The translations under genes were made by a program, and so were the position numbers. Positions 1 through 46,493 of a stretch of 46,493 nucleotides of DNA are shown here, piece by piece. Position 1 is the stretch's first letter. Every line of letters begins with the position of its first letter. Location of the stretch: positions 1 through 46,493 of the forward strand of contig NZ_NHSJ01000053.1 in assembly GCF_002937075.1 (NCBI RefSeq), written 5' to 3'. The notes under the pieces are model-generated. The model ran no database searches and had not been told where the DNA came from. It was given only the letters and a program-made list of their open reading frames with translations. The stretch comes from Rhodoblastus sphagnicola (GTDB lineage: Bacteria; Pseudomonadota; Alphaproteobacteria; Rhizobiales; Beijerinckiaceae).

Positions 1-124
1 GTTGCCCGACATCGGCGAGACGCAGCGCTTCGTCCCGAGCGCCGTCCAGACCGTGTTGTTCGATCAAATAGAGCACGGCCGCGTCGATTTCGTCTTCTGA
101 AATTTTGGGGAACCAACGTTTCAT
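1..124 (-). CDS. Small hypothetical protein, N-terminal part, cut by window edge
   Basis: Only the first 41 codons are inside the window; translation starts MKRWFPKISEDEIDAAV and runs off the left edge. It is a close copy of the plus-strand gene at 1442-1729: by eye about ten base differences over 124 positions, with the same start and no indels. The helical pattern (IDAAVLYLIEQHG...ARDEALRLADVG) faintly recalls small DUF6961-type alphaproteobacterial proteins, which is a guess. Function unknown. It is divergent from the histone-like gene at 386. Confidence 0.7.
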   Translation of the reverse strand, partial: MKRWFPKISEDEIDAAVLYLIEQHGLDGARDEALRLADVGQ

Positions 125-169
125 GACAAGCGGATCCGGGTTGGCTGGTGATGAACTTGAACGCATTGC
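1..169 (-). repeat. Left arm of a 169-bp inverted repeat
   Basis: The reverse complement of 1-169 aligns without gaps to 1397-1565. Similarity covers 45 bp upstream of the ATG as well as the coding part. It stops at 169 on the inner side. The outer side is open because the window ends, so the duplicated unit may be longer. Confidence 0.85.
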
Positions 170-385
170 TGCGTAACGAGAACTCGCGAAGCCTTACCAA
201 CTGTAAAAGCCGGTGTCGACATTAACGGGCTGCTTGGCGGCTACGCGCATCTGCGAACCGGGGCGCATGTCGCGGCATGCGCCACTCCCTTCAGCGGAGG
301 CGCTTTCGTCAAAACAACTTGACAAAAAAGTCTTCCTATAGCCGATGCTCTGAAGGACTGAATACGCGAAGCAAGAGACAGACGC

Positions 386-1162
386 ATGACCGACGACACG
401 CAGGCCACCGACCCAACTTCCGACTCCGATCCGACCGCTTCCGCAACGCCGGCGTTGGCCGAGACTTCCGCGCCTGAGCTCAAGGTCAATACGAAGAAGG
501 CCGGACGCGGCGGCGCGAGTTCCGCGAAGGTGGCGAAGGTGGCGAAGTCTCCCAAAGCGACGCGCGCGCGCAAGGTCGCGAAGGCAGAGGAAGCCGTGGC
601 GACGGTCCCGGAAGAAGCCGCAGAGCCTGTCGCCAAAGCGGCCAAAAAGCGTAGCCCTGCGCGAGCAGCGAAGAGCGCGAAACCGGCCAGGGTGACGAAG
701 ACGGTGAAGGCGGCGAAGCCGGTCAAATCCGGCGGGTCGGGAAAGCGAGCCAAACCCGAAAAGGTCGCCAAGCCGGCAAGAGTCGCAAACGCCGCGAGCA
801 AGGCGGCCAAGGCCGCGCCGTCGACCCTCGCCAAGAGGCCGGCGCCAGCCGCGTCAAAAGGACGTGGCGACAATTCCCGCTACACGACCAACGAATTGAA
901 CAGCGCCGCCCGGAAGGCCCGGCTGACCATTGAGTTCACACCGACGGTCGCCAAGCCCGCCACCATCGGCCGCGGTCCCGCCAAGGAGTTCAAGGTCGAC
1001 GTCATTGTCGCCAACCTGCGCGGCTCGAATGGCGATCTCATTCGCGATCGCGGTCCGGGCACGCCCTTTTACAACGATGCGGAAAGCCTCGCCGCCGTCG
1101 AGATCTTCGAAAAGTTTCGCGGCAGGACATTTCACAACAAGCTCAAGGTCGAGATTCTCTGA
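386..1162 (+). CDS. Histone H1-like Lys/Ala-rich protein with an unknown C-terminal domain
   Basis: 258 residues. Residues 1-35 are acidic and Thr/Ser-rich. Residues about 36-160 are low-complexity Ala/Lys/Pro (repeats such as KVAK, KPAK, KAAK) like the tails of bacterial histone H1-like proteins, predicting a disordered, strongly basic segment that could bind DNA or another polyanion. Residues about 163-258 look folded (SRYTTNELNSAARKARLTIEF... to FHNKLKVEIL) and are not recognised. The ATG at 386 is the first in frame after a stretch holding TTGACA (319-324) with no well-spaced -10 box. The gene sits between two inverted copies of a small gene. Nucleoid-associated function is inferred only from composition. 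Confidence 0.75.
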   Translation: MTDDTQATDPTSDSDPTASATPALAETSAPELKVNTKKAGRGGASSAKVAKVAKSPKATRARKVAKAEEAVATVPEEAAEPVAKAAKKRSPARAAKSAKPARVTKTVKAAKPVKSGGSGKRAKPEKVAKPARVANAASKAAKAAPSTLAKRPAPAASKGRGDNSRYTTNELNSAARKARLTIEFTPTVAKPATIGRGPAKEFKVDVIVANLRGSNGDLIRDRGPGTPFYNDAESLAAVEIFEKFRGRTFHNKLKVEIL

Positions 1163-1396
1163 CGGATTTCCGCGCGCCGGCCGCCGCGTTCGCGGCTGTC
1201 GGCGGCGGCTCATTGGGGTCATGAGAGAGGATATTCCAAATCGTACGCTAGAGTTTCACGGGCTGTGGCGATATCCTGAGTGATTGAGATCGTTGGCGCA
1301 TTCGGCGGCGTCGAACTTGGTGAGGGCGTCGGCTATTGCGCCGACGCGGTCCTCATGTTCTTCGGCAAAGCCGGATCGGTCAGCCAGCGGCAACCG

Positions 1397-1565
1397 GCAA
1401 TGCGTCCAAGTTCGTCACCAGCCAACCCGGATTTGCTCGTCATGAAACGTTGGTTCCTCAGAATTTCAGAAGACGAGATCGACGCTGCCGTGCTTCATTT
1501 GATCGAACAGCACGGTCCGGACGGCGCTCGGGACGAAGCGCTGCGTCTCGCCGATGTCGGGCGAC
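1397..1565 (+). repeat. Right arm of the 169-bp inverted repeat
   Basis: Pairs with 1-169 in opposite orientation and includes the leader and first 41 codons of the gene at 1442. The arms enclose about 1.2 kb containing the histone-like gene. Confidence 0.85.
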
Positions 1566-1729
1566 GCATCGGCTCTGCGAAGAACAGCGCGATTTTTCTG
1601 CGCGCGGCCCAACGCATTGCCGTGGAGCAGGGGATGACCGCAAGTGAGACTCCGCCTCCGAGATCCTGGGTCAAAAAACTCTCGGTCTTCGTCGCTGAAT
1701 TCGGCGCTCCTCGCGTACCGTTAGCGTAA
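1442..1729 (+). CDS. Small hypothetical protein, full copy of the inverted pair
   Basis: 95 residues beginning MKRWFLRISEDEIDAAV and ending GAPRVPLA. The frame is open further upstream, but the ATG at 1442 matches the start of the partial copy at 1-124, so it is chosen. Mostly helical, no signal peptide, no recognised catalytic motif; a DUF6961-like relationship is possible but weak. The C-terminal third (from about residue 66, SETPPPRSW) may be linker-like. It ends about 30 bp before the border of the decayed IS256 element. Confidence 0.65.
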   Translation: MKRWFLRISEDEIDAAVLHLIEQHGPDGARDEALRLADVGRRIGSAKNSAIFLRAAQRIAVEQGMTASETPPPRSWVKKLSVFVAEFGAPRVPLA

Positions 1730-1755
1730 ACCCACTCGCGAAACTGCTGAGCACG

Positions 1756-2690
1756 ACGTCCGATCGTGTCCCGGGCGGTGGTGGTGCTGATGCTGGGCCT
1801 TGCACCACGTTTTCCGGCATAGGCCGGGTTGGTCAGACGGCCACGGCGGGCAGTCAGACGGTGGAGTCATCGCTCAAGCTGGCGATGGTTTCCAGCGTCA
1901 TGTAGCGGCGGCGCTTCACCTCGCCGTTCAAGCGCTCCAAACCGTTGGTCGAGTGGATTTTTTGCCAGCGCTCCTTGGGAAAGGCCATGTGGGACAGCAC
2001 ATCGGCCTCGGATTCATCCATGAAGCCGGCGAGTTTTTGCCGTTTCGGCCGCAACTGGTCGACGACCTTGCGCCATTGCGCCTTGGCCGCGTCCGCGCTG
2101 TCCTGCGCGAAATGGCCGTCGCCATGAAGGCCGAGACGACGCGCCGCCCGCTCTTGCCGGCGTGCGCCAAAGCATTGCGCATGGTGTGGACGCGGCAACG
2201 CCGCCAACTGGCGTTCATCAGCTTGGAAACGGCGGCCTTGATGCCCTCGTGGGCGTCGGAGATCACCAGTTGCACGCCGCGCAGGCCGCGCCGGCGCAGC
2301 TTGCGCAGGAACTCGGTCCAGAAGGTTTCCGCCTCCGACGGGCCGACGTCCATGCCCAGCACTTCGCGCCGCCTGTCGGCGTTGACCCCGATCGCGATGA
2401 TCACCGCGGTGGAGAAGATGCGGTTGTTTTTCCGCACCTTGACATAGGTGGCGTCGAGCCAGACGCAGGGCCATTCGCCTTCGAGGGGGCGCGTGAGGAA
2501 AGCCTGGACCTTGTCGCCGATCTCCTCGCACAGGCGCGACACCTGGCTTTTCGAGACCCCGGAGCCGCCCATCGCCTTGACGAGATCGTGTCCACCGATC
2601 GGCTCGAAACGCCCTGCACATAGGCCTCCTGGACGTTTGCCAAGGGAAAAGGACCGCCTTTGCGGCGGCCAAAGTTCGCGGTGGGTGACC
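1756..2690 (-). mobile_element. Decayed IS256-family insertion sequence
   Basis: Contains most of a mutator-type (IS256) transposase on the minus strand. The right end near 1756-1785 reads, on the minus strand, CACCACCGCCCGGGACACG, resembling IS256-family terminal repeats. The opposite end cannot be located: the transposase N-terminus is missing or scrambled before 2690, and the next gene ends at 2747. The element is defective and cannot move by itself. Confidence 0.8.
1833..2645 (-). pseudogene. IS256-family transposase, multiply disrupted
   Basis: Family-typical blocks are found in three reading frames: QEAYVQGVSSRSVD (near 2590-2640), then DLVKAMGGSGVSKSQVSRLC through the DATYVKVRKN, DAHEGIKAA and HAGKSGRRVVSAF segments in a second frame, then AQWRKVVDQLRPK, KIHSTNGLERLNGEVKRR and RYMTLETIASLSDD in a third. 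That implies two frameshifts. About 40 residues normally present between GEVKRR and RYMTLE are deleted, and the region before QEAYVQG is shortened. A TGA at 1854-1856 interrupts the C-terminus; the ancestral stop is probably at 1833. The DDE residues in the middle block appear retained, but no intact protein is possible. Confidence 0.85.
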
Positions 2691-2746
2691 CTCATCGGGT
2701 CTCGGACCGACTCACAAACAAGGGTGCGCCCGCCAGACGCCCGCCC

Positions 2747-4369
2747 TCATCCAAAAATAAAATCCTGCGCCCGCAACGCAAGCATGCTGTGGACGACGAC
2801 ATCGTTGCCCGCGCTGAAGGTGAGGGTGCTGGTATGGGTCGCCGTATCGAAGGCCGAGATGTTGAGCGCGCCAAAGCTCTGAATGCCCAGGGCGCTGACG
2901 TCGATATGGTCGGTTCCCCATTTCGATCCCGCTTGCCCCTGGCCGAAATCCTCGATGGCGTCGTGGCCATTGCCGGCCTTGAAAACAAACCTGTCGTCGC
3001 CGCCCCTGGCGGAATCGCCGATGACCCGCGCATCGCCCCACATGTCGTCGCTGCCGCCTCCGCTGATCAGCGTGTCGTCTCCGCCGCGCGCATTGCCTGA
3101 CAAGGTTTTCGCGTCGCCGATGAGGATGCTCTCGTATTTTCCCGAAATCGCTGCGACCCCATCGCCGCCGATGAGTGTGTCATTGCCGCCCCGCGCGTTG
3201 CCGGACATGGTCAGGGCGTCGCCGTAGAGCGTGTTTCCGGTTGGGCTGAAGCTGGCGCCAACCAAAGTGTCGTTGCCGCCCCGCGCGCTCCCGGCCATGG
3301 TCAGGGCGTCCCCGTAGGCCAGAACACCGCCGCAGAAGTTTGCCGCGTTGCCGATGAAGGTGTCATTGCCGCCAACGGTCCGGTCGCCCATGTTGCCGCC
3401 CGCGTCGCCATAGAAGGTGGTGGTCGCGTCGTTGCCCGCGTTGTAGGTGTCGTCGCCGCCTTGGGCATGACCAGTCATGTTGCCGCCGGCATCCCCGTAG
3501 AACAGGACGTAACCGTTTTCCCCATTGGCGCTGAAGACATCATTCCCACCCGTGGCGTAATTGCTCATGTCGCCGCCGGCGTCACCATAAATTGAGAAAT
3601 TGGTTTCACGCACATGCGCCGTGGTGAATTCATCGTCGCCGCCGGTCGCATATCCGGACATGGTCCCCCCGGCGTCGCCATAGCATGTGATGTTGCCTTC
3701 CACGTTGGCGCCAAGATTGAAGACATCATTTCCGCCAAAGGCGTGACCCGATATGTTCAGACCGGCGTCGCCGTACATGATCAAGACGGCGATGTGACCC
3801 CAGTGAGTGTCGCTGGAGAACGTATCGTTCCCACCAGAAGCATAACCGGCGAGACTGCCTCCGGCGTCGCCAAACATGTCAACGCGAAGATATTGAAAGT
3901 CTTCGAGGTAGACGCTCAACACGTCGTTACCGCCGACGGAGTGGTCGGACATGTTCCCGCCCGCGTCGCCATACATTTTTGAGGTGACCTTGTCGTCAGC
4001 CCACAGCCAGGGCCGGGTGATCGACAAATTCAGACTGTCGTCCCCTCCGATGGCGCAGCCGGCCATGTTCCCGCCCGCGTCGCCGTAAAGATTGATGTCG
4101 ACGGAATCGGGAGAAGCGGCTGTAACGAGCGCATTCAGTTCGTCATCGCCACCGATTGCGTTACCGCGCAGGTTCCTGCCGGCGTCGCCATACACGTTCC
4201 CGGCCCCTTCGATCGTCAGCGTGTCGTCGCCCCCGACCGACCGGTCGAGCAAATCCATGCCGGCGTCGCCATAAATTGTGTTGGTCGGGTCGGAGACGAC
4301 GGTCGTATGATCGCGGCCACGCGTCGTTCCATTGAGCGAACCAGTTGTATCTCCGTAGAAAATCGCCAT
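2747..4369 (-). CDS. RTX-like calcium-binding repeat protein, probably type I secreted
   Basis: 540 residues. From about residue 11 to 455 it consists of some 16 degenerate repeats of the form YGDAGGNMSGxAxGGNDxF, separated by variable inserts, giving a period of roughly 27-36 residues. GGNDTL/GGDDTL blocks are typical of haemolysin-type Ca2+-binding repeats. The last 80 residues (HDAIEDFGQG, DHIDVSALG, FSAGNDVVV, ending RAQDFIFG) match the C-terminal secretion region of type I substrates. There is no N-terminal signal peptide, as expected. The ATG at 4369 follows AAGGGAA in an AT-rich leader. No ABC exporter/MFP genes are nearby. Role inferred: extracellular matrix or surface protein binding calcium. 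Confidence 0.85.
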   Translation of the reverse strand: MAIFYGDTTGSLNGTTRGRDHTTVVSDPTNTIYGDAGMDLLDRSVGGDDTLTIEGAGNVYGDAGRNLRGNAIGGDDELNALVTAASPDSVDINLYGDAGGNMAGCAIGGDDSLNLSITRPWLWADDKVTSKMYGDAGGNMSDHSVGGNDVLSVYLEDFQYLRVDMFGDAGGSLAGYASGGNDTFSSDTHWGHIAVLIMYGDAGLNISGHAFGGNDVFNLGANVEGNITCYGDAGGTMSGYATGGDDEFTTAHVRETNFSIYGDAGGDMSNYATGGNDVFSANGENGYVLFYGDAGGNMTGHAQGGDDTYNAGNDATTTFYGDAGGNMGDRTVGGNDTFIGNAANFCGGVLAYGDALTMAGSARGGNDTLVGASFSPTGNTLYGDALTMSGNARGGNDTLIGGDGVAAISGKYESILIGDAKTLSGNARGGDDTLISGGGSDDMWGDARVIGDSARGGDDRFVFKAGNGHDAIEDFGQGQAGSKWGTDHIDVSALGIQSFGALNISAFDTATHTSTLTFSAGNDVVVHSMLALRAQDFIFG

Positions 4370-4384
4370 TGCGGTTTCCCTTGC

Positions 4385-4455
4385 AAACGAGATGAGATAA
4401 ATAAATTAAATTCCAATAAAATAATTATCATAATCAGATTTAAATTTGTATTGCG
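4385..4455 (-). promoter_or_regulatory. AT-rich leader of the RTX-like gene
   Basis: About 70 bp made almost entirely of A and T (for example ATAATTATTTTATTGGAATT on the minus strand), in sharp contrast to the GC-rich surroundings. It lies directly upstream of the RTX-like start codon, so it probably holds the promoter. No well-spaced -35/-10 pair can be picked out. AT-rich leaders of surface genes in alphaproteobacteria are common targets of MucR/Ros-type silencers; that link is inference. Confidence 0.4.
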
Positions 4456-4507
4456 GCCCATACTGAGGTGGCTCGGGGAATCTGGGCAGAGCGATAAGTG
4501 GCTTTTC

Positions 4508-4639
4508 TGGCTCCGGGGTGCGATCTGCGCCGACGACCGCCATATGCATTGCAGCGCCAATGTCGATGGCCGCAGCGTTCGGGTGCGCCATCGGCATCTT
4601 GCCGCCGTCCCGCTTGGATTTTCTGGGGTTCATCCCCAT
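4508..4639 (-). pseudogene. IS110-family transposase, N-terminal fragment
   Basis: Begins MGMNPRKSKRDGGK and continues HPNAAAIDIGAAMHMAVVGA DRTPEP, the N-terminal RuvC-like start of IS110-family transposases; the D of AAIDIG is the first catalytic acidic residue. Similarity ends after about 44 residues; the rest of the frame does not look like transposase. A solitary fragment, not functional. Confidence 0.75.
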
Positions 4640-4827
4640 TTCCTCCTGCTGACGTCAGCGGAAGGGCAGGGCTGGGCAATTCATTCAAATTCCTAAACGG
4701 GACCGCCGAGATGGCGTCACCCCTCTCAAGTGCGCAACAGCCCATGGACCAGGTTTTTTGACGGGATCACGCGTCACCAAAATCGTATCGGCCGCTCCCT
4801 TCCGCCCGCACGTTAGCGGCTCCCCGT

Positions 4828-4983
4828 TATTTGGAAGGCGCGCTCATCAAGGCCGGCATGCTGAGCGCAAAGCGATGATCGACCGTCATCACAATCTTCC
4901 CATCGCTCGTCAGGCCAAGGTTCTCAACATCAGTCGCGGGAGCGTCTATTACCAGCCTCGCCCGACCTCGCCCGCATTGGCCT
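4828..4983 (+). pseudogene. IS3-family remnant: end of orfA and start of orfB
   Basis: The orfA tail reads YLEGALIKAGMLSAKR and stops at TGA 4876-4878. The orfB start ATG 4875-4877 overlaps it (ATGA), then reads MIDRHHNLPIARQAKVLNIS followed by RGSVYYQPRP, the usual N-terminus of IS3-group orfB (integrase-side protein). Similarity is lost after about 36 codons. No terminal repeats can be assigned. Functionless fragment. Confidence 0.75.
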
Positions 4984-5219
4984 GCTGGTGGCTTTCCCGA
5001 TCATCCCGCTCTACTTCGTCCCCCTGTCGCGCAGAAATTGTTTTGTGGTTGCTTGGAACGCAGGAAAGCCGATCACCGAGCGTCGCGGACCATATGGGTC
5101 TGGCGTCGCGCTCTGGACCCGGGCGTAGTCCGCTTACGCCGGACGCCGGGTCTTTCGAACTCTGCGCGATTGCCGCCGGTTCGCACGGGCGCGACACCAA
5201 CGCCTGCGGTGCGACACGC
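4984..5219. other. Non-coding stretch between IS fragments and EPS locus
   Basis: Between the IS3 fragment and the end of the priming transferase gene I see no credible gene, RNA or repeat. Open frames on both strands are short and lack recognisable motifs. Confidence 0.5.
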
Positions 5220-6755
5220 TTATCCCGCGAGAGGAGGATTACTGGATGCGAAAAGCGGGCGGAGTTGTACGCGATTTGACACGTCGAGCGCCACGCACGG
5301 TTCGAGGCGCCTCATCGCGCTCCTCCATTGCACGGCGGCGGCCACCTCATCATGATGCATGCTCTCGCCTCGGAACACGACCATCACAGTCCTGAAAACG
5401 ATATTGAGGTCGAGCAGAAGGGACGCGTGATGGATGTACCAGACGTCCAAAGCGTCCTTTTCTTCCGGGGTCACCCGCGTGCCGCCGTTCACCTGGGCCC
5501 AGCCGGTGACGCCCGGACGAACAAGCAATCGCATGCTCGGATCTTCCGGCTGGTCGATTGGCAACAGCGGGCGCGGCCCGATCAGCGACATGTCCCCACG
5601 CAGAATATTTAGCAGCTGCGGGATTTCGTCGAGACGCGTGGCCCGGATGGCGCGGCCGATGTTCGAAAGTCGCATATCGTTGGGGACAGCCGCGCCGTTC
5701 CTGTTGAACGGCGCGCGATAGGTGCGGAATTTAACAAGGAAAAACTCACGTCCTCCCTGTCCGATCCGACGCTGCCAAAAAGTGACGGGGGCGCCGACGT
5801 CCAAATAGACCACGACCGCGACGATCAGCGCGATCGGAGAGACCGGGACAATCAGGCACAGAGCCGCGACCACGTCCAAAGCTCGCTTCAGACGAAAATA
5901 GATCACGCTCCTTGCCGGAAGCTTCGGCCTCGCGCCTCCGGCGCAGCTCGAAGGCGCGAGAACGGGCGCGGGATTGAATATGTCGGAGAAGGCGCGCGTC
6001 ACGACGCGGTGTTTGTCGCAATCGCGTTTGACCTGAACGAACGCCTCGGACGCCAGGGTCTCTGGTGAGAGCCATACCTCATCGATCTCGACGCCATGCA
6101 CCGCATATTCGGTGATAACGGCGTCAAGGTCGCCGGGACCGCCGACGATTTTGACGCCATTGATCGTCCGGCCATGAAGACCTTGGCGCGGATCGAGCGC
6201 CGCGACGATTTGCGTGATGCTTGGCGCCTGCACGTCCGTGAGCTTGATGAGATGCGCGGCATGGCGATCGACGCCCACGAGCAGAACCCGCGCCATTTGA
6301 CGCGGATGATGGCGTCCCGCTTTCAAATCGTCGTCCAGACGCATCGCGAGCGCCAGAGCTCTGCCGATCACCAGACCGGTGGCGAGCACGAGACCATGAA
6401 TGATGGGAACGGAGCGGGGCATAGTTTCATAGCCCCTCAAAGCCAGAAACGCCAAGCTGACGCCGCCGACGCAGGTCAGCGTGGCCGCCGCGACCGTCCA
6501 AAGATCGCCGACGGAGAAATAACGCGTCATTCCGTGGCTCAGGCGGAACACCAGGAAGGCCGAGATCGAAAAGGCGATTGTGAGACCGGCGTATTCCAGA
6601 CAGATGGGCGGCCCGCCTCGCGTCGCCGCAATGTCGATTAAGGCCGGCTCACGCAGCCACATGGCGATGAATGGCGCGCCGACCGCCCAAGCGAGGTCGA
6701 ATGTGGAGATGCGCCAAACGAATTGACTTCTGGAGGTCGGAGCGCCTGGCCGCAT
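5220..6755 (-). CDS. Polyprenyl-phosphate sugar-1-phosphate transferase (EPS priming enzyme)
   Basis: 511 residues. It transfers a sugar-1-phosphate from a nucleotide sugar to undecaprenyl phosphate at the inner membrane, starting each EPS repeat unit. The N-terminal half has several hydrophobic segments and a Rossmann-like CoA-binding-type domain (ARVLLVGVDRHAAHLI). The C-terminal bacterial sugar transferase domain has YFRLKRALDVVAAL, TFWQRRIGQGG, VKFRTY, TRLDEIPQLLNILRGDMSLIGPRP and RPGVTGWAQVNG. It is a WcaJ/ExoY-like architecture. The ATG at 6755 is preferred: GGGAG lies 8 nt upstream. About 45 residues after the usual end (VVFRGE) look non-homologous and may be an acquired tail beside the IS fragments. 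It is cut off from the main operon by the plus-strand gene at 7692. Confidence 0.93.
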   Translation of the reverse strand: MRPGAPTSRSQFVWRISTFDLAWAVGAPFIAMWLREPALIDIAATRGGPPICLEYAGLTIAFSISAFLVFRLSHGMTRYFSVGDLWTVAAATLTCVGGVSLAFLALRGYETMPRSVPIIHGLVLATGLVIGRALALAMRLDDDLKAGRHHPRQMARVLLVGVDRHAAHLIKLTDVQAPSITQIVAALDPRQGLHGRTINGVKIVGGPGDLDAVITEYAVHGVEIDEVWLSPETLASEAFVQVKRDCDKHRVVTRAFSDIFNPAPVLAPSSCAGGARPKLPARSVIYFRLKRALDVVAALCLIVPVSPIALIVAVVVYLDVGAPVTFWQRRIGQGGREFFLVKFRTYRAPFNRNGAAVPNDMRLSNIGRAIRATRLDEIPQLLNILRGDMSLIGPRPLLPIDQPEDPSMRLLVRPGVTGWAQVNGGTRVTPEEKDALDVWYIHHASLLLDLNIVFRTVMVVFRGESMHHDEVAAAVQWRSAMRRLEPCVALDVSNRVQLRPLFASSNPPLAG

Positions 6756-7691
6756 CAACCTATCTCCCTGTTCGTTGGCGAGGCCGCGAACGGACAGATC
6801 GTCACGACCGGAACGGAGACAGCTTGCAGTCGCCTCGCGCGGGGCGTCATGAAAACAAAATTCCGATCGTTAATTCGAGCTTCCATTTCTGTGCTCCGGA
6901 ATCATTGTATCGGAAGCGTTGAGACGTTCGCTCCCAACGCGCTGCAATGACGAGTACAAATGGATTGGCGCGAGTTCCGCAACGTTACGGTGGGTGGAGA
7001 TACTGTGCCCCAACGCTCTGTCTTGAGCGCTTCAGGCCGCATGTCACCTCTGCTGAGAGCGACTCGAGTCCAGTTCGAAAAGGGGCAGGGGCGATTGGCC
7101 GCTCCAAAGGCGTCGCCAACATATTCTCGCGCGCTCCGAGTCTCCGGGTCGCCATGCGGGCGTTGAAACGAGGCGCGTCACTTGACCGAGAAATCTCTTT
7201 TGTAAACCGAAGCGGTTTAGGCCGGTCGCCCTGCGCGCCGACGAACCGACCAAGGCTTTCCGCCCTGATCGACGGCGCCGGCGCCTTGACCAAGGCGCGC
7301 TGAACGCCAATGCAGCCCGGGCGAGCACGGGTCGGCTCGCAGCAACTCGACCCAAGCGATCCGAGCGCCTCGCGTCACGTCGAAACCGCCGGGCATCCCA
7401 TTCGTAACGGTGTCAACCGCCTTCAAATCGGCGAGACAAGCTTGCAAACTCGCGATGAAAGAGCGCAAATCGAACCGCTTGCAAGAACTCTTGCCGCGGC
7501 GAGAAAGGCGAGGGCGGTCGCCCCAGGGGCTTCACGGCTGGGATTTGGAAGACTGCGCAGTGAAAGCAGCGCTTGATGACGAAGCGTCATGGTTCAGATG
7601 TTTGATGAAAATGACGATCTCGCGCCGGAGACGGCCAAGGCGGAAGAATGATGCAGCGCGGGCGGAAGCGTTGCTGAACAGGATCGAGCCG
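6756..7691. promoter_or_regulatory. Divergent intergenic region, about 930 bp
   Basis: Separates the minus-strand priming transferase from the plus-strand phosphoesterase, so promoters for both should lie here. The AT-richest part is near 6848-6915. On the minus strand it contains TACAAT (near 6904-6909) as a possible -10 box, without a convincing -35. Long open frames through 6950-7690 on both strands have no recognisable protein features and look like GC-rich chance frames. Confidence 0.35.
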
Positions 7692-8462
7692 ATGAACATA
7701 TCCGCCTGCATCCGGCGATTCAAAACGCGCGCCCCCGGCGCGGCGACTCTCCCGCCGGGACTGCGTCTTTACGTTGTCGGAGATGTTCACGGCCGGCTCG
7801 ATTTGTTGACTCGCCTGGAAAATGAAATCGAGCGAGATCTTGGCGCGGCGCCGTCAAATGTCTTGACAATATTTGTTGGCGACTATGTGGACCGGGGAGG
7901 CGATTCCCGCGGCGTTATAGAAAAGCTGAGCTCTGACGAATTTTGCACGCGCTTTTGCGCCTTGCGCGGCAACCACGAGCAGGTGCTGCTCGACTTCCTG
8001 TCGGACGCGTCCGTTCTGGAAAACTGGCGAAAATTCGGCGCCCTTGAGACGCTGCATTCCTACGGCGTCGACATCAGCCATGTCGCGCGCGGCAAAGGCT
8101 ACGACCTCGCCCGATCGTCCCTCATTCAACGCATGCCCGAGCGCCACAGACAGTTTCTGGAAAACACCCGCCTGAGCTTTTCTTCAGGGGACTATTATTT
8201 TTGCCACGCCGGCGCGCGTCCGGGGATCGCGCTTGAACACCAGTCGGACGAGGACTTATTGTGGATCCGCGACGATTTCCTGGCGTTCAAGGGCGGTTTT
8301 GGCAAGGTCGTCGTTCACGGTCACACGCCCAATCCCACCGTCGACATGCGGAAGAACCGCATCAACGTCGATACGGGTGCCTATGCGTCCGGCGTGCTGA
8401 CCGCCCTGGTTCTCGAAGGAGAGACCCGAAGAATACTCTCCACGGACAGCCGAACTCGATAG
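7692..8462 (+). CDS. PPP-family metallophosphoesterase (ser/thr phosphatase or PrpE/ApaH-like)
   Basis: 256 residues. All signature motifs of the calcineurin-like PPP family are present: GDVHGR (about residues 25-30), GDYVDRGGDS, LRGNHEQ and VVHGHTPNP near the C-terminus; these bind the two metal ions. Substrate could be a phosphoprotein or a dinucleotide such as Ap4A. The frame is open upstream, but the segment before MNISACIRRF is basic and unlike the family, and the core begins at LRLYVVGDVHG, so ATG 7692 is preferred. It is the only plus-strand gene inside the EPS region and converges on the beta-helix gene with 3 bp between stops. The locus encodes a tyrosine kinase but no obvious Wzb phosphatase, so a role in EPS control is possible but unproven. 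Confidence 0.85.
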   Translation: MNISACIRRFKTRAPGAATLPPGLRLYVVGDVHGRLDLLTRLENEIERDLGAAPSNVLTIFVGDYVDRGGDSRGVIEKLSSDEFCTRFCALRGNHEQVLLDFLSDASVLENWRKFGALETLHSYGVDISHVARGKGYDLARSSLIQRMPERHRQFLENTRLSFSSGDYYFCHAGARPGIALEHQSDEDLLWIRDDFLAFKGGFGKVVVHGHTPNPTVDMRKNRINVDTGAYASGVLTALVLEGETRRILSTDSRTR

Positions 8463-8465
8463 GCT

Positions 8466-10811
8466 TCAGTAGGCTGGAATCGGGTAGATTGGAACGTTTT
8501 GCGACGTCGCCACAGCCGGCTTGCTGAAAACGAGAGTCCCAGGCGACCCTGCGGCGACCGATACGATCAACGAATTCGCCGCGATTGGCGATCGCGCAAA
8601 AGCGTCGGCGGGAGCGGATGCAAACACATCCCCCGGTTGGTAATGACGCGACAGGTCCGGCGCGCATCCGTCGCCGCGATGCACGTTCGAGGCCAGTGTC
8701 GATCCCACAATGAAATCAGCATAATACATTTCGGTCGGCAGAACAGCGCGCGTGGAAATATACACGGTTACGCCATCCAGTTTTTTGTCGGCGAGATCGT
8801 TGCTCACGAACGCATCGCTGTGAGGCGCGACGGAAATGTTATTGAGCTGCCGCGATCTGATCGTGATGCCCTCCCGGGTCGCCGGGCCGATGCTCATGAC
8901 AGAAAATATCGTGCCGCTCGCAACATGGTAAAGAAGATCGCCCGGCGCGGGATCGAGGTTGAACTTCTCCTGCACGCGCGGCGGAAGAACAAAAGTCATG
9001 TGTTCGCCGTCAAAAGTCGGCGCTCCTTGCCGCCACAGGCGCAAGAGCGGCTCTTGTCCCACGCCAAGCCGCCAGGACCTGCGGCCCGCACTCAACATGC
9101 CCGATACAAATTGATTGATCGGCGCGCGCGGCGCGCCGACCGCAAGCGACCCATATGAGGTTGAGCCAAGGCCCCCGCCATCTTCGATCCAACTGCCGAC
9201 ATTGCCGGCGCCGAGGCCAACAATTTGCGGGCAAAGTCCCGCGCCGAAACGGGCTCCCCCAAGCAACATCCCGCCCGTGAAATTGACCGCGCGCTTCTCT
9301 ACCTCGGTCTTTCGCGCCATGTGCCGGGCGCCGACAAACAATGTTCCGCGCATGTCCAGCATGGCCGGGCCAACCACGAGATTGGCGATACGTCCGCCAG
9401 TTCGGATGGTGCATCCGCGCAGCGCGATGGGCTGTGGATTGTAGGTCGAGATGAAGGCGGCGGGCAACTGCCCGTGAAGGGCGTTGTCGAGATTCAGGAA
9501 GCACGATTCAAAGGTGACGGCCGCGCATTGGGAGCCGGAGCCTGTGAGATTGCCGACGCGAACGGTGGCCTCGCAATGCATGTGGCTCACGGTAAACGGA
9601 CCGGATGAACCCGTGCCGATATCGAAGAGTTGGTAGGCGTTGCCGACTTCGCAATTGTCGATCGGCCCGTTGATCGTGCCGCCCACGCCGAAACCGCTGT
9701 TGGTGAGGAAGGTGTGCAGACCATAGCCGGTGACGTTGCGAATCTCGACATTGCGCGACTGCGTGTTGCAAATTGCAATCGCAACCGGCGCGTAACGGAT
9801 TCGGCAATCGCGAATTCGGGTAAAGTCGCTGTTGCCATCCCCGTTGGATCGATTGCAGATGGCCACCGCGAAGCCTTCGATCTCGACATCCTCAATGAGC
9901 GTGTCGCTGCTCGGCGTCTTGCCATATTGCGGCGGATCCGCGCCAAGCCAATTCGGATAATCGACGCGCGGGTAGGCGTCGGCCGGCGCCCGCCCGCCAT
10001 AGGCGTCGATGGCGACGCCGGCATAGGGGCTGTGGCGCTGGAGGCCGCCCGGCGCGGATCCCGCCCTGGCCAGCCGCGGGTCGAGCCAAGCGGCGCGCTC
10101 GGGGGCGAGCGCCATCGGATTGACACGCTGGGCCACCACCCAGGGACGGTTGCGTCCCCGGATCGACAGCCCGCGAATGCCGGACGAGCGGCCGCCCTGA
10201 ATATTGATCGCGGGTCTGTCATCGCGTGTAGGGTACAGGATCGAGCCGGGCAGATCGCCATAGCGGCTGCGCCAGCCCCCGACGAGTTGCAGCGTGTGCG
10301 CCACGCCATGCCCGTAGCCAATGTGCAGGGTGTCGTCGGTGCGATAGGCGCCGGCCGGCAACGCGACCGTCGGGACCATATTGCACATCGCCCAATCGAG
10401 CGCCGCCTGGATCATTGGCGCGTTGTCGACGCCGCGGGTCTCGCCGGAGTCGAAATCATAGGTCGCATCGGCGACGGCGCCGAACATCAGCGCGTTGACC
10501 GGTTGCTTGGGATCGAGCACCCAGCTTTCGCCGTCGGCGCTGGCGAAAGCGATGACCGGTCCCCGGCCGCGAATGTAGCGCGCGCCGCCGCCGTCTCCGA
10601 TCTTGGCGAAAGCCAGCGTTTCAATCACGGCGACGCGTCCTGGCGCCCGCGCGCGCGCCGCGAGGCTCACCGTTTCGAAAACGAGGAGCGGCGACTCCCT
10701 CGGCGCGTCGTCATCCGCCCGCGCCGCGCCATGACCGGACGCCAGCGCCCCGACGCCGAGCAGAAGGCGGCGGCTGAGCCGCCAAAGGCCCGCCTCGCCG
10801 ATCACTTGCAT
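8466..10811 (-). CDS. Exported right-handed beta-helix protein (pectate-lyase-3-like)
   Basis: 781 residues. The N-terminus WRLSRRLLLGVGALASGHG then AARADD is a signal peptide with a twin-arginine (SRRLLL) motif. Residues about 100-145 (VNALMFGAVADATYDF...DNAPMIQAALDWA) match the opening of the pectate_lyase_3/GH28-like fold, where FGA-G-D--D---IQ-A is typical. A long repetitive region with IRGLSIRG, IEDVEIEGFAV, TRIRDCRIRY, VEIRNVTGYG follows, the ladder of a parallel beta-helix. Such proteins in EPS loci can be lyases, hydrolases or epimerases acting on the polymer; no catalytic residues can be named. Last gene of the long operon, 24 bp after the FkbM gene. Confidence 0.82.
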   Translation of the reverse strand: MQVIGEAGLWRLSRRLLLGVGALASGHGAARADDDAPRESPLLVFETVSLAARARAPGRVAVIETLAFAKIGDGGGARYIRGRGPVIAFASADGESWVLDPKQPVNALMFGAVADATYDFDSGETRGVDNAPMIQAALDWAMCNMVPTVALPAGAYRTDDTLHIGYGHGVAHTLQLVGGWRSRYGDLPGSILYPTRDDRPAINIQGGRSSGIRGLSIRGRNRPWVVAQRVNPMALAPERAAWLDPRLARAGSAPGGLQRHSPYAGVAIDAYGGRAPADAYPRVDYPNWLGADPPQYGKTPSSDTLIEDVEIEGFAVAICNRSNGDGNSDFTRIRDCRIRYAPVAIAICNTQSRNVEIRNVTGYGLHTFLTNSGFGVGGTINGPIDNCEVGNAYQLFDIGTGSSGPFTVSHMHCEATVRVGNLTGSGSQCAAVTFESCFLNLDNALHGQLPAAFISTYNPQPIALRGCTIRTGGRIANLVVGPAMLDMRGTLFVGARHMARKTEVEKRAVNFTGGMLLGGARFGAGLCPQIVGLGAGNVGSWIEDGGGLGSTSYGSLAVGAPRAPINQFVSGMLSAGRRSWRLGVGQEPLLRLWRQGAPTFDGEHMTFVLPPRVQEKFNLDPAPGDLLYHVASGTIFSVMSIGPATREGITIRSRQLNNISVAPHSDAFVSNDLADKKLDGVTVYISTRAVLPTEMYYADFIVGSTLASNVHRGDGCAPDLSRHYQPGDVFASAPADAFARSPIAANSLIVSVAAGSPGTLVFSKPAVATSQNVPIYPIPAY

Positions 10812-10835
10812 AAAGCCGCGCGGGCGCGCCGACGA

Positions 10836-11678
10836 TCAAGCATAGGTGTTCGACCCGTCGAAACATCCGCGACGCGCGTCCAGACGGGGCAAATCCGCAT
10901 GGCGCACGACCGCGTAATTGGCCTCGAAGAACCGTTCCACCTCTGGATGCCATTGCTCGATAACCTCGACATGATCAGGCATGAGACGCGCCACCGAATA
11001 GGGCAGCCCCTCAACCATGTCGAAGACGTCCTTGAAGAAGGAGCGTGTCGCGACCCAGCGGTGATTGTACTCGAATTGCGCGACAGAGATTCTCTCCTCG
11101 GCGAGAAGCGGCTGCATTCCCTCGAGAACCAGCCGGTCGAAACCTTCGGTATCGATCTTGACGAGATCGATATGTCCCAGGCCTTGTTCCCCGGCGAATT
11201 CCGCGAGCGTCGTGACTTCAACCGTCACCGCTTCCGATGCGCTGCCGCACGCATGAGTCCCGACGCCAAGCGTGTGCGTGCCGGCCTCCGCGCCAAACGT
11301 CATCATCTGCGCTTCGCCCCGCTCATTGGAGAGCGCGCGATGCTCGATCGTGACGAGCGCGCTGCGCGCGTGGGCGGCAATGTTCTCCACCAGCAAGCCG
11401 CGCGTCTGCGGGGCTGGCTCGAACGCGAAGAAACGCGTGCGGGACGTGTCAAGCCGGTGCGCCGGCAGCGCGTCGAGAACGGGTCGGATCCAGTCGCCGA
11501 CATTGGCGCCGACGTCGATGACGATGAGCGGCGATCCCGACGGCGCGGAGGAGACGACGCGTCGCGCGAGGTCGATTTCGCCATTGCGCATTGGCAGGTT
11601 CGGATTGGGTTCGCCGCGCGCCGCGCAGTAGAGCCGCCGACCCAGTCGCCAAGACAGTCTGCGAATTCTTCGATTCAT
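10836..11678 (-). CDS. FkbM-family methyltransferase
   Basis: 280 residues. The SAM-binding motif VIDVGANVGDW is near residues 52-62, followed by FFAFEPAPQTRGLL and the FkbM signature DLVKIDTEGFDRLVLEGM. Enzymes of this family O-methylate hydroxyls of sugars or polyketides; here the likely target is a sugar of the EPS repeat. The ATG at 11678 (MNRRIRRLSW) is chosen; a TTG eight codons upstream is possible. The basic N-terminus has no signal peptide, so the protein is cytoplasmic. It lies 47 bp after the GT2 gene at 11726-12499. Confidence 0.9.
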   Translation of the reverse strand: MNRRIRRLSWRLGRRLYCAARGEPNPNLPMRNGEIDLARRVVSSAPSGSPLIVIDVGANVGDWIRPVLDALPAHRLDTSRTRFFAFEPAPQTRGLLVENIAAHARSALVTIEHRALSNERGEAQMMTFGAEAGTHTLGVGTHACGSASEAVTVEVTTLAEFAGEQGLGHIDLVKIDTEGFDRLVLEGMQPLLAEERISVAQFEYNHRWVATRSFFKDVFDMVEGLPYSVARLMPDHVEVIEQWHPEVERFFEANYAVVRHADLPRLDARRGCFDGSNTYA

Positions 11679-11725
11679 GATGTTGATACTTTCGCTCTCC
11701 AAGCGCGGGGCGCGCCCGGTGTCGG

Positions 11726-12499
11726 TCAGGTCGCTCGCCGATGAGTCTTGATCAAATGCTTGATCTGGAAATAGGCTTTCAGCGCCGCCGCGCCGCCTGG
11801 ATAGGAGCTGATTTTCTTGGCCAGCTTCACTTTCCTGCTTGACAGATTATGGGAGTGGTCCGCGCCAATGTCGGAGAACAGGCGCTCGTGTGCTGAACTT
11901 TGACCAATGAAGAAGCGATTTTGCCCATTCACCCTGTCTGTGAACTCGAGCTCACACTCCCACATCTTCCGGCTTTCCAAATAAAGCCCCAAGGCCTGCA
12001 CGAATTCCCGCGACTTGAGGTGCGGCCGGTCGCTGTAAGCCTGTTGCCTCCTGTCGCCGGGAATATTTTCAAAAATACGCAGGACGCCGCCATCGATCGC
12101 GATGGTTTCGCGAACCACAAGCGGCATGGGATTTTTATGGAAAAACAACATTCCCAATTCGGGTCGGCGCGACATGATCTCGACGGCGTCCCTCAAATAA
12201 TGACTGGGACCCTGGCACACCCAATCGTCCTGTAATTGCAATATGTAGTCGCCCGTCGCGCGTCTCAGGCCATTGTTTTGATTTCTGCCGAGTCCGCCGC
12301 GAGCCTTTGCAAGGCAAAAGCTGTCGAATGGCATTGTCAGGATTTCGTCTTGAACGGCGCGTGGACTGCTGTCGTCGCAAACGATCAGTTCGAGGCGATC
12401 ACGCGGGTAGTCGGTGTTGGCGAGAAACGCTTCGACTGTCGGCTTCAGCGTGACAAGACGGTTGTAGGTGATGAACAGCACGGAGATACGAGGGAGCAT
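11726..12499 (-). CDS. Glycosyltransferase family 2
   Basis: 257 residues, starting MLPRISVLFITYNRL. The GT-A fold is shown by VLFITYNR (nucleotide-binding strand), LIVCDDSSPR and QLQDDWVC, the last taking the place of the DXD metal/nucleotide-sugar site. It adds one sugar to the lipid-linked repeat at the cytoplasmic face. The ATG at 12499 is chosen because it gives a normal GT2 start and lies 13 bp after the preceding stop; a longer open frame overlaps that gene and has no homology. Donor and acceptor cannot be deduced. Confidence 0.9.
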   Translation of the reverse strand: MLPRISVLFITYNRLVTLKPTVEAFLANTDYPRDRLELIVCDDSSPRAVQDEILTMPFDSFCLAKARGGLGRNQNNGLRRATGDYILQLQDDWVCQGPSHYLRDAVEIMSRRPELGMLFFHKNPMPLVVRETIAIDGGVLRIFENIPGDRRQQAYSDRPHLKSREFVQALGLYLESRKMWECELEFTDRVNGQNRFFIGQSSAHERLFSDIGADHSHNLSSRKVKLAKKISSYPGGAAALKAYFQIKHLIKTHRRAT

Positions 12500-12512
12500 C
12501 GCGACCGCTTTT

Positions 12513-13544
12513 TCAGGATCTGAACGTGGTTTGCACACTTCGGGCGAAATCAATGAGCTTATTGCTGGCCAAAGTGAGCCTCTGGTGGGCAAGGAGAACC
12601 TGTCGCAAGCGCAGTCCAAATCGACCCGCCGACCGGGGATCAATCTCGCGCAGTCGGCGCATCGCCTGCGCGAAGGCGGCCGGATCGTTGGCGCGGAAGG
12701 CGATCTGCGCATGCGTGTCATGGACCCATGCCGCCGAACTGCGATCGAAATCCGCGCGATGACCGAATGTGGCCTCAATGTCGTCGCGAATCTTCACCAG
12801 ACCTTCAAAGAACCGCAACTTCGATTGGAAACTGTTGCGTGTGGCGGAGTTCGGAGACAATCGGTATACGGCGACGACCTCGTCAAGGTAGCCGATCCGC
12901 CAGTTGGCGGCGCAAAACACGGTGATCGGCAAGTCGCCCGCCACATAGTCGGGATTGCCCAGGACGCTGTCGCCGAGATCATCCAGCACCACGCGCCGCA
13001 CTACCATTGTACATGTGCGCGGCGCCAATTCGCGCAGCGACAGAGAGAACATATCGCCGCTGAGTTCGTCCGATCCGCGGCCGTCATGCGCGCCACGCCC
13101 GCCAACAACCCATCCGGTTTGACTGGGGCGGGCGGTAACGTAATTTCCATGCGTCATGCCGAGCCCGGCGTCTACTTCCATCATGGCGATCTGCTTGGCC
13201 AGCTTGGTCGGATTGCACCAGTAATCGTCGCCTTCGCAGAACGCCACATATGCGCCGCGGCATTGCGCCAGCGCGCGATAGAAGTTGCGCATGACGCCGA
13301 TATTCTCATCTCCGGTTACGATCCGAATGACCTCCGGATGGCGGCACTGGTAGATTTCGGCGATCGCCCGCGTGGCGTCGGGCGAGCAATCCTCGGCAAT
13401 GATCAACTCGATGGGGAAGTCGCATGACTGTGCGAGCACGCCCTCAATGGCCTGTGCAATATAAGCCTCGTGCCGGTAGGCAAGCATGAGTATCGAGACG
13501 AGCGGCTTTTGCGTCGGACTTTCCGGACGTTTGGTCTCGATCAT
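12513..13544 (-). CDS. Glycosyltransferase family 2
   Basis: 343 residues. N-terminal GT-A domain: LVSILMLAYRHEAYIAQAIE, LIIAEDCSPDATRAI and AFCEGDDYWCNPTKL. The EGDDYW motif is shared with capsular-type GT2 enzymes; the C-terminal 130 residues are helical. ATG 13544 overlaps the wzx stop (ATGA), with AGGTGA a few bases upstream, so translation is coupled to the flippase. Substrate unknown. Confidence 0.92.
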   Translation of the reverse strand: MIETKRPESPTQKPLVSILMLAYRHEAYIAQAIEGVLAQSCDFPIELIIAEDCSPDATRAIAEIYQCRHPEVIRIVTGDENIGVMRNFYRALAQCRGAYVAFCEGDDYWCNPTKLAKQIAMMEVDAGLGMTHGNYVTARPSQTGWVVGGRGAHDGRGSDELSGDMFSLSLRELAPRTCTMVVRRVVLDDLGDSVLGNPDYVAGDLPITVFCAANWRIGYLDEVVAVYRLSPNSATRNSFQSKLRFFEGLVKIRDDIEATFGHRADFDRSSAAWVHDTHAQIAFRANDPAAFAQAMRRLREIDPRSAGRFGLRLRQVLLAHQRLTLASNKLIDFARSVQTTFRS

Positions 13545-15019
13545 AATTCACCTGTTCCTGAATCGGACGCGGTCGGCCGGGTGGCGCGTCGGAAGACGAG
13601 TTGGTCGAGCATCGGAACGGCCGGCAGGCGCAGAACCAAAGCCATGCCGCCAAACAAAACGAGTCCGAGGCCCACGCCCGCCAGCAGCCGCACTGCCTCA
13701 GAGAAGGAGTCAAACCCGGAAATGAACTGCACGGGAATAGCCATCGCTCCAGCAACGACAATGGCCGGCGCGACGTCGCGAAGCTGGCGCCAGATCCCGT
13801 AACCGACGAGCCTTCCAGTCTGGCTGGTGTTGATCAGGAGCGCGATCAAGGCGAGCCCGAACAGGCCCCAGGCGATGCCGAACGGACCAAAGCGCGAGGC
13901 TGCGATGAGAACGGCGACGCCGAAGACCTTCTTGACGATTTCGAGGCGGAAGAACAGGTCGGACCGTCCGAGGGCCATCAACACCTGAAGGTTGAGAACG
14001 TGCATCGGCATCAGGACGCCGCCCAGACACAGGATCTGAAGCAGGGGCGCCGCCGGCAGCCATTGCGGCCCGTAGACCGTGGCGATAAAGGGCTCAGCCA
14101 CGGCGGCCAGGCCCAACATCGCCGGCGCATTGATGAGCATGGTCGCCTGCAAGCCCAGCCGCAGGCTTGCCCTGGTGCGCTCGATATCGTGAGACATCGA
14201 CGAAAGCGCCGGGAAGGCGACGCGGGAAATCGTGTTGGTGAACAGGACGGTCGGCAGCGCGGCTGTCCCCTCCGCCCGCGCAAAATGGCCAAGGTCGGCC
14301 GCACCGTAAAACTTTCCAATGAGCAAGGTATAGGCGCGCTCATAGAGGATGTTGAGCAGACCGGAGGCCAGCATATAACCGCCGAAGGCGAACAGGCGGC
14401 GCGCCGAGGCGAAGCTGAACACGAAACGCGGCCGCCACGGACTGAGCGCCCATAACATGACCGTCGTCGACGTCCCCGCCACGAGCGTCTGCGCGGCCAG
14501 CGCCCAGACGCCCCAACCGCCCGCGGCGAGCGCGATCGCGCAGGCGCCGGACACCACGCTGGCCACGGCCCCGATCGTCACCAAGGGCTTGAAAGCAAGT
14601 CTTTTTGTAAACAGGGTCTGATGCACGGCGCCGAGGGCGCTGATGACGATGTTCGCCGCCATAATTGCAGTGAGAGGAACCAGCTCGGGCTTGCCGAAAA
14701 AGACGGCGATGGCGGGCGACGCGGCCAGGAGAAGGCCCGCGACCAAGATCGCGATGACAATGTTGAACCAGAATACGGTTGAACTGTCGTCGTCGGAGAC
14801 AGACTGGCGCTGTATGAGCGCCTGGCTCATGCCGCTGTCGACGAACACGCCGGCAATGCCGATGAACAGCGCCAATAACGCGATCGTGCCGAACTCCTCC
14901 GGCGACAACAGTCGCGCCAGCACAACCGACACAAAGAACTGCAGGCCCTGACGCATCAAGGTGTCGGCCGCGCTCCACAGCGCGGCCGAAAGGGGCTTAT
15001 GTTTCGGCGTCGCGTTCAA
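13541..15019 (-). CDS. Wzx-type lipid-linked oligosaccharide flippase
   Basis: About 492 residues with 12 or more hydrophobic segments, from LSAALWSAADTLMRQGLQFF onward. The opening (LARLLSPEEFGTIALLALFIG, DSGMSQALIQR) is characteristic of polysaccharide-synthase transporters (MOP superfamily, Wzx). It flips the undecaprenyl-linked repeat unit across the inner membrane. The start is uncertain: the first ATG of the frame (15118) would overlap the acetyltransferase by over 100 bp, so a TTG at 15019 is proposed, giving a 23-bp overlap; ATG 14956 would cut into the first helix. The stop overlaps the next gene by 4 bp. Confidence 0.9.
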   Translation of the reverse strand: MNATPKHKPLSAALWSAADTLMRQGLQFFVSVVLARLLSPEEFGTIALLALFIGIAGVFVDSGMSQALIQRQSVSDDDSSTVFWFNIVIAILVAGLLLAASPAIAVFFGKPELVPLTAIMAANIVISALGAVHQTLFTKRLAFKPLVTIGAVASVVSGACAIALAAGGWGVWALAAQTLVAGTSTTVMLWALSPWRPRFVFSFASARRLFAFGGYMLASGLLNILYERAYTLLIGKFYGAADLGHFARAEGTAALPTVLFTNTISRVAFPALSSMSHDIERTRASLRLGLQATMLINAPAMLGLAAVAEPFIATVYGPQWLPAAPLLQILCLGGVLMPMHVLNLQVLMALGRSDLFFRLEIVKKVFGVAVLIAASRFGPFGIAWGLFGLALIALLINTSQTGRLVGYGIWRQLRDVAPAIVVAGAMAIPVQFISGFDSFSEAVRLLAGVGLGLVLFGGMALVLRLPAVPMLDQLVFRRATRPTASDSGTGEL

Positions 15020-15566
15020 AGCTTGCCGCCATGGCCAGGAAATTGCGCTTGCGCTCGGCGATCCGGCGCGCGGGGGTTCCCGCGTGAATCGCGAAGCCCT
15101 CGAGTTCGCCGCGCGCAAGGCTCAAGCTGCCCAACGCCGCCCCCTCATGCAAGATGGCTCCAGGAAGGATCACGCTCCCGGCGCCGACAATGACGTGACG
15201 GCCAATCAGAACCGGTTGCGACATCACGTTGAGATATTCGGCGGGGACGGTCGGGTTGGTCATGGCCGAACCGCTGTAGTCGTCCGTGGACGAATAGACG
15301 CTGACCCGGCTTGACAGGCCGCTGTAATCATCGAGCCTGATTTCAGCCGCGCCCATGATTGCGCACATGACCGCCACATGCACATGCCTGCCGATGAGGA
15401 TGCCGTCCGTCCCGGCCGAAAGGACGCAGAAATCGTCAATTCGGCTGTGATCGCCTATCGCAATTCTCGACGCGCCATATATCGAAGCAAGCCTTGAAAT
15501 TTTGACATCCTTGCCAATGGCGGCAAAGCCGAGTTGCGCCAACTCATGCGCGTCGTAATAGCTCAA
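14997..15566 (-). CDS. Hexapeptide-repeat acyltransferase (sugar O/N-acetyltransferase)
   Basis: 189 residues. The left-handed beta-helix pattern [LIV]-G-x4 is seen in VKISRLASIYGASRIAIGDHSRIDDF, IRLDDYSGLSSRVSVYSS and VLIGRHVIVGAGSVILPGAI; the C-terminus GTPARRIAERKRN is typical. It uses acetyl-CoA. TTG 15566 (protein SYYDAHELAQLGF) has a strong GGAGG 5 nt upstream and fits the family start better than GTG 15578. It overlaps the aminotransferase gene by 23 bp. With that enzyme it probably makes an N-acetylated amino-deoxysugar nucleotide; O-acetylation is the alternative. Confidence 0.88.
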   Translation of the reverse strand: MSYYDAHELAQLGFAAIGKDVKISRLASIYGASRIAIGDHSRIDDFCVLSAGTDGILIGRHVHVAVMCAIMGAAEIRLDDYSGLSSRVSVYSSTDDYSGSAMTNPTVPAEYLNVMSQPVLIGRHVIVGAGSVILPGAILHEGAALGSLSLARGELEGFAIHAGTPARRIAERKRNFLAMAASFERDAET

Positions 15567-16755
15567 CCGCGCCTCCACCCTGCAAGATACGACACACCGA
15601 GGCGATCGTCTCGACCGCCCCCTCGGGCAGCGTCGTGCCGGTTGGCAGCACGATCACGCGGTTGGCGACCGCCTCGGTGTTGGGCAGCACCAGGCCCGCA
15701 TGGGGAAACAGGTCGCGATAAGGTTTCATCTTGTGGCATCCCGGCCAGAAGTAACGCCGCGCCAGAATGTTCTCGGCATGGAGCGCGGCGATGATCTCGT
15801 CACGGCTGGCGTGGGACTCCGGTCCGACCTCCATGACGACATACTGGTAATTGTTGCGCTCGGCGTCGTCGAAGGGCAAGATTGTCAGGCCTGGAACGTC
15901 GTCGATGGCGGCCTGATACGCCAGGTGGTTGCGCCGGTTCGCCTCGATGACCCGTGCGGTGTCGTCGAGATTGACCAGCCCCATCGCCGCGCAGATCTCC
16001 GTCATCTTGCCGTTGGTGCCGGGGTGGATGACATTGTCGTAACCGGCGAAGCCGAAATTGCGCATGAGGCGCATGGTTTCGGCCAGAGCGTCATTGTTGG
16101 TGGCGACGGCGCCGCCTTCGAACGAATTGAAGAATTTGGTCGCGTGGAACGAGAAGACCTCGGCCTCGCCAAAGCCGCCGATCGCGCGATTGCCGATGCT
16201 GCAGCCGAAGGCGTGCGCCGCATCGAACAGCAGTTTCAGCCCATGCTCGTCGGCGATGTCCTGCAATTCGGACACCGGGCAGCCGCGCCCCCACAGATGC
16301 ACGCCAATGATTCCGGTCGTGCGCGGCGTGATCATGCGGCGCACCGCCGCAGGGTCCAGCGTATGGGTGACGGAGTCGATGTCGGCGAAGACCGGGGTGA
16401 CGCCCTGCCAGAACAGCGCATGGGCGGTCGCCACGAAAGTGTAGGAGGGAACGATCACCTCGCCGGTCATGCCGAGCGCGCGAATGGCGATTTCAAGCGC
16501 GACGGTGCCGTTGCACATGACGACGACATGCTTGGCGCCGAGTTCGGCGGCGAGCCGCGCCTCGAATTCTTGCACCAGCGGGCCGGCGTTGGAGAGCCAG
16601 CGGCGTTCGAGCATGTCGGCCGCGAGCCGGATGAACTTCGCCTGGTCGCCGATATTGGGCCGACCGACATGCAAGGGCTCCGCGAAAGCGGGCGTCGCTC
16701 CGTTGATGGCGAGATCAACGGCAGAACGGATTGTCTTCATTTTCTGAGGCTTCAC
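15544..16755 (-). CDS. DegT/DnrJ/EryC1/StrS-family sugar aminotransferase
   Basis: 403 residues. A PLP-dependent enzyme that aminates a keto sugar nucleotide. The Schiff-base lysine is K207 in EVFSFHATKFFN; CNGTVALEIA (phosphate cup), SYTFVATAHA and FDAAHAFG (pyridine-ring Asp) are all present. The LHVGRPNIGD start and this active site recall enzymes making dTDP-4-amino-4,6-dideoxy sugars, but regiospecificity cannot be read from sequence. GTG 16755 overlaps the previous stop (GTGA); ATG 16740, five codons in, is an alternative with AGGTGA upstream. No dehydratase for its keto substrate is in the window. Confidence 0.9.
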   Translation of the reverse strand: MKPQKMKTIRSAVDLAINGATPAFAEPLHVGRPNIGDQAKFIRLAADMLERRWLSNAGPLVQEFEARLAAELGAKHVVVMCNGTVALEIAIRALGMTGEVIVPSYTFVATAHALFWQGVTPVFADIDSVTHTLDPAAVRRMITPRTTGIIGVHLWGRGCPVSELQDIADEHGLKLLFDAAHAFGCSIGNRAIGGFGEAEVFSFHATKFFNSFEGGAVATNNDALAETMRLMRNFGFAGYDNVIHPGTNGKMTEICAAMGLVNLDDTARVIEANRRNHLAYQAAIDDVPGLTILPFDDAERNNYQYVVMEVGPESHASRDEIIAALHAENILARRYFWPGCHKMKPYRDLFPHAGLVLPNTEAVANRVIVLPTGTTLPEGAVETIASVCRILQGGGAVELLRRA

Positions 16756-17900
16756 CTGTTTTGCGCCGGGATGCGTCCCGACGACCGGACATCCGCCCGT
16801 TGCGAGGCGGAGAAAGGCGACTGGATTTCGTCGGCCCCGAGCAGGGCTCCGATCCGTTCCAGGAACCGCGGATAGCAGAAATGCGCACGCCAGCGTCGGC
16901 GGCCGGCGTCGCCGCAGCGGCGGCGCAGATCGGCGTCCGTCAGCAGCGCGATCAGGCGGCTTGCGAGCATTTCGCTTTCGCCAAGGTCGACGTTGAACCC
17001 GGTTTCGCCATCAACATTCACCTCGCCGCCGGCGTCGTGAACCGAGGCGACGACGGGAACGCCCTGCCGCATGGCCTCGACGTAAACCAGGCCGAACCCT
17101 TCCTTACGGCTCGGCATGGCGAACACATCCGCGCGCGCCCAAAGCGCGGGCAGCGCCGCCTCAGCCACGAAACCGGTAAATTCGATCCTGTCGCCCAGGC
17201 CGAGCGCGCGCGCGCGCGCCTCCAGCGCCGGACGTCCGCCGCCGTCGCCGGCGATGACCAGCCGGGCGTTGGGCGCGGCGGCGAGCACGCGCGGCCAGGC
17301 CGCGATCAAGGCGTCGTGACCTTTGTAAACGTCGCCGACGTCGAGGCGCGAAAGCGCAAGGACGGTGAGCGGCCCGGCGCTCCGGGAGGCAGGTTCGCCC
17401 GCCGCGTCGTCCTCGGTCGCGAGCCAGCAGACGCGCGCCTGCGGCAGCGCCCCGTGCAGCTTCTGGAACCGGTTGAGCGTGTAATGCGAATTGACGAGCA
17501 CCAGGCGCGCGCGCCTGAGCACGGCGTGATGGTCCGGCCGCAGGTTTTCCCACACCTCGATGCCGTGCATCCACACGACGCAGCCGCGCCCGCGCGCGAT
17601 CAGGGACGGATGCGCGCGGGCGATCCCCGCGCTGTCGTAAACGAAACCCTCGCGGCCGATGGCCTTGAGACAGGTGAGCGCGGCGAAACGCAGCTTGTCG
17701 CCGCCGGCGCAAGCCACGGCGGCGCCGGCGACGTCGAGCGGCGCGCGATCGAGATAGGAGACGGGCGTGATCTGGGCGCCCAGATCGGTCAGGGCGCGCG
17801 CGGTCATGCGCGCGACCCGCGCGATGCCGCCGCGTCCGGCGGTCAGGGTCGCGGCGCCCAGCACGATGCGCTTGCCGGCGAGGAGATCGCGGCTTGTCAA
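16752..17900 (-). CDS. Glycosyltransferase family 4 (GT-B)
   Basis: 382 residues. Two Rossmann-like domains; the donor half has VLALSRLDVGDVYKGHD, NARLVIAGDGGGRPAL and the retaining EX7E motif in SRKEGFGLVYVEAM. N-terminal glycine-rich AGRGGIARVAR binds the acceptor or donor phosphate. It begins with TTG at 17900 (no ATG/GTG upstream in frame). The gene carries a 16-nt alternating GC run at 17204-17219. It starts 58 bp after the Gfo/Idh gene and overlaps the aminotransferase gene by 4 bp. Confidence 0.92.
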   Translation of the reverse strand: MTSRDLLAGKRIVLGAATLTAGRGGIARVARMTARALTDLGAQITPVSYLDRAPLDVAGAAVACAGGDKLRFAALTCLKAIGREGFVYDSAGIARAHPSLIARGRGCVVWMHGIEVWENLRPDHHAVLRRARLVLVNSHYTLNRFQKLHGALPQARVCWLATEDDAAGEPASRSAGPLTVLALSRLDVGDVYKGHDALIAAWPRVLAAAPNARLVIAGDGGGRPALEARARALGLGDRIEFTGFVAEAALPALWARADVFAMPSRKEGFGLVYVEAMRQGVPVVASVHDAGGEVNVDGETGFNVDLGESEMLASRLIALLTDADLRRRCGDAGRRRWRAHFCYPRFLERIGALLGADEIQSPFSASQRADVRSSGRIPAQNR

Positions 17901-17958
17901 GGGTCGGGCCTTTCAGCAGATTGTCTTTGGCGCCGGCCCGACGGGGCCGGCCGGGAGA

Positions 17959-19044
17959 TTAAAAGTCGAACAGGCGCGACCGCGTTCCGCTGCGCACCAT
18001 GTCCGTTATGGCAAGCATGAGCCGGGTCGAAAGCTCGACTTCGCGGAAGTCGCGCGCGTCGTGGCGGAACGGTTGCAGCAGCGCGGCGACGTGACCGACG
18101 TCCTTGGGCCAATATCTGCGGCGGATGCGGCGCTTGCCGACATGCAGCGTCATGGCGCGGAAATCGTCGATGGTGGCGGCGATCTCGCCCCATTGCAGCA
18201 CGATGGTCTCCGCAATGCCTTCGAAAGGCTCGGCGCGCGCGGTCAGGGTGATGGTGACGAGGTCGCCCGCCGCACTGGTCAGCGTCACCGTCAGATCGTC
18301 GTCGCGGACGCGGTCGTCGCTCCAGGCGCAGTCGATCCGCCAGCGCGTCGGCAAGCCGTTCCACGCGCGCACATGCACCATCAGGTCGAGCCAATGGCCG
18401 ACATTGCCGCAAATCCGCGTGCCCTCCTCGGGGCGGCGGTACCAATGGTCCGGCCCCAGCACATGGCCCTGAACAATGCAGGCGAGGGTCAACGGCCCGT
18501 GGATGTCGCGGCAATGCGCGCGCAATTCCGCGATGGCGGCGGAAAAGGGCCGGTTGTAGCCCGCAAACAGCCGCCCGCGCGCGCGCGCGCGCGCCGCCAT
18601 CAAGGCGGCGAAGCTCTCTTGCGTCACAGCGAGCGGCTTTTCGCAATAGACGTCGTGACCCGCCGCCAGCGCGGCGATCGCATAATCGGCGTGGCTGGCG
18701 TGGTTGGAAGCGATGTAGACGACCCGGACGCCCGCCGCGCCAATCACCTCATCCGCGCTGTCGCAAGCCTCGGCCTGAAAAAAGGAGGCGAAGCTCGCGA
18801 CCGCGCGGCGGTCGGGATCGAAGGCGGCGCCGAACCGCAGGCCGAACCGCGTGGCGATGGCATAGCCGATGGACGCGAAGGCGAACTGGCCGCAGCCGAT
18901 CACGCCAATGTCGCGCGCCACGCCGCGACGCGCGCCAAGCCACCAGGCCCGCCCCCCGCGCAGTCGTCCGGCGGCCTTGAACAGCGCGCGGCGCGGCCCG
19001 TAGATCGTCACGAACCGCCAGAACTTGCGAAGGCCGTCCATCAT
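17959..19044 (-). CDS. Gfo/Idh/MocA-family NAD(P)-dependent sugar oxidoreductase
   Basis: 361 residues. After a basic N-terminus (KFWRFVTIYGPRRALFK), the Rossmann domain starts IGVIGCGQFAFASIG. The catalytic lysine motif is CEKPLAV, followed by GYNRPF and GNVGHWLDLMVH with the family histidine. The substrate is unknown; in this locus it probably oxidises or epimerises a sugar nucleotide. ATG 19044 overlaps the previous stop (ATGATG around TGA), so the upstream open frame is not used. It contains a 19-nt CG-alternating tract (18576-18594) encoding Arg-Ala repeats. It resembles the C-terminal half of the bi-domain oxidoreductase at 27455, suggesting related chemistry. Confidence 0.88.
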   Translation of the reverse strand: MMDGLRKFWRFVTIYGPRRALFKAAGRLRGGRAWWLGARRGVARDIGVIGCGQFAFASIGYAIATRFGLRFGAAFDPDRRAVASFASFFQAEACDSADEVIGAAGVRVVYIASNHASHADYAIAALAAGHDVYCEKPLAVTQESFAALMAARARARGRLFAGYNRPFSAAIAELRAHCRDIHGPLTLACIVQGHVLGPDHWYRRPEEGTRICGNVGHWLDLMVHVRAWNGLPTRWRIDCAWSDDRVRDDDLTVTLTSAAGDLVTITLTARAEPFEGIAETIVLQWGEIAATIDDFRAMTLHVGKRRIRRRYWPKDVGHVAALLQPFRHDARDFREVELSTRLMLAITDMVRSGTRSRLFDF

Positions 19045-20546
19045 GCGAATCTCGGATCGCGCCGGGCGACGGCGGGGGCAGACCACCGGTTGGTGGCGCG
19101 GTCCACCAGCCTTTCCAGCAGCCTTGAGGCGAAATGCGCCACAATGATGTACGAGAGGCCGCCGACGCCGGACGTCGCATAAGGCCCGGCGATGTCGATG
19201 CCATATTTCATCGACATCAAGACGACGGGAAAATGCGCCCATCGCTGCGCGGCGAAGACCCACAGCGTGTAGCGCGACAGCAGAGCATAAACAAAGCCCA
19301 ACGGCGGCATGAGGAACAGAATGCCCCACCACCCGAAATTCCAGTAGACCTCGGCATAACGTCCCGGCCAACTCAAACTCGTCGTGCCGCCGGTGGCCTT
19401 TTCCGTGAAACCGGCGCCGAGATAGTTGAGACTGGGTTTGTCCGGCCAGAGGAATCTGGGGACCAGCACCACAGCGATCGCATTGAGCGAATCCCCGGGC
19501 ATGCCGCTGTCGTAGAGGTGGACGGCGAATGAGGCCTGATTCATGTAGCTTAGCCGCGCCAGGCCGCCCTGAAATTCCGACCTGAAGGGATCCGCCAGAA
19601 ACTGTTCGCGCCCGCCAGCGAAATAGGACGCGACAATGTCAACGCGTTCATCGAAACCCGCGCCGGTGACGCTGTTGTATCTTTGAAAAAGCACGCTGCG
19701 GCCGAAATCAACAATGGGCGACGCCGTCGCGAACGTCATGAACAAAACCGCGGCGATCGGAGCGACGCGCCAAATCGACGCGCCCCGATGGACGGTCGCC
19801 AGACCAATCATGACCAGCGTGAAGGTGAGCTCGGTTTTCGAGAACGTGATCAACCCGACAAACGCTTCGAAGACGGCGAATGCGGCGACGGCGGCGAAAA
19901 TCAGCCGTGAATGCGCGAAGGCCCAGGACCCCACGAGGTAGATGCCGACCGAGCTCAACATCGACAGTTGCAGAAAGAAGCCGGGCACCTGCCAAGCGAC
20001 GAGACCAAAACTGTAGGGCAGGGCGATCTGGTATTTGACGACAAGCCCAAGACCGCCAACCAGCACCCCCCATCTCAACATGGCGCGCGACGAATTCCGG
20101 CCTGGATTCGCAACGACGACAGGCCGGATTTTGCTCATGACCCGATTGGACGTCAGGAGTATGACCAGAATACTCAGCGTCGTTATCGTATTGACCCTCA
20201 GCATCTCCGCCGGAGTCGCTTGATAAAAGTGATTCATGACGTCAAGCGTCGTGTCATTGACGATTAACGGCACGACGGCGCCAAATCCGTAATAGACAGC
20301 GGTCGCGACTCTCAGCCAGAACAACGATATCCAGATTCCCGCAGGATGCGCGGTTGCGGTGCGCCACATTCCATATCCCAGCGTGGCCAAAAACATAACT
20401 GGGCCATAGAAGTTCAAGTAATCATAGGCCTCGGGACCGACGAGGCCGTCGAATGCGACATAGATCAAGCTCAGCCCGGCAAGGGCTGACAACTCGCCTC
20501 GACTTGACTTCAGCAAGACAAGATTCGGTTGGGGCGCGCTGCTCAT
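19041..20546 (-). CDS. Wzy-like polysaccharide polymerase (multispanning membrane protein)
   Basis: 501 residues with about ten or more hydrophobic helices and a large loop near residues 285-395 (VDFGRSVLFQRYN, FLWPDKPSLNYLG, GGTTSLSWPGRYAEVYWNFG). The pattern PxxLWPDKP...G--Y---G--G is seen in Wzy-type polymerases. It would join repeat units in the periplasm. Wzy proteins diverge widely, so the call rests on topology, these motifs and position among EPS genes. The window has a second candidate at 40266-41732. Stop and next start overlap (ATGA). Confidence 0.75.
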   Translation of the reverse strand: MSSAPQPNLVLLKSSRGELSALAGLSLIYVAFDGLVGPEAYDYLNFYGPVMFLATLGYGMWRTATAHPAGIWISLFWLRVATAVYYGFGAVVPLIVNDTTLDVMNHFYQATPAEMLRVNTITTLSILVILLTSNRVMSKIRPVVVANPGRNSSRAMLRWGVLVGGLGLVVKYQIALPYSFGLVAWQVPGFFLQLSMLSSVGIYLVGSWAFAHSRLIFAAVAAFAVFEAFVGLITFSKTELTFTLVMIGLATVHRGASIWRVAPIAAVLFMTFATASPIVDFGRSVLFQRYNSVTGAGFDERVDIVASYFAGGREQFLADPFRSEFQGGLARLSYMNQASFAVHLYDSGMPGDSLNAIAVVLVPRFLWPDKPSLNYLGAGFTEKATGGTTSLSWPGRYAEVYWNFGWWGILFLMPPLGFVYALLSRYTLWVFAAQRWAHFPVVLMSMKYGIDIAGPYATSGVGGLSYIIVAHFASRLLERLVDRATNRWSAPAVARRDPRFA

Positions 20547-20569
20547 CTGGACCGGACAATCAATTCAAG

Positions 20570-21760
20570 TTAGACGACGGCCGGCGAGGTCATCGTTGGC
20601 TCGCCGTTGAGACGCTTGGCCAATCGACCGCCGTACCGCCGCCACGGTTGTTCGATGATTTGATAGGTGAGAGCGGCCGTGCCGATTACGCAGAGGAGAT
20701 AGATGATCGTCACCAAATCTCCCAGCACGAGCGACACATCGAGACGATTTCCCATTTCGAAAATCGTCGTCTTCCCCGCGAAGAAACGGTTCAGGGCAAA
20801 CCCAAATATGCTCGTCCAGAACACATGCACCATGTAGATCGAGTATGAGAGCCGGCCAAGCGCCTGCATCGGCGCGGTCTGCATGACCTTCTTGACCCTG
20901 GAGCCGCCATCGATCGCGAACATGTAGATGATCAGGCCAAAGAGCGGGACGACCGCCAGATTCAGCAGAGATGTTCGTCCTGCAAATCCCATTAAAATAT
21001 ATATCGATGGGAACAACACGAGGTAGCTCGCGTCCAGCCATCGATCGTCTGGCCTTGGTCGCCACCGCGCGTGAAAGAACCAGACGACCACGCCCATGCT
21101 GAACGACATGATGCAACGCGGCCAGCCGTACTGGATGGGCGTGGCTATTCCGCCCGCGCCATTGAGCCAGAGCAAAGCCATGAGCGCGCAGCCACCAAGA
21201 GCCGCCATAGCCGCAACGCGTTTTCCCGGCTTTATCCAAAGCTTGCAGATGAAAGCGAACAGAAGATAGGTCCAGAATTCAGTACTGATGCTCCAACTCG
21301 GCGTGTTCAAGATGTTTTGCGTGGTCAGGCCCGTTGCATGGAGCAGGAGGACGTTCAAGACCAAGGTGACGCCGAAGGGGTCTTGGAATGCGCCTCTGGG
21401 AGGGAGTTGCGTCAACAGCGGGACGACAAGCTCGCGGAAGATCTCGACCGCGAGCAGCATGATCAGCGTGACGATATGAAGGGGATAGAGGCGGAAGAAC
21501 CGCCGGACCATGAACCCCTGCAAATGAAAAGGCTTCTGGCCGCTGTCAGCGTAATTGAAGGCGATGATGAATCCTGAAAGCACGAAGAAAAAATCGACAA
21601 ACATCCAGGCGTTGTAAACGATGGGGAGAAAGAGGAGGTGCGTCGTCCAGGGCACATGCACGAGCGCCACCATGAGCGCGCAGAATCCGCGCAAGGCCTC
21701 AAGGTTATAAAGAACGGGCCTGGTCTGCGAAACATTGCCAGTACGCATTGCGACTCTCAT
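20570..21760 (-). CDS. Acyltransferase 3 family membrane protein (OafA-like), copy 2
   Basis: 396 residues with about ten membrane helices. Signature residues: NLEALRGFCALMVALVHV (first helix with the R-G and catalytic H), WMFVDFFFVLSGFIIAFNY, FFRLYPLH, SWSISTEFWTYL and LGRLSYSIYMVH. These enzymes transfer acetyl or other acyl groups to extracytoplasmic sugars. ATG 21760 overlaps the stop of the preceding paralog by 4 nt; ATG 21748 is also possible. It is the downstream member of a tandem pair. Confidence 0.93.
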   Translation of the reverse strand: MRVAMRTGNVSQTRPVLYNLEALRGFCALMVALVHVPWTTHLLFLPIVYNAWMFVDFFFVLSGFIIAFNYADSGQKPFHLQGFMVRRFFRLYPLHIVTLIMLLAVEIFRELVVPLLTQLPPRGAFQDPFGVTLVLNVLLLHATGLTTQNILNTPSWSISTEFWTYLLFAFICKLWIKPGKRVAAMAALGGCALMALLWLNGAGGIATPIQYGWPRCIMSFSMGVVVWFFHARWRPRPDDRWLDASYLVLFPSIYILMGFAGRTSLLNLAVVPLFGLIIYMFAIDGGSRVKKVMQTAPMQALGRLSYSIYMVHVFWTSIFGFALNRFFAGKTTIFEMGNRLDVSLVLGDLVTIIYLLCVIGTAALTYQIIEQPWRRYGGRLAKRLNGEPTMTSPAVV

Positions 21761-22977
21761 TTCGAGTCAGCCGTGAACTCGGCCGCGCTTTGCACGGGAG
21801 TCCGGGCCGAAGCCAACCTGCGCCCCATTTCACGCCAAGGCTTTTCTATCCATCGGTAAGTCGCCGCGGAGAGCGCGATCAACGCGCCCAGATAAATCAC
21901 GAGCGCCGCGTCGCCCCAGCGCCCCGGCAACACCATCAGGGCATGAATGTCGCCGATCGCGACGCGCGGAAATGCGCCCCGCTCCAGCAGCACGCCGATC
22001 GCCGTCGCCAGCATGAGATGCACCATGTAGATCGAGTACGATAACCGTCCAAGCGCGGTAAACGGCGCCATTTCAAGGATATGACGCGTCCACGACCCTT
22101 GGTCCAAAGCCGCCAGCCAGATGACCGCCGCGAACAACGGCAAGGCCAGGACGTTGGTGGGCGTATGATTGTTGGCGGCGGCAAGAACGCAATATAGCAA
22201 GGTCAACACGGCGACGAATGCGACATCCGTCACGCGGGAGCCGAGGCGGATGGGCCGCCAAGCGACCGCCGCCCAAACGAGGGCTCCAAGACCGAACCCC
22301 GCCAGACAGCGCAGCATGCGCGGCGCCGTCCACAAGCCGCCGTCGCCCGCGAGCGGCAGCAACGCCAGAAACGACGCGAAGCCGATCCCCGCGACCAGCG
22401 CGATCCGGATCGCCGGTCCGCGCGCCACGACGCAACAGATGCAAAACACGCAATAGGTCCAGAACTCCGCCGCTATGCTCCAACTCGGCACGTTGAGCAC
22501 GCCGCCGTGGTGGAGGTTCAGCGCATGCAGCATCGTCAGGTGAAAGACGATCGACGTCGCATAATCATCCGGCAGCGGGCCATGCGGCGTCAGAGGCGTA
22601 AAGGCGGGCAGAACGAACTGTTTGGCGAGGATCAACGCCAGCAAGGCGAGCATGGTCGCGAGATGGAGAGGATAGAGCCGGAAAAAGCGCTTGATCAGGA
22701 AGCCGCGCGCGTCGAACGGCCCGCCCCCGCGGTCGACATAGTTCAGGGCGATGATGAAACCCGACAGCACGAAGAAGAAGTCGACGAACAAATAAGCGTT
22801 CTGGATGAAGGGCGTCGGGTGCAGGCTGGTGAGCCAGGAGGTGTGGAAGATCGCGACCATCACGGCGCAGATCCCGCGCAGCGACTCCAGATTGGCGAGC
22901 AGAGGTTGCGTCGCTCCCTCTTTGCCTCGGGGCGCCGAATCGCGTCCTGACTTAACTCGCCACCAAGCCATGCTCAT
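21757..22977 (-). CDS. Acyltransferase 3 family membrane protein (OafA-like), copy 1
   Basis: 406 residues, same architecture as its neighbour: NLESLRGICAVMVAIFHT, YLFVDFFFVLSGFIIALNY, RFFRLYPLH, SWSIAAEFWTY, LGRLSYSIYMVH. It has clearly diverged in the middle helices, so the duplication is old or they were acquired separately. ATG 22977 has GGGGAG 4 nt upstream. 126 bp separate it from the CgeB-like gene; no promoter or terminator is evident there. Confidence 0.93.
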   Translation of the reverse strand: MSMAWWRVKSGRDSAPRGKEGATQPLLANLESLRGICAVMVAIFHTSWLTSLHPTPFIQNAYLFVDFFFVLSGFIIALNYVDRGGGPFDARGFLIKRFFRLYPLHLATMLALLALILAKQFVLPAFTPLTPHGPLPDDYATSIVFHLTMLHALNLHHGGVLNVPSWSIAAEFWTYCVFCICCVVARGPAIRIALVAGIGFASFLALLPLAGDGGLWTAPRMLRCLAGFGLGALVWAAVAWRPIRLGSRVTDVAFVAVLTLLYCVLAAANNHTPTNVLALPLFAAVIWLAALDQGSWTRHILEMAPFTALGRLSYSIYMVHLMLATAIGVLLERGAFPRVAIGDIHALMVLPGRWGDAALVIYLGALIALSAATYRWIEKPWREMGRRLASARTPVQSAAEFTADSK

Positions 22978-23103
22978 TTCGCTCCCCGGCCGCCCTGCGG
23001 GCGCGCGGCAACATCTTCCGCCATGGCGATCGTCCACGCCGAGCCATGAGCGGAGTTCCACGCGATCGCGGCGTCCCGGCGGAGCGCCCGATCGACTCGT
23101 GTT

Positions 23104-24177
23104 TCACACGCCGAGCGCGACGCCATTTTCCTTGAATTTTTCATGTATCTCCGCCGCTCGCGCGTCATAGCCATGCCGGGGCGCGCAGCGCGCGCGCGCC
23201 TTCGCGATCATGCGGGCGCGCAGATCGGGTCGTTCAAGGTAAAAGCGCGTCTTGTCGCAGAGTTCTTCGGGCGTCGTGAAAACGTCGAGATCCTCACCCG
23301 GCGTGAAGAACGCGCGCAATTCCTCGCTGTCGATATGCAGTTGGAAGCCGCCGCAGGCCGCGATTTCGAAGGTGCGCGTCGAAACGGCGTCCTGCCATCC
23401 CGATTTGTGCGGCCCCATCATCACCGCAATATTGATGCGCGCTTCCTGCAGGGCGCGACTGTAGGCGCAATCGTAGATCGAATCCGCGACGGCGACCTTC
23501 CCAATATTGGCGACGCCCTCCGCATGGCTCCATCGGGCGCCAATCAGCCGCAGGCTCGCCGCAGCGCAACCCGTGTGGAGGCTCTGCATCCACTCTTGCT
23601 TGTAAGCCGAATGCGCGCCGATGTGTTGAATGTCGAACGCATAGTCCTGGTCCGCGACCTGGCCCCGGACCGGCCAGTGCACGTCGTCCGAATATCCGTG
23701 CGGAACATAGAAGACCTTCGACGCGCCAAGCCGCGCGCGCAGGACATCAAGATGGAAGGTCTTGGTCGTGAAGACAAGATCGTAGAGCGCGAAGTCGTCG
23801 AGCGACACGCCGGGATGATCGAAATGGAAATCGGGATAGAACAGCGCGCGCGGGACGCCGCGACCGCCCATCCATTCCAACAGCTCGCGTGTGACGCGCG
23901 TGCCTTTGATCGACAGAAACAGATCCGGTTTCAGCGTCGTCACGGCGTCGCGCAGCGCGCGCTCGAACTCCCGGACCAGAAACGGCTTCATCAGACGGCG
24001 GGCGCCGCGCGCGACGAGCGCATTGCTCGTGCTGGCGAAAATGCGCGACAGATCGATCTCCTGCACCGCCCAGCCAAGCTTGCGAAAGCCATGCGCCAGC
24101 CCGAGTCCGCTCGAGCCCCGCCAGAACTCGCCGGAGAAGACCATGAGGGGGGCCCGTCCAGGGCTGATCGCCGTCAC
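23104..24177 (-). CDS. CgeB-like glycosyltransferase (GT-B)
   Basis: 357 residues. The order of blocks - FSGEFWRGSSGLGLAHGFRK, KPDLFLSIKGTRVT, YDLVFTTKTFHLD, VFYVPHGYSDDVHW, INIAVMMGPHKSGWQDAVSTR, FEIAACGGFQLHID - is that of CgeB/spore-maturation-type glycosyltransferases (DUF3880 plus C-terminal Glyco_trans_1_2). GTG 24177 is chosen: it overlaps the previous stop (GTGA) and has GGAGG 7 nt upstream. Donor sugar unknown. Confidence 0.85.
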   Translation of the reverse strand: MTAISPGRAPLMVFSGEFWRGSSGLGLAHGFRKLGWAVQEIDLSRIFASTSNALVARGARRLMKPFLVREFERALRDAVTTLKPDLFLSIKGTRVTRELLEWMGGRGVPRALFYPDFHFDHPGVSLDDFALYDLVFTTKTFHLDVLRARLGASKVFYVPHGYSDDVHWPVRGQVADQDYAFDIQHIGAHSAYKQEWMQSLHTGCAAASLRLIGARWSHAEGVANIGKVAVADSIYDCAYSRALQEARINIAVMMGPHKSGWQDAVSTRTFEIAACGGFQLHIDSEELRAFFTPGEDLDVFTTPEELCDKTRFYLERPDLRARMIAKARARCAPRHGYDARAAEIHEKFKENGVALGV

Positions 24178-25301
24178 TTGAACGCCTCCAGCCAGCGTCG
24201 CGCCGTGGCGTCCACGGTATAGTCGCCGGTCGCCAAGCGCGCCGGCTCGAACCAGGCGGCCGAGTTGGGATCGAAAGCCAGTTCGCGCATGCGCGCGGCG
24301 CTCAAGGCGCGGTCTCCGAAGGGAACGAGAAAGCGCCGCAACGCGCCCCGCAGGAACACGCTTGCCGAGCCGACCGTTTCCGTCGTCACAAGGCCAAGTC
24401 CGGCGACGAGCGCGTCCTGCGGAGACACCTCCCACGGCCCCACCGCCACCAGATGCAGGTAAGCGTCGGCCGCAAAGAAATAGTCCTGCAAATCACGAAA
24501 CGGGACAAAACCAGGAAATGTCACGCGGTCAAGGCCGCGTCGCGCGCACTCCCGCTTGATTTCCGGCAGCAATGGACCGTCGCCAAGCGCGAGGAGATGA
24601 ATGTTGCCGATGTCCGCGATGCGCGCATAGCTCTCCACCAGTTCCCACGGGCTCTCGCGCGACGAAAACTTCGTCGCCGAAACGAAGACGAACGCATCCG
24701 GCGCAATGGCGCCCCGGGCGCGCGTCTCCGCGCGTTTGCGCGCGCGAACCTCGGGCGGCGGCGCGAACTTGCGCTCATTCGTGGCATAGGGAAAAAGCAC
24801 GCTCTCGCGCGCGGCCGGCCAGGCATAGTAAGCGCTTGTCAGCGGGCTCGTCGGCGCGAGCGCGTCAAAGGCGCCGCGCGCAACCTGCCGCTCCAGGGCC
24901 AGGGCGAAGCCTCGGCGCGGACGTTCCGACAATTGATTTTTATCGACGCGAAACACGACGCGAACCCCGCGCCGGCGAAGCGCGAAAGCGAGCCGCAGCC
25001 GCGCGAGCTGCGGCTGGTCGGAAAGCACGGCGATCTCCGGCTTGAATTGCAGCACGGCGGCAAGAATGTCCCGATGCGCGCCCGCCATGGAGCGGTCGAT
25101 CCAGACCTTGGGATAATCGCGCCCGCCGGGCTCGCCGAGGTCCGGCACAATGCCAATCTCCGGATCGATGCGCTGGCGCGCGAAGCCGTAATCATTCCAG
25201 TAGACCACGGCGACGGAATGCGGATCGAGCTCGTACATGCGGCTGTAGACGGGCTCGTCGAGCTGGGAGACTTGACATTGCACGAAGGCGATCCGGGCCA
25301 T
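24174..25301 (-). CDS. Glycosyltransferase family 4-like
   Basis: 375 residues. Starts MARIAFVQCQVSQLDEPVYS. The C-terminal half has FVFVSATKFSSRESPWELVES, IHLLALGDGPLLPEIKREC and VTFPGFVPF, as in GT1/GT4 domains. The usual EX7E site is altered (GPWEVSPQDALVAG), so it is a divergent member. ATG 25301 overlaps the preceding TGA by one base (TGATG). Confidence 0.85.
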   Translation of the reverse strand: MARIAFVQCQVSQLDEPVYSRMYELDPHSVAVVYWNDYGFARQRIDPEIGIVPDLGEPGGRDYPKVWIDRSMAGAHRDILAAVLQFKPEIAVLSDQPQLARLRLAFALRRRGVRVVFRVDKNQLSERPRRGFALALERQVARGAFDALAPTSPLTSAYYAWPAARESVLFPYATNERKFAPPPEVRARKRAETRARGAIAPDAFVFVSATKFSSRESPWELVESYARIADIGNIHLLALGDGPLLPEIKRECARRGLDRVTFPGFVPFRDLQDYFFAADAYLHLVAVGPWEVSPQDALVAGLGLVTTETVGSASVFLRGALRRFLVPFGDRALSAARMRELAFDPNSAAWFEPARLATGDYTVDATARRWLEAFK

Positions 25302-26470
25302 CAGGCGGTCCTCCTCTCGCCGGCGCCGGCCACCGCGGCTTCCAGCATGCGCGCGGTTGCGGCCACGGCGTCGCTGCCGCTGACGAAGCGCTCGGCGACC
25401 CGCCGCGCGCCGGCGCGCCATTTCAGCCGTTCGGTCGCCGGCAACCGCGCCAAGGCGTCGATTCGCTCGGCGAACAGTCGGGGATCGCCAAGCGGCAGAT
25501 CCCAGCCGGCGGTCTTCGCCTCAAGCCCCTTCCAGGGCGTGCGGTTGGATATCAGCGCCGGGACGGCGCAGGACAAAGCCTCGAATATCGCATGTCCGAA
25601 ATTCTCTCCCAGCGTCGGCGAGAAGAAGAGGTCGGCGGCGGCCACGCGCTCCGGGATTTCCGCGTTCGGGATCGCGCCGACGAGGCGCACGCGCACATGC
25701 GGCGGCAATTGCGCGATGAGCGACTGGCACGACCGCCAATAGTCGGTTTCCTCGACAGGCCCGACGATTTCAAGCGCCACGGCCCGCTTCACATGCGCAA
25801 GCGTCCTGATGGCGAAGTCAATGTTCTTGACCCGCGCAATGCGTCCGACCACGACGATCCGCAAGGGGTCGTCAGGCGCGGCGTCAAGCTGTCGCGACAG
25901 CGGCGGATCGACAAGCCGCCTCACGTTGCGCGCCAGGAAAACGCCGCGCGCGGCCGGAGCGCGCGCCGAAATGTCGGCCGCCTCCTCCTCGCTGGCCGCG
26001 TGCAGCCAGACGTCGCGCAACAGGCGAAGGCCGCGCGCGACGGCTTGGTAGGCGGTCTTGCGCGGCGACTTGAGCCCAAGCGCGCCGACCGCCAGCTCGC
26101 CGCGGGCGGACAGGATCGCCGGCGCGCGCGGAACCAGCCCGAGCCGGCGCATCAGCAGGGTTGGCAGCGTGAACTCGCGATCATGGAAGCCGTTCATCCA
26201 CACCACATCGGAAGGCGTTGTGCGCAACACCTGCCGCAGATCTCTTGGCCCTGTTGCGGAAACGGGCGTGTAGCGCACCTTCGCGAACCCCTGATCAATC
26301 CAGCTTCCGCTTGGCGCCGAAGGCGCGGCCGCGCCGAATGGACGATCACGCGCCAGGACCAGGAATTCATGCGTCCCGCACATCGCCTGGCACATCTGCC
26401 GCAGGCTCTGGTTGGGGCCGGTCGCTTCGTGGCCGGGCCAGTAGCCGCCCATCAGGATCAGGACGCGCAT
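25301..26470 (-). CDS. Glycosyltransferase family 4 (GT-B)
   Basis: 389 residues. Starts MRVLILMGGYWPGHEATGPN; the donor domain has RIVVVGRIARVKNIDFAIRT, LEIVGPVEETDYWRS and the EX7E site in PTLGENFGHAIFEAL. The longer open frame upstream is rejected because it would overlap the GT2 gene, which ends 2 bp before this ATG. Retaining GT-B enzyme, acting at the cytoplasmic face. Confidence 0.92.
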   Translation of the reverse strand: MRVLILMGGYWPGHEATGPNQSLRQMCQAMCGTHEFLVLARDRPFGAAAPSAPSGSWIDQGFAKVRYTPVSATGPRDLRQVLRTTPSDVVWMNGFHDREFTLPTLLMRRLGLVPRAPAILSARGELAVGALGLKSPRKTAYQAVARGLRLLRDVWLHAASEEEAADISARAPAARGVFLARNVRRLVDPPLSRQLDAAPDDPLRIVVVGRIARVKNIDFAIRTLAHVKRAVALEIVGPVEETDYWRSCQSLIAQLPPHVRVRLVGAIPNAEIPERVAAADLFFSPTLGENFGHAIFEALSCAVPALISNRTPWKGLEAKTAGWDLPLGDPRLFAERIDALARLPATERLKWRAGARRVAERFVSGSDAVAATARMLEAAVAGAGERRTA

Positions 26471-26472
26471 GG

Positions 26473-27453
26473 CTACAGAACGATCCCGTGCCGGTCGGCG
26501 ACATGCGCCCTGAACGCATCGAGCCCGCGCGCGGCGATGAACAGGCGCGCCTCCTCCACCTTGGCGTCGATCAGCATCGTGTACCAGAAGCCTTGCAGCG
26601 CGTGCCAGACGAAGCCGGGGCGGCCGTCGAGGAAACCGAGACGCAACACGTAGCGATAGCCAAACAGCAGGACCGCGCGGAGATAGAGCGGCATGCGGCG
26701 GAACACGGCATATTGAAGAAACCGCTTCCAGGCGCGCGAAGCGTCGGCATCGGCGCCCGTTCCATTCGCCTTGCCCAGTCCCCGTTCCATCGCGATGAAA
26801 TCCGCCATCTTTCGGGTGGCGTAGCGATTGTGCTTTTCGGTCCACCACGTGATGTCGCGCAAGTTGTGATCGCAGAAATCCTTGCTGAAGACGATGGCTT
26901 CGCCGCCGTTCAGCACGATGTGCTCGTCCATCCGCAGCTGCGGCACATGCGCTTGACCGTTTCGCCACAAACGCAAGAGAACTGTGGGGTAATAGCCGCC
27001 GAAGCGGATCCATTTGTCGCGAAATATCAGCTTCCGCCTGAGGCGGACGCCGGCGACCGTTGACGGCAGCGAAGGCAGGCGCGCGCGAATCTCCGCGATG
27101 AGCGCCGGCTCCAGATATTCGTCAGCGTCAAGGCGCAGCACCCAGTTCGTTCGAATGTCGAGCGTGTCGAGCGCCCATTGGAGCTGGTCGGCCTGATGTG
27201 TGAAAGCGCGCTGCGCCACCTCCGCGCCCAGGGCCCGCGCGACGCCGACGGTGCCGTCGGTCGAGAAACTGTCGACCACAACAATGCGCTCGACCAGGGA
27301 CGACAGGCTCTTGAGGCAGCGCTCCAGGTGAATCTCCTCGTCGAAGGTCAAGATGATCGCCGTGATCGACAAAGCGGTTTCGCGCGGCGGCGGCTCCGTG
27401 ATCGGTCCCATTGGCAAAGCCAGCGCGCTCCCCGCGCCATCGACGCGCATCAT
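26473..27453 (-). CDS. Glycosyltransferase family 2
   Basis: 326 residues. GT-A core: ITAIILTFDEEIHLERCLKS, IVVVDSFSTDGTV and LRLDADEYLEPAL, where DAD is the metal-binding motif. It belongs to the WaaE/KdtX-like group of GT2 enzymes found in LPS and EPS loci. ATG 27453 begins one base after the preceding stop. ATG 27471 or 27411 cannot be excluded. Confidence 0.9.
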   Translation of the reverse strand: MMRVDGAGSALALPMGPITEPPPRETALSITAIILTFDEEIHLERCLKSLSSLVERIVVVDSFSTDGTVGVARALGAEVAQRAFTHQADQLQWALDTLDIRTNWVLRLDADEYLEPALIAEIRARLPSLPSTVAGVRLRRKLIFRDKWIRFGGYYPTVLLRLWRNGQAHVPQLRMDEHIVLNGGEAIVFSKDFCDHNLRDITWWTEKHNRYATRKMADFIAMERGLGKANGTGADADASRAWKRFLQYAVFRRMPLYLRAVLLFGYRYVLRLGFLDGRPGFVWHALQGFWYTMLIDAKVEEARLFIAARGLDAFRAHVADRHGIVL

Positions 27454-27454
27454 C

Positions 27455-29596
27455 TCAGGCGTCGCCGGCATGGCGTTCCCGGACCGGCGCGTCGCAAGAG
27501 CCCACAAGAGCCGCCTCGATGGCGAAGGTCGCGGCGGTCACCGCCTCAAGCTCGGCGACCGGGATCGGCGCCGCGCCCTCGCGCGCCGCCGCCAGGAACG
27601 CCGCGACCAGCGCCGCTTGCCCCTTGTCCTGAGCGCTTTTCACGACGCTGGTCTTGCCGCCGCGCGTGACCGACAGTCGGCGGAAGTCGTCGAGCTGGAT
27701 GACGCGGCCCGCCGCGAACACTTCGATCATTTCCTTGGGAAGACTCGGATCGCCGAGGGAAGAATAGACGATCGCGCCCGTCGAACCGTCGGCGAAGCGC
27801 AGGATGATCGACACGGCGTCGTCGTGGCCGCGCGCGGCGACGGCGGTCGCTTCAATCGGCAAGGCGCCGCACAAGAAAGTCATGGCGTCGACGAAGTGAC
27901 AGACCTCGCCGACGATGCGGCCGCCGCCCTCGCTGCGCTGGATCCAGCTGTCGCCGGGGATTTCGCCGGCGTTGACCCGATAGAGCATGACGAGGGGGCC
28001 TGAGCGCGGCTCCAGCGCCGCCTTGGCCTTGACCAGAAGCGGCGCGAAGCGGCGGTTGAATCCGACCGTCAGAACGCCCGACGCGTCTTCCGCCGCCGCA
28101 AGGACCTCGGCGAGGCCATCGGCGTCGATCGCGAGCGGCTTTTCGCAAAACACATGCTTGCCGGCGGCCAGCGCCTGCGCCGCGAGCGCGGCATGGGTGT
28201 CGTGCCGCGTGGCGATCACCACAATGTCGGTGTCGGGATCAGACAGCGCCGCGGCGGGATCTGTCGCGATCGCGGCGAAGCCGTATTTGTCGCCGGCGTG
28301 GCCGGCGCTGACGCCGGTCGCGGTGACCACAGAAGTGAGCCTGACGCCGCCCGCCCTCAGGAAAGCCGGAAGCAGAACGCTCTTGGCGTAATTGCCGAGG
28401 CCGACAAAAGCCACGCCCGCGCCCGCCGACGTCCGCGCCGGCGCCGTGACGCGCGCGATGCTGCGCTCCATGTGCGCGGCGGCGTCTTCAGGATAGGTGA
28501 GCAGAACGGCGAGATAGGGCTCGGCGCTTTCCAGCAGCGCGTAGGCCTTTTCGGCTTCGCCAATCGGAAAGCGATGGGTCACAAGTTTCTTTGGCGTGAC
28601 CTTGCCCTCCGCGACCAGCGCCAGGAACGCCTCCATGTTGCGCTGTTCGGTCCAGCGCACGTAGGACAACGGATAATCATGCCCGCCCTGCTCGTAATCG
28701 GGATCGTGGCGGCCGGGGCCATAGGACATTGACAGCTTGAGGTCGAGTTCGCGCTTGTAGAATGGCTCGCGGTCAATGGTCATGCCCACGAGCCCGACCA
28801 CCACGATCCGACCTTTCTGGCGGCTGATCTCAGCCGCCTGGTTGATCGGCTCGTTGGAGCTGGTGGAGGCGGTCAGGATCACCGCGTCGGCGCCATATCC
28901 ACCGGTGAAACCCGACACGACCACGGGCAGATCCGACGAGACCGCGAGATCGGCGCCCATGTCCTTGGCGAGCGCGACGCGGGCGGGATTGGGATCGAAC
29001 CCCAGCACGCGGCAACCATTGGCCTTGAGAAGCTGAACCGTCAGCAGCCCGATCAAGCCGAGCCCCATCACGACAATGCACTCCCCGAGCGTGGGGGCAG
29101 CCTGTCGCACGCCCTGCAGCGCGATCGCGCCCAGCGTGACGAAGCTCGCATCTTCGTCGTCGACCCCCTCCGGGATGGGCGCGCACAGGTTTTTCGGAAC
29201 GGCGTTGATCTCGGCGTGATTGGCGAGGCCCGCGCCGGCGCAAGCGATCCGCCCGCCGACGACGTGGCCCGGCGCCGCGCGCCCGATCTCGATGATCTCT
29301 CCCGCGAGGCTGTAGCCCAGCGGGATCGGCGTGTCGAGCTTGGCGAACACCTTCTCGATGGTCGGCTTCAACCCGTCCTTGCGCACATTGCGAAGGACGC
29401 GGCGGACAAGGTCCGGACGCGCCATGGCCTTGCCGGCGAGCGAGGCCTTGGCGAGATCCATGAGCTGTTTCTCGGTGCCCGCCGAGATCAGGGAGACGCG
29501 CGTCGCCACCAGCAGGCTTCCCGCGCCCAGGCGGGGCGCCGGCACATCGGCGACCTTGAGTTCGCCTGTGCGATAACTTTGTACGACTTGCTTCAC
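27455..29596 (-). CDS. Bi-domain oxidoreductase: MDR/ADH-like domain fused to Gfo/Idh/MocA domain
   Basis: 713 residues. The N-terminal half is a medium-chain dehydrogenase fold (LGYSLAGEIIEIG, Rossmann VVMGLGLIGLLTVQLL). The catalytic zinc Cys is missing (SLISAGTEKQ where CG-D is usual) and there is no four-Cys structural zinc loop. The C-terminal half from about residue 390 is Gfo/Idh/MocA (VAFVGLGNYAKSVLLPAF, CEKPLAID, GFNRRFAP, GEVCHFVDAM). Such fusions accompany heparinase genes in polysaccharide loci; substrate unknown. GTG 29596 overlaps the heparinase stop (GTGA) and has GGAG 4-5 nt upstream, excluding the longer frame. Confidence 0.93.
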   Translation of the reverse strand: MKQVVQSYRTGELKVADVPAPRLGAGSLLVATRVSLISAGTEKQLMDLAKASLAGKAMARPDLVRRVLRNVRKDGLKPTIEKVFAKLDTPIPLGYSLAGEIIEIGRAAPGHVVGGRIACAGAGLANHAEINAVPKNLCAPIPEGVDDEDASFVTLGAIALQGVRQAAPTLGECIVVMGLGLIGLLTVQLLKANGCRVLGFDPNPARVALAKDMGADLAVSSDLPVVVSGFTGGYGADAVILTASTSSNEPINQAAEISRQKGRIVVVGLVGMTIDREPFYKRELDLKLSMSYGPGRHDPDYEQGGHDYPLSYVRWTEQRNMEAFLALVAEGKVTPKKLVTHRFPIGEAEKAYALLESAEPYLAVLLTYPEDAAAHMERSIARVTAPARTSAGAGVAFVGLGNYAKSVLLPAFLRAGGVRLTSVVTATGVSAGHAGDKYGFAAIATDPAAALSDPDTDIVVIATRHDTHAALAAQALAAGKHVFCEKPLAIDADGLAEVLAAAEDASGVLTVGFNRRFAPLLVKAKAALEPRSGPLVMLYRVNAGEIPGDSWIQRSEGGGRIVGEVCHFVDAMTFLCGALPIEATAVAARGHDDAVSIILRFADGSTGAIVYSSLGDPSLPKEMIEVFAAGRVIQLDDFRRLSVTRGGKTSVVKSAQDKGQAALVAAFLAAAREGAAPIPVAELEAVTAATFAIEAALVGSCDAPVRERHAGDA

Positions 29597-31278
29597 AGGA
29601 TCTCCAATTGCGTCGTGAGTGGGGTGTCGCGCGGCGCATAGGCCACGGACAGCCGCAGGGTCGTCAATTCGCATCCCATGTCCGGCCACCAGACCGCGGG
29701 CGCGACAGCGATCGGCCTGTTGCAGCGGAGCATCGCCCGCGCGCCGCGACATTCAAGACTTGCCGCGCCGTCTTGAACGCTCGCCCTGACATCGGGATGA
29801 AGCAGAAAACCTATGTGCGCGGGGGCGAAAAGCTCCCCTTCGACCCGATCGAGGATTCGCACGGATCGCGCGTCCGCCTCGAAGCGGCGGACGTGAACCG
29901 GCCCGCCTGGAAGGCGCCTGAAACCGTCATGACTGCCCTCGAGACAGAAGCCGTCGGCGCGACGCGCGTAATCGCGCAGCGTCACATTGGGACGGCGCCC
30001 GCAACGGAACGAGCCGAAGAAATCGGCCTGGTCTGTCCCCTCGATGCAAAGCGTGTTGTGGCTGGCGGCGGACCGGGCGCGCCGGCGCTTCTGGCCGGCG
30101 AAATATTCGAACACGCCCTGGTCGACAAGGATGCGCCGGCCGTCGACCGACCACTCGAAAGACAGCACGTCGGCGTGTCCATGCGCCGGGAGATCGTCCG
30201 GCGCGATGCGGCCGCAATCGACGACCAGATAATGCCGCTTCGTCCTCATGCCGAAATAGCCGGCGTCCCTCAGCGCGAACACCCGCCGTCGCTCGGGCGA
30301 GCGCCCGGTCAAGGCCGCATGGGCTTCGAGGCATTCATCCGGCGCATAGGCCATGGTGAGGCCGGAATCGTTGAACAGCGTCGGCCCGCCGTCGGGGTGC
30401 GCGAGATCGGCGGTCGCCCGCGCCATGCGGTCCAGCGCCTGATCGAGCCGGCCGTCCAGAGGATCTTCGCCGAGCGCATGCCGGCATTCCAGCAAATCAG
30501 CAAAGACTTGCGCATGGTAGGAAGCCGAGCGCTCGTTGTGCATGCCGTCCGGCAGGATCTGGCGCTTGAGTTCGCGCGCCAGCAGGTCGAGACCCGTCCG
30601 CCGCCAGCGCTCCGCCTCGCGGTTGGCGAAATAGGCCGAAGCCCAGATCAAGGCCTTGATGTTCTTGATGAGATGATTGCCGCCGAGATCGGTCTCGAGA
30701 TTGCGCTCCAGGAAACGGATCTGCGCGACGACGCTCGCTTCAACGCTGTCGCGCAGCGACTTGGGCGCGCGCGCGCCGCGTCGATGAAGCTCCTGCATCA
30801 GCACCACGACGCGCAGCGACAGCGCATAGCTGTTCCAGCTGTCGCGCCAGGCGCCTTTGCGCGTTTGCGGATTGCCGGCGATCCAGTCCGCCACGATCCG
30901 GCGCCAGAGATTGTCGTCCGCGCCTTCGAGATATTCCAGATAGTGCAGGTTCATCCGCCACAGCTGATCCGCCGGCGCCGGCGATGGCGCCGACCAATCG
31001 ATCGACTGCGCCGGCATGGTTATGGCGCGATTGAGGAAGGTGAAGCGCAGATCGCCGCCCTCCGTCGCGACGCAAGAACGACGCGCGGCGAACAGCGGGG
31101 CCGGCGGGGCGGATGCGCGCGGCGGCAGAGGCCTTGGCCGGCCGGGACGGCGCCACAGCCGATCGCGAACCTGCCGGCGGATGGCGAGTTCGACGCGACG
31201 CGCAAGCTTGGGTAAGGGCATGCGCCGCGCGAATTCGAACAGGCGCGACGCGCGCTCAAGCGTGAACATCATGATCAC
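29593..31278 (-). CDS. Heparinase II/III family protein
   Basis: 561 residues. The N-terminal alpha/alpha-toroid domain (WRMNLHYLEYL, WRDSWNSYALSLR, DLGGNHLIKNIKAL, GMHNERSASYHAQ) is followed by a C-terminal beta-sandwich with AHGHADVLSFEW and SAASHNTLCIEG, the conserved histidines of heparinase II/III lyases. It would cleave or edit a uronic-acid-containing polymer. No signal peptide is visible (MIMMFTLERASRLFEFARRM is amphipathic), so location is unclear. GTG 31278 overlaps the previous stop; ATG 31272 is an alternative. Translationally coupled to the bi-domain oxidoreductase. Confidence 0.93.
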   Translation of the reverse strand: MIMMFTLERASRLFEFARRMPLPKLARRVELAIRRQVRDRLWRRPGRPRPLPPRASAPPAPLFAARRSCVATEGGDLRFTFLNRAITMPAQSIDWSAPSPAPADQLWRMNLHYLEYLEGADDNLWRRIVADWIAGNPQTRKGAWRDSWNSYALSLRVVVLMQELHRRGARAPKSLRDSVEASVVAQIRFLERNLETDLGGNHLIKNIKALIWASAYFANREAERWRRTGLDLLARELKRQILPDGMHNERSASYHAQVFADLLECRHALGEDPLDGRLDQALDRMARATADLAHPDGGPTLFNDSGLTMAYAPDECLEAHAALTGRSPERRRVFALRDAGYFGMRTKRHYLVVDCGRIAPDDLPAHGHADVLSFEWSVDGRRILVDQGVFEYFAGQKRRRARSAASHNTLCIEGTDQADFFGSFRCGRRPNVTLRDYARRADGFCLEGSHDGFRRLPGGPVHVRRFEADARSVRILDRVEGELFAPAHIGFLLHPDVRASVQDGAASLECRGARAMLRCNRPIAVAPAVWWPDMGCELTTLRLSVAYAPRDTPLTTQLEIL

Positions 31279-32537
31279 GCCCGCAGCTCTGCGCCGTCCG
31301 GCTTCGCGCCCTTGGCCGCAACGGCGGCGTCGAGCGCCTCGATATAGCGTCGCGCCAGCCGCTCGCGATCGAAATGCGCGCGCACATAAGCGCCGCCCCG
31401 CCGACCAAGCGCGCGCGCAAAATTTGCGTCATCGCGCAAACGCACGACGGCGGCCGCCAAATCCGCCGCGCTTTCCGGCGCAATCGCCAGGCCGGCGCCA
31501 GCGTCCTCGACCAGCGCCTTCGCCTCGCCGTCAACGCCGAGCACAATCGGAACCTCCATGGCCATCGCCTCGAAGGTCTTGGAGGGGAGAACCTTGAGAA
31601 AGGTTTCGCTGCGCTTGAGCAGAATGAGGCTGGCGTCGGTCGCCGCCCAGATGTCCGGCATTCGCGCCTTCGGCAATTGCCCGAGCATCACGACATTTGC
31701 GAGCCGCTCGCTGGCGACCCGCGCCGCGAGGCGACCATGATCGGCGCCGTCGCCCACCATCAGGAAGGCTATTCCGGAATCGTCCTTCAGCGCCGCCGCC
31801 GCATCCAGCAGCGTGTCGAGACCATGCGCCATCCCATGCGTGCCGACATAGGCCGCGACGAAACGGCCCTCCAGTCCGAATTCGCGCTTGACCGCCGCCG
31901 CACAGGAGCCGCGCTGGAACAAGGCGAGATCGACGCCATTCTTGATCACGACGATCTTGCCTCGATCCCCGCAGCGTTCGTCGATGTGAGGGACGAATGC
32001 GTCGGTCAAGGACACGATCCGGTCGGCGTTGCGATAGGCGAGGCGTTCGAGCCATTCGAGCACGCGGATCACGGGCCCCTTGCGCATGGCGCCGACGGTC
32101 ACGATGCTTTCCGGCCACAGGTCCCGGATCTCCAACACCCAGGGACGGCGACGCAGTCGGGCCGCGATCATTCCGGCCAGGCCGCAAAAGAATTGCGGCG
32201 AGGTCGAGACGTAAACGTCGGGCCGCGGCAAACGAAACGCGGCGTGGACCGCCGTCAGCATATAGGACAGGTAATTGAGAATTCGTCGCGAAAACCCCGC
32301 ATTCGCGGCGAGATAGGTCCAGACCCGCACCACCTTGACGCCGTCCGCGGTTTCGACCTGAAACACCTTGTTGCGATAGCCGGGATAAAGCTCGCCCCTG
32401 GGGTGGTTGGGCGCCGAAGTGATGACCGTGACCTCGTGGCCCGCGCGCGCCCACGCGCGACAATGCTCCGAGGTCCGCGACGCCGGCGCGTTGACCTCCG
32501 GCGGATAGTAATGGCTGAAGAACACAAGGCGAGTCAC
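31275..32537 (-). CDS. Glycosyltransferase family 4, WbuB-like
   Basis: 420 residues. Opens TRLVFFSHYYPPEVNAPASR, then WVLEIRDLWPESIVTVGAM, IVVIKNGVDLALF, FVAAYVGTHGMAHGLDTLL and LPSKTFEAMAMEVPIV, a set typical of WbuB-type fucosamine/N-acetylamino-sugar transferases in O-antigen loci. GTG 32537 overlaps the epimerase stop (GTGA), so the longer upstream frame is not used. Placement directly after the HexNAc epimerase and dehydrogenase suggests it uses their product. Confidence 0.9.
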   Translation of the reverse strand: MTRLVFFSHYYPPEVNAPASRTSEHCRAWARAGHEVTVITSAPNHPRGELYPGYRNKVFQVETADGVKVVRVWTYLAANAGFSRRILNYLSYMLTAVHAAFRLPRPDVYVSTSPQFFCGLAGMIAARLRRRPWVLEIRDLWPESIVTVGAMRKGPVIRVLEWLERLAYRNADRIVSLTDAFVPHIDERCGDRGKIVVIKNGVDLALFQRGSCAAAVKREFGLEGRFVAAYVGTHGMAHGLDTLLDAAAALKDDSGIAFLMVGDGADHGRLAARVASERLANVVMLGQLPKARMPDIWAATDASLILLKRSETFLKVLPSKTFEAMAMEVPIVLGVDGEAKALVEDAGAGLAIAPESAADLAAAVVRLRDDANFARALGRRGGAYVRAHFDRERLARRYIEALDAAVAAKGAKPDGAELRA

Positions 32538-33685
32538 TTGGATTTCGCCCTGTCGGTCAGATAGTCGCCGATGCGCGCGCTCACGCGCTCCGCGGCGCGT
32601 CCGTCCCACAGTTCGGGCGTGCGCCCGCGCTTGCCGCCGTTCTCCAGGACGTCCATCACGGCGTTCTTGAGCGCGACCGTCGACAAGCCGACGAGCGTGT
32701 TGGTGCCCTGCGTGATCGTGATCGGCCGCTCGGTGCTGGCCCGCGCCGTAAGGCACGGCACGCCGAGCGCCGTCGTCTCCTCCTGGACGCCGCCACTGTC
32801 GGTAATGACCAGACGCGCGGACTTCATCAGGCTGATGACCTGAAGATAGGGCAGCGGCGGCGTCGTGAGAATAAGCCGGTTCTCAAGCAGCCGCGCGAGA
32901 CCGTTCTCCGCGATGCGCGCGCGCGTGCGGGGATGGACGGCAAAGACGAGCGGCAGACGCGCGCTGATCTCCGCGAGAGTCTCCAGCAACTCGGAGAGCC
33001 GCGCGGGGTCGTCGACATTGGACGGCCGGTGCAGAGTCACAAGTCCGAACCCTCTGGACATGGCTTCCGCGCGGAATGCCAAGGCGCCGTCATGCGCTGC
33101 GAGCGTCGCCTCCGCGCTTGGCGCCCGGACGAGCGAGGCCAGCAGGGAGTCGATCATCACATTGCCGACGAAATGGATCCGATCGCGCGGAATGCCTTCG
33201 CGCAGCAAGGTCTCCTCGGCCTCGCGCTCGGTTGTCAGCAGAAGATCCGAAAGCCCGTCGGTGACGAAGCGGTTGACCTCCTCGGGCATGGTCCAGTCGC
33301 CGCTGCGCAGGCCCGCCTCGACATGGCAGAGCGGAATCAGCAGCTTCGCCGCCACCAAACCGGCCGCCAGCGTCGAGTTGACGTCACCGACCACCAGGAG
33401 CATGTCCGGCCTCTCCGCCAGCAACACCGGTTCTAGTCCGATCATGATCTGCGCGGTCTGCGCGATTCCGCTTCCGGAGCCCACGCCGAGGTCAATGTCC
33501 GGCTCGGGAATTTGCAGCTCGTTGAAGAAAACTTCGCTCATGGCGCGGTCGTAGTGCTGCCCCGTATGGATCAATCGGGCGCTGAATCCTCCCGCCTTGA
33601 GCGCGCGCAGGATCGGCGCGATTTTCACGAAATTCGGACGCGCGCCGACGATGCAGTCGACGCGCCAAGCGGGGGGCGCATTCAT
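32534..33685 (-). CDS. wecB: UDP-N-acetylglucosamine 2-epimerase (non-hydrolysing)
   Basis: 383 residues. Makes UDP-ManNAc from UDP-GlcNAc, or a related uronate epimerisation (WbpI-like). Motifs: VGARPNFVKIAPI, HTGQHYDRAMS, GDVNSTLAAGLVAAK, CHVEAGLRSGDWTMPEEVNR, GNVMIDSL, LHRPSNVD and TDSGGVQEETTALG. Full family length. ATG 33685 overlaps the dehydrogenase stop (ATGA). Paired with a UDP-HexNAc dehydrogenase, it would provide a ManNAc-type uronic acid. Confidence 0.93.
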   Translation of the reverse strand: MNAPPAWRVDCIVGARPNFVKIAPILRALKAGGFSARLIHTGQHYDRAMSEVFFNELQIPEPDIDLGVGSGSGIAQTAQIMIGLEPVLLAERPDMLLVVGDVNSTLAAGLVAAKLLIPLCHVEAGLRSGDWTMPEEVNRFVTDGLSDLLLTTEREAEETLLREGIPRDRIHFVGNVMIDSLLASLVRAPSAEATLAAHDGALAFRAEAMSRGFGLVTLHRPSNVDDPARLSELLETLAEISARLPLVFAVHPRTRARIAENGLARLLENRLILTTPPLPYLQVISLMKSARLVITDSGGVQEETTALGVPCLTARASTERPITITQGTNTLVGLSTVALKNAVMDVLENGGKRGRTPELWDGRAAERVSARIGDYLTDRAKSK

Positions 33686-35028
33686 GCCAGGACAATCTTG
33701 GACGATTGAACGCCAAACCGGCGGCAGGCATTGCGCGTGTCAACGACGAGCGGCGCGCAATCGACGATCGCGCGATAGTCCACCGTGTCGTGATCGGTCA
33801 CGATCAGCGTTGCGTCATAGCCGCCGGCGAGGGCCGCCGACCACGGCAGACTGCGACGGCCCGAAAGCGCCGCGTGTTCGCGCGTGGGCGGAATGAGCGA
33901 CACGAAAGGATCGTAGAATTCGGTCTTGGCGCCGCGCGCCTCAACCAGTTCGATCAGCTTCAGGGCCGGGCTTTCCCGCATGTCGTCAACATTCTTCTTG
34001 TAGGCGACTCCCAAGACCAGAACGCGGGCGCCGTTCAATCCCCGCTCCGAATGCATGTCGAGCGCCTGAGCCAGGCGGTTGACGACATGTTGCGGCATGG
34101 CCGAATTGATTTGCCCGGCGAGTTCGATGAACCGGGTCGCCATGCCATATTCCCGGGCCTTCCAGGTGAGATAGAATGGATCGATCGGGATGCAGTGACC
34201 GCCAAGCCCCGGACCGGGATAAAACGGCATGAAGCCAAACGGCTTCGTCTTGGCCGCATCAATGACTTCCCAAACGTCAACGCCCATCGGCTCGTAGACC
34301 AGCTTGAGTTCGTTGACGAGCGCGATATTGACCGCGCGAAAGATGTTCTCGGTCAATTTGACGGCTTCGGCGACACGCGACGAGGACACCTGCACGGTGC
34401 GCTCGACAAAGGCGTCATAGACCGCAGTGACCGCGGCCAACGACAATTCGTCGTCGGCGCCGACAACCTTCGGTATTGTCGCCGAACTGAAGCGTTCATT
34501 TCCCGGATCCTCCCGCTCGGGCGAGAACGCGAGCAGAATATCCTCGCCGACTTTCAACCCGCCTTGCTCGAGGATGGGACGCACCACATCCTCCGTCGTT
34601 CCCGGATAGGTCGTGCTCTCAAGGATGACAATCTGACCGGGCCGCAGAATCTCTGCGATCATCTCGGCGGTTTTCACGACATAACTGAGGTCGGGATCGA
34701 GATGCGCCGTCAAGGGCGTGGGGACGCAGATCAGCAGGGCGTCCGCCTCGCTCAAAAGAGCGAGGTCGCTCGTCGCCTGAAAGCGGCCGCTTTCGACGGC
34801 GGCCGTCACCGCCGCCGCGTCAATGTGCTTGAGATAGCTCTCATTGCGTCGCAACGCTTCGGGTTTGGCCTTGTCAATATCGAAGCCGATCACGTCGAGG
34901 CCAGCGCGCGCGGCGGCGAGGCAAATCGGCAATCCGACATAGCCAAGCCCGATCACGCCTAGGCGCCCGCGCTTTTCTCTGAACAGGGCCGGAAGGTCGG
35001 CGGCTCTCGTCTGCACAAGCGTGTCCAT
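33682..35028 (-). CDS. UDP-HexNAc 6-dehydrogenase (UDP-glucose/GDP-mannose dehydrogenase family)
   Basis: 448 residues. A four-electron oxidation turns the C6 hydroxyl into a carboxylate with two NAD+. NAD site IGLGYVGLP (residues 26-34), ILESTTYPGTTEDVV, SPEREDPGN, KLTENIFRAVNIALVNEL, and the catalytic Cys279 in GGHCIPIDPFYLTWK. The C-terminal UDP-binding domain has LGVAYKKNVDDMRESPAL. The GGHCIPIDPFYLTWKA form fits WbpA/WecC-type enzymes acting on UDP-GlcNAc or UDP-ManNAc rather than UDP-Glc. ATG 35028 is chosen; TTG 35043 is possible. Confidence 0.92.
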   Translation of the reverse strand: MDTLVQTRAADLPALFREKRGRLGVIGLGYVGLPICLAAARAGLDVIGFDIDKAKPEALRRNESYLKHIDAAAVTAAVESGRFQATSDLALLSEADALLICVPTPLTAHLDPDLSYVVKTAEMIAEILRPGQIVILESTTYPGTTEDVVRPILEQGGLKVGEDILLAFSPEREDPGNERFSSATIPKVVGADDELSLAAVTAVYDAFVERTVQVSSSRVAEAVKLTENIFRAVNIALVNELKLVYEPMGVDVWEVIDAAKTKPFGFMPFYPGPGLGGHCIPIDPFYLTWKAREYGMATRFIELAGQINSAMPQHVVNRLAQALDMHSERGLNGARVLVLGVAYKKNVDDMRESPALKLIELVEARGAKTEFYDPFVSLIPPTREHAALSGRRSLPWSAALAGGYDATLIVTDHDTVDYRAIVDCAPLVVDTRNACRRFGVQSSKIVLA

Positions 35029-35267
35029 TTCCAAAATTCCCAACCTGGATTGACGACTGAAGTGAAGCTGGTGGCGTTTTCAGGCGAACGGGCTCAAGCG
35101 CGCCTGAGCCGCGCTGGCGGCGCTGTCGCTGGACGCGCCGCAGAGACCTTGTTCGCCAAATCGGAGTGAGCGGCCGTCTGAACGCGGCCCGTTATTCGCC
35201 GGGATCGCAATGCTGACGCGTCCGCGGGAGGCGTCGGTTGTTCCCTCTTATGGCGCCGCGCCCAGGA
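35029..35267 (-). other. Intergenic spacer inside the operon
   Basis: 239 bp between asnB and the dehydrogenase gene, the longest gap within the main run. I see no gene and no clear hairpin followed by a T-run. A local promoter is possible but not identifiable. Confidence 0.4.
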
Positions 35268-37100
35268 TCAGGCGCAGGCCATGATGATTTGCGCCCAGAT
35301 GCGCGCCCAAGGCATGCTGGCCCGGCGAATGGGCGGCGCGATCTTTTCTTGCGACATGCGCTTCTGCCAATGCGCGATCGGCGTGCTGAATCCGGTCTTG
35401 GGCCGACGCTTCAATACCTCGCCCAAGGGCTGCGTCGGCGCTTCCGCGAGCAGGCTCTTGTTTCGCGTGATTTGCTCGGACGCCGTCACAGACGCCAATT
35501 GGCGAAGCAGCGTTGTGTCGACCAAAGGGGTCCTGACCTCAAGGGAATGCGCCATGCTCGCCCAGTCCGTGTCACGCAGGAGCTGGTTCTTCAGGTACAG
35601 CCCGGATTCGAGCGCTGAGATTCGATCCGCGGCCGCCTTGGGGCTCGGGTCGCTCTCTCTTGCGATCAGCTGAAGCGGCCGCAGTCGACGCAAACCGGCG
35701 GCCACGACGTCGGGCGGGAGCAATCCCGGCAGCTCCCAAGGCATGAACAGGCCGCGCCGCAACAAATATGCGCCCGCGTAGTCGCCGCCATATTCCAACA
35801 TTCCCGCCGCTTTCGGATGAACCCCAAGCCTGTTGACGACGGGCGCGCCGACGACTCGCGCGATTCGACCGAGCATTGGCACGCGCGATGGCCCATGCAG
35901 CCGGCGCACCCATCTCGGAATGTCGCGAAATGACGGGTAGCCGCCAAACAGCTCGTCGCCCCCCAAACCCGAAATGGCGACTTTCAAGCCCAGTTCGTTT
36001 GCGGCCTTGGACACGAACCACGTGTTCACGCCATCGACGGATGGCTGGTCCATATTGTCAAGGATCTCCGGCAGATCCTTCAGAAACTCCGCTTCGCCAA
36101 CGACCCGAACCGCATGTTTCACATCATAGGCTTTGGCGACTTCCGCGGCGAGCAGGCTTTCGTCGTCGGTGGTCTTCAGGAAATCGTCAAACGTCAGCGT
36201 GACCGCCATGATCTCCTGCTGACCCGCGTCGCGCATCAGACCAACCAGCGACGAGGAGTCGATTCCGGCGGAAAGGAACGCGCCGACGGGCACGTCCGCG
36301 ACCAAGTGATGGCGCACGCTGTCGAGGAGGGCGGATCGAATGTCTTCGACGCCATGCTCGCGACTGCGCCTCGCTCCATGCGCCGACTGCATTTCGGCGT
36401 CGTGGTAGACCTTTGCGACGGAGAAATATTGCCTGGGTTCGGCGGCGCTCATCCGTTCCACGACCATCGCCGATCCGGCGGGCAAAGCGCTGATATCCCG
36501 GTAGCAGGTGAACGGTTCGGGCACGCTGCCGAACAGGTAGAATCCGACCTGGCCTGCGGGCTCCGGCTCGCCGGAAATGGCGCCGCCGGCGAGCAGCGCC
36601 TTGACCTGGCTCGCGAAGCGAAAAGTCCCGCCCGTCGCGGCATAGTAGAGCGGCTTGACGCCATAGGGGTCGCGCGCGAGGAATAGACTGTTCGCCCGGG
36701 AGTCCCAGATCGCGAAGGCAAACATGCCTCGCAGATCATGCACCATCTCGGCGCCCTTCAGCGCATAAAGATGCAACAGCACTTCCGTGTCCGAACGCCC
36801 GCGAAACACGCAGCCCTTCGCGATCAAATCGTTTCGGATCGCCTGGTAATTGTAGATCTCGCCATTGTAGGTGATCGCCAGATTGCCATCGGCGCTCGTC
36901 ATCGGCTGAGCGCCGGCTTTAGAAAGATCGATGATCGCCAACCGCCTGTGCCCCAAGCCGACGCGGCCATCGGCGGATACCCACGCACCGGCCCCGTCGG
37001 GACCACGCCTGGCCATGCGCTCGCGCGTCCGCAGCAATTCGGCCCGGTCGATCGGCGGAGCTGCTTGGCTGTAAGCAAAAATGCCGTTGATCCCGCACAT
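35268..37100 (-). CDS. asnB: Glutamine-dependent asparagine synthetase-like amidotransferase
   Basis: 610 residues. The glutaminase nucleophile is Cys2 (MCGINGIFAY), with RRGPDGAG, GHRRLAIIDLS and YNGEIYNYQ. The synthetase domain has the PP-loop as LSAGIDSSSL (277-283; Ala replaces the commoner Gly), SGLGGDELFGGYPSF, and EVRTPLVDTTLL. Start fixed by Cys2. In EPS/O-antigen loci such proteins (for example WbpS-like) amidate uronic acids. Here it lies next to a HexNAc dehydrogenase and epimerase, which suggests an amidated hexosaminuronic acid. A role in peptidoglycan or aspartate amidation is less likely by context. Confidence 0.92.
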   Translation of the reverse strand: MCGINGIFAYSQAAPPIDRAELLRTRERMARRGPDGAGAWVSADGRVGLGHRRLAIIDLSKAGAQPMTSADGNLAITYNGEIYNYQAIRNDLIAKGCVFRGRSDTEVLLHLYALKGAEMVHDLRGMFAFAIWDSRANSLFLARDPYGVKPLYYAATGGTFRFASQVKALLAGGAISGEPEPAGQVGFYLFGSVPEPFTCYRDISALPAGSAMVVERMSAAEPRQYFSVAKVYHDAEMQSAHGARRSREHGVEDIRSALLDSVRHHLVADVPVGAFLSAGIDSSSLVGLMRDAGQQEIMAVTLTFDDFLKTTDDESLLAAEVAKAYDVKHAVRVVGEAEFLKDLPEILDNMDQPSVDGVNTWFVSKAANELGLKVAISGLGGDELFGGYPSFRDIPRWVRRLHGPSRVPMLGRIARVVGAPVVNRLGVHPKAAGMLEYGGDYAGAYLLRRGLFMPWELPGLLPPDVVAAGLRRLRPLQLIARESDPSPKAAADRISALESGLYLKNQLLRDTDWASMAHSLEVRTPLVDTTLLRQLASVTASEQITRNKSLLAEAPTQPLGEVLKRRPKTGFSTPIAHWQKRMSQEKIAPPIRRASMPWARIWAQIIMACA

Positions 37101-37271
37101 GAAGACCGACTCGAACTGATGGTCGCGCGATTGCCACGCCTATTCGTTCCGGAGAACGCGCATAATCGAGGCGTCCAAACAGGCCTGAGACACGCAGTGA
37201 GATCCGCAGCTCCGCAAGTTCGCGGAACGGCATTTCCCTCCTGTCCTGGTTCAAACCGCAGAATGACATGT

Positions 37272-37287
37272 GATAGAACGTTCTATC
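37272..37287. repeat. 16-bp perfect palindrome at a gene end
   Basis: GATAGAACGTTCTATC is self-complementary and contains the TAG stop of the 228-residue protein gene. As RNA it would fold with a 6-bp stem and ACGT loop, but no T-run follows on the minus strand. It could be a regulator-binding site ahead of asnB or a weak pause/stability hairpin. A second inverted pair, CGTTC-n4-GAACG, lies near 37145-37158. Confidence 0.6.
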
Positions 37288-37969
37288 GGGTCTCGGCCGG
37301 CCCGGGCTTGACAGGCGCCGCCGTCTCGTCGCCGCCGTCCGCGCCGGCCTCGGGCGACAGGTCCAGGGCCTTGATGATGGGATCGGCCGGCTTGCCCACC
37401 AACAGCAATGCCGCAAGCATTTCTCCGCGCGACGGGTCCGGGACGAGCGCGATCTGGTCGGCGAGCGCGAGGCGCTCCCCGGGGCCAATCGCGCTCCAGC
37501 CGCCCACGAGATCGTTGATCAGCGTCCGCCGCACATCCGGCGGCAGGCGTTCCCAATAGGGAAGCCCGAACGCCGCGCGGCCCGCCATCAAGCGCGCTTC
37601 ATTGGGCCCCGTCATGGCCGACATGGCCAGGGCGCTGGAAACGTCCTCCATTGGCGCGCCGACCTTCGCGCGCGCGATGGCCAGATCGAGCCAGGCGCCG
37701 CTCGCCAAGGGCGTCGAGCCCAGCAGGTTCTGCAAGGCGTCGATGCGCGCGGCGGTGGAGGCCGAGGCCGCCAGAGCAAGCCTTTGCGCGAGCGCCGCGA
37801 CCGGCGTCTGCGCCATGAAAGGCTCCAGGCGCGCTTTCGTGTCTGGCGGGTTCGTCGACTGCCGCGCCCAACCGAATTGAAGCGTCGAGGCCGCCCAGGA
37901 CATGGTCAAAGCGCACAGGCCAATGACCACAAAAGCGGTCCAGAAACGCGCTTCGCGAATATTGATCAT
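37283..37969 (-). CDS. Unknown single-pass membrane protein of the EPS operon
   Basis: 228 residues. One N-terminal hydrophobic segment (residues about 9-28, FWTAFVVIGLCALTMSWAA) followed by a periplasmic, helix-rich domain with Ala/Leu repeats reminiscent of TPR-like packing (LAQRLALAASAS, SGAWLDLAIARAKVG, GPNEARLMAGRAAFGLPYW). The C-terminal tail is Pro/Gly/Glu-rich. Not recognised as a named family. ATG 37969 overlaps the kinase stop (ATGA), so it is made together with the chain-length kinase and may modulate it or the polymerase. Confidence 0.8.
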   Translation of the reverse strand: MINIREARFWTAFVVIGLCALTMSWAASTLQFGWARQSTNPPDTKARLEPFMAQTPVAALAQRLALAASASTAARIDALQNLLGSTPLASGAWLDLAIARAKVGAPMEDVSSALAMSAMTGPNEARLMAGRAAFGLPYWERLPPDVRRTLINDLVGGWSAIGPGERLALADQIALVPDPSRGEMLAALLLVGKPADPIIKALDLSPEAGADGGDETAAPVKPGPAETR

Positions 37970-40230
37970 TCGTTATAGTATTTCTTGTAGTAACGCCCGC
38001 CGTAATAATAGCTATAGGCGTATTTGCCATATTTTTGCGCCTGAGCGTCGACCACCTGATTGAACACCAGTCCGGCGACTTTTTTATTCCCTGAGAGGCG
38101 CTGGATCGAATGAGCGATCATTTCGCGGCCCGTCGAAGCCCAGCGCACGATGAAAACGACCTTGTCGACCATTTGCGACACAATCAGCGGATCGACCACT
38201 GGGCCGACCGGCGGGGTGTCGATCACGACCATGTCGAATTTTGCGCGCAGAATGTCCATGAGCGCCTTCAGCTTGTTCGACCCGAGGAGATCCGGCGGGT
38301 TCTGCGTCTTCGATCCCGCGGGCAGCACCCACAGTTTCAGATCCTCGTCATAAACGATGATATCGGTGATCGCGCCGTCGCCGATCAGATAATCGGTCAG
38401 GCCCTGCGCCTTGTCGAGTTTGAAATAGCGCGACACCGAGGGATGACGGAGATCGCCGTCGATGATGAGAACGCGCTGACCGGATTGCGCGGCGGAACTG
38501 CCAAGCGTCATGCAGATCGTCGTCTTGCCTTCGCCCGGTATGGTCGACGTGCATTGAATGATCCGGGGCGGGTGATCGACGTCGCTCATCTGAATGGCGC
38601 TGCGCAGCGACCGGACGGCTTCGGAGAAACGCGACAGCGGCTTGACAAAAGGATATTGCGGTATCGACACGATCTGTCCGTCGGCGGTGAGATCACGCGC
38701 CTCCATTTTCGAGATCGACGCCATCAGCGGCAGGTCCAGCAGTTCTTCCACCTGGTGCGGCGTTGTGAAGCCGGCGTTGAGAATCTCGATCAGATAGGCG
38801 CCGCCAACGCCCGCCAGCAGCCCCAAAAAGGCGGCCACGAGCATGACATTTCCGGTCTTCGGCCACGACTGCGCCGAGGGCGCCAGCGCCGGCGAAATCA
38901 CGCGCGCCTCACGCGCCTCGAACGTCGACTGCTCCTCGGTGATTTTGGCCCGCTGCAAGAAGTTTTCAAACAGGCTCTTGTTGACCGCCGCGGTGCGTTC
39001 GAGTTCGCGCAAAGTGATGGCCTTGGCGTTGTCGATGTCGTTTTGCCCGGTGGCTTCGCGCAAGGTTCTCTCGACCGCGTCCTCGCGCGCCTCGGCCAGC
39101 TCGTACTCATTCTTGATGTTGTTGGTGAGCCGCGCGATTTCGGCGTTGATGGCGCGATGAATATCCGCGAGTTGCGCGCGCAGATTGACGACCGCCGGGT
39201 AGCGGTCGCTGTAGCGCGCCCGCAGTTCGGCCTCCTGGCGCGAGACGTCATTTTCCTGCTTCCGCAGATCGGCGATCGCGCCGGAGTTCATCACATCGGG
39301 CAAAGCGGAAATGTTGCCGCCGCTCGCCTGGATTCGCTGCAGCAATTCGAGGCGCGCCTTTTTCTCGCCGGCTTCGGCGCGCGCCGCGACCAGGCGTCCG
39401 TTGAGTTGCGCAATCTGGTCCTGGGTCAAGCTGACATTTGCGGCGTTCGACGGCACGAGATTATTGTCGACGCGAAATTGCGTGACCGCCTCCTCGGAGG
39501 CCCGCAATTGCTGGCGCAATTCGACAAGACGCTCGCTCAGCCAGGTCGAGGCGCGCTTGGCGGCTTCGAAGCGCGCATCGAGCTTGTCGACGACATAGGC
39601 GTCGGCGACCGCATTCGCCAGGCGCGCGGCCCTGCCGGCATCGGCGGAGGTGATGGAGACATTGAGCGCGAGGGCCTGGCCAGCCCGCGCGACGTTCAAC
39701 GCGCCTTTCAGCCGCTCAATCGTGGCGATGACCTCGGCCGAGGCCTGATCGCTCCCGACCTCGCTTCGGCTGGATGCCTTTTTCGCGGCGGCGTCCGCAT
39801 CGGGCTTGCCGCCGAAAAAGCTTTTGATCGAGGCGAGCATTCCAGCGCCCGGCGCCATTGGGCTGACGCCGAATTCAGGATCGGAGACGAGTTTCTCCTT
39901 GACGACGACCCGCCGCAACAGCGCGCTCGACCGGATCACCGCGATCTGGCTTTCGATAGTCGTTATGTCGAACGGCATTTCGATGGGCGCCATGTCCTGC
40001 GCCAGCGGCTTGCTCCTGTTGGGTTCGAGAAGGAGCAGGGCGTTCGCGGTATAGAGCGGCGTCTGCCGCGACAATTGAATGGCGGCAAGCAGGATGGCCA
40101 AGGCCAAGACGCCGAGAATGAATTTCCATTGCCGCCAGGCGAAATTCAGAGCCTCGCGAAAATCGAAGCCGCCGCTCTCGGCGACGATCGCTGCGGTTTC
40201 AAGGACAGGCGTTTTGGGGCGATCAAGCAT
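37966..40230 (-). CDS. Wzc/GumC-type polysaccharide co-polymerase with BY-kinase domain
   Basis: 754 residues. A Wzz domain lies between membrane helices at about 37-52 and 462-484, with a long coiled-coil periplasmic region (220-445). The cytoplasmic bacterial tyrosine kinase has Walker A IPGEGKTT (564-571), Walker A' VLIIDGDLRHPS (587-598) and Walker B MVVIDTPP (667-674). The tail from 734 to 752 has ten tyrosines, the autophosphorylation cluster. It controls chain length and export. ATG 40230 is chosen as the normal start before the first helix; the open frame upstream runs antisense to nothing known and overlaps the neighbour. No Wzb-type phosphatase gene is adjacent. Confidence 0.95.
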   Translation of the reverse strand: MLDRPKTPVLETAAIVAESGGFDFREALNFAWRQWKFILGVLALAILLAAIQLSRQTPLYTANALLLLEPNRSKPLAQDMAPIEMPFDITTIESQIAVIRSSALLRRVVVKEKLVSDPEFGVSPMAPGAGMLASIKSFFGGKPDADAAAKKASSRSEVGSDQASAEVIATIERLKGALNVARAGQALALNVSITSADAGRAARLANAVADAYVVDKLDARFEAAKRASTWLSERLVELRQQLRASEEAVTQFRVDNNLVPSNAANVSLTQDQIAQLNGRLVAARAEAGEKKARLELLQRIQASGGNISALPDVMNSGAIADLRKQENDVSRQEAELRARYSDRYPAVVNLRAQLADIHRAINAEIARLTNNIKNEYELAEAREDAVERTLREATGQNDIDNAKAITLRELERTAAVNKSLFENFLQRAKITEEQSTFEAREARVISPALAPSAQSWPKTGNVMLVAAFLGLLAGVGGAYLIEILNAGFTTPHQVEELLDLPLMASISKMEARDLTADGQIVSIPQYPFVKPLSRFSEAVRSLRSAIQMSDVDHPPRIIQCTSTIPGEGKTTICMTLGSSAAQSGQRVLIIDGDLRHPSVSRYFKLDKAQGLTDYLIGDGAITDIIVYDEDLKLWVLPAGSKTQNPPDLLGSNKLKALMDILRAKFDMVVIDTPPVGPVVDPLIVSQMVDKVVFIVRWASTGREMIAHSIQRLSGNKKVAGLVFNQVVDAQAQKYGKYAYSYYYGGRYYKKYYNE

Positions 40231-40265
40231 CAAGTTTTTCCGCTTGGGAAACAGATCCGGCGCGC

Positions 40266-41732
40266 TCAGTCGGAAGCGAGACGGCGCGAACTTTCCGACT
40301 GCGCCACGCCGGCGCCAAGAATGGCCATGAAGGTCAGCGCCACCGCTTCGATCTGCAAGCTGAAATCGACCATGGCGTGGGCGCCGATCAACAGCGAGAC
40401 GCTCGCGGCGACGATCGGCGCGGTGGCGTCGCGATGGCGCTGGACAGCTCCCCAGGCGCACCGCCAGACCAGCAGGGCGAGCGCCAGGATCAAGGCGCCG
40501 CCGAACGCAATTCCGAGGCCTTGCAAGGTCTCCAGATAGGTGTTGTGGGCCATGTCCCACATGCCCCACACGCTGATGGATTGGTCGCGATAGAGCGGAA
40601 AGATGTCGGCAAACGTTCCATAACCAAACCCGATGAACAGGGCGTCGTTAATGGAGCCAATGACGATGGCGCAGACCGCGAGGCGCGAGGCGTCGGTAAG
40701 GCCGGTTTCGGAAATGCGCCCGACGATCTTGTCGCCGAACAGCAGGAAGCCGCCAAGCACCGCCACCGCGAGGAAAATGACCATGTCGATCTGCTGTCCG
40801 TCGCGCCGCCCGCTGCGCGCGAAAGTCATGAGCAACAGCGTGAATATCGCCAGCACAGCCGCCAGCACGCCGCCGCGCGACACGGTCCCCAGCAGCGCAA
40901 CCAGGATGACCAGTCCGGCGCCGATCAGCGTCCAGCCGCTCTGGCCGGTCGCCTCGATCAGTCTGGCGAGACGATAGCTTTTCAGCGCCGGATCGCCCGG
41001 CGCCTCGCGCCGATAGAACCGCAAGATCAGCGCGACCGCGCCGACAAGGCCGATTCCGGCGTAGGTCGCAAAAGTGTTGCGGTTGACGAAGGTCGCGCGG
41101 ATCGCGCCGCCGCCCGCAAGGTCGCTGAAGGGAAGGGCGCCGCCCGCGAACACCATCATGACAATGCCGAGTAGCGAATAGGCCGCGCAAATGGCGACGA
41201 CGGCCTGGATCAGGATCAGGGCGCGTCGGGGCGACCGGCACAGTTGCATCGCCAGCCAGAGAACGCTGGCGTCGGTCAACAGACGCATCAATGCGAGGGC
41301 GCTCGCCTGCGGATTGACCGATATGGCCGCATTCAACGGCGTCTTGAGCGCGTCGCCCGCGATGAGCCAGATCGGATGCGCAAATCCCGGCGGAATGACG
41401 GTGGACATTTGGACGGAGATCCAAAAGACCACGGCGGCGAACAGGATGAGCGGGGCCAGTATTTGCTTGGCGGCGACCGGATGTTTGCGTTCGCGGATCA
41501 GCAGGGAGATCTCATAGACCACGGTCAGCCCGGGAAACCAGACACCGTTTACGCCCCAGGCGAAAGGACGATCTCCGCCGAGCCAAAGCGGCGCCCAGGC
41601 GAGACCGAGAATGAGACCGGCCAGCAGCAGCGCCTCGAGGGGTTCGTCGCGCCACAGGACAATCCACGTGGACGGGGTCGCCGGATCGCGGCGCAGGCGC
41701 GGCGAGGCGGGATCGAATGCGCTGATGGCCAA
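40266..41732 (-). CDS. O-antigen ligase/polymerase-like (Wzy_C) membrane protein
   Basis: About 488 residues with ten or more membrane helices. The periplasmic signature ATFVNRNTFATYAGIG (about 215-230) and GTVSRGGVLAA match the O-antigen ligase/Wzy_C family (NRN and SRGG motifs), and GFGYGTFADIFPLYR plus MAHNTYLETLQGLGI with the conserved HN-YLE are typical. It could polymerise the EPS. The start is uncertain: TTG 41732, after AGAAGAGA, keeps it clear of the two upstream hairpin elements; ATG 41810 or 41834 would place one or both elements in the coding part. First gene downstream of the antiterminator and the tandem elements. Confidence 0.88.
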   Translation of the reverse strand: MAISAFDPASPRLRRDPATPSTWIVLWRDEPLEALLLAGLILGLAWAPLWLGGDRPFAWGVNGVWFPGLTVVYEISLLIRERKHPVAAKQILAPLILFAAVVFWISVQMSTVIPPGFAHPIWLIAGDALKTPLNAAISVNPQASALALMRLLTDASVLWLAMQLCRSPRRALILIQAVVAICAAYSLLGIVMMVFAGGALPFSDLAGGGAIRATFVNRNTFATYAGIGLVGAVALILRFYRREAPGDPALKSYRLARLIEATGQSGWTLIGAGLVILVALLGTVSRGGVLAAVLAIFTLLLMTFARSGRRDGQQIDMVIFLAVAVLGGFLLFGDKIVGRISETGLTDASRLAVCAIVIGSINDALFIGFGYGTFADIFPLYRDQSISVWGMWDMAHNTYLETLQGLGIAFGGALILALALLVWRCAWGAVQRHRDATAPIVAASVSLLIGAHAMVDFSLQIEAVALTFMAILGAGVAQSESSRRLASD

Positions 41733-41760
41733 AGGTCTCTTCTGATGTTGTCGCGCATGG

Positions 41761-41800
41761 CCACGCTGCCGCAGTTTGGGTGAAACGAACCGTCTCACCC
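41761..41800 (-). promoter_or_regulatory. JUMPstart/ops-like element, proximal copy
   Basis: On the minus strand: hairpin arms GGGTGAGACG and CGTTTCACCC with GTT loop (41800-41778), then AAAC, then TGCGGCAGCGTGG (41773-41761). One arm pair is G-T, a wobble only in minus-strand RNA. The core resembles E. coli ops GGCGGTAGCGTG. Same unit as 41831-41870, exactly 70 bp apart. Function inferred. Confidence 0.6.
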
Positions 41801-41830
41801 ATCCGCGCATGCGATGCGTCCTTGCGACGC

Positions 41831-41870
41831 CCATGCTGCCGCCATTTGGGTGAAACGGAGCGTTTCACCC
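41831..41870 (-). promoter_or_regulatory. JUMPstart/ops-like element, distal copy
   Basis: On the minus strand: hairpin arms GGGTGAAACG and CGTTTCACCC, perfectly complementary over 10 bp with CTC loop (41870-41848), then AAAT, then GGCGGCAGCATGG (41843-41831). Hairpin followed by an ops-like core is the order of the enterobacterial JUMPstart element. It lies 37 bp after the antiterminator gene on the same strand. Confidence 0.6.
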
Positions 41871-41885
41871 ATGCGATTGACGAAA

Positions 41886-41902
41886 ACGCGCTGGCAGCGC
41901 GT
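41886..41902 (-). terminator. Terminator-like hairpin after the antiterminator gene
   Basis: On the minus strand ACGCGCT-GCC-AGCGCGT, a perfect 7-bp stem with 3-nt loop, followed by a short T-run (the last stem T plus TTT, then CG). It begins 6 nt after the TAA stop of the NusG-like gene. The short T-run makes it a weak or conditional terminator. Confidence 0.5.
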
Positions 41903-41907
41903 GGTGT

Positions 41908-42432
41908 TTATGCCGCTTCCAAAGCGCTGCGTTCGACCGTCGCCGGCACTTGGCCGCCGAGCATGTCGAGAAGGACGCGAACGCGTCCATTGGCGTCGAG
42001 CCTGACCAGTTCGCCCATCAATTCGGCGAGCGGGCCCTGCACAATGCGCACGGTTTGGCCGACGACGAGATCACGATCGAAGCGGCAGGCGCCATCCTCG
42101 TCGCGATAGTCGAGAAGTCTTTCCACGATGCCGAAGGGCAGGGGCGTGGGAGACGTTTGCGTCATCACGAGCCGGGCGACGCCAATCGTGCCGTTGATCG
42201 ACCGCCAGCGGTCGCGCTGAAGATCGAGCGCGACGAAGAGATAACCGGGAAACAGAGCCGCCCTGACAAGGCGGGTCTTGCGCGCATGCCGCACCGTTTT
42301 AGCGATGACGGGGAGAAAGGTTCGAAACTGCTGCTCGCTCAGGTGATACAGCGCGCTGGTCTCGCGCTTCGCCAGGGCCTGAACGACATACCATCGCTCG
42401 CCCTCGGCAAGTTCGAACGGGTCGAGGCGCAT
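41908..42432 (-). CDS. RfaH/NusG-type transcription antiterminator
   Basis: 174 residues. The NGN domain starts RWYVVQALAKRETSALYHL; the central RLVRAALFPGYLFVALDL matches the FPGY(L/V)FV core of NusG/RfaH proteins; after a linker the KOW domain reads VVGQTVRIVQGPLAELMGEL. Specialised NusG paralogs bind RNA polymerase at an ops site and let it read through long polysaccharide operons. ATG 42432 has GGAG 5 nt upstream and gives a normal length; ATG 42459 is an alternative. It lies just before the tandem JUMPstart/ops-like elements and the 33-kb EPS operon. A housekeeping NusG is unlikely: it is not beside secE or ribosomal genes. Confidence 0.92.
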   Translation of the reverse strand: MRLDPFELAEGERWYVVQALAKRETSALYHLSEQQFRTFLPVIAKTVRHARKTRLVRAALFPGYLFVALDLQRDRWRSINGTIGVARLVMTQTSPTPLPFGIVERLLDYRDEDGACRFDRDLVVGQTVRIVQGPLAELMGELVRLDANGRVRVLLDMLGGQVPATVERSALEAA

Positions 42433-42620
42433 TGGCGCTCCAGTCGCGCCTTCAGTCATGGCGACGCTGCGCGGATGCCGACAAGGACCGATCGCGCCGC
42501 CGCCAAACAAGGAAACTGAACCCGTGGTCTACCAAGGTCATTGCTATCTCCAGAATAAAGTCAAAGCCAACGCGCCGGCCCCTCGGGGGCTGGTTGTGTT
42601 CCTGCCGAAGTATTCGGAGT
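42433..42620 (-). promoter_or_regulatory. Leader of the antiterminator gene
   Basis: 188 bp. On the minus strand, GCCCCCGAGGGGC (near 42579-42591) can form a GC-rich hairpin without a T-run, perhaps ending the upstream outer-membrane gene transcript. Downstream, TTGACT (near 42558) might serve as a -35 box, but no good -10 box follows. A plus-strand frame here is not considered real. Confidence 0.3.
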
Positions 42621-43145
42621 TCAGTGGGGGCTCACCTGCGAACCAGGATTGACGCCAAAATTGCTGATGACCACATCAGACCCCCCTGAACTTCCCGCTC
42701 GGGGGCCGCTTGCGCTCCGAGACCCCTCGGCGGAAGCGTGGTTTATGACCTCGCGAACAATCGCATTGAGCGCGGAATTGTCCGTGTTTTGATGCTTGTC
42801 GAGGTAGGCTTGGATGCCGGCCGCGGCGGCCGGATTTGACGATTTCAGCATTGCGAGCGCTTCGGCGACCGCCTGAATAGTGGCCGCCTTCTGGCTGTCG
42901 TTGCTCGACGCAACGGCGGCTTCGAGAATCATGGCGATCGCGCGGGGGTTACAGGCGCACGCGCGCGCCACATAACGAGCCAACACGCGGCTCTCGACGT
43001 TTTTGTTGAGCATCGCGCGAATCTCGGTCGTAACCGTCTCGATGCGCGGACACTGGCGCGGCTTTGGCTGCAAAGTCTGCGCCTGAACGATCGTTTGTGA
43101 AGCCGCAAGCAGCGCCCCCGCAAACAAGAATGCCGACTTTTTCAT
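42621..43145 (-). CDS. Small secreted protein of unknown function
   Basis: 174 residues. A clear signal peptide: MKKSAFLFAGALLAASQTIV with cleavage near VQA-QT. The mature part is helical and Ala-rich (EIRAMLNKNVESRVLARYVA, AIAMILEAAVASS) with two Cys (ACACNP), ending in a Gly/Ser-rich tail and VVISNFGVNPGSQVSPH. Not recognised. ATG 43145 gives the best signal peptide, although a TTG at 43160 overlaps the barrel gene stop (TTGA). Adjacent to the outer-membrane barrel, it may be a periplasmic or outer-membrane accessory of EPS export. Confidence 0.8.
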   Translation of the reverse strand: MKKSAFLFAGALLAASQTIVQAQTLQPKPRQCPRIETVTTEIRAMLNKNVESRVLARYVARACACNPRAIAMILEAAVASSNDSQKAATIQAVAEALAMLKSSNPAAAAGIQAYLDKHQNTDNSALNAIVREVINHASAEGSRSASGPRAGSSGGSDVVISNFGVNPGSQVSPH

Positions 43146-43156
43146 GATATGATCCG

Positions 43157-44494
43157 TCAATAGTTATACGTCACGCCCATCGAGGCGATGTTTTCTGAGT
43201 AAGCCACCACGCCTGTGCTGGCTCCGTTGCCGGATTCATGTCTACTGAACTGATAATCGATATTTATCGCCGTATTTCTCCAGAATGTATAACTTACGCC
43301 AATTCCCCCCGTCCACGCCGTTGCTGTTGGCTCCTTGTTTGAATAGGTTGATTGCGCGAACCCTCCGCGAATTGCCGCTTTTAGATATTCAAGAAAATTG
43401 TATTCAGCTTGCACGCGCGTCTGAAGCGTATTGGCGGTAGACGCGGACGGCGCGCTCAACTGCGCGCCAACCGACGCGTAGGAACTGTCAATCATGGCCG
43501 CCAGCGTCAGCAAAGGCGTTGGATCGTAATAGACGCGCGCCCCGAAGGTCGGCGCCGAGACCGCGCCAAAGGAGCTGCTGACGCTGAATTGTTGCTGCAA
43601 GCCGCCATAGATTTCGCCGCGAACGAGGCCCCTGGCGTCCGTCGCGAAACCGCCGATCACGCGATCGCCATTGCTGTCGAACACTGAACGGGCGTATCTG
43701 CGCCAATCGCCGCCGCCTTGCACAAACACGTTGACCTGCGGCGTCAGCCAAAAGCCGGCGCGGACAAAAGCGCCGTAACTCATGCCGTTCACGGAGGCGG
43801 CGGCGCCGGCTGGCGGCCGCTCATAGACGAGATCCTGCACATCGAGCCCCGCCCGGACGAAGCTCAAGTCGCCCAATTTCCGTTCGAGCGAGAAGCGTCC
43901 GGTGGTCAGGTTCGTGAACTGGCGGTAGCCCAGAATATTTGTCGCAACCGGCGCATCCACATAGCTCGTGGCGGAATTGGCCGAAGAATAGGACGCCAGG
44001 GACGACCCGAAGAGGGCGTACTGTCGCGTATATCCCGCCGACAGGCGCGCGACGAAATCATCGGTCGGAGACCACGCGTAAGCAAGGCCGGCGCGTCCGG
44101 TGAACGGCGAGTCATTGCCGCCGCCGCGCGAGTCATGACCCGCCGAGACCCGGCCATCGGCCAGGACATAGGCCTTGACCACGTGAATGCCTTCGTCAAG
44201 CTGGCCGTACACGCTTGGAGCGAACCTGAAGGCGCCCAAAGAAGCTGAAGATGTTGGATTGGTATAGTTGGTTTTGCTGAAAGACCCGCCAACAAAGACC
44301 GAAGGCGAAAGCAGCAGGCCGCCAAGAGCCATGGCGCCGGTCGCCGGGCCGCCAAGCGCGCCGCCCGCCGCGTCCAGTTCCGCCGAAGTCGACCCGATGC
44401 GGGCGTATCCGTCATCGTCCGCGCGCGCCGTCGTCGCAAAGGCCAATCCCGCGACACAGGCGCCGAGCGCGATATAGTTCGGTATTGTAAACAC
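43157..44494 (-). CDS. Outer-membrane beta-barrel protein (possible Wzp-type EPS translocon)
   Basis: 445 residues. GTG 44494 is preferred: GGAG lies 7 nt upstream and it gives a short signal peptide (FTIPNYIALGACVAGLAFAT, cleavage after ARA). The mature chain has alternating amphipathic strands throughout (FVGGSFSKTNYTN, FVARLSAGYTRQYALF, INIDYQFSRHES) and ends GVTYNY, an aromatic C-terminal beta-signal. Size fits an 18-strand barrel. Such barrels near short OPX proteins are proposed to form the outer-membrane channel for EPS. Alternative: a structural EPS-locus porin of other function. Confidence 0.85.
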   Translation of the reverse strand: MFTIPNYIALGACVAGLAFATTARADDDGYARIGSTSAELDAAGGALGGPATGAMALGGLLLSPSVFVGGSFSKTNYTNPTSSASLGAFRFAPSVYGQLDEGIHVVKAYVLADGRVSAGHDSRGGGNDSPFTGRAGLAYAWSPTDDFVARLSAGYTRQYALFGSSLASYSSANSATSYVDAPVATNILGYRQFTNLTTGRFSLERKLGDLSFVRAGLDVQDLVYERPPAGAAASVNGMSYGAFVRAGFWLTPQVNVFVQGGGDWRRYARSVFDSNGDRVIGGFATDARGLVRGEIYGGLQQQFSVSSSFGAVSAPTFGARVYYDPTPLLTLAAMIDSSYASVGAQLSAPSASTANTLQTRVQAEYNFLEYLKAAIRGGFAQSTYSNKEPTATAWTGGIGVSYTFWRNTAINIDYQFSRHESGNGASTGVVAYSENIASMGVTYNY

Positions 44495-45383
44495 CGCGCG
44501 ACTCCATTGGACACCGCCGTTACCTGCGGCGCTTGGACCTGAGGGGTTTGAGATATGGGGATTTCGGCGCGCGCTCAACGTTACGCGAGAGCGCTCCCGG
44601 CATCGCGGCGTTACGCCTTCGGCGGCGCCGGCGCGCCGGGCGACAGACGCCAGCCGGAAATGGGCGCGGCGACAGGGCAGGGCGCGCGGGCGCCATTGGC
44701 AAGGTTACATCGATGAAACCCGTCCACGTCCGGTTCAGCGCGCCTAAGGACGCCGAAGACCGCGCGTGACATCCGGTGACGACTAGGCGCGCATCGCGTC
44801 AAGCGCCTCCGGAGGCGGCTCCGAATGGAGCGCGTTTCGCAACAAACCCAAGGCTGACCGATGGCGCCCAGCGACGGGTCGATCCCGGCGTCGCGCAAGA
44901 CGAAATTCCGTATCGACGTAACGTCAACTGCGACCGGATGTCGCGGAGTCCAGGGATCATGTCAGCGAGTCGGCTTTGCCTATTGACCAATATGGCCGCG
45001 ATTTCGTGTCGGCGCGCGCCTTTTGGCGCCCAACGCGCGCCAGCGCCGGCCGATCAGAGTCGCGCGGGACATCTGCATTACAGGGCGAAACCATCGCCGC
45101 GCCGAGGGTTTGGCGCAAGCGCGATCGCGTGTTCGCCGAGCGACGCCGCGGACAACTCTCGCGCCGTTCTTCCCTCGCGCCGTTCCCTCGCGACGTTCTT
45201 GGGTGGTGCAAGATGCGCGCACGGCCGCCCATTCGCGGCGACCCGGTCGCCCCGATAATGCATTCACGTCGCGCGCGAGCCAAAATCGACGCGAGGCTTG
45301 CGACATGCAATCAAGATCGGAGGCGCCGCAACAGCGGCAGGCCGCGCGCCGGATCTTGTCGGCGGCGACGCCATGAGCGCTTT
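44495..45383. other. 889-bp gap without a convincing gene
   Basis: Lies between the OPX lipoprotein and barrel genes, both on the minus strand. Open frames on both strands are Arg/Ala/Pro-rich chance frames with no motif. GCCTCCGGAGGC near 44807 is a 12-bp palindrome. It should contain the promoter for the barrel-antiterminator genes, but no clear -35/-10 pair is seen. A short or non-coding RNA cannot be excluded. Confidence 0.45.
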
Positions 45384-45980
45384 TTAGAAGTACCGGCGAG
45401 GAACAAACAATAAATCGCCGGGCAAAACCGGGATCGTCGGAGACAAATTGTATTCCTTGAAACCTTCGTCGCCGACGTGCTTGATCCGCACCATGGAATC
45501 CTTGGCCCGAATTGTGTGCCCCCCCGCCAAGGCGATCGCGCTCATCACATTGAGGCCGTTCTTGAACGGGTATTCTCCGGGCTTGGCGACCTCGCCCATC
45601 ACGTAGAACGGCCGAAAGCTCGCGATGTCGACCGTCAGTTTGGGATTGCGCAAATATTCGGTGGTGAATTTGGCGGAGAGCGCGCGTTCAGCCTGTAGTT
45701 TGCTCAAACCGCCGAGCTTGACGGTGCCGGCCAGAGGCAACGAGACGTAGCCAGCCGAGTCTATTTCATACTCGCCCGAAAGCCGGTCCTCGCCAAACAC
45801 GGTCACCCTGATCTTGTCGCCAGGCTGCAACGCCGGAGAACTCGTCGCCGCCGCCTGGATCAGAGCTTGTTGCTCTTCGGGCGAAGCGGGTCCCAAGCTC
45901 GCCACCGTGTCGCAAGCGCTCAAACTTCCGCAGAAACCGACAATGACAGCGGCTCTCGCCAGGAGCGAAAAAAAATGCAT
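45384..45980 (-). CDS. Polysaccharide export (OPX, Wza/GumB-like) lipoprotein, short form
   Basis: 198 residues. Signal peptide with lipobox LSAC (Cys23), then the poly-export domain (LQPGDKIRVTVFGEDRLSGEYEID, YVSLPLAGTVKLGGLS, LTVDIASFRPFYVMGEVAKPGEYP) and one SLBB-like beta-grasp segment (GLNVMSAIALAGG...). It ends LPGDLLFVPRRYF with no C-terminal amphipathic helix, so unlike E. coli Wza (about 380 residues) it cannot itself span the outer membrane. It would form a periplasmic ring linking the kinase/co-polymerase to an outer-membrane channel. First gene of the locus on this strand. Confidence 0.93.
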   Translation of the reverse strand: MHFFSLLARAAVIVGFCGSLSACDTVASLGPASPEEQQALIQAAATSSPALQPGDKIRVTVFGEDRLSGEYEIDSAGYVSLPLAGTVKLGGLSKLQAERALSAKFTTEYLRNPKLTVDIASFRPFYVMGEVAKPGEYPFKNGLNVMSAIALAGGHTIRAKDSMVRIKHVGDEGFKEYNLSPTIPVLPGDLLFVPRRYF

Positions 45981-46414
45981 TTCTGGATTGCGCCCCTGAT
46001 GTCCGAATTTTGTTGCTTTCTAGGGGGGCGGTCGGGGACGGGTCAATGAGCGCGGCGGCGATCCACCGTGACAACAAATCGCAACCCCTTGTTTTTTCGC
46101 GTCATCTTTGACCGAAACGTCACTGTGACATCGGGCGGCCATGCCGCGATCGCCAGCCCGGCGTCAGCGCGAAAGTCGGCCCTACTCGTCAAGGTTCAAG
46201 GCTTGGGCGCGATGGTCTGGTTGCTATGGGCGCGCGGGCGAGATTGGGATTGGGCGGCTCGACGCGGGCGCAGGTAAAATCAGTAAACGGTTGGCGCGTT
46301 TCTGAGTTCTCTTTTGCGCCGAAGCGCCGCCTCGTTATCGTATTGCGTCGAGGCGCCCGATTGAACGTAAGCGGCACGAGCGCACCAGGGGCTGAAGCCC
46401 CGGTGGGGACCGGC
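45981..46414. promoter_or_regulatory. Upstream region of the EPS locus
   Basis: 434 bp between the OPX gene and the partial gene at the right edge, both minus strand; it should hold the promoter of the OPX gene. The AT-richer portion is around 46060-46110. Possible TGACA/TGTCA inverted motif (CACTGTGACATC near 46120-46132). No ops-like or hairpin element like that at 41761-41870 is present here. Confidence 0.35.
46388..46401 (-). terminator. GC hairpin after the right-edge gene
   Basis: GGGGC-TTCA-GCCCC on the minus strand, 14 nt after the stop codon of the partial gene. A stable 5-bp stem with tetraloop but no T-run, so a weak terminator or 3'-end stabiliser. Confidence 0.35.
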
Positions 46415-46493
46415 TCACGTGTCGCGCTTGAACCTGATCGGCATCCAGAACTGCCTCAGCGCCTCGACGCTCTTCGGAATCTCGCTGGACGCG
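46415..46493 (-). CDS. C-terminal end of an unidentified gene, cut by window edge
   Basis: The minus strand reads SSEIPKSVEALRQFWMPIRF and then KRDT and a TGA stop at 46417-46415. Codon use looks coding (G/C at third positions) and a hairpin follows the stop. Too short to identify. Confidence 0.5.
   Translation of the reverse strand, partial: ASSEIPKSVEALRQFWMPIRFKRDT

Follow-up and report, generated by a model that had tools for sequence, protein, structure and literature searches.

A candidate JUMPstart/ops-type element at RfaH-type NusG paralog genes and polysaccharide genes of Rhodoblastus sphagnicola and other Alphaproteobacteria

Between the gene of an RfaH-type NusG paralog and a gene of the Wzy_C family, the window analysed here (a stretch of 46,493 nucleotides from contig NZ_NHSJ01000053.1 of Rhodoblastus sphagnicola) carries two tandem units on the minus strand, each made of a hairpin followed by a short core that resembles E. 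coli ops. Judging from its conservation beside such paralogs and ahead of polysaccharide genes, and by analogy with E. coli RfaH, the element is very probably an alphaproteobacterial JUMPstart/ops-type recruitment site for the paralog, and a sequence-only reading of the same stretch, which had proposed such a site for the adjacent gene, finds support in this conservation. In the enterobacterial JUMPstart, a hairpin is followed by ops, where RfaH loads onto RNA polymerase. According to a survey of 2020, Alphaproteobacteria hold 18% of rfaH genes, and the element offers a concrete and searchable candidate site for a fair share of them. No earlier report of this alphaproteobacterial element was found in the literature searched, in which few subscription papers were covered.

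Anatomy of the Tandem Element

The two units are 84% identical over 45 nt and start 70 nt from each other (Table 1), which agrees with the 70-bp spacing read earlier from the letters, the unit being taken here as 45 nt long. Each is laid out as a 10-bp stem, a 3-nt loop, AAAY and then KGCGGCAGCRTGG. Copy 1 has a perfect stem of 10 bp (GGGTGAAACG/CGTTTCACCC) with the loop CTC, while the stem of copy 2 (GGGTGAGACG/CGTTTCACCC, loop GTT) contains a single change that leaves a G-U pair in minus-strand RNA alone, just as had been described, and an outer T-A pair extends both helices to 11 pairs. Each of the cores (GGCGGCAGCATGG and TGCGGCAGCGTGG) matches E. coli ops (GGCGGTAGCGTG) at 10 of 12 positions. 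Base 6 is changed from T to C in both copies and the remaining mismatch lies at base 10 in copy 1 and at base 1 in copy 2; the C3:G8 mini-hairpin, T11 and G12 of ops are retained in both (GCGGCAGC-R-TG), so that the nearness to ops, the T to C change in the loop and the preserved GC-n4-GC mini-hairpin had all been recognized correctly. The covariance model R1, built from 22 elements (alignment A1) and hence partly from both copies, gives scores of 47.9 bits for copy 1 and 51.2 bits for copy 2.

Table 1. Location of the element and of neighbouring features in the window.
Feature	Position	Strand	Remarks
Element copy 1	41831..41875	-	hairpin 41848-41870, AAAT spacer, ops-like core GGCGGCAGCATGG 41831-41843
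Element copy 2	41761..41805	-	hairpin with one G-U 41778-41800, AAAC spacer, core TGCGGCAGCGTGG 41761-41773
RfaH-type NusG paralog gene	41908..42459	-	ATG taken at 42459; frame open from 42510
GC-rich hairpin, possible 3' end or weak terminator	41887..41903	-	TTTT follows; read from sequence
First downstream gene, Wzy_C/O-antigen ligase family	40266..41732	-	presumed start
Co-directional polysaccharide gene run, ~30 kb	11726..41834	-	Pfam; two frames without hit

The stem pattern occurs in the window solely at the two element sites (0 expected in shuffled sequences). The core alone is common, with 47 occurrences at up to two mismatches in the GC-rich window (34.6 expected) and 124 occurrences of the 13-mer at up to one mismatch in the whole genome, and core-only searches were rejected as uninformative because such sequences are too frequent in GC-rich DNA. 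This frequency would fit a REP-like or mobile repeat, or a chance similarity of GC-rich DNA, but the combination of hairpin and core is found in the genome in the two window copies alone (all other matches have E values of at least 0.04), and its tight link to one protein family and to polysaccharide genes, described below, makes such an origin barely plausible; the scattered repeat that had been named in advance as speaking against a recruitment site was not seen.

The arms of the two copies (41777-41801 and 41847-41871) are 88% complementary over 25 nt, and for this reason the full leader RNA folds copy with copy (MFE -80.5 kcal/mol, z -6.2). The leader could accordingly be pictured as an attenuator that switches structures through pairing of one copy's hairpin with the other's, while the paralog acts elsewhere. 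No U tract follows the stems, however, and two strong copies within 1 kb were found in no genome besides that of R. sphagnicola among the matches listed, so that an attenuator would leave the conserved single element unexplained, and we consider it very unlikely. The copy-copy fold of the whole leader was not adopted since single copies are the norm. For the same reason, that no other genome listed has a close tandem, the duplication is not a family trait: the element had been called duplicated, which holds for this genome and not for the family. At locus L043, a partial second element (4031-4076, 28.1 bits) lies about 2.6 kb past the first, with its hairpin intact and its core cut to GGCG.

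The RfaH-Type Paralog and the Polysaccharide Genes

The NusG family of the genome was found to consist of two genes, nusG and the window paralog, the latter with a Pfam NusG match of 5e-18. Copy 1 begins 32 nt past the stop codon of the paralog, a distance that had been given as 40 bp. The best NCBIfam match of the protein is RfaH (TIGR01955, 103.2 bits), below the cut-off of 144.5 bits; this cut-off was reached in none of the 289 genomes of our class scan, and the lower score is therefore a property of the lineage. The score to the LoaP model (54.8 bits) is likewise below its cut-off of 125. In an AF2 model based on 38 aligned relatives (pLDDT 87.3), the N-domain is NusG-like and the KOW/C-domain consists of beta strands, although a second fold may be missed with an alignment of relatives only. 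Among the residues that read ops in E. coli RfaH, H20 alone is retained and K10, R23 and R73 are replaced by L, E and I, respectively, and the full K10/H20/R23/R73 set is absent from the window protein and from most relatives.

Directly past the stop codon of the paralog, and upstream of both elements, we noticed a GC-rich hairpin followed by TTTT, which a terminator scan reports solely in the plus-strand reading. A promoter scan found nothing.

The genes downstream of the element encode a Wzy_C protein, a Wzz/BY-kinase, an amidotransferase, a UDP-sugar dehydrogenase, an epimerase, glycosyltransferases, a heparinase-like protein, acyltransferases, a DegT family protein and a flippase. The largest gap among the frames listed for this run is 1203 nt, and the run presumably forms a single operon. 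The longest Wzy_C frame begins at ATG 41834, within the core of copy 1, and TTG 41732, which follows AGAAGAG, appears from the sequence to be the likelier start. Since the core (AGC-ATG-G) holds an ATG in the Wzy_C frame, automatic annotation may begin the gene inside the element.

Conservation beside Paralogs and ahead of Polysaccharide Genes

In many relatives, a hairpin followed by AAY or GAY and KGCGGTAGCRTGG is located 50-160 nt 3' of the paralog gene, the hairpin usually being GGGTGAA/TTCACCC and running into GCGGTAGC. A genome scan with the paralog yielded 80 loci, mostly from alphaproteobacteria, 79 of which were usable for counting the core without regard to the hairpin. At 24 of these 79 loci, sense GCGGTAGC occurs no more than 200 nt past the paralog gene (0.53 expected), and antisense GCGGTAGC does so at none of the 79; at the other 55, a sense core is missing from this place. 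Conservation next to orthologous NusG-like genes, on which the earlier proposal had been made to depend, is thus present at 24 of 79 loci. The 38 nt before the 24 near-paralog cores also fold better than those before 39 other GCGGTAGC sites of the same loci (median z -2.48 vs -0.38; one-sided Mann-Whitney p 3e-6), and CACCC stands ahead of 18 of the 24 near-paralog cores as compared to one of the 39 others, which is itself an element. At three Erythrobacter-type loci (L036, L038 and L039), a strong hairpin of unrelated sequence occupies the same place.

Some loci show further arrangements. In the three Erythrobacter-type loci the stem of 12-14 bp takes the GC of the core into its pairing, and the TG is preceded by one additional base (GCGGTAGCCGTG). 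At L052, L062, L065, L073, L083 and L086, which are Rhodobacteraceae/Minwuia-type loci with paralogs carrying a KPN motif, GCGGTAGC is found on the opposite strand, some 250-275 nt before the paralog match on its upstream side, several of these sites having by eye a GC-rich inverted repeat ahead of them, as if the target were divergent. L103 has a divergent arrangement, in which the paralog is directed away from an element roughly 0.8 kb distant and is encoded on the other strand, and L111 is similar.

Element and paralog also co-occur across genomes, with paralogs counted from a threshold of 86 bits that was set after a gap between 86.3 and 72.9 bits had been seen. In the class scan (289 genomes), 21 genomes contain an R1 match of at least 28 bits, and the paralog is encoded in 20 of these, as compared to 63 genomes with a paralog overall (Fisher p 7e-14); at a threshold of at least 26 bits, the paralog is present in 26 of 29 element genomes, and 43 of the 63 paralog genomes have no element of at least 28 bits. 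The family scan (119 genomes) found the paralog in 15 of 16 element genomes and in 17 genomes in total (Fisher 5e-16), and 12 of the 20 places with at least 28 bits, including the two window copies, are directly downstream of a paralog. The expectation that copies would reside in genomes with this NusG paralog agrees with most element genomes of both scans; in G227 and G754, which have an element, the paralog was not detected. R1 further matched in 14 of 398 genomes of a phylum scan (E<=1e-4) and in 41 of 372 genomes of a larger family scan (E<=2e-5).

To these come 37 copies (35 distinct ones plus L155 and L163) with no same-strand paralog within 400 nt upstream, a set that leaves out weaker or coreless matches (e.g., L158-L160, L164, L165, L136-L139) and was not thinned for relatedness. 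The downstream gene, for which the longest sense frame with a start no more than 700 nt away was taken and scanned with Pfam, is a clear surface-polysaccharide gene in 23 of the 37: a UDP-sugar dehydrogenase in six, Wzy_C in four, Poly_export in three, and in one case each NeuB, Polysacc_synt_2, NTP_transferase, RmlD, UDP-GlcNAc 2-epimerase, GDP_Man_Dehyd/epimerase, CpsB/CapC, a sugar transferase, a polysaccharide deacetylase and a GT4 glycosyltransferase. Six are ambiguous (two ABC transporters, GFO_IDH, two FkbM methyltransferases and one other methyltransferase), seven have no Pfam hit downstream and one, at a contig end, has no frame. Even at sites without the paralog gene beside them, the element therefore marks genes for polysaccharides. 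The stricter statement that copies would lie only upstream of EPS operons holds for most of these copies, with 23 clear cases as against six that are ambiguous and eight without Pfam hit or frame.

Preservation of the Hairpin

The stem was counted in alignment A3, which holds 49 matches from 47 chosen loci, 48 of them distinct, and was fitted to a model that already contains the stem. In the 48 distinct elements, 80.0% of the stem cells are paired (72.6 +- 0.9 after shuffling), and the covariation of 0.236 exceeds that of shuffled alignments (0.128 +- 0.010) and of slid versions (<=0.070). At columns 16/36, A-U occurs 24 times and G-U 20 times, with two elements unpaired and two gapped. Pairs with double changes stay at the level of the shuffles (5 vs 3.9; 87/500), and RNAalifold on A3 returned just two GC pairs of the core and no upstream hairpin. 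Folding of single sequences recovers the stem in each of the 48 rows with a core, its 3' end varying from 11 nt before GCGG to within GCGG; the helix thus shifts register between genomes, and column-based tests suffer from this. The covariance analysis proposed for the hairpin has accordingly a divided outcome, with pairing and covariation above shuffled alignments on the one hand, and double changes at shuffle level and an RNAalifold consensus without the stem on the other.

Given that copy 1 is a perfect inverted repeat in DNA, the palindrome GGGTGAAACG-N3-CGTTTCACCC might also be the operator of a DNA-binding regulator. This appears very unlikely, as the best-sampled pair varies on one side only and retains a G-U in the sense strand alone, the stem stands on the sense side of the ops-like core at near-fixed spacing in the aligned set (partly by construction), and the arms change register between genomes.

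The two arms of the hairpin vary differently. In A3, TCACCC of the 3' arm is nearly invariant (at least 46 of 49 at each position), and variation of the 5' arm at one position mostly keeps pairing (A 24, G 21, others 2, gaps 2). This could be accounted for by a bipartite recognition, in which the paralog binds the nascent RNA hairpin, as LoaP does, and the ops-like core adds a pause and a DNA contact: the 3' arm is more invariant than base pairing needs, the 5' arm varies mostly in a pairing-preserving way at that position, and LoaP provides a precedent, as it binds an RNA hairpin that is described as required for antitermination (PMC12691694). However, the elements were found with a model that holds CACCC, so that the invariance is partly due to selection (the unselected figure is 18 of the 24 near-paralog cores), and the hairpins of the Erythrobacter-type loci have a different sequence. 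We regard a bipartite recognition as possible, with the odds rather against it.

Comparison with Known Systems and Possible Mode of Action

The element shares its architecture with JUMPstart (RF01707) and is, by the models, a different family. In both, a stem-loop lies directly 5' of GCGGTAGC and ahead of polysaccharide genes, a likeness of architecture and not of sequence: the alphaproteobacterial stem differs in sequence and length, and the window element is in tandem and has C at base 6. The RF01707 stem is followed by 13 unpaired bases ending in ops, and the distance from stem to U11 is 11 nt in the E. coli JUMPstart as compared to about 13 nt from the upper stem in the window. The E. coli leader scores 61.1 bits with RF01707 and 13.0 bits with R1, whereas RF01707 finds nothing in the window stretch with E values of up to 10 allowed, at which Rfam gave chance matches alone; at the gathering thresholds, Rfam had no match in 10 relative loci, and the RF01707 gathering score of 35 bits was reached in none of four genomes searched. 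JUMPstart was reported for gammaproteobacteria (Weinberg et al., 2010; PMC2864571), and the combination of an ops core with an upstream hairpin is, by our scans, widespread in Alphaproteobacteria as well, with a different hairpin.

The paralog resembles E. coli RfaH in its best NCBIfam model and in having a NusG N-domain plus KOW, and differs from it in three of the four ops-reading side chains and in the position of its gene directly ahead of the presumed target operon; E. coli RfaH is autoinhibited, whereas the AF2 model of the window paralog predicts a beta KOW. In its predicted beta C-domain, the missing ops-reading residues and its gene beside a long operon it is reminiscent of the monomorphic beta-RfaH proteins described in PMC13015549. 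Those tested in that report acted in all ops contexts, while the gene studied here has a conserved ops-like core next to it, an observation of relevance to the view that ops is dispensable for RfaH proteins that are encoded in cis and apparently not autoinhibited. LoaP and its dfn hairpin offer a parallel, in that a NusG paralog works together with a small hairpin of the leader, the latter being described as UNCG-type (PMC12691694), in contrast to the loops CUC and GUU of the window, which are followed by an ops core.

For the recruitment site that we favour, the following course of events can be envisaged. RNA polymerase would move from the paralog gene into the polysaccharide operon, and the hairpin would form in the nascent RNA. 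By analogy with ops, the polymerase might pause at the core, about 13 nt past the upper stem (the predicted U11 pause), where the non-template strand would expose the GC-GGYA-GC mini-hairpin. As E. coli RfaH does at ops, the RfaH-type paralog, whose gene lies upstream, could then dock on the core, exclude NusG and, probably together with the ribosome, keep the polymerase processive over the long operon. The hairpin might limit backtracking or serve as a second contact, and the tandem copies may offer two chances of loading.

Base 6 and the Specificity of the Paralog

In the ops complex of E. coli, T6 is described as flipping into RfaH (PMC5995543), in which the T6 pocket consists mainly of H20, R23, Q24 and R73. 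Of the loop bases of ops, both window copies retain G5 and have C in place of T6. C6 is a minority variant of the element: in A3, base 6 is T in 44 of 49 rows and C in four (the two window copies, L046 and L107), with one row gapped, while the other core bases are nearly constant (C3 49/49, G8 48/49 with one gapped, T11 49/49, G12 47/49). Later scans revealed additional C6 elements, in cis or in trans, in G1120, G1246, G725 and G1173.

In 59 cis paralogs whose element is of the CACC type, residue 23 is acidic in two of three with C6 and in one of 56 with T6. The three cis C6 paralogs have E (window), D (G1246) and L (G1120) at this position, and outside the cis set we find E in G001 (trans C6), A in L046, and V and R in the two paralogs of G725. 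The association of an acidic residue 23 with C6 has a p of 0.005, tied lowest of 763 column/class tests, is post hoc and loses significance upon correction; we keep it as a lead since residue 23 belongs to the lining of the T6 pocket in E. coli RfaH. The altered base specificity that had been proposed for the window paralog and its element is thus weakly supported by the sequences.

More broadly, and tentatively, alphaproteobacterial RfaH paralogs might combine recognition of an RNA hairpin and an ops-like DNA loop, with a joint change of T6 to C and of R23 to an acidic residue in some lineages giving rise to orthogonal pairs; we hold this to be rather improbable. If it were true, both kinds of pairs could possibly reside in one genome, G725, which (L187, L188, L162 and L155) encodes two RfaH-type paralogs with V and R at position 23 and carries both C6 and T6 elements, and thus constitutes a natural case in which to look for orthogonal paralog/element pairs. 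The natural combinations of T6 or C6 with R, E, D, Q or A could serve to test how DNA specificity arises in a NusG paralog. Genome G746 has a second paralog (L189), with E at position 23, at which GCGGCAGC follows a short inverted repeat and is placed not downstream of the gene, but in an open frame ahead of its likely start.
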